Part shown: in pieces, positions 1 through 64,000 of the stretch
Layout of the letters: every line of letters starts with the position of its first letter
Position numbering within the stretch: position 1 is the first letter of the stretch
DNA from: Mytilus galloprovincialis
Taxonomy: Eukaryota > Mollusca > Bivalvia > Mytilida > Mytilidae
Length of the DNA: 64,000 nt
Reading direction: 5' to 3'
NCBI RefSeq assembly: GCF_965363235.1
Contig: NC_134844.1
Location: forward strand, 53,254,872 to 53,318,871
Made by a program: the position numbers and the translations under genes
Notes under the pieces: model-generated
What the model saw: the letters and a program-made list of their open reading frames with translations, nothing else
Database searches by the model: none
Told to the model about the DNA's origin: nothing

Positions 1-2439
1 CTATTATCAGAAAACATACAAAATCAGCCGAAGTAGAAGTTTACCAACAGGGTTGAAAACCACTAATAAAAATCTACTGGTTTAATATTTCATTTGAGAA
101 AATACCCCCAAACAAAATGGTTTTATTAATTTTTGGATATATAAGTAAGTTTTTTAGTAAAAAAAAATACTGACAACTACATGTTATGAATTTTGTAACA
201 GTTCATTGAAATTATCCAGGTAAAAATAAAGAAATATAAATTATTGGAATGAAAAAAATCCCAACTGATATGAAATTGCTATTACTTGTTAGACATATGA
301 CAAGCTCAAATCATTTGTAAGTATAGCTGCTGAGAGGTATATGATTCTACTGCAGTACTTTATCATTTCAGATGAATACAAAAATGACAATTATTATATC
401 GATCATTTAGAAGATAACTGTATTGTATTTTAAGCTCCGATGACATTAACTGGTGATTTGATGGCTGAAAATCAAGTTTACCGGCGACGCGGAAACTTAG
501 CAGAGACAGTAAACGTGTATTTACATTAAGAAAAAAAGTTTTCGTTTTAATTGTAATGATATTAAAAATGAAAAGCATGTTTTAATGCAATGTTCAATAT
601 ATGAAGATTTACGTGATAGCTTTTTTAATCGTGCTAGTCACTTTCAGAGTAGTTGCATTAGTATGCCTGATGATGATAAAACCATTAATTGTTAATCTCC
701 CTGTACTAAAATAATAACAAAATATAAAACCAGGTGATGCTTTATGACTGCTACGATTGATAAGTTGTCAATCACAACATTTTAATATATGATAGCCCCT
801 TAAATTAATCCCGGTGTACTGGGCATACATGTACCACACTGTGGCTTTATTCTGTACTATTATCATAGAACAGTTAATGCAGTAATTGCAATTGCTACAC
901 TCGTAAGTCTGCCATTAATAAAAGAATGTAGTTCAAATGGTATCACTAGATTATCCACGTTCAACTGTCTTTGGTAAATCATTTAGGGAAATAATTCATG
1001 GCAGCCGTAGATCTATTTTCATTTAACCATGGGTTAGACATTAATATTCGATTATTTTTTTCACAATAAATATAATTATGTAGAATTTTATTTTCTAATT
1101 AAATGGTTGTAGAGCGGCTATTTGTGGACTAAATAGAGATGAAGCCTTTTCTAGACCAGGGGATGTAGAATTTAAATATAAAGTTCACGTTGAAAAAACG
1201 CGTTGAAGGACAAATATCCAAATCATAGTTAGACTATTCTAGTTTGTGGTGGTAATAGAAAAGCTTGTATAAATAATTCAGTCAACACAAACAAACTAAG
1301 AAATGTTATAACTTCAATATGTCAACAACACAAGTACATGCATTGACAAACATTGAAATAAAAAAGGCAACATTTTTCTGAGTATAACTACAATATATAC
1401 ATTATTCAAAAAAGAAAAGAAAACCTTAGACATTTTGTACTTTTTAACAAATTTTGCAAAATTATTAACGTTATTATTCACAAATGTGTTACAGAACATG
1501 TGATCGATTACACAATCTAAGTTGTATATATTTTTATATGTTTTTCCATGATTAAATTAAATTCATCGTACTTTAAAAGCATTTCACTTGTACTTTTATG
1601 ATCTGCTACATGTACTATAAGGTATAGTTTGTTCAGAATTTTAAAAGTTCGAATTCTGAACGGCTGCTTTATGCGAGGGTAATTGACTTAATGGGATATC
1701 TTTTATTTGTTAGAGTATTGTTACTTGCAAGATGTATTTGAAATCTCGAAATAGTACAAAGGCCAAAAATATGTATAGATACTGCCGAAATAAGTTATTG
1801 TGTTATCCTTTGAACCAAACTAGTATACAGATATTTTAAACGCTCCTTTTAAGACTCCTTATTCAAAGAGTAAGTAGTTGTGTATAGCAAATCGTTATGG
1901 TCATTGATGAAAAAATATGTAATATATATATAATAAAATTGGTCAGCTGCAAATTAAAAATTATTAATACATACAACAGTTATGGCTATAAAACGATCTA
2001 AACGTTAGTAATTGTCATTTATTATATCTTGACCATTCATGTTAAAATACCTTTGTCCGAATTTCACGTATAGAGACATATTCTATATGAAGACAGAACC
2101 AACATTTTAGAATTTGAATGTTCTTATACAGTAGCATCAATCGTCATGCATATTTAAAATCAAATCAAAAGGCAATAAATTTTTAGATGTATATGATAGT
2201 TAAGATAATAATGTCAGATACCTTTTAGGCTATGCTAAACAGATAGGATTCACAGCACGTTAGATACATAGTCAAATGCGTTTTGTTTGAATATACCTTT
2301 TCACTGTTTTGGTCTTTTGGAAAATGTTGTGTGTGCTGTATTTAGACCCTTCTACAACGAAATTTGTTTTTCATGCACATGTATAAAAATTGCGATTTTT
2401 ATCCAACGCAATCATAGGTTTGGACGTAGTTTTCAATTT
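1..2439. other. AT-rich intergenic stretch, no gene seen
   Basis: I see no exon, RNA gene or recognisable repeat here on either strand. The open frames are short, rich in Phe, Ile, Lys and Asn, and are not bounded by convincing splice sites. Confidence 0.6.
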
Positions 2440-3276
2440 AGACTTGTACAAAAATGTATATGTTGTGTAATAGTTATCATTTTGTACAAATTACAATTTG
2501 TATTTTGACTTTGTACAAATTTTTATTTGTTCAAAAAGTGCTTGTACAAATTGACAAATATCACTTATAACTTGTACAATAATTTATAATATGGATTTTG
2601 GTGAGAAAAAAAACATTGATACACATTAAAGAATAGCTATTGAATGACAACACAGTACACCTTTGATAAAAAAAAATAAAAAAATCAGCAAGGATCTTTG
2701 TTTTATAGATATGACTATGCATAAAACTTAATGGAAATCAGATGATACCATCTAAACTTTAAAAATAACATAAAAATTATGCAGAATGGACAACGGACTT
2801 TTATAGTTATATGAAAACTAGTCAGTGGAGTACTAATATCAAATAATCAGATCCCATGACATTGAACTATCAACCTAGCTATTCACAAACAAAAGTGAAG
2901 CGGAATAAGTTATGTTAATTCAATCTTTGATATACCGATCTCAATTATAAATCATCACTTGTTTAAAGAAGGATTGGGAGGTTTTCTTTGACTTTTTGAA
3001 ATAACAAATAAGCGGCAATAGATCTTTCAAGGTCCTTTTCCTGAACACAAAAATACTGTACACGATCTTTTACGATCCGAAATATCACTTGTTACAAACA
3101 TTACAGTTTTTACAAAGTTTCTGAATAAAAAAAATCAAATTAACTATTTAAAACAATAATGTTGAAATCTATATTATAAATTATTGTACAAGTTATAAGT
3201 GAATTTTGGTCAAATAATGTACAAATTGTAATTTGTACAGGCATGTTTTGTACCAATTATAATTTGTACAATATTT
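2440..3276. repeat. Inverted-repeat (foldback) element rich in TTGTACAA
   Basis: The left arm (about 2440-2595) and right arm (about 3165-3276) are inverted copies. The inner part of the left arm, CTTGTACAATAATTTATAAT, is found reverse-complemented near 3172-3193. Both arms contain several short palindromes of the type TTGTACAAATT. The roughly 570 bp between the arms hold no open frame. This fits a non-autonomous foldback or MITE-like element; I found no clean target duplication, so its superfamily is open. Confidence 0.6.
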
Positions 3277-3490
3277 TTGTATTCATGTTTTCTATATCCC
3301 ACTAGTTTATCCTCTAAAACTAACTTAATAAATAAAGGGTGTTTTGATTTTTTTCCTGATATTAATTTGAATTTTTGTTAGAAAACATGAAAATAACAAA
3401 TTGATAAATACGGGATATAGCGTCACAGTCAAAAAATATATTTTTTGATTCATTATTCACTTTTCAATTTGATAACTGAAACATCAGTAA

Positions 3491-3625
3491 ACTATTTCAT
3501 TATTCATTAATCATTTATAAATTACTTAACACTGAATAGTGAATTATGAACTATTTCATTATACATTATTCATCACTTAACATTGAATAGTGAATTGTGA
3601 ACTATTTCATTGTTCATTATTGAAT
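3491..3625. repeat. Short tandem repeat, about 2.4 diverged copies
   Basis: A unit beginning ACTATTTCATTATTCATT and ending near CACTGAATAGTGAATTATGA recurs at 3491, 3550 and 3601, with unit lengths of about 59 and 51 bases. The sequence is very AT-rich. It has no coding potential. Confidence 0.65.
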
Positions 3626-4889
3626 TTTAAATAATGAAAAATGAATAATAGACGTCCTTCAGCGCAGTAACATAAACCAATACTAAAAACATACAGCGTC
3701 TCAAAACTAGATCGCACAATAAAATCCAGATTTTGCGCCTAGGATATTCCTCTACATATTTTATGTTCTGGTATGTTCGGATGTGTATCCCAAAAGAAAC
3801 ATTTTCATTAGAGAGCAATAGTAGTTCAACTTGGCTGTATTTGACAAAACCTTTCCGAATGACGGGTCCTCAACGCTCTCTAGTTTTGTAATTTATTTGG
3901 CATATAACCATTTTGATTTGAGTAGTTTCAAGATGAAAAGTGCGTGAGACACACAAAATTATAAGCATGGTGCCTAATGATTTTTTTTAATATTATTTTT
4001 ACAATGCAGTCTTTTTTTAAATCCATACAAATACAAAAACAAATGTAGCTTTTCGGATAGTTAACATTACGTTTAACAGGTGCTCAAATGTCCCTTGACA
4101 AATCTAATTCTATTAAACGAAAAGATCTCATTTTGTGTGTCGTTTCTCTTCCTTCCACAATAAATTAATCATCATGCCTCTGTGTCCTATAGGTAACATG
4201 CATAGTCGCATTTGTCATCCATTCTTATGATTATTCAGATTGAGTTATTTTGGGAGAAAAACGACAAAAAAGGAGTCCGGATATTATTCCTTCATCAGAC
4301 TGACTTTTAGTCATAGATAAGACTTCTGGTTTGAAACATGCACACATACAACCAATCGTATGAAAGATAACAAAAAATGAAAAATAAATAGGCCAATCAG
4401 AGCGCTCTCCATATCATGGTGTTTATATCGCAAGAACAACAACTATTATACCTCCTGCTTATAGAGGACAATTATCTACATGTAAACTACGATTATACTA
4501 CATTAATATATAGAGATTCTCTGTATTTTGTCAGGGACTTTCTATGTCAGTATAGAAAGTCCCTGATTCTGTCTACTGTTTTCTTTGAAATGCTTACTAT
4601 TTACAGCTGATTTCATAATGCTTGCAAAGTAAAACTTTGTTTGGTTTGCTTTCTTTGTTTGTATAATTGTTAATACAAGCTTTGTAAATAAGATATACAT
4701 CTTTAAACAATATATATAGGCATAGTTTAACCTGTATATATTGTATTTGAATTTAATTTGGTGATATCCTAATGATTGTACAATATAAAAACCAAGCAAG
4801 CAAGCTAACCAAAGTTTTGTTCTACATGCATTAGGAAATTAGCTGTAAGGGATCATACCACTTGCTATATATTAAGATAAGTAAAACAT
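3626..4889. other. Intergenic stretch, nothing supported
   Basis: No exon or known repeat was recognised. A short perfect hairpin (GGGACTTTCTATGTCAGTATAGAAAGTCCC) covers about 4535-4564; it is an isolated palindrome of unknown meaning. Confidence 0.5.
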
Positions 4890-5032
4890 GCTCAACTTCA
4901 TCTAAAACTACCTCGACAAAATCTTTAACCTGAAACGGGACAAACGGACGAACGGACGGACGACCGAACGAACGAACGCACGGATGCACAGACTAGATAG
5001 AAAACATATTGCCCATAAATGGCCGGGACATA
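4890..5032 (+). repeat. Dispersed repeat with GGAC/ACGG tetramers (truncated copy)
   Basis: The stretch reads CATCTAAAACTACCTCGACA, then a run of ACGG/GGAC tetramers, then a tail containing AACATATTGCCC. The same order of blocks occurs in the longer copy at 34495-34955. This copy keeps only the 3' part. Noncoding. Confidence 0.7.
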
Positions 5033-5094
5033 CAAATTTATTGTTGAAAGGGAAAATAGTGATTTGGCAAAAATGAAAGTAAGGTAGAGATTAG

Positions 5095-5265
5095 AGGGAG
5101 ACAGGACCTTTTTCGGGGCATCGGGATCGGGTGTTTTTAAGCTCGAGATTTCGGGATTGGTCCTTACGGGATCCGGGAATATATTTTTCGATTTCGGGAT
5201 TTCAGTATATTAATTTTTTAAATTCTGCATCTCGGGATTTCTGGATCAGGACCCTTCCGACCACC
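5095..5265. repeat. CGGGAT-rich dispersed repeat
   Basis: The hexamer CGGGAT or its close variant CGGGAA/CGGGAC recurs many times within 170 bases, giving a local GC-richer patch in AT-rich DNA. I recognise this as a type of repeat common in mussel genomic sequence, from memory only. There is no open frame of note. Confidence 0.5.
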
Positions 5266-5424
5266 CCTCAAATTACCCTTAGTCAGTCTTAGTCACTTAT
5301 ACAAGATTCATATCCTACCATTGGCATGTTAATGCTCTCAAAAGAAAAAGCACTGATGGATTGTCCTTGAAGCATACCTTATTAGACTTATAATGGTCTA
5401 TAAATATAAGCAGTTACATTTATT

Positions 5425-5565
5425 TGATGTTTGAAACGGAGCAAATTTTTAATTTGATTTGACTTTTTTGATTCGAGAGTCACTGATGAGTCTTTTGTAG
5501 ACGAAACGCGCTTCTGGTGTAAGTGTAAAATTTTATTCCTGGCATCTATGATGAGTTTATTTACC
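5425..5565 (+). repeat. Dispersed mussel-type repeat (CACTGATGAGTC block)
   Basis: The block contains CACTGATGAGTCTTTTGTAG, then GACGAAACGCGCTTCTGG, then CTGGCATCTATGATGAGTTT. Partial relatives lie at 18838-18875 (CCTGGTATCTATGACGAGTT) and near 56060-56130 (GCGTCTGGCGTAAC). Its recurrence inside the window shows it is dispersed. An open frame across it is a by-product. Confidence 0.6.
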
Positions 5566-6071
5566 AAAAGAAGCATTGTAGCAAAGGAGAAGAATAACTG
5601 TTGTCTGAGGCCAGAAATACGAAAATAATTGAATTGAACAGAAAGGAATCAATTATCTGACTTTGGAAAAAGGGGGAGGGCTTTTGATACCTTTTATGAA
5701 ATTCTCCATACATAATATCTTTTACAAAAAATCATCCTACAACAGTTCACAAGCTGTATATGCCCGCGATTTCGCGGGTGTGTTCTAGTAAAAATTTAAA
5801 GTAGAAAAGGTCAGGTGGCCTTCGGCTGTTGTCTGTTTTATGGTCTGGTTATTATCTCCTTGACACATTCTCAATTTCTATTCTCAATTTTAGAATCTCC
5901 TCTCCATTAACTTTAAAAAAAATCATTTAAATAATAATCCCAGACAATATGGGCAAACTTGCATATGTTTTTTGAGTATATTCCTTTCTAAATATGAACA
6001 TAGTGAAATGATGGCCCTTAGAGTAAAAATCTATTTCTGGTTTATTTGAATTTAATTTACTTTTTATATTA

Positions 6072-6903
6072 CATGCGTGTAGCTACGTTTAACTTTACGT
6101 CAAAACGCCCGGGCGTACACTTGAATTTTGAAAATAAAACAAATAATCGACATAGAATAAGAAAATCTGATCAAAAGAACATCAGCCTTGTGCTTTTTTT
6201 AATGGATTGTAATTTTGAATAAAAAGGGACTAAATTTACTCAAATAGATCATTTAATATATTTGTTCGAATCTTTTGTAAAAGTCTGAATCCACTATGAA
6301 TTCTACCTTCTTTTCTTATATTTTAATTAAAGCAATTTATAAACCTTCATAGATTGTCGTGAAATATTCCAGATCAAGAAAAAAATATCAAAAGAAAATT
6401 TAAAATTTGTTTTTAAATCCCTTTAAAGGAATGATACATTGATTCACTTTTTGTGGAAGAAATCCTAGGTGTTCCAGAATTTTTTATATTGCACCTTTTA
6501 GAAATATTTTTTTTCGTGTTCATTAAAAGGTGCTTTTGTCGATTGTATGCTGACTCACGGCACTCTTTAAACTTATTTAAAAGTAATATTGGTTTGGACG
6601 TTTTCTCTAAAACCAATGAACATTAGGCTAGCTTCCAGTTTAACACGATGAATAAGTTAACATATTACAAAATTTAACCCAAAAAAAAACAAAAAAAAAA
6701 ACATTTAGATTCAAAAATATGTTGTTATCAATGATTTTTTACTGACAGGAATCATTATGGTATCTCATTCTCGATAGCTTTCGGGTGCTTCGTCCCGTTT
6801 GAACACACTCCCAACAGGTGCTTTGACATTGAGCGGTTGGCACCCCTCATATCCCTCGCCAAGGTTCGGGCGTACACGTAAAAATGACCCAGCTACGCCA
6901 CTG
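6072..6903. mobile_element. Non-autonomous DNA transposon with 5-bp target duplication (copy 1)
   Basis: The ends are imperfect inverted repeats: CATGCGTGTAGC at the left, GCTACGCCACTG at the right. The element is flanked on both sides by TATTA (6067-6071 and 6904-6908), a perfect 5-bp target duplication. Both ends resemble those of the element at 60040-61364, which has its own 5-bp duplication, so the borders support each other. Inside, GGGCGTACAC occurs near both ends. No transposase frame remains. The CAG..GCGTAGC type of end recalls hAT elements, but hAT usually makes 8-bp duplications, so the superfamily is unresolved. Confidence 0.75.
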
Positions 6904-7189
6904 TATTAGACCTGGTTATTTGAGGAAATTATCTGACAAAAATGCAATCAAAGATATAAGGTCCATAAAGCTACGGAAATCAACTTTGTATATTAATATA
7001 AACGATAATACTTGTAGTAAATTAAATAAAGATAAAACTAAAAGCATCTTGTGCTTCAAAGCGAGACAACTCTTCCTGATATTAAACGTGACATATATAC
7101 TTCATACTGTTTATAGGAAAGGAACAAGCCTATATAAACCAATTACACAATTAGCATGATAAGATCATCAAAATGAATACACAAAATAG

Positions 7190-7850
7190 AGGATACTGTC
7201 AGCGTACAACAAAAAAACATACGGCAAACACAAACCCTTAAGCATATAAAGTCGACGTAATACCAGCGTCATACCGGCGTCACACATCAGCGTATAGCTC
7301 CGACGTACGCCAATCGCGTTAAAAAATCATGTACGCTGCCAATACGCTAGTAATTTTGGATGCATTCAACCTGTCAATAATATCGTTTATATTAGCGTTT
7401 ATCGGGGGTTCAAGTAGATGGAATGCACGCTACAAAGGAAAAAAAGTTGCATGAACGTATTTGAAACGCGTCCCGGTCGTGTTTTGGACGTTCTATTATC
7501 TTGAAACGTATACAACGTGCCTTAAACGTGTCTCAAACTTATCTGTAGCTCGTTAAAGGCGCTTGTAGCGTATGTATAACGTGCGTGTAGAGTACATGTA
7601 TAGGCTTGACACATGCTTAAGCTGGATGAAAACTTTTATGCTGCATGACAAATTCCACGAGTTGTAGCGTTCACCAAACGTATACCTTTGTATTTCGACG
7701 TACTCAAAGCTTATGCAGCGCGCGTTTAACGGTTGCTTAAGTTCCTCTGACGTGCAACTACATTGTAACGTATACCCACTTTGTCAATTTTCTCTATACA
7801 TTTGGTGCAAGCCGGTCTATACGTCAATTGTGTCGTCTAGGGTTCAATCT
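7190..7850. other. CpG-dense island of unknown nature
   Basis: In otherwise CpG-poor, AT-rich DNA, this stretch has several dozen CpG dinucleotides, mostly within words such as ACGTA, GCGTA, AACGTG and CGACGT. No long open frame on either strand and no splice pattern was seen. It begins about 170 bases beyond the stop codon of the minus-strand gene at 8020-8752. It may be a degenerate satellite-like repeat, an old mobile element or an unmethylated regulatory region. Confidence 0.45.
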
Positions 7851-8019
7851 TATGTAGAAGTTTCAGGTGAATAAGAAAATATATCAACATAGTATATCTT
7901 TTATTTAATAAACACATGGTTGATCACAGATAGCTTTTAAGGATTTTAACACAATCATCATATCGAATAACAAATTGAACACATATGTGTGGCTTCGAAA
8001 AATAGTAATACTAATGGTC

Positions 8020-8752
8020 TTAAAGAACGGTACTACCCCTTTCCGGAAGTACAGGAGCTGTGGTTTCATCAGATGATAGAGTTGTCGCTGTTCGTCGCAT
8101 ATTACTCCGCGAGGTTCTTCTTTGTTCTATATTTCGCCATCTATTATTCAATTCCTCAAGGCGGGAACAAGATTGTCGTCTGAAAATTAATGAAATAAAA
8201 GTAACAACACAAATTTGTATAGAGAGTGATAAATCACTTGTAATTGCATATTATACTATTTGTAAAACCACAATTCAAAGAGTCCTAGTTATTAGAAACG
8301 AAATGATTCACTAGACAGAGTTGTTGGTATCAGATTGTGAAGTTATGTACTTTTTTAAACTATAGACTGAAGACCACATTTACTATGCTGACCCGCAGAA
8401 TTCCAGGTTTGATATATTGTGTATTGGTGGGTTTCTGTTTCATTGCAGTATATAATAACTATTTTTTTTTAAAACACTCTGTAATAGGCATAAGAAGAAG
8501 TGTAGTGTGTGTACATTTATATGCAATAATATTTTTATTATTTCATTGTATTTATTGTATATCAAATTCACTTATAAAAACCTACTTACTTTCTCTCTTC
8601 TAGTTTAAGTTTTTCTCTTTCTAGTTCTTTTCTACGTTTTTGAAATTCTGTTTCCCATTTCTTTTCTTCTTCAATTTCCTGAGGACTTAGTAATTCGTCT
8701 TTTTCATCTAGAAAAGTCGCCATTCTTTCAGTCAGTTTCATTGCAAAAAACC
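8020..8752 (-). CDS. Last two exons of an unrecognised charged coiled-coil protein with a PDZ-ligand-like C-terminus
   Basis: I do not recognise the family. The upstream exon covers 8590 to about 8752 and the terminal exon 8020-8179; the 410-bp intron has GTAAGT and TTTTCAG borders. The join is in frame (AA plus A gives Lys). The upstream exon holds an acidic and basic helix with WETEFQKRRKELEREKLKLE, a likely coiled coil. The last exon gives 52 residues that include LEELNNRWRNIEQRR and end in STVL, which matches a class I PDZ ligand. Two in-frame ATGs (8741 and 8723) could start the protein, but an acceptor-like AG sits at 8753-8754 and the upstream frame is hydrophobic, so this may be the cytoplasmic tail of a longer membrane protein. 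No upstream exon was found. Confidence 0.5.
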
Positions 8753-8759
8753 CTATGAT

Positions 8760-10614
8760 CATAAAATATAAAATAAATTTATATTTAATTATATTTGAAA
8801 AGTTCAATATGTAGCCATTTAATAATAGATAAAACCACAGTATGATGAGTAGATACAATGTCTTACTATACCCAAAACAACCCTTACTATGCAAGTCGGA
8901 TTTTATATTATGTAATACACATGAGAAAACTAATAAAGAGGAAAAGGAACGCCTTGCTTAGATTTTACAAGATAAATTATAGCTGTTTTCTAGCGGATTG
9001 AACACACAAATTGTATATCATTATTATGATTTAAAAAAAAATTTGGTCTCTGTGTGCAAGTAGACCATGGATCGGTTAAAGTTATTAACTTCAAAAACTG
9101 ATTTTTCTCTTGTGAATTTTTTATTTTCATTTTACACATTAGCTCTATTATGACGTTTTGTGGATTTGAGATATCAGTTCAATTTATTTAAGCCATGAAT
9201 TTACAGTATCTACTTTTAAATATGTATAATTTGAGGATACGGAACAATTTATGCTAGTATATTAGTACGTAGAAACAGAATATTTCATTTTTTAGGCCTG
9301 CTCCAAGTGAGAAATATGGACGTGGGCTATGTGGTATCTGTACTTTTAATATTTGTTAATAAAAAACGGTTTAGATTTTTATATATTTATTGGGTTTTTT
9401 TTTACAAAGGAAGATGTATGTTTGGGCTTCTTGATGTGTTATTTGGGCTTAAAATATGTTACATTTAGGCAAATGAAAAGTCGACATTTTGGCTATCCCT
9501 CCAATGCACGTGTAAATTATGTATTAATATATATATATAAAAAAACAATACACTGCTTTTACTGTTTATAATTACATATAACGAGCAGTTGTCAGTGATT
9601 TATATATTAAAATATATAAAGTATTTCTTACATATTTCTCAAAGATTGGTTCTACTCATAAATCTAAATCTACATTGTAACCTTTGGAACATTTAATCTT
9701 GTGTGATATAATGTACATCATAAGTTGTTTTTAAACTAGAATATTTTCCCGAATGAATATTTATAGCTTAATCATCTACATCATCCCCATAGACTGGATT
9801 TTTCTGTAGTTTGTATTTAAAAAAAAACATGTTTATATAACAATCTGACATATTTTCTTGTGTTAACTAAATTGTGTTCCAAGAACTACCTATTCACTAA
9901 AACATAATTTATTAATTTTATTTTATTGGAATTCAAGGACTAGATATTTTATGAAATAAAATTATACCTAGAAGTAACCCAAATATCATGTTTGGTTCTT
10001 TTTCTAATCAATAAATTATACCACAGTCATTGTTGAAAACAAATCTAATTGAACAAATCGAACTTGTGGTATCAAAATTCAAATTTAGATTTTTGTTCAT
10101 TTTTTGTTGTGTCAATATTGGTTAGATCTGCAATTGCACACGATGCCTACAATATTATGCTGAAATGATTAAAAGGCGAAACTTAGAATATGTATAATTG
10201 GATATTGAAAATAGATGGATGGATGCATCATGGTTTGTATAATGTAATAGAGAAAGAGAAAAGAAGAATTCGGAAAAGAAGATCGACGTAATTCTATAAT
10301 ATGTTAAGAAACTTCATTCGTATATCAGTTGCAGTACATCAAACATAAATGTAAGAAAACAACGTCCGGCAGATTTTGAAATTGATTATACTGGCATTTT
10401 AAGAAAAATCAAAATCAAGTTATAATGATAAATAAGGATGAAAATAAATATTCTTTCCCTCAAAATGAAGAAAATATAATGTGATATATTGACCAACGGG
10501 ATAGCATTCAAAATATGACGTAGGAAGTTGTCAACTATAAGTGACAGTATGTACAGCCTTTGACAATGAGCAAATACCATAACACAAAGCTAGCTATAAA
10601 AAGTCCTTACATAA
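8760..10614. other. AT-rich stretch, no feature seen
   Basis: No exon, RNA gene or repeat was recognised. It may be intron or 5' flank of the minus-strand gene ending at 8020. Confidence 0.5.
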
Positions 10615-11080
10615 AAATTTAGAATGGAAATGGGGAATGTGCCAAAGAGACAACAACCCGACCATGAAGCAGACAACAGCAGAAGGTCACCAACAGGTCT
10701 TCAATGCAGCGAGAAATCCCCGCACCCGGAGGCGTCCTTCAGCTGGCCCCTAAACAAATATATATACTAGTTCAGAGATAATGAACGCCATACTAAACTC
10801 CAAATTATACACAAGAAACTAAAAGTTAAAATAATTCAAGACTAACAAAGGCAAGAGGCTCCTGACTTGGGCCAGGCGCAAAATGCATGAATGCATGGGG
10901 TCTGATTTTGTACAAAACAATACACAAAAACAAAAAACGGTGAACAGTAACACATCATTGTCAAACGACAGCCACTAAATTACACGACATTGACCGTTTG
11001 GACGGGCAAAAACAGGATGTGTCGGAGTTAAACAAGTATGCGTCGCCCAACCATCCCATTGAGCGGAGGAGGGGGGGACA
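10615..11080 (+). repeat. Long dispersed repeat, GC-richer than surroundings
   Basis: The block starts near GGAAATGGGGAATGTGCC and includes GCACCCGGAGGCGTCCTTCA and GAGGCTCCTGACTTGGGCC. I recall this sequence as common in mussel scaffolds. It lacks a useful open frame and is clearly different in base composition from its flanks. Its element class is unknown; only one copy lies in this window, so the assignment rests on memory. Confidence 0.5.
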
Positions 11081-13825
11081 GGTGAATATCATGTCAATAA
11101 TTATGTAGTCCTACCACCTCCATCTTCAGAAAAGCAGTAGGAACTTTAATTTAAGTCATTAACAATCGTCTAGACTTCAGTTTATTTATAATTTTACCTA
11201 TTTAATATCGACAAAACAATGTGAAGTTGTCGTTTGTGGAGATATTATCTCGATCTCGAGAATGCTTTTTTTTTAGGTTGTTTTGTTGCTGTCTCGTTGA
11301 CGCTTACTTTGAATATTTTCCTTTATATTGACTTATACTATTAAACCCATTGATGCTTTATTGTCCTATCCTACATGTACCCTTCACACTGTTCATGGTA
11401 ATATTCATTTGTTTTATAATTAAAGTATTATTCAATTATTAAGTCATTTTCTACTTCAAACACAATTAGATATGGAGTATTATGTAGCATTTAAACGATT
11501 AAAGTTATTTGAAGACATAACATAATTTTAAAAGTATATACATGTAGCCTAACATTATCAATGTACATCAATTGGTAAATAAGTATTTTGTAAATATACT
11601 ATATCACATAAAACGTTCATGAAATAAAAATAAAACTTACCTGATTCAAATTCCTTGTTTACGTCTTATGTTGCTAAAACTTAATAACACAAATTCCTTT
11701 AACTGACAAACAACCTCCTTCTATACGTATACAATTTTACCTATATCACGGAACTTTAATCCTGTCCAAACAAAAACTGATTTAAATTCTTTGTGTATTG
11801 TAGTATATTAAATCACCTTTCAATATCTACTCAAATAAAGGATCAACACTTAAACTTCATATATCTTTTAAAGAATAATATATTGGATCGTTCCGCTAGC
11901 TATATTTAGAATGTCATGTTTAAATGCAGGGGTAATTAGCCGAACAATTTATAACAAAAAATTAAATTATTTTTGATAAAACGTTGAATCGAATTGAATA
12001 TATTGACACTTTGTCAATTTTATTCAAAAGATTTAATTGAAAAAATTAAACATGATCCGACTTGTTGCTTTTTAGATTAAAAGTCATTTTAAAGATAGTT
12101 GAAAAACGTTTATCATACTGTCATATTAATATGATACTAGTTAATCAAATGACTTTCTAACCTATAAATTCAATTAATAAATGACACTATTATTTTAGAT
12201 GTCAATGTGCTGATGAGCATTATTTGCTTAAAGAATTGAAAAATTGACACGAATTATTTCTATTTTATTCTATAACTGGCTATAATATATCAATATAAAT
12301 AACCATTTGTGTCTATTGTTATCAAACTGATAGTATAGGCTTGCATAAATACAATATTTTGTTTGTTGTTGATTTACTGACTCAGAGGTCTACCGTAACA
12401 TTCCTTTGGGTAGTACCAAACAGTTAGTAATACGTACAATAATTGCATTTATTTAACACCTTTTAAACCCAAAAGAATATTCAATTTGAATCAGCTCATG
12501 TAACGCCATCATACATAATTAATCATTTGAATAATGTTATATTTCATTTTTTTTTCTAAATTATACTTTGTTAAAAAAATATATTCACCAAACGAGAACA
12601 GTAAAATCACCAAATACATCAGGCTTATGATTTAGTATGACAGACTCGAGTTTCGTTGATAGTCCTAAACATGCATGATATATTGGCCACTGGACGTTAA
12701 GTAACAAGCAAGCAATCAATCAATGGAGTTTCGTTTATACATGTATATCCTCATAACTAGCGCTCGAATCTAAAGGTTGCATTTCAAAGGTAGAATTGAA
12801 AGTTCATATTGAAAGTTCATATGCACCACAATTTTTTTTCAAAGGCCAAAATATAGGGCTGTGCGGCATATTTTCAACGTTTATATGCCCTGAACTTCTC
12901 AAAGTTTAAACTAACACTAATTTTGTTAACTACCCCTACTTCGAATGAAAGGTTACCACAGATTTCAATGTAAACAATATGCACATGTTTATTTACTGGT
13001 AACATTCCCAAGTTATGTCTCTGTGAGATGGAACACAGAGAGCATACCTGGGAACCAGTATGTACACAAAATTAATTTTCTATGAATATTCAAGATCTCC
13101 CCAAAAGAGGCGTGTTTTGAGAAACAGCTGTATTTACAAAGTGCAACCTATACAGGGGGATTCAATCAAATACAATGTAAGAGAGTATTAAAAATAGAAA
13201 AATCCAAAAGGTTGTGCAAGCATTATATGACTGGACAAACTATGCCTTGAGGTAGAAAATCTAACCTTGGTCCGTTTTACTTAAGTGTAAATGTAACTTT
13301 AGTGATATTTAAAAAAAAACACCTTAATCTTTACTTTTTCAAAGGGGTCGCCTCAAAAGTGAGAATGACAAAAAATAGATGAATATTATTTGATGTTTAC
13401 TGGAGAGATTTTTGGCTGTATATCACATGGACTACAAACTGTACATTTATTGATGCATTGAGATTTGATTAAGTAATGTGTAATGTTTAATATTGTCAAG
13501 GGCAGCATATGTCCCTTTATTGGATTAAGAGTAATATTTGTCGCCGGATGCGTCTGTAATTGTACATTCATTTTTTTAATGGATTAAATAAACTGATCAG
13601 ACACCTGAGTATTCCAATTCCCTTTTTAACCGACAATTTTTCATGGTTCCAAAATATGCCTATCATTGCAAAAAAAACCTGATGTATATGACACCCTACT
13701 TAATCCGACATATTTTTCTGGTTCCCGAGTGTGTTAAATAACACAGTTTACACGTCTGTATGAGCAATTTTAATATGTTTAATGATCGAATATCGTTTTT
13801 TTCCTTATCATTTTCAATTGTAAAT
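11081..13825. other. Intergenic stretch, no gene; short dispersed motif near 12680
   Basis: No exon was found. A short block CCACTGGACGTTAAGTAAC with following CAAT repeats (12685-12725) recurs as CCACTGGACGTTAAGCAAC at 16552-16575, and a partial inverse lies near 14138. This is a small dispersed repeat of unknown class. Confidence 0.5.
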
Positions 13826-14030
13826 AGATATAAGTGCCAATGAGACAACTCTCCATCCAAGCAACAATTCATAAAAGTAAACCATTATAGGTCAAGGTAC
13901 GGCCTTCAAAACGGAGCCTTGGCTCACACCTAACAGCATGCTATAAAAGGCCATAAAAATACTAGTGTAAAACCATTCAAAAGGGAAAACCAACGGTCGA
14001 ATCTATATAAAAACGAGGAGCGAGAAACAC
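13826..14030 (+). repeat. Short interspersed mussel repeat, subtype b
   Basis: It contains GCCAATGAGACAACTCTCC, GTACGGCCTTCAAAACGGAG and GCCTTGGCTCACACC in the order seen, inverted, at 24893-25180 and 54304-54513. The ends are not sharp and no tRNA-like promoter is visible. Noncoding. Confidence 0.75.
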
Positions 14031-14338
14031 TTATGAACCACATAAACACGACAACCACTGAACAACATGTAATATATTATTTACATAAAATTAAAAGATA
14101 CAACAATTATTACTTATTGTTTGGTTTGCATATCGACGTCCAGTGGAAAATATCTCATGCATATTCAGAATGAGATTACATTAAAAGAAAAACATTAATT
14201 ATACATATAGGTTCCACAAGCTTATTTGAACTTATTTTAAATATGTTTACTGTTGGTTCTTATGATTTGTTGTATCACTAATGTCTAAGGTTAAAGTAGG
14301 ATTAGCAAACGGACACATGCTTTACCCTGTCACATTAT

Positions 14339-14520
14339 ATGTGTGCCTTGTCCACGTCAGGAGCTTATGCTACAGTGGTTGTCGTTGGTTGTTGTTTGTC
14401 ATATTTTTTATGTCGTATATTATCTAATAAAACCATTAGTTTTTTCCTGTCATGGTCGTTAAAGCTTACTTTGCGGTATGGGTTTTGCTGATGGCTGAAT
14501 GCCGTACTGTGATCCACAAT
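14339..14520 (-). repeat. Short interspersed mussel repeat, subtype a (partial)
   Basis: CAGTGGTTGTCG, TGCGGTATGGGTTTTGCTG and GCCGTACTGTGATCC follow the order of the fuller copy at 18091-18382. The final GAGTTGTCTCATTGGCA block is missing. Noncoding. Confidence 0.7.
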
Positions 14521-15410
14521 AGCTTGCATTCACACCCTTTTATCTAATCAATAGTTCCCCATTGTAATGATACCGTATCTCCTGTCTTGTAAATATTTCA
14601 CAAACTACTCGCGGGTAGCACTGCTTCCGTTAGAACAGTTCTTCCATGTCTACGGGCGTCCTGAGACAGACAGACTGTTCTAGTAGAGTTCTCCGATCTG
14701 TTCATGACAGGTGTTTTAAAATACTTAGAATGATAATCATTTAAAGACAATTTTTTTTATAATGTTGAGTTATTCCAAATCTGATATTACATACCAAACT
14801 GAAATTAAAACTTTTTTGAAAGTAAATAAATTAAAAATCATATTAATGATTTTTACCAAATTTAAACCTATAAAAATTGATACCAATGCCCAATGAAGGG
14901 CCAACGAGTGATCTATCGGCTGTCATATATTCACTTCCTATATATGAATCATAATTATTATTCCACAATGGTATGTACAGTATATGATAGTTGATATCAC
15001 GTTTCAGCTATTTGATTCCAATAAATAACAATGAAAATTTGCATTAATCCATACAACATGTACAAAGTATTTTAAGTATTTTTTTCAGAATCAATAACAT
15101 TTAAAAAGGTATCATATATGATAACTATTTTTAAACTCTATATCAAAATCACAATTTATGAAATCTATTTCTATTATGATCCTAGGTTTAGAGTCTCTAA
15201 AGTTCAAATCAAAGGCTAGAATTAAATGAAACCAATATTAAGAATGATCCTTCTTAAAACACTACTTCACGATCTTATGGTGTTTGCAAAAATTTTCACC
15301 AAAAAAATAATATACTCTAGATCTGTTCGAAACAAACTAATATGTGGAGAAAAAAATTAATTAAAGTAGCTGACATATTTTCTGATTTTTCATTTCCCAA
15401 ATTAAGTTAA
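14521..15410. other. AT-rich stretch, nothing supported
   Basis: I see no exon, RNA gene or recognised repeat. Confidence 0.5.
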
Positions 15411-15450
15411 GAGGGGGAGGGCGGGGGGGGAGGGGGGAGGGTAGGGGGGT
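15411..15450 (+). other. G-run cluster, potential G-quadruplex
   Basis: At least four runs of four or more G occur within about 40 bases, separated by single A, C or T residues. Such spacing permits an intramolecular G-quadruplex. No gene start is visible nearby, so a regulatory role is not supported. Confidence 0.6.
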
Positions 15451-15710
15451 CAGTAAAAAAACTATATGAATTAAGTTTTGTTATCCTAAATTGAACTTTT
15501 GATATCCCTAAGATACTTATATTAATTTGTGAACACTTAAAGTAGCATGTAAGAAGTTTCTATTTGAAATGGATTACTTCCCTTTGAACTTAAACTCTTA
15601 ATTATATATAATCTAATGTAAATTTGCAAATTTATTCAATAAAAACATATTCTGTACTGTTTTGTATCAGTATTGGAATATCTTCAAATGAGTCTTATTT
15701 ATATATTATA

Positions 15711-16255
15711 GGTTACACGCCATTATTCCGACAGCCCATTAGTCCGATAGTCCATTGGTCTGAAATGGTAGTGTTAGTCAACTCCGATATATTTATTTAA
15801 GTAGTTAATAGTTGGCAAATCTCACTCCCCTGATACGCGAAAAGGGGGAACCGAAGATCTAGTGAAAGAAGGTAGATCAAGACACACATGCAAAAAAAAA
15901 TAATAGCGAACTAGAACAGCACAGACTGATAGTGGTCACACAAACAACGATCTATAAAGATAAATAAAGTTCCTAGACACGTAAAACGTGAGAGGGACGA
16001 GGGTAAGGACTGAGAAGTTGCTATTAGCATGTGTTTCAACTCCAGTATACTGAGACAAATATCCCGCATTGGAAGAATAATGGAATCATAACGGACAAAC
16101 ACAAATATCATAGAGAACAGAGTTGGTCTTTTTAGAGAAAATCTACCCATTCACATAAGAAAAATGCATTGTCGGAATAATAGGCTGTCGGAGTAATGGG
16201 TTGTCGGAATAATGGGCTGTCGGAATAACGGTTGTCGGACTAATGGGATGTCACA
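15711..16255. mobile_element. Inverted-repeat element with TCGGAATAATGGGC minisatellite arm
   Basis: The left arm reads CCATTATTCCGACAGCCCAT. The right arm (16172-16255) carries about five tandem copies of a 15 to 16-base unit of the type TGTCGGAATAATGGGC in the opposite direction. ATATTATA flanks both sides (15703-15710 and 16256-16263) and may be an 8-bp target duplication, although it is low in complexity. The interior has no transposase frame. Confidence 0.55.
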
Positions 16256-16263
16256 ATATTATA

Positions 16264-18090
16264 ATGTGAATTTTTTTTATTCAGAAAACCACTTTCTAAA
16301 ATTAAATGCTTTCGAGGCGCTTTTCTGGATTTACCTTCATTAGGAACGCCGAATATGTGAAAGCCCGGGGTGTAAAGAAGAGCCATATACAACCAAAAAT
16401 TACACAGGCATACAAAGCCAAATCCTTCGAAGATCAACTTTGTCTGTTCTAGTAATGTGTAAGTGAGTTGATACTCAAAACGTTACATGTCACGTAATAG
16501 TTTGTAACAAATAGAAACAATCGTCTTGAACATACACGAAATATTTGCCACTGGACGTTAAGCAACTAACTATCATCATTCATTTTAAGAACAAAACGAG
16601 TGCAACTATAATATGAAGACATACTAATTTCTGAGAAGAGATTTAACATATCTGTCTCTTTTCCAAATGATGATGTAACCATGCCTGTCACGACAAAAAA
16701 AAACCCAGTTTTATTACTGAGTAAATCAGAGAATAGAACATAACAATATTTTAAAATCATGTTTCAAGTATTGCATTTGAGGAAAATGTTATATAGATTT
16801 AAACTTTTCACCTATACATTTGTAAGTGTTTGTGTGTTACATGAATACATAATGCATGTGCATGTTCATAATGTGTTCTTGTATATATGTGTGTACAGTT
16901 GGGACTAGTCTGAATAATATATTCTAATATGACGTGCTTCTTTCGCTTTGTAAACAACACTGATAAGATCCTCGATATCTATACTTAGCGCAGACTCAGA
17001 GATATACATAATAATGGCTGTTACAATATACATGTACTTCCCACGTAAATCTACATGTATTGGAATCTATTGCAGACCCTTTGCAATTAAAAAATGACAA
17101 AATAACTGTTATTCTCATTCAGATGCATAATAATAAAGCAGTAATGCACAAGAGCTCGGAAAAATCAACAAAATAAAAATGAAATAAAATTCCGCGAAAG
17201 TCTATTGATTTTTTGGCGCATTTAAGTCATTTCAAAACAGGACGTCATACAAATGAAACCGCAAAAGTTGAAAGTTTTCTGTTACATGAACCATCGAAAT
17301 TCGTATGATATTGTATTAAAAACTGATTTTTGATGTAGGTTTTGTTTTATTTTCTATTCTATTGCAGTATTTGCATATTTACTAATTCCAGCAAGTCAAC
17401 CTGGGTGCTCCTTAGTTACGAAATGTCAACCTTGGATTTGACGGAAGCTTGCGAGAAAATGATGTAAATTAAAAATGGCAAATGTTAGGTTTGAGAATAA
17501 GAAGAATTAAACAGTTTTTTTGTAGCGGTTATTCACGAAATAACCCATCCAAGCTACGATTTTTTTTAAGATATTTGAGCTTTATCTAACAGGGAGTTAA
17601 AAAGATCAGCCAAACACAAACCAAACCAACCCTAGCTTCTGTATTTTAATTACCGTATTTGTCCTATTAGAATCGAAATAAGTCATGGAAGCCATAGATT
17701 ATTGGAAATTTACACATGGGCCGTGATACTTTAAATTCAGAAATTATTGCGATGTTTTTATTATTGCGAAAAATTTGACAGGATTATAATCGCAATAATT
17801 TTAACTAGCATTTTGAAATGTTTTATATGGATTAAACAGGATTTTTCTCAATAAAGCAAAAATTCAAATAGCATTTTAGTCTAAAATGACAAAATCGTAA
17901 TAATAAATGCACGCAATAATTTCTGAATTTACAGCATTTATATTTTGATACCAGGCTTATAACTTTGTACGCCAGTTGCGCATTTTGTCTACATAAGACT
18001 CGTAAGTGGTGTTTTCCGTAAGACAAGTGGAAGGCCAATTGAAATACAAAGTTGTAGAGCTTTAAAAAGGTATGCGCCACATTCTCTATG
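16264..18090. other. Intergenic stretch, nothing supported
   Basis: Apart from the short CCACTGGACGTTAAGCAAC motif near 16555, I recognise neither exon nor repeat. Confidence 0.5.
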
Positions 18091-18382
18091 TATGTGCCTG
18101 CCCGAAGTCAGAAGCCTGTAGTTCAGTGGTTGTCGTTTGTTTTTGTTTTGCATATTTGTTTTTCGTTCATTTTTTGTACTTTTTGTACATAAATTAGGAA
18201 GTTAGTTTTCTCGTTTGAATTGTTTTATATTGTCATTTTGGCTCCTTATATAGCTGACTATGCGGTATGGGCTTTGCTCAATTTTGTAGGCCGTACGGTG
18301 ACCTATATTTTTTTTAATTTCTGTGACAATTTGGTCTCTTGTGGAGAGTTGTCTCATTGGCAATCATACCACATCTTCTTTT
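18091..18382 (-). repeat. Short interspersed mussel repeat, subtype a (near full length)
   Basis: This is the most complete subtype-a copy in the window. In plus-strand order it shows CAGTGGTTGTCGTTTG, CTCGTTTGAATTGTTTTA, TGCGGTATGGGCTTTGCTC, GGCCGTACGGTGACCTA and GAGTTGTCTCATTGGCAATC, ending at ACCACATCTTCTTTT. Other copies are at 14339, 56370, 58563, 62577 and 63864. Subtype b shares only the GAGTTGTCTCATTGGCA end. Confidence 0.8.
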
Positions 18383-20619
18383 GTATATGAAAGATTCAAC
18401 CAGCAAGATAATTCAATACTTACTTACGTATATATCAGTTTTTATGAATTAGCGAATACACATATGATGTGCACATCAGATTTCGGATTGCAACTGGATT
18501 GTGAACAGCAATGTGAGCTATTGACATCATTTTGAATCTGTCATTTAACCGTTCATTCAGCTAGCGTCCGTAAAGTTTCTAAAAAAAAAGATTCATACAA
18601 AATCTGCTTTAATATTTGTCCATGTTTTTCAACAAATGGCCGTTGTGTAGAACAATAGCACACAAGGGACAAACAGTTGTTGAAAAACAACTGTCATTTT
18701 ACCGACGTGTAACATGCAATGACTGGGACAAATGATTTGTTTAAAGCTATATAAAACTCCCATTTGTATGACAGTCGTTTCAAAACTGCAGTAATTAAGG
18801 GGGGGGGGGGGGACAAAGGATTAACTAGAATATAAAGTTTCAATCCTGGTATCTATGACGAGTTTATTCTAATAATGAACTGTTACCTCTAGAATTTTTA
18901 TTTTTTCCAATTTTTGCAGTTTTTGATAGAAGTTATGTTGTAAATGTTATTCTAAATTGCTAAAATTATCAACATGACAAGACACATATATACCTGGAAA
19001 ATTATCAACAAAATTTGGACTACCTCTTTTGGGTTGCTGCTCCGTTGATGTTGATTGTTAATGTTTTTGTATGTGTTGCTGTTCTTTCAAAATCATAATA
19101 TTTGCATAAAAAGCTATCAAGAGAGACTAACAACACAAAGAATAACTGGCTCTTGTTTAATAAGGGGGAGATGCAGTCACATGTGTGGATATTGTGTTTA
19201 TGAATGTTGAATGTTCAAACAATACTAACATAAAAAAATGAAAAATATTGATAATGTTTTTACTGTGGTATCTAATAACTGGTACTATAAGTATTAGTTA
19301 ATTTGAACAAAAATGTCCTTCAGAATGTTAATTGATCGTTCCGTACAATCAAAGTTAATGGAACTGGTATGCTAATCTAAAAACGATTCAATGTATTATT
19401 TACTTTAAATCTCCGTGTTTTATCTTTATATCAATTCCATTAAATCTAAACAAAAGACACAAAAGTTCAACCCGAGATGACGTTGATGATCAGTAAAAAC
19501 TCATTGTCCATTGTTATTGTATATTGTTTGCGAATTATGAATGATGTAGGAATTGTTCAAGGTTGCAAGTTTGTCCTTGTATGAACCCAATGAACTTACT
19601 GGAGTATGTTCATTTCGAAGCGTCGGAGGGTTTAACAATTCGGAGTCCATAAAATTTCAAACAAGTTAAGACCGTTTAATACGATTTAAAAGGGCCATTA
19701 GGAAGAAGATGATGTCATGCTTTCTCTCCTAAAAAAATGTCCTTTGAAGAAATTGTAGAGGCAACAATGATTGCCGAAATCGGACAATTCTCCATTTGTC
19801 AGTCGTATTAAAAGCAACCCGTCAACTGGAACAAGCAACTATGCAGATTTCATAAAATTAAGCAAATACACATAACAATTTTGATGTTTTAAATTTATTG
19901 TCTCATTTTCTTTATACCTTGTACATGTATCATGTACATGTATAATGACTTGGTTTAATATATATTTATACTTCAAAAACATATATTAGCATTGGAAATG
20001 TTTAATTGATTCCTTATGTTTAGAAACCAGTATAATGTTACGCTTGCATTTTATTTTAGTTTATAAGAGTACTTGCTTGAGGCAACTTGAATTTCTGAAA
20101 GTGATGCAAACAATTAAAAAAAAATCATTGCACTATGTCAAAATGAAAAATAACACAAAAACTATAGCTTGAACAATATCATTGGCTTTGCCATATGTCC
20201 CATGGTTGAATGTTTTGGAAGGAAACAAATGCATTAAACCGAGGACCAATAATTTAATAACAAAAGTGCATAAATTCTTATGTTCGTTGAACACAAATAT
20301 AACAGCCAGGACAACAAGTCATACGAATTTCAAGAAATTGAATTATTCGACGTTGGATGATAAAAATTCTGTTTGGTATATGCAACGGTAACGGCAAACT
20401 ATACACGAAAATATTATAGTACATAAAAAACGGAATTTTTGTTTGGACGAACGCACCAACAGACGGATAGATAAGGTTGATACAATATACCCTCAATCTA
20501 CGATATAATAGTCACAACATATTAACTTGATTTTTTTATATGTGTTTGAAGGTTGTTTCGTACATACATTAATCCGTTAACGAAGGCTTTACGGACATGT
20601 TTAGCACAAAAGCTCTATT
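18383..20619. other. Intergenic stretch, no gene seen
   Basis: It contains a run of 13 G near 18800-18812 and a short dispersed piece at 18838-18875 (CTGGTATCTATGACGAG). No exon was recognised. Confidence 0.5.
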
Positions 20620-20624
20620 TTGTT

Positions 20625-21940
20625 ACTGAATGACATATACCAAAGAAAGGCGACAAATCAATCTGTAGCAGATGGAGAGGTATTATTTTTCCTATGTCAC
20701 ATCATCCTACAGAGGTTAAAGAAAGAAGTTGATAGGTTACTGAGAGATGAACAGGCCGGTTTCAGACAAGACAGATCATATATTGACCAAATTGCCACAT
20801 TAAGAATCATTCTTGAGCAAACCATTGAATAACAGACATCCATATACCTAACATTTGTAGATTTTTAGAGAGCCTTTGATAATATAGACCATCAAGTTCT
20901 GTGAAACATCCTTAGATAATATGGAATAACGGCAAACAAATCAGCTCTCTGACAATTTAACATTTTCAAGTGAGCCATCTAGAGACTACCCGGTATGACA
21001 GATCAATTTCCTGATCAACCGGTGTCAGGCAAGGATGTTAATTCTCCCCACTGCTCTTTTTCTGATAGTTATAGATTAGAAGAGACGGAAATCATACAAT
21101 ACTCCTCTGGGTATTACATGGACATTACAGACCTTGACTTTGCAGACGATATTTGCCAGCTCTCCAATCGCAACAAAGACTCACCAAACGAAGCAGCCAA
21201 CCTTGAAACAACATGCAAAACAAGTAAGAATGTACGTAAATGCAAAAAAAGACAAATCTATGAGAGTAAACGCAAAACAACTTAACAAAACCAAAGTGAG
21301 AGATGCCGAAGATGTCCGAGAATTTACATATCTTGGAAGTGTCATTAGTAAAAATGTACATCAAGAGGGACAGATGTAGACATCCAATCTAGAAAAAGAA
21401 AAGCAGAAAAAGCTGTTGCTATCCTTAAACAAGCCTAGAGCACCGCGAACAAACACCAACATCACGATCTTTCAACACAAATGTAAAATCTATATTTCTA
21501 TAAGGGTCAGAAACTAGGAGACTAACAGTTGCGTCTACAAAAACATTACAAGTATTCATGAAAAGATGTATAAGAAACATCATTAGAATCAAGTGGTCAA
21601 ACACCGTTAGCAACAAGGAATTACGGAAAAGGAGAGAACAAGAACCAATACAAAGAACGATTCAAACACGCAAGTGGAAATGGATTGGAAAAACTTGACG
21701 CAAAAGCAAAAACAACAAAAATGTAACTAGACAGGCGTTATATTGGAATCCTCAGAGCCATCGTAAAAGAGGGAGACCAAAAACCACATTAGATCGCAGA
21801 AATCTAACATATGATCTACAGAAAATTTGGAAAACATGAAGATAAGCAAAGAAACTAGATAAAGACGGGAAAAGATGGACAACCACTGTTTTCGCCCTAT
21901 GTCCCCATGGGACGAAGTGGATAAAGTGAAGTAAGTCATA
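20625..21940 (+). mobile_element. Decayed LINE (non-LTR retrotransposon) reverse-transcriptase fragment
   Basis: Conceptual translation across frames shows the order of a LINE reverse transcriptase: DEQAGFRQDRSYIDQIATLR near 20745-20805, a decayed palm region, DLDFADDICQLSNR (the catalytic F-A-D-D block) near 21132-21175, and EDVREFTYLGSVISKN near 21310-21355. The 3' part reads like the C-terminal region that ends near VFALCP at 21885-21905. Several frame changes and in-frame stops make it nonfunctional. The 5' part with the endonuclease is missing, as expected of 5'-truncated insertions. Clade (RTE-like or related) cannot be fixed by eye. Confidence 0.8.
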
Positions 21941-22394
21941 ATACACGTCCTTCGTATTGTTTTGACTCTCTTACATGGCTTCGTTCTGAACTCACATTTG
22001 TTAAAATTGAATCGTATAGTTAGAAAAGTTATTTTATTAAATAATATAACTTTACTTTACACATCATGACAAGTTTAATTCACCCAAATTGACTACTCAT
22101 CGAAAAGACAATACTTCCTTTCCAATACTTTTTTCATAGTGTAAGTTGACCTGGCATCATACGGGAAATCGTCTACAGATTACTATTTTGTCTCATTTGA
22201 TTGCAGTTTACATGTTTTAAGCTTTGTCCATCGTCATATCTTCTTTGCGCGAGCTTTATTAAGTTTGGAAGGCATTACACATAACTTGAACATTTGTCTT
22301 ACATACTTAATATTAGAATAACTATGCATAGTTTCAGTTTTTTCAGGAGTATTGTCATGAGTCTTTGGATCTATAATGGGAGACTTTTTTTTGC

Positions 22395-22741
22395 TGTAAA
22401 AAAGACCAGACATACGCATTAAAAAGGAAAATAACAAAAATACCGAGCTCAGAGGGAAATGCATCCTTGCCTGACACCGGTTGATACAGGAAATTGATCT
22501 GTTAGAGTCTCTGCATGGCTCCCGTGACATGAAAATTCTAAACAGAAAGTCCCTAAGCAAATGGCAATATCAAAGTTCAAACACATATGTATCAAACGAA
22601 TATACAACAACCGTCGTATTACTGACTTCGTACTGGCATTGTCTTATGTAAAAATGGTGGTTTAAATCTGGATTTATAGCTAGCTAAATTTCTCACTTGA
22701 ATGACAACGATATGTGCACAAAACGAACAGATATAATTGGT
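22395..22741 (+). repeat. Dispersed repeat R2 holding a small LINE fragment
   Basis: CAGAAAGTCCCTAAGCAAAT, CAACAACCGTCGTATTACTG and the following blocks match the order in the copy at 41929-42176; a third copy lies inverted at 31728-31860. Within this copy, about 22460-22530 reads on the minus strand as a piece of LINE reverse transcriptase (frames giving LTDQFPVSTGVRQGC), of the same kind as at 20990-21050. An overlapping minus-strand open frame of 108 codons is a by-product of this mosaic. Confidence 0.65.
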
Positions 22742-22881
22742 ACACATTTAGGTAAAATTAGGGGTATAGCAGTCAATACGTGTTATAATCGTAGTTACTC
22801 TAAAAAAAAAAGACAAGCTAACGATTTAAACGAATCATTAATTTAAAGAAAATTTAAAGAAAACATTGCATTCTTTTAATG

Positions 22882-25800
22882 TTATGTCCCACTAGAACAT
22901 GTTGTATCAGTCATAATGTTATACAGTTCAATATGTGCATGAATACTAGCTATTAAACAGGAAAGCAAAGTCACTAAATCGAAGATCTTCACAGGTCTTA
23001 GATAATTCATAACCTTTTTATATCCTATAATCTTCCACCATGTAACAGTGTTTCTAGAATGCACAAATATCCTATTTTTGTCGTCGTTAGTATCTATGTG
23101 ATTGTCGTTGAAGGCAATGACATGGTCATCTTTACCTATACTATCTTCCATTATGGGATGAACAGAATTCCTACGACATTTGCATTTTTCTATTTCCGGT
23201 TTTCTGTCGTAATAACTTAGAACAATAGAACTAAATACTGCTACAAGACTGCTGCACATCAACTGTAAAAAGTATTTTCCTGAAATCGATAGAGACAGTT
23301 TAGATCAATGATGCTATTGTGAACTATTGAATTATATATACTTGTCTTGGTGAGCCAGTAAGTGATAAAAAATAAAATCAGAATAATAAACGCCTTTTTC
23401 ATACAGTCATTGTATCGTCCATTAATATGTCTCAATGCTTTTGTTTTCTTTAGTTTTCCGTTTTATTTACTATTGTTTGTCTGTTTTTCGTTTTATTTTT
23501 AGCTACGTCGTTGTAAGTTTATTTTCGATTTATGAGTTTGAATGACCCTCTTGTATCTATTCCTTCATTTTATGTTAAAACAAGAAAGAGCAGATTTTCG
23601 CAATTACTATCCCATTTCAACGGTTAAAGTGGCATAACATAATCAGTTTAGTCGAAATTGGTCTATGAAAGATTTCTTAAGTTTATAACATTACTTTGGT
23701 ATTTGCCTTCAAGTTTAATGCAGTCATTTCAGTCTTTTGTCTTCTTTTGACAATGTTCAGGTTGTTGCGTAAAAGAGCAAATCAAGAAAATTACTTCGTA
23801 CGCAAAAAAAAAGAAATATTTTTGTTTATGTATTTTATGCAAAATCGTCTGATACTTCTTATACATAAAATAAAACGGAAAACGTTAATATTGGAACTTC
23901 ATCGTTGCTAATTACAGAAATCATCGTTGCTACGAAATTTCAAAATATGCAGTTTAATTAAATTTACCAAAAAGTTCTTTTCACACCATAATTTATTAAA
24001 CACTTGTATTATTGTATTGCCCTTTTATGTTAATTAGTCACTTATAATGATAACATAAAAGGTAAGCACCCATAATTCATTATTAAATAAACATACCAAT
24101 AGCTGAAATACTTTTGGAGTTTTCTGGTAAAACACTACTAACTTGAAGCATCAAAACCATAAATGATAGGAATATCGTTATTCCAAAGCTAATACGTTCA
24201 CCTGCATCTATTGGAATAAAGAACGCTAAGATGGCAAGTATGGATAAGGCACAGGCAGGAAAAACTATGTTGTAGATATAATGGGAAGGCAACCGTTGCA
24301 TATGAATATAAAAGATAATAGTTGACGAAAACACTGGTCTTTTTTCTACTTTCAAAATTTTCCAAAACGCATGATCATCTTCATGTTCTTCATATCCGTT
24401 TATTGATTCATTTTGATCCCAAACAAGCATCTGTCGCAGATTTACTGCGGTCGTTCCAAGAATTATACTACATTCCTGGCAATCTGCTGGAAATAATTCG
24501 ATGTTTGCATTACATATTGTACTTAAGTCTCCAGAGGGTTGTGTCATAATTGTTCCATCGTACTTAACAAGAACTCTTTCAGCTTGCAATCCATCAGACA
24601 AAAAGCTTGATGCAAGTCTGAAATGAATCAAGATTGATAAATGCATTGTTCAATTTTATAGCAATGACTGAAAATTATGGTAAACTAACGCTGTATCGAC
24701 TGGAGTCGTTATCAGTAACAGTATATGATAAATGTGTTTTTGGGTAGCTTTTCATTTTGCTTAATCGAATGATGACTCATTAACAGCGGTATAACAATGT
24801 TGCCTTAATTTATTCAGAATTTATAGTGTGTTTTTCTACTTTGTGATGTTAGTTACTTTTAAAACGTTTAAATCTGATGCATTTGTTTGTCCTAAGTCAT
24901 AAACCTGATGTTCAGTGGTTTTCGTTGCAATTATTGATGTTGTTCATAAATGTTTCTCGTTTCTCTTTTTTTTATATATAGATTAGACATTTAGTTGTCC
25001 TGTTTGAATGGTTTTACAATAGTCATTTGTGAAGCCCTTTATAGCTTGCGATTCGATGTGAGCCAAGGCTCCGTGTTGAAGACCGTATTTTGACCTATTA
25101 AGGTTTACTTTAACAAATTGTGACTTAGACGGAGAGTTGTCTCATGGGTACTCATAACACTTCTTTTAATATCTATGTAAGAATATAGCATAAATAAAGC
25201 ATAATAGATAGATGGATATATCATATATATATATGTTCATTTGTAGAGCAAACACAAATCTTACTTATTAAATACTCTGACATCAGGTGTCCACACCTCT
25301 TTTCCAGATGCAGTTATATAAGACTTTCCTCCATATTGAGATGGATCCCAAACTAGATAGTCGTCTTTCCATGTCTAAAAGTAAAATAAAACTTTATTCA
25401 ATAGAAAATAAACCAAATGTTCATGTCACCTTAGGCTTTCAGTAGTCTATGTTTTAACTGCTTTTGATACATTTGTATAGTTTAGCTTTCATCCATAGAT
25501 GTTGAGTGGGTTTGCTTAGCTAATTCTTTATAGTTTTAACATGTTGCATTTTTTCTGTCTTTGTTTGTTCGTTGTCGTTTGTAGACATGGCCCCATTGGT
25601 CTTTTGCGGTTTCTCCTAGTACCTCCTTTATCCATTATTATTTTTTTTTATCTTCAACAGACATCACAAGAAAGACGCCATCTTAGTTAAGATATTTTTT
25701 ATATGCTGTATATTTATCTATGGACTGATCCTAATCAAAGTTGTTTTGGGTAATAATAATGTATATCATATCAGAATTGTTAAACGATACAGTTTTAAAC

Positions 25801-26850
25801 ATAATTTATGAATATTTAGATAAGTCTCAGTTCTATGAAAGCACTAAATAGTTGAGACATTCGCAGTGATTCTAGAAATTGTGTTACTGATTGCTATTTG
25901 TCATTATCTCAGAAAATATGGTGGCCAGATAATCAATTATTATTGTCATGTTCGACTTGTTTTAAATAATTTGATATAAAATATCTTACCAAATCAGCAA
26001 ATATGGACTGTGTAAGTTTTGCGTCTTTTTCTGACTGAGAAAAGAAAGAACCGACTATAGCAAAACTGTGTTTCAAAGCATGTACAGTAGCAGGGTAAAA
26101 ACTGTTAGATGACAATTGATAAACACTAGGATTTAATTGAAGAACAAACACATTATATTGCATATACATATATTCTTGAAGTTACGAAATACGAAACATC
26201 TTTACAATTATTATCCTTCAACATTTTGTGCAATTCATTATTATACTTATTATCAAGACGAACCCTGCATAATATTATGATCACGAGGCAGACATTCTAT
26301 AACATGATTAATGAAATGCTGAAAAAAGTAGTAATTTCAAAAATTATTTAAATATGATATATCTGATTCTTCTATATTGTATTTGATATTTAAAAGAACA
26401 CCATTTTTTTTTATCTAAATCATTGGATAGAAATTTTTATTTTCTACTTTTATTAAATCAAACATACCAGTCCCTCTAGTCTGATAAAAGTCCACTTCAG
26501 GTTTATCTTAACAGTTTCTGTAAGGTTTCGCCGTGGAATTACTTGAGAACTATATGTTGAATCATTAAACAGAACACTCCGCAGAAGCAGTTCGTGATTT
26601 ATATCTCCAAAAGCTGTAAGATAAACAGTTATACTAGTTTAACATTAGTTTCAGTTGCCTTTAAAACGTAAAAGATCTGTTACGACCATGGTAGATTTGT
26701 TCAAAATTTGTTTGATGGTGACTTTCATGTTAAAATATTATAAAATTAACGAACTATACAGACCAAGTAAAGTAAATAATACTTACAAAATGAAATATTA
26801 TCAATTAATGATAAGAACACAAAGTAAAATATAATAGAAATAGATGCCAT
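22882..26850 (-). CDS. Cys-loop ligand-gated ion channel subunit A (nicotinic-receptor-like), 427 aa, six exons
   Basis: Exons in coding order: 26787-26850, 26468-26613, 25990-26034, 25265-25374, 24097-24617 and 22882-23279 (64, 146, 45, 110, 521 and 398 bp). All junctions are GT..AG and in frame. The start ATG opens a signal peptide (MASISIIFYFVFLSLIDNIS). The extracellular domain carries LVWDPSQYGG, VWTPDVRVFN and a Cys loop of C-x13-C ending FPADCQEC. HYIYNIVFPACALSILAILA begins M1, GERISFGITIFLSFMVLMLQ is M2 with the pore-lining 9' Leu, M3 spans the exon 5/6 join, and M4 lies near DLVTLLSCLIASIHAHIEL. The loop-B GSWTY motif and the loop-C paired cysteines are absent, so it is not a classical alpha subunit and its ligand is unknown. 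Pentameric cation channel by family. Tandem paralogue of the genes at 47127 and 57631. Confidence 0.93.
23440..23575 (+). repeat. Penelope-like 3'-tail fragment in intron 5 of subunit A
   Basis: TTACTATTGTTTGTCTGTTT and TTATTTTCGATTTATGAGTT match the 3' tail of the retroelement at 27625-28850. Only the noncoding tail is present. It sits between exons 6 and 5 of the channel gene. Confidence 0.65.
24893..25180 (-). repeat. Short interspersed mussel repeat, subtype b, in intron 4 of subunit A
   Basis: GTGAGCCAAGGCTCCGTGTT, GAAGACCGTATTTTGACC and GGAGAGTTGTCTCATGGG follow the subtype-b order of the copies at 13826 (inverted) and 54304. It is inside the 647-bp intron between 24618 and 25264. Confidence 0.75.
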
Positions 26851-26929
26851 TCTATCCGTTATTCCAAATAACCACAAATGAAGAAACTGATGATTTAATA
26901 CTCCTGTCGTTTTGTAACCATCACGCAGT

Positions 26930-26947
26930 CACGTGGATTACCATGCG
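26930..26947 (-). promoter_or_regulatory. Conserved 18-bp dyad upstream of subunit A
   Basis: CACGTGGATTACCATGCG lies 80 bases 5' of the start codon at 26850. It differs at one base from the copy in front of subunit B (52254-52271) and from the four copies at 29833, 31156, 32939 and 35185. The motif holds two E-box-like hexamers (CACGTG, CATGYG) around GGATTA, a core bound by Otx/Pitx-type homeodomains. The following bases (GGAGTTTATTATC) are also shared with the upstream modules. Confidence 0.7.
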
Positions 26948-26949
26948 GA

Positions 26950-27620
26950 GTTTATTATCATTTTTAAAATGTTGTATAACGCCGTTAAATAAAGATCGAT
27001 TAAATACGTCATGAAATAGCATCGATGATAGCACATGTACAATACATTTGTCTTTACATTAGCTTTGTTTATCCTGTATTTTGTATCAAATGATTGTATT
27101 GAACATTATCTCATTTACTTTCAATAAACTTAACTTTAAGGTTCAATCTTAGAAGTCATTATATAGCATTCCCGAACTATAACGTGCTAATAGCTTTTGC
27201 GTTTAGGATTACCTTAACCACAAAGCATCTCTGTATACCTCGACATTTGATACGCGCTTTTGCTGGGGAAAAACCGCGAAGAGAGAAATGCAAATGAACG
27301 TTGATAGATTGTGTTAATTGATTCTGATAGACACAATTATATTACAATTACTTTGACAATGTTTGACAAAGTTTGATTAAAAATGAAAACGTACGGGTAA
27401 TATATAAACAAAATTATACATAATCATACCGTCTCATTTAATTTAATATGTTAACGAGTTGTATGCTTTTGTTTAGTTTGAGTATAAAACGTACGATCGC
27501 AAAACTTCGTAAACAAAAACCGATAGTTAAAAACAATCAGAGATTTGTTATAACGTTAAAAATATTGCAGTGTAAAAAAGTGCAACACAATTTCGAACTC
27601 TAAGGAAATGATGTAATAAG
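26950..27620. other. Upstream flank of subunit A, nothing further supported
   Basis: No exon or known repeat was recognised between the promoter dyad and the retroelement fragment. Confidence 0.5.
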
Positions 27621-27624
27621 TCAC

Positions 27625-28850
27625 CTGCTATCAACCCCAGTTTTTTTTGGGTTCGTGTTGCTTTGTTTTTAGTTTTCTATGTTGTGTCTTGTTTGATACA
27701 AGTATTTTGTCTTAGGGAGGTGTAAATCATACTTTGTAAAGGATCACTCTGATTCAAACAAAAATTCTCTGAAACTTGTATTATCAAGATGCTTGATTTC
27801 TTGATTGACAACATATTTGTTACGTTCGGAGGACGTGTTTTTCAACCGACTGTCGCCATTCCAATGGGAACAAATTGTGCTCTCTACTTACCGACTAGTT
27901 TCTTTATTATTATGAGGCTGACTTCATGCAGGAACTTCTTAGGGAAAAAGATAAGAAGTTAGCGATATCCTTTAACTCTACTTTCCACTACATAGATGAT
28001 GTTCTGTCACTAAATAATTGGTGACTTTGTGGAACGCATCTATCCCATCGAACTGGAGATAAAGGATACTACAGATACAGTTAAGTCGGCCTCATATCTT
28101 GACTTACATCTAGAAATTGACAATGCGGGTCGGTTGAAAACAAAACTTTACGACAAAAGAGATGATTTCAGCTTTCCAATTGTGAACTTTCCATTTCTGA
28201 GTAGCAACATTCCAGCAGCACCTGCAAACGGAGTATATATCTCCCAATTGATACGATATTCCCGTGCTTGCATTTCCTATCATGGTTTTCTTGATAGAGG
28301 ATTGCTGCTCACTAGGAAGCTATTAAACCAAGAGTTCCAAATGGTGAAGTTGAAATCATCTCTTCGTAAATTTTACGAACGACATCACGAGTTGGTTGAC
28401 CGTTATGGATTAACCGTTTCACAAATGATATCGGATATGTTCCCTACGTCGTAACTACAATCCCCTTCCCTTTCATGAATGTGACCTACAGAATTAGACT
28501 TTTTACCGGATTTGTTATCACATAAGCAACACGACGGGTACCACATGTGGAGCATGATCTGCTTACCCTTCCGGAGCACCTGAGACCACCCCTAGTTTTT
28601 TATGGGGTTCGTAGGGTTTATTCTTTAGTTTTCTATGTTGTGTAATGTGTACTATTGTTTGTCTGTTTGTGTTTTTCATTTTTAGCAATGGCGTTGTCAA
28701 TTTATTTTCGATTTATGAGTTTGACTGTCCCTTTGGTATCTTTCGTCCCTCTTTTGTGCCATGTGTCGTAGGGTTGTCAGTTTATTTTCGATCTATGTGT
28801 TTGAAAGTCCCTCTGGTAACTTCAGCGCCTTTTGAATACTTTTCCTAAAT
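27625..28850 (+). mobile_element. Penelope-like retroelement, broken 3' part with tail
   Basis: The reverse-transcriptase part is seen from about 27790 (IPMGTNC box) through a YIDD catalytic box near 27990 to a long open stretch at 28029-28454 that includes KSASYLDLHLEID and ISQLIRYSRACISYHGFLDR. The noncoding tail (28455-28850) has GGTACCACATGTGGAGC and TTTTCGATTTATGAGTTTGA. A second piece of the same tail lies before the coding part at 27625-27720, which resembles the head-to-tail arrangement known for Penelope-like elements. It is 5'-truncated and broken. Assignment to Penelope rather than another reverse transcriptase is from remembered motifs. Confidence 0.65.
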
Positions 28851-29639
28851 CGTTTTTCATTTGTTTATTGGGAAATCAGTAAACTACTGTCGCCTTATTA
28901 TGTTGTTATATTGAAATATATCGAGAAAAGTGAGAGAGGATGGAGATTTGAAATGGTTTAAGATTTTTCTGTGTATTTGTTCTTTGAAAGATACCGATTA
29001 ATAAGATAAAGATCAAATCACGTCTTATATAACAAAAAACAACAACAAAAAAACCCATATAATAACAATAATAATTGCAATGTATCCTTGCTCACAGTGA
29101 AACTCGAGATGAAGGTGCAAAAATCATCGTACTAATTGTTTGCTTAAGTTTTCAAAATTCTCTAAACCGACTTCCGGGAACGCGTCGCCAGTAAACTCAA
29201 TTTGAATCAATCATATCACCAATTGATGCTAATTAATACTATTATCTACCAATTGCACTGACCGTTTCCTTTTTTCAGCTTACAAAAAAGTAACATTTGA
29301 TTCATTGCACATATAGATATAATGCATGTACACATTGTATACACCAAACAACACGTAGACATTATTGAGTAGCTACTTATACACCATTGGCATACAATTG
29401 GTTTTTTCCTCATTCCAATCAGCTTTAATATCGAGTAATACTATATCGTATATGTAAAAATAATGATTCATAAGAAGAAAGATTAAATCGTAGATATATC
29501 CTGTAAGTGAGCATTGATTATACATGTTATAACTTTTGACCTTATGTATAAAAAAAATGTTTGTTGGCGAATTTTTAAGTAACTTAGATAAGCTAAAACA
29601 TTAACAAGATGTATTATAAATAAAATTACACTATACATC
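28851..29639. other. AT-rich stretch, nothing supported
   Basis: No exon, RNA gene or recognised repeat. Confidence 0.5.
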
Positions 29640-30600
29640 ATCTGCTTGTCAAGTTCACGTTATATTGTCCGAATGATAACACATTTAAAAAAACATCCTT
29701 CAACATTCAACTTGTTTGAACAAAGGGCGAATAAGCAAGGGAAGTAAATGCGGACTTGTCTGATATATTTGCCGACTTGAAATGTATAAATTATTGATGA
29801 TGTAATTTTTGATTTATAACATAAAGTATGTTCACGTGGATTACCATGTGGTATCGGTTGTTATTTCTAAAATGTTTGATTTTTAATGTTATATGCAAAT
29901 GAACTGAATAAGCATTGCTTAATATTGATAATCATATATTTACAATTCATTTAGATTTATTTACACTGATTAAAATACTCATTCTAGTTAAAGGCTTTGA
30001 TAAATAACCATCATTTCCGGGAAATGAATGACTCTAAATCAATTAAATCACTAGCAGCATTAATGGAATTGATTAAAAAGGATGAATGTGACTTTATTTA
30101 AGTGATATATTTGTAGTTTATATTTTCATCAGGAATATCACAAGCTATGTTATATCTTAAACAAGTTGTATAGTTAATAGACATTTTTTTTTTATTTTGA
30201 AATAAAAAGCAAGAAAGGTGATCATGCAGGACCCTGAAATATAACAATCAAAACGGAAATAATCTTTTGATAAAATAAATCTCAGATAAAACACTGTCAG
30301 GGAGTTATCAGCTCAATTCAATAGTACTATATCTGAATGGTTACAGATAATTTGATATTTCATGAAACATGTTGTATGTTGCACAAGTTGGTCATGTTGG
30401 TGTCTAGAAATATATAGAGCTTTTATGCTTTAATCGTTATTAATTGGAATTGTTTCTTCAGTTCAAACTCTGCTAAGCCTTGTAAACTTTTCAAATGGGA
30501 TTCTCGAGAATTATGAACATATTCAAGATAAAAATCTTACTTATGTTAACATAAATTGAATGAGATAGAGTATTAATAAATCTTTCAATTTATCATCCGT
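29640..30600 (-). promoter_or_regulatory. Orphan channel-promoter module 1
   Basis: The module carries the 18-bp dyad CACGTGGATTACCATGTG at 29833-29850, followed at higher coordinates by ATGCAAATGAACTGAATAAG, TTTATTTACACTGAT and the palindrome TTTCCGGGAAA at 30014-30024. The part to about 30450 (CATGCAGGACCCTGAAATA, GAGCTTTTATGCT) also matches module 3. Orientation equals that of the genes. No clear splice donor is left at the expected place. Confidence 0.65.
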
Positions 30601-30702
30601 TGTGCATAATAAAAAAAGTAAACAATTGGAAAAAAATAGTCAAAAATATTGCTGTAGTTTATTTTCTAGTATTTGATCTAAAGATTGACTTTTATAAATT
30701 GT

Positions 30703-30758
30703 TTTTTTTGGACGGAGAGTTGTATCATTTGCACTCATATCACATCTTCCTATTGAAT
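30703..30758 (-). repeat. End fragment of the short interspersed mussel repeat
   Basis: GGACGGAGAGTTGTATCATT followed by CATATCACATCTTCCTATT is the shared end of the family. Only about 55 bases are present. Confidence 0.6.
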
Positions 30759-30989
30759 TAAAGTTTTAAATTTTTACGACAAGTTCACTTGGCAATGAAT
30801 TATTTTGCACATTATCTTCTGTCAACTTTTCGATTTCTGTTTTTGGTCTGTGTAATGTTTGAAAGCAAGCTAAATGTAAGACTCAAAACCAAATCAAAAT
30901 ATGGCTTGTCGGACATGTCGGAGGTACATGTATATAAAGGTATATAAACAAAAAGGCTAAATAAAACACATTGTATACATGTAGATTAT

Positions 30990-31580
30990 AACTTTGAATT
31001 ATAGACTTAAAGTATAATTATTAACTATTAGTGTTTTGTATAGACAAAGGATAAATAAGCAAAACAGTCGATGCTGCTCGATCTAATATATTTGCTCACT
31101 AGAAATGTATAAACTATTTTTTGTGTATGTTTTGATTTGTTACAATAAATATTTTCACGTGGATTACCATGTGGAGTCTGTTATTTTTCAAATATTTTGG
31201 ATTGTTCTATTTTAGATGCAAATAAACTGAATACGCATTGCTTTATATTAATAATCATATGTTTACAATGCTTTTGAATATACATTAGATTTATTTACAC
31301 TGATCAAAATACATATTTTACTTGAAGGCTTTGATAAAAAACCATCATTTCCGGGAAATGAATGGCTTTGAATCAATTATATTACTGACAAAATTAATTG
31401 ATTCGATTGAAAAAAGGTGAATATGGCTTTATTTAAGTGATATGTTTAGGTTTGCTTTCCTAATGCATCCTGCCAGATATGTCATATAGTTAACATTTGC
31501 ACAGTAAAATATTTGAAAAAATATTTTTTATAATTCATGAAAAATGTCACAATTTGTACATGTTATTGTCAAAAAACAAA
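30990..31580 (-). promoter_or_regulatory. Orphan channel-promoter module 2
   Basis: The dyad CACGTGGATTACCATGTG is at 31156-31173 and TTTCCGGGAAA at 31348-31358, with the intervening ATGCAAATAAACTGAATACG block. It aligns with modules 1, 3 and 4 along several hundred bases but is shorter at its right end. No splice donor was found at the spacing of the real first exon. Confidence 0.65.
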
Positions 31581-31727
31581 AGTTATAGATCTTATGTGCT
31601 TAAAGCTGTTAAATCAAAAAGCAATATTTTTCATCTGTTCAAACTATACTTATCGTACAAGTAAAATTTTTAGCGCCATACAACCAGTTCAAACCACAAT
31701 TTTTTTACATTTAAAAATGCCTGTATA

Positions 31728-31860
31728 ACGTCAGGAATATGACAATTGTTGTCCATTCGTTTGATGTCTTTATCATTTGATTTTGGGACTTCTCGTTTTG
31801 AATTTTCCTCGGAGCTCACTATTATTGTGATTTTACCTTTTTCTTAAAATTTTAAAAGGT
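31728..31860 (-). repeat. Dispersed repeat R2, inverted copy
   Basis: TGACAATTGTTGTCCATTCG and GTTTGATGTCTTTATCATTT are the reverse complement of the R2 blocks at 41945-42020. The copy ends in TTTTCCTCGGAGCTCACTAT. It lies between promoter modules 2 and 3. Confidence 0.65.
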
Positions 31861-32779
31861 TTATCAAACTATAGTGACTTATATCTGTATCAACATTCCT
31901 TTAAACTATGGGAGGTCTCGATTTGAGAGTACTGTACATATTTTAGATATAGGTCTTTCCAATGTAACATGTATTGACCGAATTAAATTAGAAAGAGTTT
32001 ATACAAATCTTTTAATCATTCATCCGTTGCACATGTTAAAAGGAATATAAAAAAATATAAAAAAAATTGATAATAAACTGAAATCATTCCCTCGCCAAAT
32101 CTTCGACATCAATATTTGCATGCTGTACATTGTAGGTGTCAGACTATCAATTAAAAGTCCCTATCTGTTCAACCAAATTTTGCAATTTCACAGCTTTCGA
32201 AATATTTTACCTTAAGTTTAACTTCATAGAAACCAGGTATATCCCGAATTGTACATGTATCAGCTTTCTACATGCCAATTTTCAACATACATGTATTTTC
32301 AAAATCATATAAGTAAGAAGAGGCCTTCCGAAAAGAGGTATCACTACAAATAACCCCTGGTTTTCTGGAAATCTTAAATTAATATACATTGGAGTGCATT
32401 AATCCTCAATTTTGAGTGCAAACTCAAAGACAAGTAAAGTTTGGCTCAAAATGGCCTTTATATATTTCTCTTCCACTACAAGTTTCATATATGCCAAATT
32501 GGTGTTTAGTTTAAGTAAACAGGGACATCAAATGCACTATTATTTTCCGAGTAGGCCTACTTTCACATACTTTCTAACTTGGAGGAATTAATTGGTGGTA
32601 TGACACCTTGTACGTATCAATGAAATGCTTAGAAAACTTTGTTCGCGAAGTCATCCCATACACCTAGTCGATTTTTTTGGAGAGAAAAAAACATATTCAT
32701 CTGACCATACATTAACAATTTATTTAACATTATTATAACCCATCTGTTAATACAGTGTATGTTACATTTTTCGAATCAT

Positions 32780-33660
32780 AACACTTACATTTTATAAAAA
32801 ATTCCTATAACATTAAACTTGTATAAACAAAGGATACATAATCAAACAAGTTGATGCTGCCCCGTCTGATATATTTGCCGACTTGAAATGTATAAATTAT
32901 TGATGGTATAAAATTTGTTTTATAACATAAAATATGTTCACGTGGATTACCATGTGGAGTCGGTTGTTATTTTAAAAATGTTTAATTGTCAGATGGTATA
33001 TGCAAATGAACTGAATAAGTATCGCTTAATATTAATGATCATATATCTACAGTTCATTTAGATTTATTTATACTGATTAAGAAACCCATTCTAGTTGAAG
33101 GCTTTGATAAATAATCACTATTTCCGGGAAATGAGTGACTTGAAATCAATTAAATTTTTAGTACCGTTAATGGATATGTTTTTTTTTTCTATCAGGAATT
33201 TACCAGCTATAATTTAATCAAATTGTATTGCTTAAAGAATATATTTCTTCTTGTTCGTTTTCAAAGGCTAGTAATGTGATTATTCAGGAGCATGAAATAG
33301 AAGATTCAAAATGGTTATCATCTTTTGAAAGAATGAATGACAGATAAAACATGTAGTCGTTTGGCTCAATTAAATAGTAAAATATTTGAATGATCATAGC
33401 TATTTTTCATATTTCATGAAAAATGTTAAATGTTGCACGTGTGTTTAAAACAAATATGGAGCTTTTATGCTCTATTTGCAATTGTTTCCCTCTGAACAAA
33501 GTTTGCTTCTTAAATATCAAAAACTATTTTGACTGATATTTGCGACATTGTTCTATTTATGGAAGGGGATATGTCGAGAATAATAAACATATTGTAGATA
33601 TAAATTGGCCGAATTGAATGGGAAAGTATTATAAAATAAAATATCACTTTATACGAACAT
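32780..33660 (-). promoter_or_regulatory. Orphan channel-promoter module 3 with a splice donor
   Basis: The dyad CACGTGGATTACCATGTG is at 32939-32956 and TTTCCGGGAAA at 33121-33131. On the minus strand a donor GTAAGTG starts at 32788, 151 bases from the dyad; the matching distances are 144 in gene A and 158 in gene B. A short ATG frame (32839, MYPLFIQV) stops before the donor, so the coding first exon has decayed or the exon is noncoding. The stretch to 33500 matches module 1. Confidence 0.65.
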
Positions 33661-34494
33661 TAGAGGAACCAAGAGAAAGCAATTTGTCTCTTTGTAGCAA
33701 ATTTAAAACGATGTCATGACTGTAACAGTGTAATATTGTCATGTTATTATCGGAAAAGTGTTGCCATGTTACACCGTATTCGAATATAATGGAATGTTTT
33801 GGCAATAATCGAAGTTTTCCTTGATGTACTTTATTTATTTAGTTGGTTTTGGTGTCAGATCTAAAAAAAAAATTAAATCCTTCAGCAACGTTAATGTCTC
33901 ACAACCTCACCATACTTGATGAATTGATTAAATAGAAGGGTTAGTGATATTTACACTCGAAAACAAATTCACAGTGCAATGGCAATCAAACAAGCAAAAA
34001 TAAGCCAACAAAACACAAATTACTCTACTTTACGCAAACCCATTCAAGAACTGGGGGTGATATTAGGTGCTCCAGAAATGTAAGCATATTGGTATGCTTC
34101 AAACATGTCAAAAACAGAAGAGTGATATCAGGTGCTCCACAAGAGTACGCAGATTATGCTTTAAAATGGCATTTGTCTGGTTGCTTATGGAAGTATAATT
34201 CCAGTGATTAGTCTCATTCAGTACGTCCTTTTTTAGGTAAAGAAGACAGTATTGTGGTTACAAAACTCGAAAACATCTGTAAAACACATATTACATAATT
34301 GTCAAACTACTAGTGATTGCGTCTGTCATATCCACCAAAGAATGACATCGACTACATTACTTGGAGATTTTGGTGTAATTGTTTTTTTTTCATCTTAAAA
34401 GAAGCAACCCCTAGCAATTGATTCGAAATAAAAGTCCTGGTATAAAATATCAACATGATCAAATAGGCATTATATTATCTCTTAATTAAACAAG
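33661..34494. other. Intergenic stretch, nothing supported
   Basis: I recognise no exon, RNA gene or dispersed repeat. Confidence 0.5.
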
Positions 34495-34955
34495 AATGTG
34501 TCCATAGTACACGGATGCCCCACTCCCACTATCATTTTCTATGTTCAGTGGACCGTGAAATTGGGGTCAAAACTTTAATTTGGAATTAAAATTAGAAAGA
34601 TCATATCATAGGGAACATGTGTACTAAGTTTCAAGTTGTTGTAAATTTAACTTCATCAAAAACTACCTTGACCAAAACCTTTAACCTGAACTTTGCACTA
34701 TCATTTTCTATGTTCAGTGGACCATAAAATTGGGGTCAAAACTATAATTTTGCATTAAAATTAGAAAGATCATATCATGGGGAACATGTGTATTAAGTTT
34801 CAAGTTGATTGGACTTCAGCTTCATCAAAAACTACCTCGACCAAAAACTTTAAGCGGACGGACGAACGGAGGCACAGACGGACGGACGGACGAACGGAGG
34901 CAGGGACCAGAAAACACAATGCCCCTCTACTATCGTAGGTGGGGCATAACAAAAT
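34495..34955 (+). repeat. Dispersed repeat with duplicated 170-bp core and GGAC tetramer tail
   Basis: Two tandem units of about 170 bases (34525-34695 and 34696-34860) start CACTATCATTTTCTATGTTC and contain CATATCATGGGGAACATGTG or a close variant. They are followed by a run of GGAC/ACGG tetramers (about 34855-34905) and end in TAGGTGGGGCATAAC. GATGCCCCAC at the start and GTGGGGCAT at the end are inverted. A truncated relative is at 4890-5032. Noncoding. Confidence 0.75.
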
Positions 34956-35029
34956 GGATTCGTATTAAGAAAAAGGTGATTAATATTACCCAATCTTCTT
35001 ATTGAGTGCATCATACATTGTTAGATTTA

Positions 35030-35850
35030 TAACACTCACATCCTATCATACAAATTCCTTAAACATGTATCGACAAAGGCCCAATAAGCAAATAAAGAAG
35101 TTACTACCCTGTCCGAAATCAAAGCTGACGATAAAAGTATAAACCAATGATTGTGTATTTTTTATTTGTAACATAACATATATTCACGTGGATTACCATG
35201 TGGTGTCTGGTGTTAATTATTAAAAAATTGTTCGATGTTTTATGAAAATGAACTTAAGGAAGCTGGCTTGTCATGTTTTGGAATTTTGGTCTGATTTTCG
35301 GAATCCTCTGGTTTTATCCATTTGAATGCATTAACAAATTTTGACCGGTGACCCCCATTTTTCTTTTTATAATTCTTTTACATGTATAATGATAAGCTGT
35401 CTGTTAAAGTCTTTTAAAATTTTAATTACTTTTTAATAGTTTTTGAGGACTTTAACTTGTCAATGATAAAGCTATGAAAAGTCAAGAGAGAACATTTTCC
35501 CGCCAAAATTTCAATGGCTTATATACCGAAAACGAGCACGGTGACCTATATATTTTTTTTCGCTCTTTGTATTCCTTTATTAATCCCCTATCAATATAAA
35601 CTAGTGTTTTGAAAAGTTAATTACTTTGAAACTGAGAAGCGAACTCCCTTAAGCAAGGCTTAATAATGATAGATATTTTATAACAATGTACATTAAATTT
35701 GTTTACACTGATCAGAATATATATTCTAGTTGAAGGCTTAAATAAATAACATCATTTCCGGGAAATGTATGACTTCAAATCAATTAAATTACTGGCACAG
35801 TTTAAAAATCATAAAAACCGGAATCCTTCCCTCGCCAAATCTTCAACATA
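35030..35850 (-). promoter_or_regulatory. Orphan channel-promoter module 4, split by a MITE
   Basis: The dyad CACGTGGATTACCATGTG is at 35185-35202 and TTTCCGGGAAA at 35755-35765. The usual spacing of about 180 is stretched because a TTAA-flanked element (35254-35652) has entered. A minus-strand donor GTGAGTG starts at 35039, 146 bases from the dyad, matching the spacing in genes A and B. The flank TTCCCTCGCCAAATCTTC near 35827 recurs near 32087, so the repeated segment may extend beyond the module. Confidence 0.65.
35254..35652. mobile_element. TTAA-flanked MITE (element 1)
   Basis: TTAA at 35254-35257 and 35649-35652 borders imperfect inverted ends, GGAAGCTGGCTTGTC at the left and the complement of GGGAGTTCGCTTCTC at the right. 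Removing it restores the continuity seen in modules 1-3 (GAAC joined to AAGCAAGGCTTAAT). The TTAA target and GG start fit piggyBac-like or Kolobok-like MITEs. Confidence 0.7.
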
Positions 35851-35880
35851 AAATTTTTTTAACAGAATAACAGTTTGACA

Positions 35881-36477
35881 TTAAGGGCATACGATACAGT
35901 TTACAGTTTGATAAAAATTACATTATAGGCTATTTTTTGCCAGATTAAATCAAATATATAATAAAAAATATACCTTCATGAGATATTTTTTGAGTTAAAT
36001 GAGGTCGAAATTTTGTGTATTTGTTCAAAATTCAGATTTGTGGCTGTATTTTTTCTTTCGAAAGAAGGTCTTAAAAGATAAACACAAATAGTTTTTTGTT
36101 AAATAAGTAATTTCTGTATTTTATAAGTATCTTAAACATTTATGCTTTTTTATTGAGAAATAACTCATATTGATCAAATGGTCATGAATTGAGAAAAAAA
36201 ACGTCATTTTTTGCTGTATATTTATCAAAATTTATAAAAATTGCACTATTCACAGCTTTATAAAATTTGGTCCACATAATCTCTCTGCAAAATGAAACAA
36301 AATGTCGTTTCAAAAATTGGGGTCCGTGCACTCGTTTTCAAATTAAATCAGTTTGAATGATAAAAATCAGTCGAAAAATGCATCTTTTCCCAGTATGTCA
36401 CAGTTTGACGTCGCGAAAATAATATTTTACGTTAGCAACGTCATTACCTTCCCTGAAATAGTATCGTATGCCCTTAA
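35881..36477. mobile_element. TTAA-flanked MITE (element 2) with perfect inverted ends
   Basis: The ends are perfect 17-base inverted repeats, TTAAGGGCATACGATAC at 35881 and GTATCGTATGCCCTTAA ending at 36477, including the TTAA target. The 597-bp element has no transposase frame. It is a non-autonomous element of a TTAA-targeting superfamily (piggyBac or Kolobok). Confidence 0.85.
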
Positions 36478-36479
36478 GG

Positions 36480-38928
36480 TATATCCACCAACAATTTTTA
36501 TTCTTTACCTTAAGTCTTGTTATAACATCACAATATTGATCTTATTTCTTTAACCTTTTTTAATCATTTAGTCTTTCCTCTTAATCTGTAGAGAGACCTT
36601 TTGTGTTTCTTCTTATTTTTTGTCTTCTTCCGCCAAACTTATGTGCCCTGCCTTGTAGTTTCGCAAGGTGTTGCTTTGATTTTTGGATATGACAACGTAC
36701 AGATATTTGGATTTCGAGACCTACCCAACTAAATAGATGACTTATCTCCCCGAACACTGTTTACCTTGTAATAACACCTCCTCCGTAACCGTGAAAAAAC
36801 GACACAATTATTTTACCAAATTGCTCGCTATATCGTCAGAATTTTTTGTCCAATGTTGACGGAAGCGATACGAAGACGCAATATGAGATCATTTCCCCTA
36901 ATGTATTTGACAGAAGTGATATGCATTATTAACAGGTAAATTATAACATAGCGTCTGTTGATTTGAGGTCCTCGGTCCAGAAAATAATAGAAAACTAGAT
37001 CAAGGTCAAAGGTAAAGGTCAAAATTTAAATTTGGTCTTTTTCTTGTTCCTTGATCTCCTCTGTCATTTTTAAATATATATATAAAAGAACTAGTGCAAA
37101 ATGTTTGCCTTATTGTGATTAACATATAATAGATTTGGTCTGAAACAATCCCATGACATCTTATAAGAGTTATTGGAACTGAAGTGATTCAATTTAAGGT
37201 TAATTGATTATAACTCCAACTTTGTACATGATACAGTCATAGGGTCTTTTGCCAACTGTTTGTTGACATTTGACCTTGACAATATCCTTATTTCAGTCAA
37301 ATATATTATATTAATTTTTGTGCATAAATTTGTTTTTAATTATTCATGTTATTGTTTGAGATAAACAAATGTTCTCGTATAAATGTTTAACTATAAAAAA
37401 AGATATACACGAATTAAGTCAAAAGTTGAGGTTTTTTTTTAAATTATCTGAAGTTCATTATTTACCGTTTAAAATCGTCCATCCGAATAGGAAATGATAC
37501 AAAAGTAATAACTAAAATAAGAATGGTGATAAGTGTGACGTTATTTATGCAATATTCTCTACCGGAGTACTTTATACTAACAAGGAGATGTGGTAGAATA
37601 ATGTCATTTACAGTTTTGGTGAAGTTATAGTTGCTTAGACTTCAATTTCTATGTTATGGTCTATATCCTATTGTTTATCATGTGGTCTTTAGCGCTTTCT
37701 TTGCCAATACGTTGTCAGTTTATTATCGACTGATGAATTTGAATGTCACTTCGGTATCTTTCGACTCTCTTATGTTTTGATTTTTATTTCGCATGTTATT
37801 GAGAAAAGAACCAGAAGCTGAAAATCAGACATAAGTCTTAACTAAATTGTGGTTTGTGGACTCTTAATTATGCTCATCATTACTTACAGTCCCAGCTAAC
37901 ATACAATGAATAAACCTATCTCAAGAATATTTTTTCGATATCGGCAACTGAACAGACATGGCATTTTACATCTATGCATACAATTTGCTAGTATTTATGT
38001 CAAGGCATTATATTTTGAAATTCCTATTTAAAAGATATTTCGGGAAAACATTTAAAAGTTGCGTCTGGAGCAGCAATTATATTTAACAATCAAATATGTT
38101 TAAATAGTTGAACTGAAGTGAGAGCAAATACAACGAGAGGACAACATAATCAAGTATAATAAAACAGACACAAATGTGATAAAAAAAAACAATACACATG
38201 ATGAACAAAAATAACTAACACTACAAAAAACTTCAAGTGTAGCATCTAACAACCAACCAAACAAAATCCAGGGGCGAGTGAAAATGATTCAAAATGTAGC
38301 AAGGAAGGCTACATAAATGACAAACATCGTGTTATCTTAGTTAAAATATACAGAAATAATACATCTTAGTTAAATATCCTCAATATTGTTCTTGTTGTGA
38401 CAATTACACAAAGTTTTACAAATCAACTACTAAGATTTCCTTTACAAAATATCTTGTTGTCATCTAGATTTGTTAAAATTTGAAGTTTTGAAACTTTTAA
38501 GACTAAAGGGTCTAAAATATATTAACTATTTCCCAAACATGTCATTTCAGCTACATTTTGTTCACTTTTAAATTTTTGTTTGTCAAATTCATCTTAGAAG
38601 GATTTGTTTGTTATATAGTTTCATTAATGAACGAACGTTAATCATGTGATTCATGTTAAACGTTAATTTGGTACACTACGACATAAAGCTTTTTATTCTT
38701 TTCTATTATAAAGGTATACATACGTTATGTTAATGTTTCAGTATCTTTTAAACATCGACAATAAAGCAAAAGCTGAAACATTGTTTCTTGAACACAATAG
38801 TGATTTAAAAGATTATCAAATGTACATTTGTATTTGATATTTTAAGAAAATAAATGCTACAAGTCTGCATATGTAAATCAAAAGAGACAACTAGCAGGAC
38901 GTATTTTTAATCATTACATGTTGTCCAT
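36480..38928. other. Intergenic stretch with one Penelope-like tail fragment
   Basis: At about 37645-37790, ACGTTGTCAGTTTATTATCG and GGTATCTTTCGACTCTCTTA match the 3' tail of the retroelement at 27625-28850. The rest shows no exon or repeat that I recognise. The part next to 38929 should contain the 3' untranslated region of the C1q gene. Confidence 0.55.
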
Positions 38929-40495
38929 TTATAAAGTTGTAATCAAATACCCAGTAAAGGTGCTATACTCATCACCATGGACCTTCTGTGATCCGCCTCC
39001 AGGATGATGTTGGACAGACATCACATCACCTTTGCTTAATATTACCGTTCCTGTTACTGATCCGCTATCACTACCTTCATCGCCATATCCCTTGCCAAGT
39101 CGGTCATTGTTTTTCATCAATATGAAATGGAATGAACCACTATAAGACAACAGGGAACATGAAAAGTAGTATATTCCGTTGACTGGTGCACGGAAATTAC
39201 CATTATTTGGGTCATAGGCCTGACCAAGGTTTGTGTAAATTTTGTCGTAAACAATTGTCTGAGACCCAGAGAGTGACGTATGTTTCGTCAGGCCAGCATA
39301 AAAGGCAACTGGGTTCTTTTGATAGTCATCACAATTTCGACCTGCAATATAATCAAATATGGCAAAGATCATGTGTTTTAAAATCATTTCATTGCATTTT
39401 TTAATCTTGAGAATGCTTTTCTCTATATATTTTACTTTCCAGAACATCACATTGGGTAAACGTTCATTTGGTGAAAAACACAAATCGCGAAAAGGTTCAA
39501 CATAATAAAATCGCATTTTTATGTTCCGAAATCTCAGTTTTTATCATTTGTTTATGAACATGCTGTTTAGATGAGTTGTTTATGATTCGCCATCAACAAA
39601 TTTCGTTTAAACTTTTTTATTTAATCTCAATTCAATATAGCATTGCTAAAAAGCTTAATCGCACTCTTAAAATTAGGTAAAGAAACCAACTTTAACTATT
39701 CTTTGATTTACCTTTACTGTGTTGTTGTATTTCTTTCACCAGTTTAAGAAGACTTTCCATTATACTTGCAGATCTGTCTGAAACAGTAAAAACTGCAATT
39801 TATAGTATTCCTACATTTAAAAAAAATCTTAGGCATGATGATCGACCTTAAAAAAGTAATATGTACGAATGAAATGCATGAAAAAGGATAAATAGTTCAA
39901 AAGGAAAATTTGGTTTTATAAATCAAACATTCTTAACTGAAAAAATACTAAATAGATGCCTTCGATGCAACGCGAAACTAACTATGGCGTTACAAATTTA
40001 AATATATTTACAATAAATATTAAGGTTGTCCAGTAAACAGTACATTTTTTAAATAATAGAAACTTGTTAAATTTAATTCAAGACACAACTTTATGAAAAC
40101 TTTATAAACTTATTATTCTTGGACATATTCTATATATCGAACTGACCACTGAACTAGGTAATTTAGTTTATATCCATGATGATTAGTTTGAAAAATTGCA
40201 TCTCAATATCAGTGTAGTTAATCTACTATTCCACATGTTGATCTGAATACGAGGACAATATATCTGGATCAAAGTTTTACATATATGAAGTTTAAATTCT
40301 TGATCAAACTAACGATAATCATAATTAAATCAATTATCTTTATCATAGGAGAAATTTGGAAAGTATAAGCTTTTTCGTTTATTTAATATTCCAACTTTAA
40401 CTTTACTTACCATTTGTACAGATTTCTTTAGCTTCTACCGAAAATGAACGATCCACAAAAACAAAAATAATATACAAAACTACTGATGTCAGCAT
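38929..40495 (-). CDS. Secreted C1q-domain-containing protein, 187 aa, three exons
   Basis: Exons in coding order: 40411-40495 (85 bp), 39712-39777 (66 bp) and 38929-39341 (413 bp). Borders are GT..AG and in frame. The ATG at 40495 opens a signal peptide (MLTSVVLYIIFVFVDRSFSV). Exon 2 adds a short helix (SIMESLLKLVKEIQQHSK) and there is no collagen stretch. Exon 3 is the globular C1q domain: NPVAFYAGLTKH, FRAPVNGIYYFSCSLLSYSG, TGTVILSKGDVMSVQ and the final STFTGYLITTL follow the family's beta-strand order. C1q-domain proteins are soluble, usually trimeric lectin-like proteins, many with immune roles, and are very numerous in mussels; its ligand is unknown. It lies between channel genes A and B on the same strand. 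Confidence 0.93.
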
Positions 40496-41211
40496 TGTTT
40501 GGTGTGTAGACGAATCAACTTGTTTCTGTTTGTAAAAAAAATCTTGTACTTCTATTAACTTTACTGTTTCAAATGCTTCTTTTATGTATCTCGTTCATAA
40601 ATATTGCGTGACGAAAGTAATTAGTAAGTATTGATGAAAATATTATATTTCCTCTGCAACATTTGTTTGAAATTGACCAAAAAAAAAAAAAAAATCTGAT
40701 AGGTAGGATTCTTTTAAACCTAATAGAACAGATAGAAAACCAGGATTAATAGTAAAACACATACTATACTTTCCGCAAGTATATCAAATATGTAAAACAC
40801 TAAACAATTTCTTAACCTAAAAAAAACATCCACCAACACCATTAAGATAAAGTCCATTCGATAAAGAAAACAAGTGTAAAATTCAAAAACACTGGCAACA
40901 TGTTCATAAGGTATTATACAGACCCAGAAAAAAATTAAACATGTGCAATACAAAGTTTTCTTTTAAATATGTTGTCAGGAAATTATAAATATCAATAAGA
41001 AAATAAGAAGTGTGATGAGTGTCAATGAAACAACTCTCCGTTCAAGTTACAATGTTTCAAAGTTAATTATTTTTTATGTCGATGCATCATTTTTACACAG
41101 ACATATGGCCCAAATTGAACAGCAAGCACTAAAGGGCCGTTTCCAGGGTTTAGAATAGATTGGACGGTTTTCCTATTTGATTTGTTCTACACTAGTCATT
41201 TTGGGATGTTA
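40496..41211. other. 5' flank of the C1q gene with a partial short repeat
   Basis: No exon is visible. About 40999-41075 (GTGTCAATGAAACAACTCTCC region) is a decayed piece of the short interspersed family. The channel-type 18-bp dyad is not present upstream of this gene. Confidence 0.5.
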
Positions 41212-41721
41212 ACACACTACAAACCAGTAAAAGTCTGAAATGGCCTATATCTGTACTCGACTGTATTGGTTTTTACTCGACCAGTCTGAATTGGTCTGAC
41301 TATTACTTGACATTACTCGACCCCAGTCTGAACCATACGCGACTGTACTGAATAGTACTTGACCCTTATCTTTGCCATTGACAATAGTCAGAACTATTAC
41401 TCAACCAGACTGAAACAGTCTTAACCCATTCTTGACCAGTACTCGACCTATTTCTGCAGTCTAAACCATACTTAACAAAAGTTCTGAACAATGCTCAATC
41501 AGTCTGAACAATACTGGACCAAATAACCTCTACTTTTTTTTAACTGTAAATTTTTGTTCACTGAAAAAAATAAATGTTTTTTTAACCTTATATTAGAAAT
41601 ATATCTATTATTATACTTTGGGATATTTTTTTTTACGATTATATGATTTATATCAAAAAAGGGATAAAATTAAAGAAATTAATAAAAAAAAGATTCTTCT
41701 GATTAGTGTTGAAGTATAAAG

Positions 41722-42506
41722 AATGTCGGACAGAAAGTCACAAGACAAAAAGGAGCAGCCAAAATTCACGGACAAAAAGTAACAGGACAAAAAGTTACAA
41801 TTAATTTTTTCTGATTATTTTTCTTATTTTACAAAAACAGTTTTGTGTTTTTCTTGAACTATGGTATATAAACCAATTTTGTAAACAAAATTTATCACAA
41901 AAGTATCAATGATGATAAAAAAAAAAAAAGTAAAATCACAATAATACCAAACGTAAAGTCCCTAATCAAATGGCAAAATCAAATGATCAATCACATCAAA
42001 CGAACGGACAACAACTGTCATATTCCTTACTTGGTATAGGCATTTTCAAATGTAGAAATTGGTGGATTGAACCTGGTTTGATAGCGCTTAGCCTTTCACT
42101 TGTATGACAGTTGCATTCCATTTTATAAACTTGACAATGATGGGCGAACAACAAAAACCAGACACAATAATTGTTAAAAAAATAAGTATGTCAAAATGAC
42201 TTGGCACTTAAAATTTTAACGGCTTCATGGTGCAAAGAAATATATCCTTTGCATGATTAAAATCAAATAAATCTTTATTTGTTTTAAGTATAAGACACAT
42301 TTCCTAAACTTTGTATTTAAATATGAATAAAAATGTAAATATTTCAAGATATTTCTCTTATACATGTTATATATTCAAACAATTGACAAAAAAATTAATT
42401 GTGACTTTTTGTCCTGTGACTTTTTGTCCTGTGACTTTTTGTCCTATCAAATTTGTGACTTTATCATGTTTATGTCCTGTGACTTTTGTCCTTTTGTCCG
42501 TTTACC
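41722..42506. mobile_element. Nested inverted-repeat element with 9-bp target duplication (Mutator-like?)
   Basis: AGTATAAAG occurs at 41713-41721 and 42507-42515, a perfect 9-bp duplication. The arms are inverted and built of repeats of GGACAAAAAGTCACA: left about 41735-41810, right about 42400-42500 with three or four tandem copies of its complement. The 9-bp duplication and long arms suggest a Mutator-like non-autonomous element; no transposase frame is left. It sits inside the CACTA-type element and itself contains repeat R2. An open frame over the tandem part is a by-product. Confidence 0.65.
41929..42176 (+). repeat. Dispersed repeat R2 (fullest copy), third layer of a nest
   Basis: AAAGTCCCTAATCAAATGGC, CAACAACTGTCATATTCC and GTGGATTGAACCTGG define the family. 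Related copies are at 22395-22741 and, inverted, at 31728-31860. The element class is unknown. Confidence 0.65.
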
Positions 42507-42870
42507 AGTATAAAGTATTACCTATAATAAGAATACTGTGTTGGTGTTATATTATGATATTGGTTAAATTCAGTTGAAAGATACAAGAATATGTGTAGGT
42601 TGGTTAAGACTTGGTCAAGTTTGATTAAAACTAGGTCGAATATGGTTCAGACTACGTCGAGGATGGTTCAGACTAGGTCCAGCATGGTTCAGACTAGGTC
42701 CAGCATGGTTCAGTCTCATATAAAATGGTTAAGCATTGGTCGAGTACAAGTTCAGACTGTTAAGTATGGTTCAGACTACCAGTCAAGCATTATCAAGTAA
42801 ATCTCAGACTGGTCGAGTACAAATCAGTACAGTACAGGCCATTTAAGACTTTTACTGGTTTGTAGTGACA

Positions 42871-43550
42871 GCATCACGAGTGTGTGGATCATACAAACAT
42901 ATTTACCCGAGCATCTCTTTATGTTAAACTACTGTACCGTTGAATGTGTATTAACTTAAAGTAAAACTTCTGTCCTACTCCCACAGATGTGAGTTATACA
43001 TGTTATATTATACTCCTGATATATAAAACTTCCTTTTTCTAGAAATTAATGCCATTCTACTTAACTTTGAAATATCGTTAGTCAATTGTTCTTATGAACA
43101 TTGAACCAATTAATCAAGGACACCTTGCGTACATGTATGTTTGCTAGGGAGACCAAGTGCTATCATCAAAGTTATCATTGATGAGCACTGTCGATTGATT
43201 TAAAAAAAAAAACATGAACAAATTATCTATTTTTGGTCAGAGTAATACGGAAACTTAAATATTTTAAGATGCAAAAAAGATAAAAAAAATCAGGATAAAG
43301 AATTTTTTAATGATATCATTTATATAGCAGTGAACTCCTTCTTTGGCAATCCAAAATTTTGCTGTATGATAAGGATCTAGAAAAATATAATAAAGTCGAT
43401 ACTTTAAAAAAGATGTAACTTTCTTCGATGAAAGATAAACACAAACACAAGTCAAATCTACGTAGATGCCTTCTATTCTGATATCATAAATATCTTGAAT
43501 GTATCAACCAATAATAGTGTTATCAATTTCGTTTTCTAACTTTTAATAGT
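42871..43550. other. Intergenic stretch, nothing supported
   Basis: No exon or recognised repeat. Confidence 0.5.
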
Positions 43551-43765
43551 AACGCATATTACCATGTGGAGTGTCATGATATTTTATCGTGTATAATAGT
43601 TCTATACAATAGGTAAACAAACATGATGTGCTAGCTAAAAAATTATTATTGTAAATTTATAATAAGCTTATCTTAACATTATTTTTCTATACACATACAA
43701 AAGCTCATATATGAAGGGATAGTTGAGACATAACTCATATCGTGGAAATGAATGGCGTAAATTTT
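43551..43765 (-). promoter_or_regulatory. Decayed fifth copy of the channel-promoter module
   Basis: ATATTACCATGTGGAGTGTC at 43556-43575 keeps the right half of the 18-bp dyad and its flank. CGTGGAAATGAATGGCG near 43741 is a decayed form of the TTTCCGGGAAATGAATG block at the expected distance. The left half of the dyad is mutated and no donor is evident. Confidence 0.45.
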
Positions 43766-43904
43766 ACTCCCGGTTTTTACTGTCGTTTCTTATTTATTAT
43801 TTGTAAATGTTGATGTAAATGTGTTTTTGTTTTTTGAGTCTGTTTACTCCTTGGTTTTGATTGTTATTGTCTTCAAATCAATTATCAAATTGAATATGAA
43901 TAGC

Positions 43905-44018
43905 CAAGTCACTATGTTGAAGACAGTACTTTGTCCTATAATGATTGTCTTTTAAAGATTGTGATTTTGAATGGAGAGTGGTCTTATCGGCACTTATACC
44001 ACACCTTGCTATATCTAT
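43905..44018 (-). repeat. Short interspersed mussel repeat, subtype b (3' part)
   Basis: CACTATGTTGAAGACAGTAC, GGAGAGTGGTCTTATCGGCA and CACACCTTGCTATATCTATA follow the order of the copies at 24893 and 54304, with more changes. Confidence 0.6.
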
Positions 44019-44091
44019 AAGTTAATAATTTTTTTTAAAGTAATTGTTACTTTTTTTCAGTAAAGTTTTTTTTTATCATCGGGAGTTTGTT

Positions 44092-45456
44092 CGTTATGTT
44101 ATATCTTATAAAAGTTTGTTTAGTTCATAAAATGGGTTTTAAAAGAGGAAGGCATAATTGGCCACATTAAGGTACAAAGTATGATGAAAAAATAATGTAT
44201 TAACGTTTTAGAAAATATCCTATATGTACTGGACGTCAGCTAATGAAAAGTAAGTAGAATAAATATATAAAACTGTGCGCTCCCTTTTTAAATAGTCTTT
44301 GTTGTATTTGTATGAACCAGGAAAGAAATGTAAATTATAAGAGTTAATTTTGATACGATATTTTATCGATTAAGAATTAGTCAAATTAATGTGAATGCCA
44401 CCATTTCAGATATTTCTAATGACCAAAAAAAGAGACGCCATATTTGCGCACCAAACTGTTCTTTGAGCTCTGGCCTAGCGGTCATTAAACTTTCGCGCAT
44501 GATTTTCGTACTCAGACCAAAAATCAACCAATCAAAATACTGGATTTGGTGTTTCGAGCACTAATTTTGTACTCCAAGTTCCGAGTAAATTTTTATGACC
44601 GAGGATCCTGGTGTTTTCTAGAAGTTGTCTAATTGGCAATCGTACCATATTTCTGTATTTGATACCTAATGTTATATTGATTAGACCGTTGGTTCTAAGA
44701 CGACATATTTTCTCACCAAAATGTTCTTTGAGCTCTGACCTTCTAGTCTTTTGAGTCAGTTTTTTGTACTCATACTTCAAAATCAATCAATCACAGTGCT
44801 GGATTTTCGGACAATAACAAAATTGCATTATGCCGCAAAATGTTGCATGTGTGAGTTTGCTTGGCGATCTAATACTGAATGTCGTTCAAATGCATTGTTT
44901 TCATATTAAGTGATATGAGAATTTTACCACAGAATACTTAAAACACTTTCATTCCTTTATAGGTAAACACAGTAAACTAAAACTAATAAAAAAACATTCA
45001 TCTGAAGGAAAGAAATCATACTGGTAGCTAAACCACATACCTAAACTAAAGATTAAGGAGAACGAATTATAGCACAGGTAGTGTAAAAAAATATCAGAAG
45101 GAAAGGCGTCGTCTGTTCTTCTGTGGCAATCGTCTTGTAAATAGAAAAAGTGGAAATAGAAAAAAGAATCTTTGAAAAGGTAATCCATTCAAACGCGGAA
45201 TGATAAATTTGTATTCATCTGTGATGAAGATGTGTCATATTTCATCTGTTGATGTCTTTAACATCGGTGTAATAAGCTTAACTTGGCAGTAAGGATGTCT
45301 TGGTTCATATCTTTTCTTGTACGCTGACATCATGTATTCAGGAAACTATGATAATCATTATGAAATAGTTATCAAAGGTACAAGGATTATAATTAAATAC
45401 ATCAGACGCTTGTTTTGTCTCACCAGTGACGCTCAGATCAAAATAGTTATAAAGCC
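44092..45456. repeat. Shortened duplicate of the 3' end of channel gene B, lacking exon 6
   Basis: Bases 44092-44806 equal 45456-46170, and 44805-45456 equal 47635-48287 apart from one base in an A run (7 versus 8). The two parts are fused at 44805-44806 with 2 bases of overlap. Relative to the neighbouring full copy, 1464 bases with exon 6 are missing. The open frame of 84 codons at 44532-44786 recurs at 45896-46150 only because of this duplication. Confidence 0.9.
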
Positions 45457-48287
45457 GTTATGTTATATCTTATAAAAGTTTGTTTAGTTCATAAAATGGG
45501 TTTTAAAAGAGGAAGGCATAATTGGCCACATTAAGGTACAAAGTATGATGAAAAAATAATGTATTAACGTTTTAGAAAATATCCTATATGTACTGGACGT
45601 CAGCTAATGAAAAGTAAGTAGAATAAATATATAAAACTGTGCGCTCCCTTTTTAAATAGTCTTTGTTGTATTTGTATGAACCAGGAAAGAAATGTAAATT
45701 ATAAGAGTTAATTTTGATACGATATTTTATCGATTAAGAATTAGTCAAATTAATGTGAATGCCACCATTTCAGATATTTCTAATGACCAAAAAAAGAGAC
45801 GCCATATTTGCGCACCAAACTGTTCTTTGAGCTCTGGCCTAGCGGTCATTAAACTTTCGCGCATGATTTTCGTACTCAGACCAAAAATCAACCAATCAAA
45901 ATACTGGATTTGGTGTTTCGAGCACTAATTTTGTACTCCAAGTTCCGAGTAAATTTTTATGACCGAGGATCCTGGTGTTTTCTAGAAGTTGTCTAATTGG
46001 CAATCGTACCATATTTCTGTATTTGATACCTAATGTTATATTGATTAGACCGTTGGTTCTAAGACGACATATTTTCTCACCAAAATGTTCTTTGAGCTCT
46101 GACCTTCTAGTCTTTTGAGTCAGTTTTTTGTACTCATACTTCAAAATCAATCAATCACAGTGCTGGATTTCATGTTTTGAGCATGATTTTTTGTGCTCCG
46201 AGCACTGAACAAAGTTTTATGACTTCAAGGTCAGGTGTATACTAGAAACTGTCTAATTGGCAAAAGTACCACATCTCTGTATTTGATATCAATGCATAGT
46301 AGAAAAGCTTTTTCCATCAAACACGGTCTAATGACCTTCTTGATAAATCCTCTTTTAAAATAGTTTAACGGTCGGTCTGTTATTGACGTTGTAACTTGAT
46401 ACATTTGTACCTACTTTTTTTATTCATAAATATTGAAGGGTAAAACGATATACAATGTAATATCTAATCAACACATTAGAAGATAATGTTGTTTATAAAT
46501 TGTGTTTTTGTTATCCCTTGAACCGTTATCTCAGAGTTTATATTTTTATCATGTACACATTCTCTCCTGTAATCCCCTTCACGTAAGTGTTGTTATATGA
46601 CTGTTCAATTTGTATTTTTTAAAAGGGAAGAGAATAAGCATGACGGTTTCCATTGTTTTGAGACTTGATAATGGTAGGAAGTAATTGTGCAATTTCTTAT
46701 TTTGTTTCAAAATATTAATTGGCTCACCAAGACCCCACAGATTGCTATCCCACAAATAAAGGACGTAACTTCGAAACAAGTTTTATTCAATATGTTTAAC
46801 GCATGTTCAATGAAAAATCTCATTTTTACACTAATGCTATTGTCTTTATTTCAGAAAGATTTACCTTACTGCCTGTAAGTGAATCCAGTTATATCTATTG
46901 AATGAGAGGGAGAATATAATATTAATGCAACACCAAAAAAAAAAAACAACGAAAAAACAAGTGATTCCCCCGATATTAATTAAATCGCATTTTATTGTGC
47001 ATAAATTCACTATAGTATTAAAGATGTCACAAACTAAAAGTGATACTTAACAAATAGATAATATTAAATCAGTTGTTGTTCCTATTAATATATCCGTCGT
47101 TATAGTAAAATAGTATGGCATTACGATTAATATAAATCCGATATCCTACACGTTTCATCATTCATAATCATATAAAGTTCAATATGCCCGTAAATAGTAA
47201 CTATCAAACAAGAAAGTAAAGTTACCCAACTAAATAACTTAATGGGCCTAAAATATCGCATCAGCTTTCTGTACCCCCACATCTTAAAACGGTCCATAGT
47301 CTTGTCAGAGTGCTCTTTAATACCGGTCGTGATATGGTCAGTACAGTTTTGTTGTTCTTCGAACGCAATTTTGTGTTCATTTTTGCATACACCGCCATGT
47401 AATTTGGGATGAACAGAATTCAGTCGACATGTGCATCTATCAATGTTTGATTTTCTCTCAAAATAGCTCAGAACAACAGAGCTAAATATTACTATAAGAC
47501 TGCTACACGTTATCTGTAAAAAGTATTTCCCTGAAACAAAATAGAAAAAAAGACAGTAACTCAATTCTAGCGTCCAATAAACATAAGACATATATGTTTA
47601 ATTTTTCGTAGAATAAGTAATTGATGGCGATACATTTCGGACAATAACAAAATTGCATTATGCCGCAAAATGTTGCATGTGTGAGTTTGCTTGGCGATCT
47701 AATACTGAATGTCGTTCAAATGCATTGTTTTCATATTAAGTGATATGAGAATTTTACCACAGAATACTTAAAACACTTTCATTCCTTTATAGGTAAACAC
47801 AGTAAACTAAAACTAATAAAAAAAACATTCATCTGAAGGAAAGAAATCATACTGGTAGCTAAACCACATACCTAAACTAAAGATTAAGGAGAACGAATTA
47901 TAGCACAGGTAGTGTAAAAAAATATCAGAAGGAAAGGCGTCGTCTGTTCTTCTGTGGCAATCGTCTTGTAAATAGAAAAAGTGGAAATAGAAAAAAGAAT
48001 CTTTGAAAAGGTAATCCATTCAAACGCGGAATGATAAATTTGTATTCATCTGTGATGAAGATGTGTCATATTTCATCTGTTGATGTCTTTAACATCGGTG
48101 TAATAAGCTTAACTTGGCAGTAAGGATGTCTTGGTTCATATCTTTTCTTGTACGCTGACATCATGTATTCAGGAAACTATGATAATCATTATGAAATAGT
48201 TATCAAAGGTACAAGGATTATAATTAAATACATCAGACGCTTGTTTTGTCTCACCAGTGACGCTCAGATCAAAATAGTTATAAAGCC
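45456..48287. repeat. Full copy of the duplicated 3' block of channel gene B
   Basis: This block holds the 3' flank, exon 6 and the first part of intron 5 of gene B. Its outer parts are repeated at 44092-45456. The 3' flank itself contains two diverged direct repeats (about 45806-46030 and 46070-46290), each with TGTTCTTTGAGCTCTG and a CTAATTGGCA block; the deletion in the short copy begins inside the second of them. Confidence 0.85.
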
Positions 48288-51200
48288 AAACAATTAAAAA
48301 TGTGTGCTTTATCGAATAGATTAGGAGCTATCAATCTATATTGTTTGCTTTTTAGATATAGATTAATAAATGGAATGTTCGAAAGGGAACATTTATATCA
48401 TCAATATTGTCGTATTTTGTTTTAGCTTTTTAGCGATGAGCATTGTCAATTACTATATATATATATATAACTCGTTAACCCAACAATGTTAGACCTGTAA
48501 ATTTGCTTTTGCAAATTGTTTGTTCTTCCCTCGCCGGGATTCGAACCCATGGAACTGAGATATCGTGACACCAAATCGCCTGCACTGTAGCCGTCCCGCT
48601 AGACCACACGAAATAGTTGCCTTCTCTTAAACATAAACAGTACAATTTAATTGCATTTTTTCCTTTCTGTTTATTTCTCATCACAACCGTTTGTTTTTAA
48701 AATATTGATGCTAATGTTTGCATATAATCTCTCTTTTTATTTGTATATAAATTTCGATATGACTTCGATTGTCAACTTAAAATAATAATCTTAGAAAGCT
48801 AGCAATTTAAAATTGACATTCAAATGTACATACCAACAGCGGTAATACTTTTGGAGTTTTCTGGTAAAACACTACTAACTTGAAGCATCAATACCATAAA
48901 AGAAAGGAATATTGTTATTCCAAAACTAAGACGTTCGCCTTCATCTATTGGGATAAGGAAGGATAGAACTGCTAGTATAGATAAGGCAGAGGCCGGAAAC
49001 ACTATGTTGTAGATATAATGTGCAGGCAATCGTTTCAAATATATTTCTAATTTGAGAAATGACGGAAATGATGTGTTCTCTACATTCGTGATCTTCCAAA
49101 ATGCATGGTCATCTTTGTTTTTATCATATCCGATGGTTGCTACATTGTCGTCCCAGACAAACATTTGCTGTTGACTGACTCCGGTCGACCCAAGAGCTAT
49201 AGAACATTTTTGGCAATCCGCTGGAAATAATTCGGTATTGGCACTACATATAGTACTAAGCTCTCCAAATGGCAGTGCAAGAATTGTTCCATCGTTCTGA
49301 ACAAGTACTTGTTCTGCTTGCAGTCCATCAGACAAAAAACTTGATTCTAGCCTGAAATGGGAGTAAGACTTTGTATACGTACTGTTTAATTCAAAAGCAT
49401 TTGATGCTGTCCAAATGAAAGATAACAAAATATTAATAACTTATTACGATTGTCTTAATTAACAACATTAATACAAATGCACGAACAAACAAGTAAAAGA
49501 ATGAAATAGTACACATTTGTAAATGTATCTGATAACAAACAAATCTAACCTGTTATAAATTAAGAATTCTGGTGTCCACACCTCTCTTCCTGTTGCAGTA
49601 AAATAGGATATTCCATCATATAAAGAGGGATCCCAAACTAAGAATTCGTCTTTCCATTTCTAAAAATAAAAATTGAATTGAATAGAATGTATTACAATAC
49701 GAATTTCTTTATTTCATAACATTTTCAAGTAGCGCATATTGTTGTTGTTGATGAAAGGTATTATTGTTTTCGTTAAAATCTCCAATTTTTAATGAGACTA
49801 GGTTTCACAATCTGGTTATTTTTATTGTCCTTTAAATGTTATTTCGTTTAAACCAGATCTGCTAGGGTAATAATAGCAATGTTAACGTACTGGTATTCAA
49901 TTGATTAGATTGATTGGTATTACAAAACGACTCACCAATTCAACTGTTATAGTCTGTGTAAGTCTCGCTTCTTTATCTGACTAAAAATATAAGAGAACAA
50001 ACACCGTTGATATTAGATGGTATTTTGTATAATAGTACAAAAGTAGCAATGCAACATGTACAAGTAAGTTACAAAAAGTTTGCTGAGATGCTTAACACAT
50101 TCGATCTTATTCAACATACGTGTTCCTTAATGACATTTGTCACCAATATACAATGAGTGGTAAGGTATTCGATATGTATAATTCAATGGGATATAAACAT
50201 TGTATTTGACAGCGATTTCAAGCTTGATAACAAACGATACTTGCTGCTCCTTGCTTGTAATTAGTAAAACAGCTAACTGGTTTTCTTGTAATTAATGTAC
50301 TAAATTTAAGTATATATCATACCAGATCTTTTAGTCTTAAAAAATTCCACTTCAAGCTTATCTGAACAGTATCTGTAACATTTCGACGTGGGATAACCTG
50401 TGCATTATACGTGGATTCGTTAAATAGGGCACTACGTAATACGATTTCCGGATTAACGTTCTGTAAACCTACAACAGAACGATAAAACTATAAGGAAAAC
50501 TCACATTGTTTTTTGTTCAGATTTACGTGCTGCTTCCTATTCCCGTGTCAGGATTTGATTTCACAATGCATGGTATTGACGTTGTCTGTTTCGTTTTTTA
50601 AGGCCGTCGTGTGATTACCTTAATTAGTATTTGTTTTCTCCCTTGATTGATATCTTCTGACATGATTTATGATAGTTCAATATTGGTAAACTGCCGTTCC
50701 ATAAATTTTAAACAGAACAAATGTAGTTATTTCGAATAACTGGTAGTGTTTATTCAAGAATTTTTTACGATAGACAATAAACACAACATTTGTTTTTAGA
50801 TACAATTGATATATTAAAATAAATACATCTTTTTGAATTATCAAATTTTTATTAAAGCACAAGGGTAATATCCAATACAACTGCATTGTCTTTTAAGAGA
50901 ATTTCAAACTCATATATTAAAAACAAACTGTCAACACCATGGTAAAGCACTGTAATACCTTACGTATTGTACGATTCTCTTAATCAGTTACAATCACAGT
51001 ACACAACACTCATATTTTTTCACCTTTAATATCAAATCAAACAGACTTAGAAAAATCAAATTACACGTGCTCGCGGTCTATGCTTATCTTTTTTATCTGT
51101 ATATTGGGTTATATGACTTTCGGTAGTCTTTTGATGTCATCTCGGTGGTGAATTAGATGACGTCTAGACTAAATTATTTACGAAATAGTTATATGCATCA

Positions 51201-52160
51201 TCGAGTCAATTCGTCGGAAATTGCTTATTTTAGACTTTTAATAATTTAGAGTTATATGCCTTAGTATGCTTTTAATAAAATATGAGTACTTGAGTCAAAG
51301 AGGCGAATTAGAACATGAATACGACAGCTTCAATCATAATTGTTTTCCTGTACTCAGATTGGCAACTGCTTTACCGTTTATAGTGACCACAGCCATGACT
51401 CCTTTCCATAAAAATTTGAAAACCGCAAAACACAAATAAAAAGGAAAAGCTGTGATGATAGAAAGAGTACACAAATATAAAAGAAACAAACTAAAACACA
51501 GAAGCACGCACGATTGTTTCAAAGTTTAAATACAAATAGTTTGCATGGACACCACAGTGACTCTTTTATCTCACATATAATTTATCATTAGCTCCATGAT
51601 TCAGTGTAGTTTGATCGATATAACGAATGAAACATTTTGAATCTATTATACGTTATAAATTGGTATCAAATTGAAAAAAAAAATAAATATACGCCTTTCT
51701 TACTCTTCAAATTCTATAACATCACCACAAGAAGCCGTTTTATATGAAGTAAACAGCCGAATTAAGGCATACTTCTTTTGATTCTCATTTAAAAGAAACA
51801 AGTGTATGAAACCAATTAAATAAACAATTACAACGTGATGGGTGAACAAACAAATGCATAACGGTTTCGCCAAAAAATATAGTGAAACAACATACAAAAT
51901 ATGATACGAAATAAAATCATTGAAAAATTTACAAGTACACTTTACTTATTTGATGTATTCGAAGCGTTTTCTTCTTCTAAAAATGTGTTTGAAATTCAAT
52001 ACAAGTTTATGTAACTCTAAAACATTTTGCAAACTAACATTTGGTCAAGATATAAAAAAAAATGAAGCGCAACTACAATAAATACGTAATACTTACAAGA
52101 TATACATTGATAAATAAACGATAAATACGCAACAGTTAATACAGTAACACTAGAAGTCAT
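47127..52160 (-). CDS. Cys-loop ligand-gated ion channel subunit B (nicotinic-receptor-like), 428 aa, six exons
   Basis: Exons in coding order: 52097-52160, 50323-50468, 49936-49980, 49550-49659, 48834-49351 and 47127-47530 (64, 146, 45, 110, 518 and 404 bp), all GT..AG and in frame. Signal peptide from MTSSVTVLTVAYLSF. The extracellular domain has FLVWDPSLYDG, EVWTPEFLIYN and a C-x13-C loop ending FPADCQKC. M1 follows LPAHYIYNIVFPASALS, M2 is GERLSFGITIFLSFMVLMLQ, M3 spans the exon 5/6 join and M4 is near WVTLLSCLIVTIYGHIEL. Loop-B GSWTY and loop-C paired cysteines are missing, so the ligand is uncertain. The cytoplasmic loop (after LSYFERK) is short and diverges most from A and C. Intron 5 holds a SINE and part of the duplicated block. 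Confidence 0.93.
48465..48617 (-). mobile_element. tRNA-derived SINE in intron 5 of subunit B
   Basis: On the minus strand an A box (TGGTCTAGCGGG) and a B box (GGGTTCGAATCCC) about 60 bases apart form a tRNA-like head. It is followed by TTTACAGGTCTAACATTGTT, which looks like a conserved SINE body, and by a TA-repeat tail at 48454-48470. Head length and the body behind it argue against a functional tRNA. I could not find a clear target duplication. Confidence 0.7.
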
Positions 52161-52253
52161 GTCCTCTTCGATCGTGAATACATGTAAAACAGTGTTGTTA
52201 TACCTTTTCCGTTTTGTTAATATCTATTGTAATTACTTTGTCCACAAATCAGT

Positions 52254-52271
52254 CACGTGGATTACCATGTG
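52254..52271 (-). promoter_or_regulatory. Conserved 18-bp dyad upstream of subunit B
   Basis: CACGTGGATTACCATGTG lies 94 bases 5' of the start codon at 52160 and is identical to the four copies at 29833, 31156, 32939 and 35185. Distance to the exon 1 donor is 158 bases. The recurrence at a fixed place in two paralogous genes argues for function or recent common descent. Confidence 0.75.
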
Positions 52272-53671
52272 AATTTTACAGTTATGTTTGCAATGTTTTA
52301 TAATTCAGTTAAATCAACTTTTCAATACATACTACATTTGCATCCATATACGTTAAATTAACAGTAAATTTGTATTTCCATTAGTTGTATTGACATAATT
52401 CTTAATAGACACATTAGTGGAACACTTTCATCGATGAAGTAAAAGTAATATAATATACAGACTTAAAATTGTCGACATTGAATTCAGTTAAAACATTTCA
52501 AATTAAGTACATTCATGTTCTCTAACAGTAAGAAAATACCTTCATATCTGGAAAAAGACTCGATCTATAAACATGATAAAGTTATTTTTCAAACTTTCCT
52601 TTAATAAATTATTAAGTCACTGAGGTAAAATGGGGACGATGAAATACGATGGGCACACAAAAGTGCGATGGTCCTTTCGCTTAAGGGTGATGATATTCAC
52701 GACGCGTGATAGCTAGTTTACAACTACAAATGTTCAATTATTATGAGAATGCGTTATTTTTAATGAGGAATTATTTAAATACAAGTTAAAACAATGTTCT
52801 CCAGTTGCAGTAATAACCTATCACATGTGTTGCTATCGTTTACAGAAGCCGGATACATTTGTCGCAAACGATAATTTTCTAAAGATTTTACACTAAAAAC
52901 AAAATAACAAACTTCATCTGCATATGGGAAATACATTTCCCAACTCATTAGGTATTCATAAGCTTGCATTTGTTGATCAGACTTTGTAAAACGTCACCAG
53001 TGTTTAAGCAGAAAGTTATTGAACCAGGGTTACCTCAAATAACATCTTGTCCTTTTAAAAGAAAAGTTAATAGGAATATACCAAGATCTTGTTGAAAAAT
53101 ACATTCTGAATCATCTTTACAAATAATACACGATGGTCTTTAAGTATAGACACAAGGTACTGACATTGTTTGTCATCGTTAATGCGAGTAAATGTGTTCT
53201 TTCGTTCATGTTCACACTATATAGACTTCATCGCTAGTTTGTTTTCCTTGCATACACAGTCCATGGAAGAAGCGAATCGATAAAAACTTTTCTTATATCA
53301 CATAGCGATATTGTCTTATATCAATTGTTAATATGCAGACATTCCATGATGAAAATGTAGTTAGAAGTAAACGTTTACGTCCGTGTAAAATTTACAGTGC
53401 TGTTCTTTTCTCTTATATACATAAATATACAAATGCTATTAGTTCTAATATCAATGCGATACTTTTAAAATATAGCGTTGTTTTTGTTATATCAATATTA
53501 GTGATTGTTAGTATTAATATTTGACTGCTGTACCCATATTTTGACAATTTTACCTGTTATGTCTGTTTTGTTCACGCATCGTTGTAAATATGACAGAATT
53601 TGATGAGCCTGTCATACACGTGAGAGATTTAGCGCGCTATAAAACCAGATTCAATCCGCCATTTTCAAAAT
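52272..53671. other. Intergenic stretch upstream of subunit B, nothing further supported
   Basis: No exon or recognised repeat. A minus-strand open frame at 52775-52969 has no supporting splice pattern or family match. Confidence 0.5.
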
Positions 53672-53681
53672 TTGAAAATGC

Positions 53682-54036
53682 CAGTTAGTTTAAACATATT
53701 TATTTATAGTGGATCGGGAAACAAGTTTTGCAACTTATATTAATCCCTTTCTACTTTGCGGGTGCGAGTGCTGCCTTGTAGGCGGCATTAGCCTACTTTT
53801 TTCGAAATCTACAAGGGTGTCTTTAACGTGCAAGAGATATGGATCTCTCTTAACACGGGTCAGCCATTTATCGTCCCCTTTCGACGGACTATCATTGTGT
53901 CCTCAAGACCATACTCGCAAATGGTGTCAAGGGAGAGCCGAAAATTGAGTTCCTAAAATTTTCATCCCGAACGGGAATCGTACCAGAAACCTTTGCGTTA
54001 GTAGTCCAATGCACTTACCACTACACCACGGCTCTC
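53682..54036 (-). mobile_element. Intact-looking tRNA-derived SINE with perfect 10-bp target duplication
   Basis: TTGAAAATGC flanks the element at 53672-53681 and 54037-54046. On the minus strand the head starts GAGAGCCGTGGTGTAGTGG (A box) with a B box GGTACGATTCC. A conserved body follows with CGATAAATGGCTGACCCGTG and CTCTTGCACGTTAAAGACAC, which I believe is a deeply conserved metazoan SINE domain (Nin-like), from memory. The tail is ACTATAAATAAATA. The perfect duplication suggests a young insertion. Confidence 0.85.
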
Positions 54037-54303
54037 TTGAAAATGCAAGTACCGATGGGGTTTAATAAACAATGTCGTAATCAAATGGCTAAGTATCAAA
54101 ATTATTGCTCACATATAAACATTTAGCAAATTTTATAATGAACGCACCGTAATAATATATATCTGATATGCTCGCAACGAATGCACGCATGGAAGACTTT
54201 CTTTATTGATGACAATGAAACTAATGTGTGACAAAGATGAATCATGCTGTCCTCGTTCAGATTTATTCGACAAAATCTTACCTGTACTTTTGAATCTCCT
54301 TTT

Positions 54304-54513
54304 TTTATACACATTAGACCGTTGGTTTTCCTGTTTCAATGGTTCAACACTAGTATTTTTTTGGTTCTTATATAGCGTGGTGTTCGCTGTGAGCCAAGGC
54401 TCCGTGTTTAAGGCCCTACTTTGATCTATAACGGTTTACTTGAAACAAATTATTACTTTGATGGAAAGTTGTCTCATTCGAACTCATGCACCATCTTCTT
54501 ATATCTATAAATC
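54304..54513 (-). repeat. Short interspersed mussel repeat, subtype b
   Basis: ATTAGACCGTTGGTTTTCCT, GAGCCAAGGCTCCGTGTTTA and GAAAGTTGTCTCATTCGAAC follow the order of the copy at 24893-25180. Overlapping open frames are by-products. Confidence 0.75.
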
Positions 54514-57500
54514 TTTAAAATTTCCCCTTACAAATAACTGCTTTCCAGTCCTCCAAAAACGTCATTTGGGTGCTTAATCTTTTGTAAAGTGCAATATGAA
54601 CTAGCACACTTCTAAAGTTTTAACGGTAACGATGGTACAAGCACGATTACGTCAATCCAAATACCAAAAAAAAAAACAGCACTGAACGATCTTAATTTAT
54701 AAATATAGAAAAGATATATACACATTTCTAACGTCAACAGAAATTTACATCTTATTTATTTGTTTTCTAAACATTTAATTAGTATTCATTGAAGAAATGA
54801 ATTTATGACAAGCGATACGTATTGTTATTTTGCACTAAGAAATGTTCGCGTATTTATATGATCGGTTACCAGTCAAAAACGAAAGTCAAATCTATGTGGC
54901 AACAATACATCGGAATGCCCTCACGGTCATCGCGATGTAAAACAGCCTCCACGCGGCGAGCTGATTATGTTAATAGAGATATCGATTTACCAACGTGAAA
55001 AGTCTTTGATATCCAAAAAGAACTGTTTTCCTTCTCAATATTTTTTGTCTATGTTAATAATAAATACATTTTCTGTTTGACAAGATTTTTGATTTTCGTT
55101 GTATCTGAAGTTGTTCAATTTATAGTCTGAGGCATATATATATAGTCGGGACATCAGCATTTGTACATTTTAATTTGTTTGGAATATTTATTTTACCATT
55201 TGAATATTCATTGTAATTTGGAGCTGTATTGGATTGGATTGTTTGAATGAATGTTTTTTTGTTTTGTTTTAAGTAATGATATTTTTTGTCTATTTCGATA
55301 TTACCCATGTGGATACGCTATAGCAGTGTGACCTCAAGGGCGGATCCAGCCGTTTTCCAAAAGGGGGGGTTTCAACCGTATGTCCCTATTCAAATGCATT
55401 GATCGGACCCGGAGCCGGTCATGAACTCAGTTTGTGAATTATGTTTGCGGTTCTCTTGACATGCATTGTGACGTGTCATCGTATTCATTTTATATTAGAA
55501 AACTTTAGCAGTTATATTAGAAAAGTATAGCATTCATAATTTTTTTTTATATTAAAATAAACATCGCTATGATATAAGACAAACATCGCATTGATTTAAT
55601 ACAATATAGCAGTATCTTTGACTCATAGGTGATTTTGGCTTAGTAAACAATTGAATTCATCTCGATTGCATTCCACTAAATTTGCTACATGATATTTATT
55701 GAATGAGTACATCTACAAATGATAAATCGTGCATTTATGTTTCATTTATTCAACAATTCAATTTTCTCGTTTAAATATACCTTGCTTGTTATTACATAAA
55801 ATAATTCATGGAAATGTCGTGTTAAATGTCACCCTGTTTTAAGAAAAGAGTCATTACTTTATACCGAGAAATCTGCCTTTCTTCGTACAAATGCTAATAT
55901 TCGTCTGAAATTTCCCACAATGCAACTCGTTGATATAAGACAATATCGCTCGTTGATATAAGAAAAGTTTATATCGATTCGGTTCTTCCATAGACTGATA
56001 CAAGCAATTTACAGAGTCATCAATAATGAAATAAAATGACACTAGATGCTTTCACAATGGTTGATTCGAGCGCCACTGAAAAATCATATGCGTCTGGCGT
56101 AACATATTATCAACCTGGTATTTTTGGTGAGGTTTTAAAATCTCAATCATGAATTGTTTGGTCAATACATTAAAATAAAGGTCTGTGTCGCAACGATATG
56201 TTTTTGCAGTCTTAGATCTTCTTCACCAAAACTGTCGTCTAATTTGTACATTGTAATATATTAATTGTGTTTTTGTTTTGTATTCGTCGAAATTATGTAT
56301 AGTGTGTTATTGATATTGAACGCTTTAATTTCAATTAGGAACAGAGATGATAAGGATCAAACAATATAACTTTGTGGATAGTTGTCTCATTGGCAATCAT
56401 ACCACATCTTCTTTTTCATAACTAGATAAAAAAAAAAGACAGATGATCAATACATACGTTTAATTTAATTTATATTTTAAAAGTATTTTTAAAGAAAAAG
56501 TAGTATTCTAATTTCTGCACTTATTTAAGTCATTTTCCAAATTTAAAATATTTTCGATTCTCATTCCAGTGTGTAGAAATTCCCGGTATTTATAATTATA
56601 GTATCCTAGTATATATCTATGTAATACATTTGTTAGTTGTTATTGCTTTGTATCGATGTTATAAGTCAAACCCTTTTCAACTAAATGTGGTGTGCACTGT
56701 GCAACCACTGTCCACAATACGAATGTGTCCCTTGTCAATGTACCTTTTATCCATTTGATGTCGTTGTTGTTGTGCTATTCACATGTATCGTGTTCGTTTT
56801 TCGTTTCTTGTTTTGTACGAAATAAAGTTATCATCTTTCTGTTTTTCTGTTTCCTATTTGTAATTTCGGGATTGTTATAGTTGTGAAACAAGCATAAGTT
56901 TTGATCATTGTTGAAGTGCATATACTAGTTACTAATGTTTACGTATTTTTTTGCTGTTTTTTATGGATGTTCTATTGGCAATACAACCATATCTTATTAC
57001 TTTTTTTATTTTTGTAATCCATTTTCGTTGTGACATCGATATGTTTATCTAGATATTATCAATATTTTTTTGACGTACAGCTTCCTTCAGGTGTTTTTAT
57101 AGTGGTTTTACCTCTCTTCGTGATAGGTTGAACAAGTGACAATTTACCACTCTCGTTTTGACGAAACGCAAATCAAAGTGAGCACTCATCAATAAATATC
57201 GCAGGAACCTTAAACTTCAGTTTTTATTGGATATGGGTTACGCTTGTACCATGCGTGTTCAGTTATTAAAGAAAAGAATGTAAACATTTAAAATTGAAAT
57301 AAGAGAACGACCAAGTTAAATCATTTCAGAACTCGAATCAACCAACAAAAAATGCTTCTATACAGGAAAAAGGCTGATCTACAAGTTTAATTGATAAAAG
57401 GTTGTAAATCAAATATGAAAAATAAACCCAAATCCATGATCACTAATTTGAGAACAAATGCTTCGTCAACTGATTCCTTTTTAAAAGAATGGAAATAAAC

Positions 57501-57630
57501 TACAAAAAAAAATGCACGATAAACAGCTCATGTTATATAGTAGGACATCAAGTTTATGCTCACATGGAGACTGAAGAAGTTTATCTTGAACATTGAATAT
57601 TGCACTACTGGAACTCATTTTCTGCTTTTT
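54514..57630. other. Intergenic stretch between subunits B and C with small repeat pieces
   Basis: At 55325-55440, GGGCGGATCCAGCCG and GCATTGATCGGACCC mark a dispersed repeat known to me from bivalve sequences. Near 56060-56130 is a piece of the CACTGATGAGTC family, and at 56370-56416 the end fragment of the short interspersed repeat (GATAGTTGTCTCATTGGCAA). No exon was found. Confidence 0.5.
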
Positions 57631-60600
57631 CTATTCCACATCAGAGCATGTACTTGTATTCATGACATTCAACAGCTCAACATGTGCAGATACTGTAGTT
57701 ATAAAGCAGGCGAGTAAAGTAACCCAATCAAATATTGGTAGAGGTCTAAAATATTTCCTCAGCCTTTTATATGCAATAATCTTCCATTTATTTCTTGCGT
57801 TATCGTGTTGCTGTAATGTTTCCGGTTTGGTATCGCCTGTATCTACTTGTTGGTTGTTCAAAGCAATGACTTGATCTCTTTTGCAGAAACTGTCATCTGA
57901 AGTGGGTTGAATAGAAGTCGGTGGACATGTATATTTCGGAATTTCTGATCTACTGCCAACATAACTTAAAACAACAGAATTGAAAACAGCTACAAAGCTG
58001 CTGCAAGTCAACTGTAAAAAGTATTTACCTGAAACAGATTAAAAATATTAGGTACGTAATGATCTTATGTCTTGTATTGGTATGTAGATGTTGATGTGCA
58101 AATAAGTGTGTTCAAATGTGTGTAGTTAAAAAAAAATTTGCATATGCATATGTGTCTCTATCAGTTAAAAAGGATAAATGTTTAATCCGTCTCGCATACG
58201 ATTTTTGACCACTAAATTGTATTTCTTAAATTTTTCCTGCTAGCTAATAAATAAACGACCCATATTTAGATTTTTTGTGACGCAAAATAGTAATTGAAAT
58301 GCTATTAAAGGTAATTAAACATTTATATTAAGTTAGATATCATTTTTTATTTTGTTGATAGATAGGTATTTTAACTGTTGACGGATAGTATTGCAATTCT
58401 GTTTACATTTAAGTAGGCATTTAGCAATACTTCAGATCTGTTGTTCATCTTTATTTGAGGTATTCACAAAAACCGGCGTGATTTGAAGTAGGGATAACTT
58501 ATTGTAAACGAGATGTTACTAAAAGTTTGGTTTACCTGTATTGCTTTTCTTCTTTTCATGTAAAAAAGAAGATGTGGCATGATTGCCATTGAGACAACTT
58601 TCAACAAGAGACCAAAATGACACAATAATTAACAGCTCTAGGTCACCGTACGGCCTTCAACAATGAGCAAAGCTCATACCGCATAGTCAGCTTTAACAGG
58701 CCCCGACATGACGATATGATACAATTCAAACGAGAAAACTAATGGCCTCATTTATATTTACAAATTGTATTTCGGGTTAACTTCCCCAATTCAATGTACA
58801 TCTTATTGACTTATATTGTAGACAGATATGATATATTTTTGTTGCTATAAAACATTTTTTTTATTTTTACGATATTTTGGATATGATGTATACTTAAGCA
58901 GATCAAGTTTTAGTAGACTTTGAAATTGAAAAATAAACCTACCTACAGCGGAAACGCTTTTGGAGTTTTCTGGTAAAATACTGCTTACTTGCAGCATCAA
59001 GACCATAAACGATAGAAAAATCGTCATTCCAAAACCAAGACGTTCACCTTCTTCTATCGGAATAAAGAACGCTAAAACAGCAAGTATAGATAGTGCAGAT
59101 GCAGGGATAACAATGTTGTAAATGTAATGTGCAGGTAACCTCAGCAAATAGATATGAATTTCAGCAAAAGACGCAACGATAGGCAATTTCTCTAAACGCC
59201 AGATTTCCCAGAACGCATGACTATCTATATCATCGTCAAATCCAGTTAACGATTCATTTTCGTCCCAAACGAATATATGTTGTTGGCTGACAGCAGACGC
59301 TCCGATAATTATGTTACATTTCGTACAATCGGCAGGAAATGATGCTGTATCAGCGTTGCATATAGTGCTCAGTTCCCCATAAGGTTGAGCGTTAATTGTT
59401 CCATCGTATTTGACAAGAACTTTTTCAGCTTGAAGTCCATCTGATAAAAAGCTTGATTCAAGTCTGAAAAAAAAATGGTTAGAATTTAGAATAGATGTAT
59501 ATAAGTTTACCTATACATAATGCATTTGCAAAGATGTATTTATTAAATTTACCTAAACAATATGCATTGCAAATTATTATATAAGAGTAAAAAAATTTCT
59601 GTGTATAATTTGGATACAAGAATAAATTATTGAAAAATGATTAATCGTATTCAGTAAGCGTTTATTAAAAAGAGGATTTAAAATGTTCAATATAATAAAA
59701 AGAAAGAACAAAACGTGTTGGTAAATTGTGTGTCAGTTTACCTTTTATAAATAAATAAATAAATCATAGATATTTAAAATAGAACTAACTGGCAATAAAT
59801 AAATAAACACAAGTATAATGATGTAAATGATAAAATTAATTGTCAAACCGATTAAATATTGTTAAATCAGGTGTCCAAACTTCCTGCCCTGATGCTGTCA
59901 AGTATGATTTTCCTCCGTATAAAGAGGGGTCCCAAACTAAATAGTCATCTTTCCATTTCTATAACAAAAAGAAATAAAACAAAAAATCATGATTTTTTTA
60001 AAACATATTCAATAAACCCGTTCAGTAATTATTAGTCTTCAGGCGCGTAGCGACCCGTACGCAAAAACGCAGTTGCGTACACATCGAAAATTTGACAAAA
60101 ATAAAAATATGGTAAATCTAGTAAGAATAAAACTTAAGTAATAGAATTAATTATAAAGTGTTATAAAAATATGTTAATAGTCATTTTGTAACTATATTCC
60201 GTTCCGGAAACTAGTTTTCTCTTTACATTTTCGGGACCAGCATCGTGATTGTGCTGCTGATGCAAACAATTAAAATAGCTGAGTCCTCGGGGTTTCAGAA
60301 TACAATAAGTGCGTCTACTATGCCTCCTTACCCTGACATCTTTTCTGAAGATTTCAAAATGACTGATGAAATAAAACGTGATGTTCTATTAAGGGTAATA
60401 TTTTTGCAACCTATATTCGCCGTTTTTTTTTTTTTTTGACAATCAACGTGTTTTTTACTTTTTTATTTTATGTTCGGTCATGCAAGATGGGTGCCTCGTT
60501 CATTTAATTATAGGTGTCTCGAGATTTAAAGTCCTTATTCTCCATGTGCAAAATTTAAGTGCTTGTTTTCCTTGCTTTGTAAAAATAAAAGACTCGATTT

Positions 60601-62981
60601 TGGAAATTGATAAAAAGAACTCAGATTTAATTTGAAGCTTTTCCTTGTAGATTTTGGGACTTCAAAAGTATTTATATACAAATGTATAGTTAAAGGTTTC
60701 CAAACTATGATGTTATAAACAAGGATTTATACCCAGGAATCTTTAAAATACTTAACATATATGCATGTATGTCGGTCTGGACGGCAACGATAGAACAATC
60801 TTTCAGTACCATGGAACGACTAAAGTAATACAATGAAATCCATTCGTTTATCTGGGCTTGTTCTATTGAACATATACCACGAAAAACAAATTTCAACAGA
60901 CACGGTTTTGGATAACTGGAAAGGAAATGGTCATTGACTTTCAGAACTAACTTTGAGAATTAAAAGCTAAAAAAATACCCTTTAAGGCTTAGAAATTTGG
61001 ATTTTCTCAGTGAATGTATAGTGGGTTGAGACTGATTAGGTAGCCGAATTAAAATATATGGTGGTGGCACTATATATTTTAATTGTTACCTAATATATAA
61101 ATAAGCGTTACCCACTACACATTAGTAGTTTTTTTTCTCTAATTTTTTTTTTTCAAATTTAATTATTTTCAAAAGTTAACTTGTTACTCATGAAAATTAG
61201 ATTTCTGTGAGGTCATTTTCAGTCCCAGGAAATCGCGAGAATGCAGGATTTTGCACCATTTACTCTAGAGCTTCTGGGGACCTTGAGCGGCCTCCAGACC
61301 CCTCACCGTATGACTTCTTTCCCCGGCATTGCGTATACATCATTTTGGCCTAGCTACGCCCCTGGTCTTGCTTTAAACATGATAATGATTTTATTTTCAT
61401 TAATAGATTATTATTTCCGACTTTTCCTAAAAAAAAACGGGGAACAATTGTCGTTCGATTGTCATGTATATATTTGCAATTACTAACACTATATCTACAC
61501 ATTTATACATTTCACGAGAAATGGATATCTGTTTACATATTTGTGAAACATCTAATAATACAAAGAACACACTGTAAATAACTGCATGTCACATTATCAA
61601 TATGATAAGGGCCAGTATTTAAGCATATCATTTCATAGCACCTGTTATAACCAGATTCTGATGAATTAATTCCGGAAATGGTCTTAACGTTTGTGATATT
61701 TTCATTATTGGTCTTAAATTGGGTTTTATGCCTGTCTTTGATATATATTTTTTTTCTTTGGTATTTGTAGATTTTCTAATGATTAACTTGTTTTTACTGG
61801 CTTATTGTTTCGGTGACTACTCAAAACGTTTCCAAATTCACTTTAATGCATATAATAATTAATGTGTTAACTGTGCACATGAAGATGTATGTACTTCTTT
61901 TATCCGATATAACATGTATATGTTGTAATGATTGATTTAATAAATGTCGTACCAAATCCATTCCAATAGTTTGGGAGAGTCGTGATTCCTTTTCGAACTG
62001 AAAAAGAATAAATGTATGATGTATATATAAACTAAGAAAGCTATATCATAAAATTAAAAAATATCAATGGGTTTCTCGACATTAACTAATTTCCAAATTT
62101 CTGTTAGGTATATTTACAATATTCGACAGTTAAAAATACCAAAGGAACATTCAAACCAAAAAGTCGTAAAATAACCTGACAACACCATGGCTGAAAAAAC
62201 AAAGTGACAAACAGACAAACAATAGTACACAAAACAGAACATAGAAAACAAAAGACTGTGCAACATGAACTCCACAATAAAATGGTTGTGATCTCAAGTA
62301 ATTTTCAAGGTAAGCAGACCAGTCACCACATGTGGCAAGGGTACCCGTTGTGTTATTTATGTAAGTACAAACCCTGTGAAAACCTAACATATATTCAGTC
62401 AATTGAGTATTGCAGAACCCTATTATCGTAGTAATCATCCGCTTGAAATTCTCGATTAGTACTCAGTCCAGTTAGGCAAAATTGGATATAGATTGATGAG
62501 ACACATGGAAGCACTTCTTTTCTCACAAAGCACAAAAAACCTAAACTACGAAACAAAACCCTAAAAGATTAAATATAAAAAAGATGTGGTATTATTGCCA
62601 ATGAGACAACTCCCCACGAGAGATCAAAATGACACAGAAATTAACAACTATATGTCACCGTATTAAGCTTGTTTAATGTATATTAGCCACTGGTTATACA
62701 GTTGCAGCTACAAAATTAACAGAGAATAATAATTTACTGTTTGTACTTATCATTTTGCAATAGCATTTACTTATCATTGTTAGTGGGTTGAATCAAACAT
62801 TCAAAAGTAAGCCAGGTTTAAAAGATAAAACATACCAGTCCTTCTAGTCTTATAAAATTCCACTTCATGACAATTTCTATATTTTCCGTAACGTTCCTCC
62901 GTGGAATAATCTGGGAACTATATCTGGACTCGTTAAAAAGGACATTTCTCAGCATGAGCTCATGGTTCATTGTTTCTAAAC
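57631..62981 (-). CDS. Cys-loop ligand-gated ion channel subunit C (nicotinic-receptor-like), exons 2-6 (5' end outside window)
   Basis: Exons in coding order: 62836-62981, 61953-61997, 59849-59958, 58943-59463 and 57631-58028 (146, 45, 110, 521 and 398 bp), all GT..AG and in frame. Exon lengths equal those of gene A. Exon 2 begins in phase 1, so a 64-bp signal-peptide exon is expected beyond base 64000. Landmarks: YLVWDPSLYGG, EVWTPDLTIFN, a C-x13-C loop ending FPADCTKC, LPAHYIYNIVIPASALSILA (M1), GERLGFGMTIFLSFMVLMLQ (M2, Gly at 2' where A and B have Ser) and WVTLLACFITTVSAHVELL (M4). Loop-B GSWTY and the loop-C paired cysteines are absent, as in A and B. Introns hold several mobile elements. 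Confidence 0.9.
58563..58770 (+). repeat. Short interspersed mussel repeat, subtype a, in intron 5 of subunit C
   Basis: GATGTGGCATGATTGCCATT, CACCGTACGGCCTTCAAC and CATACCGCATAGTCAGC follow the family order; orientation is opposite to the copy at 18091-18382. It is inside the intron 58029-58942. Confidence 0.8.
60040..61364. mobile_element. Non-autonomous DNA transposon with 5-bp target duplication (copy 2), in intron 3 of subunit C
   Basis: Ends CAGGCGCGTAGC and GCTACGCCCCTG are inverted. GTCTT flanks both sides (60035-60039 and 61365-61369). The ends match those of the element at 6072-6903, and both carry a similar subterminal block (GCGTACACAT at the left, CTTGAGCGGCC at the right). A small open frame at 60245-60439 is not recognisable as transposase. 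A foldback hairpin is nested at 61019-61117. Confidence 0.75.
61019..61117. repeat. Foldback hairpin nested in the transposon
   Basis: Three nested inverted pairs align on one axis: TAGTGGGT with ACCCACTA, ATTAGGTA with TACCTAAT, and AATTAAAATATAT with ATATATTTTAATT. The loop is about 12 bases. RNA or single-stranded DNA from this region would form a long hairpin. Confidence 0.7.
62140..62400 (-). repeat. Penelope-like 3'-tail fragment in intron 2 of subunit C
   Basis: On the minus strand, CTATTGTTTGTCTGTTTGTC and GGGTACCC..CCACATGTGG blocks follow the order of the tail at 28455-28850. The coding part is absent. The minus-strand open frame of 95 codons is a by-product of this tail. Confidence 0.65.
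62577..62666 (+). repeat. Short interspersed mussel repeat, subtype a (5' part), intron 2 of subunit C
   Basis: GATGTGGTATTATTGCCAAT and GAGACAACTCCCCACGAGAG match the start of the family; the copy ends near GTCACCGTATTA. Confidence 0.75.
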
Positions 62982-63863
62982 CTAAAAAAAATATAGATCA
63001 GGGTTAAAAGCGAAAAAACGATAAAAAAAGACAATTATTATCTTATAAAACACAACAGAGGTAATAAGAATGAGCAACACGAACTCCATCATAAATCGGG
63101 ATTAATTGCAGGTACTCGGGGAAGGTAATAGTGCGGTGACTGAAGGCAGATTTTTTTTTAATTTAATCTCCCCACCGAACACACAACTATATAATATATC
63201 ATTGGAAAGAGGAAATCGTGTACTATAATAATATGCCTGTCGTCAGGACTTTATATGGTCACATTTTTTTTAAAATTGAGGTCTAAGGTCATATGTAAAA
63301 ATCTGTGAAAATTTTGGAGGGTTTCAATTTTGACATTTTTTTCTATTTCTAAACTCTACCTAAATACGAATGATACTGTTTTTGCTGTAGTAATGTTTGT
63401 TATTATACATAAACCTTAATCATTTAGATTTTTTATCAAAACAATTCCTAAATCGACGTTTTATAAACAAAACTTCAAAAATCAAGTTTTCATCCTATAA
63501 AATGTTAAGAGCACCTTAACCTTATGAAAAATTTCAATTTCGGGTAAAAATCAAGTGTCATGCAGGACAATACTTTAAAAAAAAAAATTTTTTTAAACTA
63601 TCATATTGGGTGAGGTATTAAACCAAAGCAATAGAACACTACAGTCAAATATGACCTCAAATTGAATTTGCGGATACTTCTGATTTTTTTATAGAATACT
63701 CGTTGCTTTTGGGTTTTTTTTCACAATTATTACTGCTTCCATAGTATTACATGTATCTGTTGTTGTGTATTTCACTCTGGTTAATATCTATTACATTATA
63801 GTTTTTGTACCTATATCCCCCCTTTTTTCCTTGCAACGTACCACAAACTTCAAAAGTATTCCA
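62982..63863 (-). other. Part of intron 1 of subunit C
   Basis: No signal-peptide exon with a suitable donor is visible up to the window end. At about 63030-63140 there is a weak, inverted piece of the Penelope-like tail (ACACGAACTCCATCATAAA). The rest is AT-rich and unrecognised. Confidence 0.5.
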
Positions 63864-64000
63864 TAAAAAAAAGATGTGATATGATTGCAAATGAGTCAAC
63901 TCTCCAAATAGGACGAAATGAGACATAAATTAACAATTATAGGTCCCATAGGGGCTTCAACAATGCGTAAAATTTATACTGCATAGTCTTCAATTCCAAA
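63864..64000 (+). repeat. Short interspersed mussel repeat, subtype a, running off the window
   Basis: GATGTGATATGATTGCAAAT, TTAACAATTATAGGTCCC and CTGCATAGTCTTC follow the subtype-a order with many changes. The copy continues past the end. Confidence 0.7.

What the first reader, a model, noticed from the sequence alone, without database searches (positions are those of the whole stretch)
29640..35850. Four orphan promoter modules upstream of subunit A: lost genes or alternative first exons
Four diverged copies of a module of about 0.6 to 0.9 kb repeat the dyad in gene orientation without any recognisable channel exons beside them. Modules 3 and 4 keep a splice donor 151 and 146 bases from the dyad, the same spacing as in genes A and B. 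They could be relics of deleted paralogues, or active upstream promoters whose noncoding first exons splice into exon 2 of subunit A.
Basis: partly seen in the sequence, partly recalled or inferred. Interest (0 to 1): 0.75.

Follow-up and report, generated by a model that had tools for sequence, protein, structure and literature searches.

The report
Orphan promoter copies beside receptor gene
Next to an acetylcholine-receptor-like gene in what is probably a mussel genome, one broken-off gene start (promoter and first exon, without the gene body) has been copied head to tail, and four copies kept the same short control motifs while the DNA around them drifted, which suggests that they still act as switches.

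Summary
Four head-to-tail modules (about 0.9-1.1 kb, 66-80% identical) lie upstream of receptor-like gene A, in its orientation, each with the exact dyad CACATGGTAATCCACGTG. Whole-genome DNA searches with M1 and M3 matched only the four modules, so they are not a dispersed repeat family at that sensitivity. I found a fifth, decayed module (M5, 43.37-43.76 kb), with a duplicate M5' outside the window.

Module homology to gene A runs from its exon-1 splice donor through its promoter. No credible relics of exons 2, 4, 5 or 6 were found (exon 3 is too short to judge). M1-M5 and M5' form one clade apart from the A, B/D and C/E promoters: one detached 5' end, later amplified, rather than four lost genes. 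Donors survive in M3 and M4, aligned with gene A's, and are missing from M1, M2 and M5.

Within M1-M4 a 21-bp dual E-box and a 14-bp STAT-like palindrome are invariant while 47% of ungapped columns vary (permutation P 2e-4 and 1e-4); in M5 both have decayed. I favour a retained cis-regulatory array acting on gene A. Splicing into A exon 2 is open only to M3 and M4 and would remove A's start codon and signal peptide. Transcription was not testable.

The parts
29600..30637 (-). Orphan module M1; dyad 29833-29850; no GTRAGT donor (homologous site reads GTGTTA)
30963..32118 (-). Orphan module M2; dyad 31156-31173; donor deleted; contains a dispersed repeat at about 31637-31904
32709..33605 (-). 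Orphan module M3; dyad 32939-32956; donor GTAAGT with its G at 32789
34947..35857 (-). Orphan module M4; dyad 35185-35202; donor GTGAGT with its G at 35040; split by an insertion of about 0.4 kb (roughly 35260-35655)
43370..43762 (-). Fifth orphan module M5 (not in the finding); decayed dyad CACATGGTAATATGCGTT at 43551-43568; duplicated outside the window as M5' (87-88% identical)
29832..29852 (-). 21-bp invariant block CCACATGGTAATCCACGTGAA of M1 (others: 31155-31175, 32938-32958, 35184-35204): two E-boxes, CACATG and CACGTG, 6 bp apart
30014..30027 (-). 14-bp invariant CATTTCCCGGAAAT of M1, STAT-like palindrome (others: 31348-31361, 33121-33134, 35755-35768)
   Evidence: STAT reading recalled
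29785..29791 (-). Invariant TATA-like TTTATAC of M1 (others: 31108-31114, 32891-32897, 35138-35144)
   Evidence: TATA reading is inference
26787..27077 (-). 5' end of gene A: exon-1 donor (G at 26787), signal-peptide exon (ATG at +79 from the dyad), promoter with dyad 26930-26947 (CGCATGGTAATCCACGTG); the part homologous to the modules
22882..26614 (-). Receptor-like gene A, exons 2-6; exons 2, 5 and 6 translate without stops, 3 and 4 read by eye or as tblastn match
47127..52271 (-). Receptor-like gene B with exact dyad 52254-52271 and donor G at 52097
57631..62982 (-). Receptor-like gene C, exons 2-6; its exon 1 and promoter lie outside the window (about 67.0-67.2 kb)

Best explanation
The four modules are head-to-tail copies of one detached 5' end of a receptor (Cys-loop, nAChR-like) gene: promoter, first exon, splice donor and the beginning of intron 1. 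The gene body was most likely already absent before the copies multiplied, since the decayed fifth module M5 belongs to the same clade and has no such body beside it either. Repeated sequence later separated the copies. M1-M4 are most likely retained as a cis-regulatory array (enhancers or promoters) for the nearest gene in the same orientation, subunit A: each carries a dual E-box that could bind basic helix-loop-helix factors in pairs, a STAT-like palindrome 163-174 bp further upstream (552 bp in M4, insertion included), and a TATA-like box. M3 and M4 may also give short noncoding first exons. Shown: homology, monophyly in the tree, no detectable later exons, locus-restricted matches, motif invariance. 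Inferred: transcriptional activity, target gene, identity of the binding factors.
For: Promoter/exon-1 homology of A to modules starts at the exon-1 donor and covers about 300 bp; the donors of A, M3 and M4 align. tblastn queries from exons 2-6 gave no match at E<1 between 26.7 and 47 kb; six-frame profiles of exons 2, 4, 5 and 6 gave nothing there better than E 0.67, on the opposite strand. Tree: M1-M5 and M5' one clade at 97/96, apart from A, B/D and C/E. Whole-genome DNA searches with M1, M3 and M5 matched only this locus, and 5 of 5 exact 19-mers of the dyad lie here: M1-M4 and gene B. Constraint: invariant runs of 21 and 14 bp against a shuffled mean longest run of 8.6, P 2e-4 and 1e-4; simulation along the tree gives P from 5e-5 to 1.6e-3. 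Internal controls: dyad and palindrome are decayed in M5 and M5', and pseudogene D has one change in an E-box.
Against: No transcript, chromatin or cross-species data, so selection is inferred from four related copies only. M5 shows that orphan copies can decay. The blocks were picked after the fact as the longest runs, although the permutation allows for that. Gene A's own dyad has one change and C and E keep only one E-box, so the full dual E-box is not indispensable in the receptor genes. Two of four modules have lost the donor.
Confidence: 0.55

Rival explanations
1. Neutral relics: a 5' gene fragment was amplified by unequal exchange and is drifting; the invariant blocks are chance or slow-mutating.
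For: No later exons detected; donors lost in M1 and M2; M5 and pseudogene D are decaying.
Against: Runs of 21 and 14 invariant columns at 53% overall column invariance have P 2e-4 and 1e-4, and the 21-bp block holds the same dyad that receptor gene B keeps exactly, and A with one change.
Confidence: 0.25
2. Alternative promoters of subunit A whose noncoding first exons splice into A exon 2.
For: Donors in M3 and M4 align with A's donor; same orientation; a TATA-like box is invariant in M1-M4.
Against: Exon 2 has no Met and the product would lack the signal peptide; M1 and M2 have no donor. M4 would give only M-I-G in frame (by eye).
Confidence: 0.12
3. Promoters of other, unrecognised transcripts (noncoding RNA, or for M5 the C1q-domain gene 4 kb downstream, which was duplicated together with it).
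For: M5 and the C1q ORF lie in the same order and orientation in both copies of the duplicated block.
Against: M5 and M5' have decayed dyads and no GTRAGT donor; no Rfam match in the window at gathering thresholds; no start-to-stop frame is shared by M1-M4 downstream of the dyad (M4 alone has one of 42 codons).
Confidence: 0.08

Closest known systems
Tandem nAChR gene arrays of bivalves (Jiao et al. 2019, PMC6896357; abstract and section 8 seen)
   Same: Tandem array of nAChR-like genes with stepwise duplication, gene degeneration and loss
   Different: Here gene starts without bodies were multiplied and kept their control motifs; the section I read describes gene arrays and one degenerated gene that keeps a domain, not promoter copies
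Clusters of tandem alternative promoters with variable first exons (UGT1A, protocadherins; recalled)
   Same: Duplicated promoter plus first-exon units upstream of a common gene body
   Different: The first exons here look noncoding, two of four lack a donor, and splicing to a common exon is unproven
Tandem E-box (E1-E2) elements bound by BMAL1/CLOCK (Rey et al. 2011, PMC3043000; passages seen)
   Same: Two E-boxes with a 6-bp spacer
   Different: Binding factor, rhythm and species untested; other bHLH factors use such boxes (recalled)
Partial gene duplicates that keep only the 5' end (fragment pseudogenes; recalled)
   Same: Promoter and first exon copied without the body
   Different: Motifs remain invariant in four copies, unlike a freely decaying fragment

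Membership tests
nAChR-like (Cys-loop) receptor gene cluster | Neur_chan_LBD and Neur_chan_memb domains | tested here: met
   3 of 3 exon-5 proteins (A, B, C) match PF02931 and PF02932 above cut-off; the exon-6 protein of A matched none
nAChR-like receptor gene (the modules themselves) | Coding exons 2-6 downstream of the promoter | tested here: not met
   No tblastn match at E<1 and no profile match better than E 0.67 for exons 2, 4, 5, 6 between 26.7 and 47 kb; exon 3 not judged: the 15-aa query from B missed even A's own exon 3
Genome-wide repeat / transposon family | Many dispersed copies | tested here: not met
   Module queries M1, M3, M5 match only this locus; queries with intervening sequence (30480-31080 and 33500-35000) returned 42 and 45 matches. 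First-look sensitivity is limited: M1 did not return M5, A or B. M2 was not searched on its own and holds a dispersed repeat
Alternative first-exon array of subunit A | Splice donor at the end of each unit's first exon | tested here: inconclusive
   M3 and M4 yes; M1, M2 and M5 no GTRAGT within 260 bp of the dyad
Alternative first-exon array of subunit A | Transcripts joining the unit to a common exon | not testable with these tools
   No RNA data held
CLOCK/BMAL1 E1-E2 element | Two E-boxes with a 6-7 bp spacer | tested here: met
   CACATG-GTAATC-CACGTG in M1-M4 and B; only one E-box left in A, C, E and M5
CLOCK/BMAL1 E1-E2 element | Binding by the clock factors and rhythmic expression | not testable with these tools
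   No binding or expression data

The most novel reading that the evidence does not exclude
A detached receptor-gene start was amplified into an array of promoter-derived enhancers, each carrying a dual E-box and a STAT-like site, giving one receptor subunit clock-, bHLH- or cytokine-type inputs in several copies: regulatory material made by multiplying promoters without their genes.
Probability: 0.25. Interest if true: 0.75.

Novelty: new variant of a known kind. Interest (0 to 1): 0.5.

Why it matters
Five bivalves were counted to have 99 to 217 nAChR genes each, many in tandem arrays (PMC6896357), and what controls the expression of such copies is little known (my judgement). If the modules are active, the locus shows promoters being multiplied without their genes and retained, with two built-in controls (decayed orphan M5 and pseudogene D), so the idea can be tested with RNA and chromatin data from related species.

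Tried and rejected
Genome-wide repeat family: rejected at the sensitivity of the search. Off-cluster near-matches of the dyad: the pattern with up to 2 mismatches gave 8 forward and 2 reverse matches against 4 and 0 for the reversed pattern; with up to 3 mismatches the other strand's version gave 137 against 101. I compared flanks for three of the off-cluster sites only (C1, C6 and C9): two match only around the motif; the C9 site has in addition a 106-bp, 76% match to a repeat inside M2 that also lies elsewhere in the cluster. I take all three as chance. The 2-mismatch sites listed only were not examined. Gene F (45% identical, same contig): M1, M3 and A gave weak matches in its upstream 10 kb (best E 5e-5), but no CACGTG there, no GTRAGT in the matched stretch, and no match of the promoter profile, so not counted as a copy. 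Known structured RNAs or tRNAs: none in the window. Relic exons: none credible. A shared small ORF in the modules: none. Seven paper searches listed nothing that I recognised from titles and abstract starts as orphan promoter arrays at receptor loci; that is the limit of the claim.
Full report
Setting. The window lies at 53.25-53.32 Mb of contig 7 of a 1.38-Gb genome; a mussel is my guess from recall, no tool named it. On the minus strand is a tandem array of receptor-like genes: A (22.9-26.85 kb), B (47.1-52.2), C (57.6 to about 67.1, exon 1 outside the window) and, outside the window, D (118.6-123.7, a copy of B with two stops and a frame break) and E (129.8-139.7, a copy of C with a frame break in its last exon). 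The exon-5 proteins of A, B and C carry the Neur_chan LBD and membrane domains (3 of 3).

The observation. Exact dyads lie at 29833, 31156, 32939 and 35185; the 20-base pattern also matches A and B with one mismatch each, and no match occurred in 100 shuffles. In gene orientation the dyad is CACATGGTAATCCACGTG. Around it the four modules share about 0.9-1.1 kb, with pairwise identity 66-80% over the curated part. M4 is split by an insertion of about 0.4 kb with an 82% copy elsewhere in the cluster, and between M3 and M4 lies an element (34488-34953) of which the search listed about 40 genomic copies at 94-98%, out of 5430 first-look candidates. The modules themselves do not behave like that: whole-genome DNA searches with M1 and M3 found only the four modules (5 and 6 matching pieces), and with M5 only M5 and M5'. 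M2 was not searched alone; it holds a dispersed repeat at about 31637-31904. All 5 exact genomic copies of the 19-mer CACATGGTAATCCACGTGA lie in M1-M4 and gene B; of 3 one-mismatch copies, two are A and D and one is on another contig, where the homology is confined to the motif. The search's first look is coarse: M1 alone did not retrieve M5, A or B, and the A promoter retrieved only itself and B, so very diverged copies elsewhere could be missed.

Sensitive BLAST within the cluster shows a fifth orphan, M5 (43370-43762), with a decayed dyad and palindrome, and a duplicate M5' about 73 kb further on, in a block that also duplicated B, C and a C1q-domain gene. A 130-position sequence profile built from eight copies found 13 matches up to E 10 in 174 kb: 10 are the expected set (8 training rows plus D and M5'), with E 1.4e-13 or lower; 3 are weak (best E 0.009). 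C was missed; its promoter runs across a locus boundary.

What the modules are copies of. The homology of gene A to the modules begins at A's exon-1 donor and covers about 300 bp. GTRAGT donors lie at +143 (A), +157 (B), +158 (D), +145 (C), +145 (E), +150 (M3) and +145 (M4) from the CACGTG end; M1, M2, M5 and M5' have none within 260 bp. Such a hexamer is expected in 0.6% of 21-bp stretches, and pairwise alignment puts the donors of A and M3, and of A and M4, in the same columns. tblastn with exon queries gave no match at E<1 from 26.7 to 47 kb; six-frame profiles of exons 2, 4, 5 and 6 gave only matches of E 0.67 or worse there. Exon 2 is recognised between A and B, C, D and E at 71-74% DNA identity, so a relic of like age should have been seen. 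Exon 3 is not judged: the 15-residue query from B missed even A's own copy.

One event, not four. A tree of 11 promoters puts M1-M4, M5 and M5' in one clade (97/96), with B/D and C/E at 100/100 and A outside; M4 is a long branch and the root is arbitrary. As no later exons were found beside the five in the window, one detachment followed by amplification is simpler than four or five separate gene losses. That step is inference.

Constraint. In the M1-M4 alignment 53% of 393 ungapped columns are invariant, yet one run is 21 bp (the dyad with its flanks), the second 14 bp (CATTTCCCGGAAAT) and the third 9 bp (TAATTGATT). Shuffling columns 20,000 times gives P 2e-4 for the longest, 1e-4 for the second and 0.013 for the third. 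Simulation along the tree gives P 1e-4 and 5e-5 at fitted branch lengths (mean invariance 50%), and 1.2e-3 and 1.6e-3 at 0.8 of those lengths (57%); the observed 53% lies between. M5, in the same clade, has 5 changes in the 21-bp block and M5' 4, counted by eye: an internal control for decay. Gene B keeps the dyad exactly, A has one change, pseudogene D has one change in an E-box, and C and E keep only the CACGTGAC part.

Mechanism. Read as motifs, the dyad is two E-boxes six bases apart. In mouse, BMAL1 sites often hold E-box pairs with spacers of six or seven bases (PMC3043000, passages), and canonical E-boxes were found near the starts of three clock genes in oyster (PMC5224872, passages). 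Other bHLH factors use the same boxes (recalled), so the clock reading is a lead only. The palindrome fits a STAT site and TTTATAC a TATA box, both from recall. I judge a retained regulatory array for gene A most likely (0.55 for the whole statement), neutral relics next (0.25).

Comparison. Bivalve nAChR genes are known to be massively expanded, in tandem arrays with losses and degenerated members (PMC6896357, abstract and section 8). Multiplied promoters without genes at such a locus did not appear in the listings of seven searches of the paper library.

Noticed in passing
44093-46171 and 47635-48287: A 715-bp stretch (44093-44807) recurs 100% identical at 45456-46170, and the roughly 650 bp between them are 99.8% identical to a piece of gene B's last intron (47635-48287): very recent duplication or an assembly artefact.
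   Followed up: no
38929-39540 (minus strand): C1q-domain ORF (PF00386) downstream of M5, with a 77%-identical copy downstream of M5' and a third copy with one stop at about 92.2-92.6 kb on the other strand.
   Followed up: partly
L022, L023 and L024 (window coordinates 118.6-123.9 and 129.8-139.8 kb): Genes D and E are a second copy of the B-C block; D has two stops and a frame break, and E has a frame break in its last exon.
   Followed up: partly
28014-28454 (plus strand): Repeat-like ORF without a Pfam match, lying between M1 and gene A, with five partial relatives in the 157-kb cluster, four of them with stops.
   Followed up: partly
34488-34953: Element with about 40 listed genomic copies at 94-98% identity (5430 first-look candidates), containing two 169-bp tandem units: probably a recent insertion.
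   Followed up: partly
29894-29901, 31217-31224, 33001-33008: Octamer ATGCAAAT (ATTTGCAT in gene orientation) 43-44 bp upstream of the dyad in M1-M3; changed to ATGAAAAT in M4 (35243), not seen in A, B, E or M5.
   Followed up: partly
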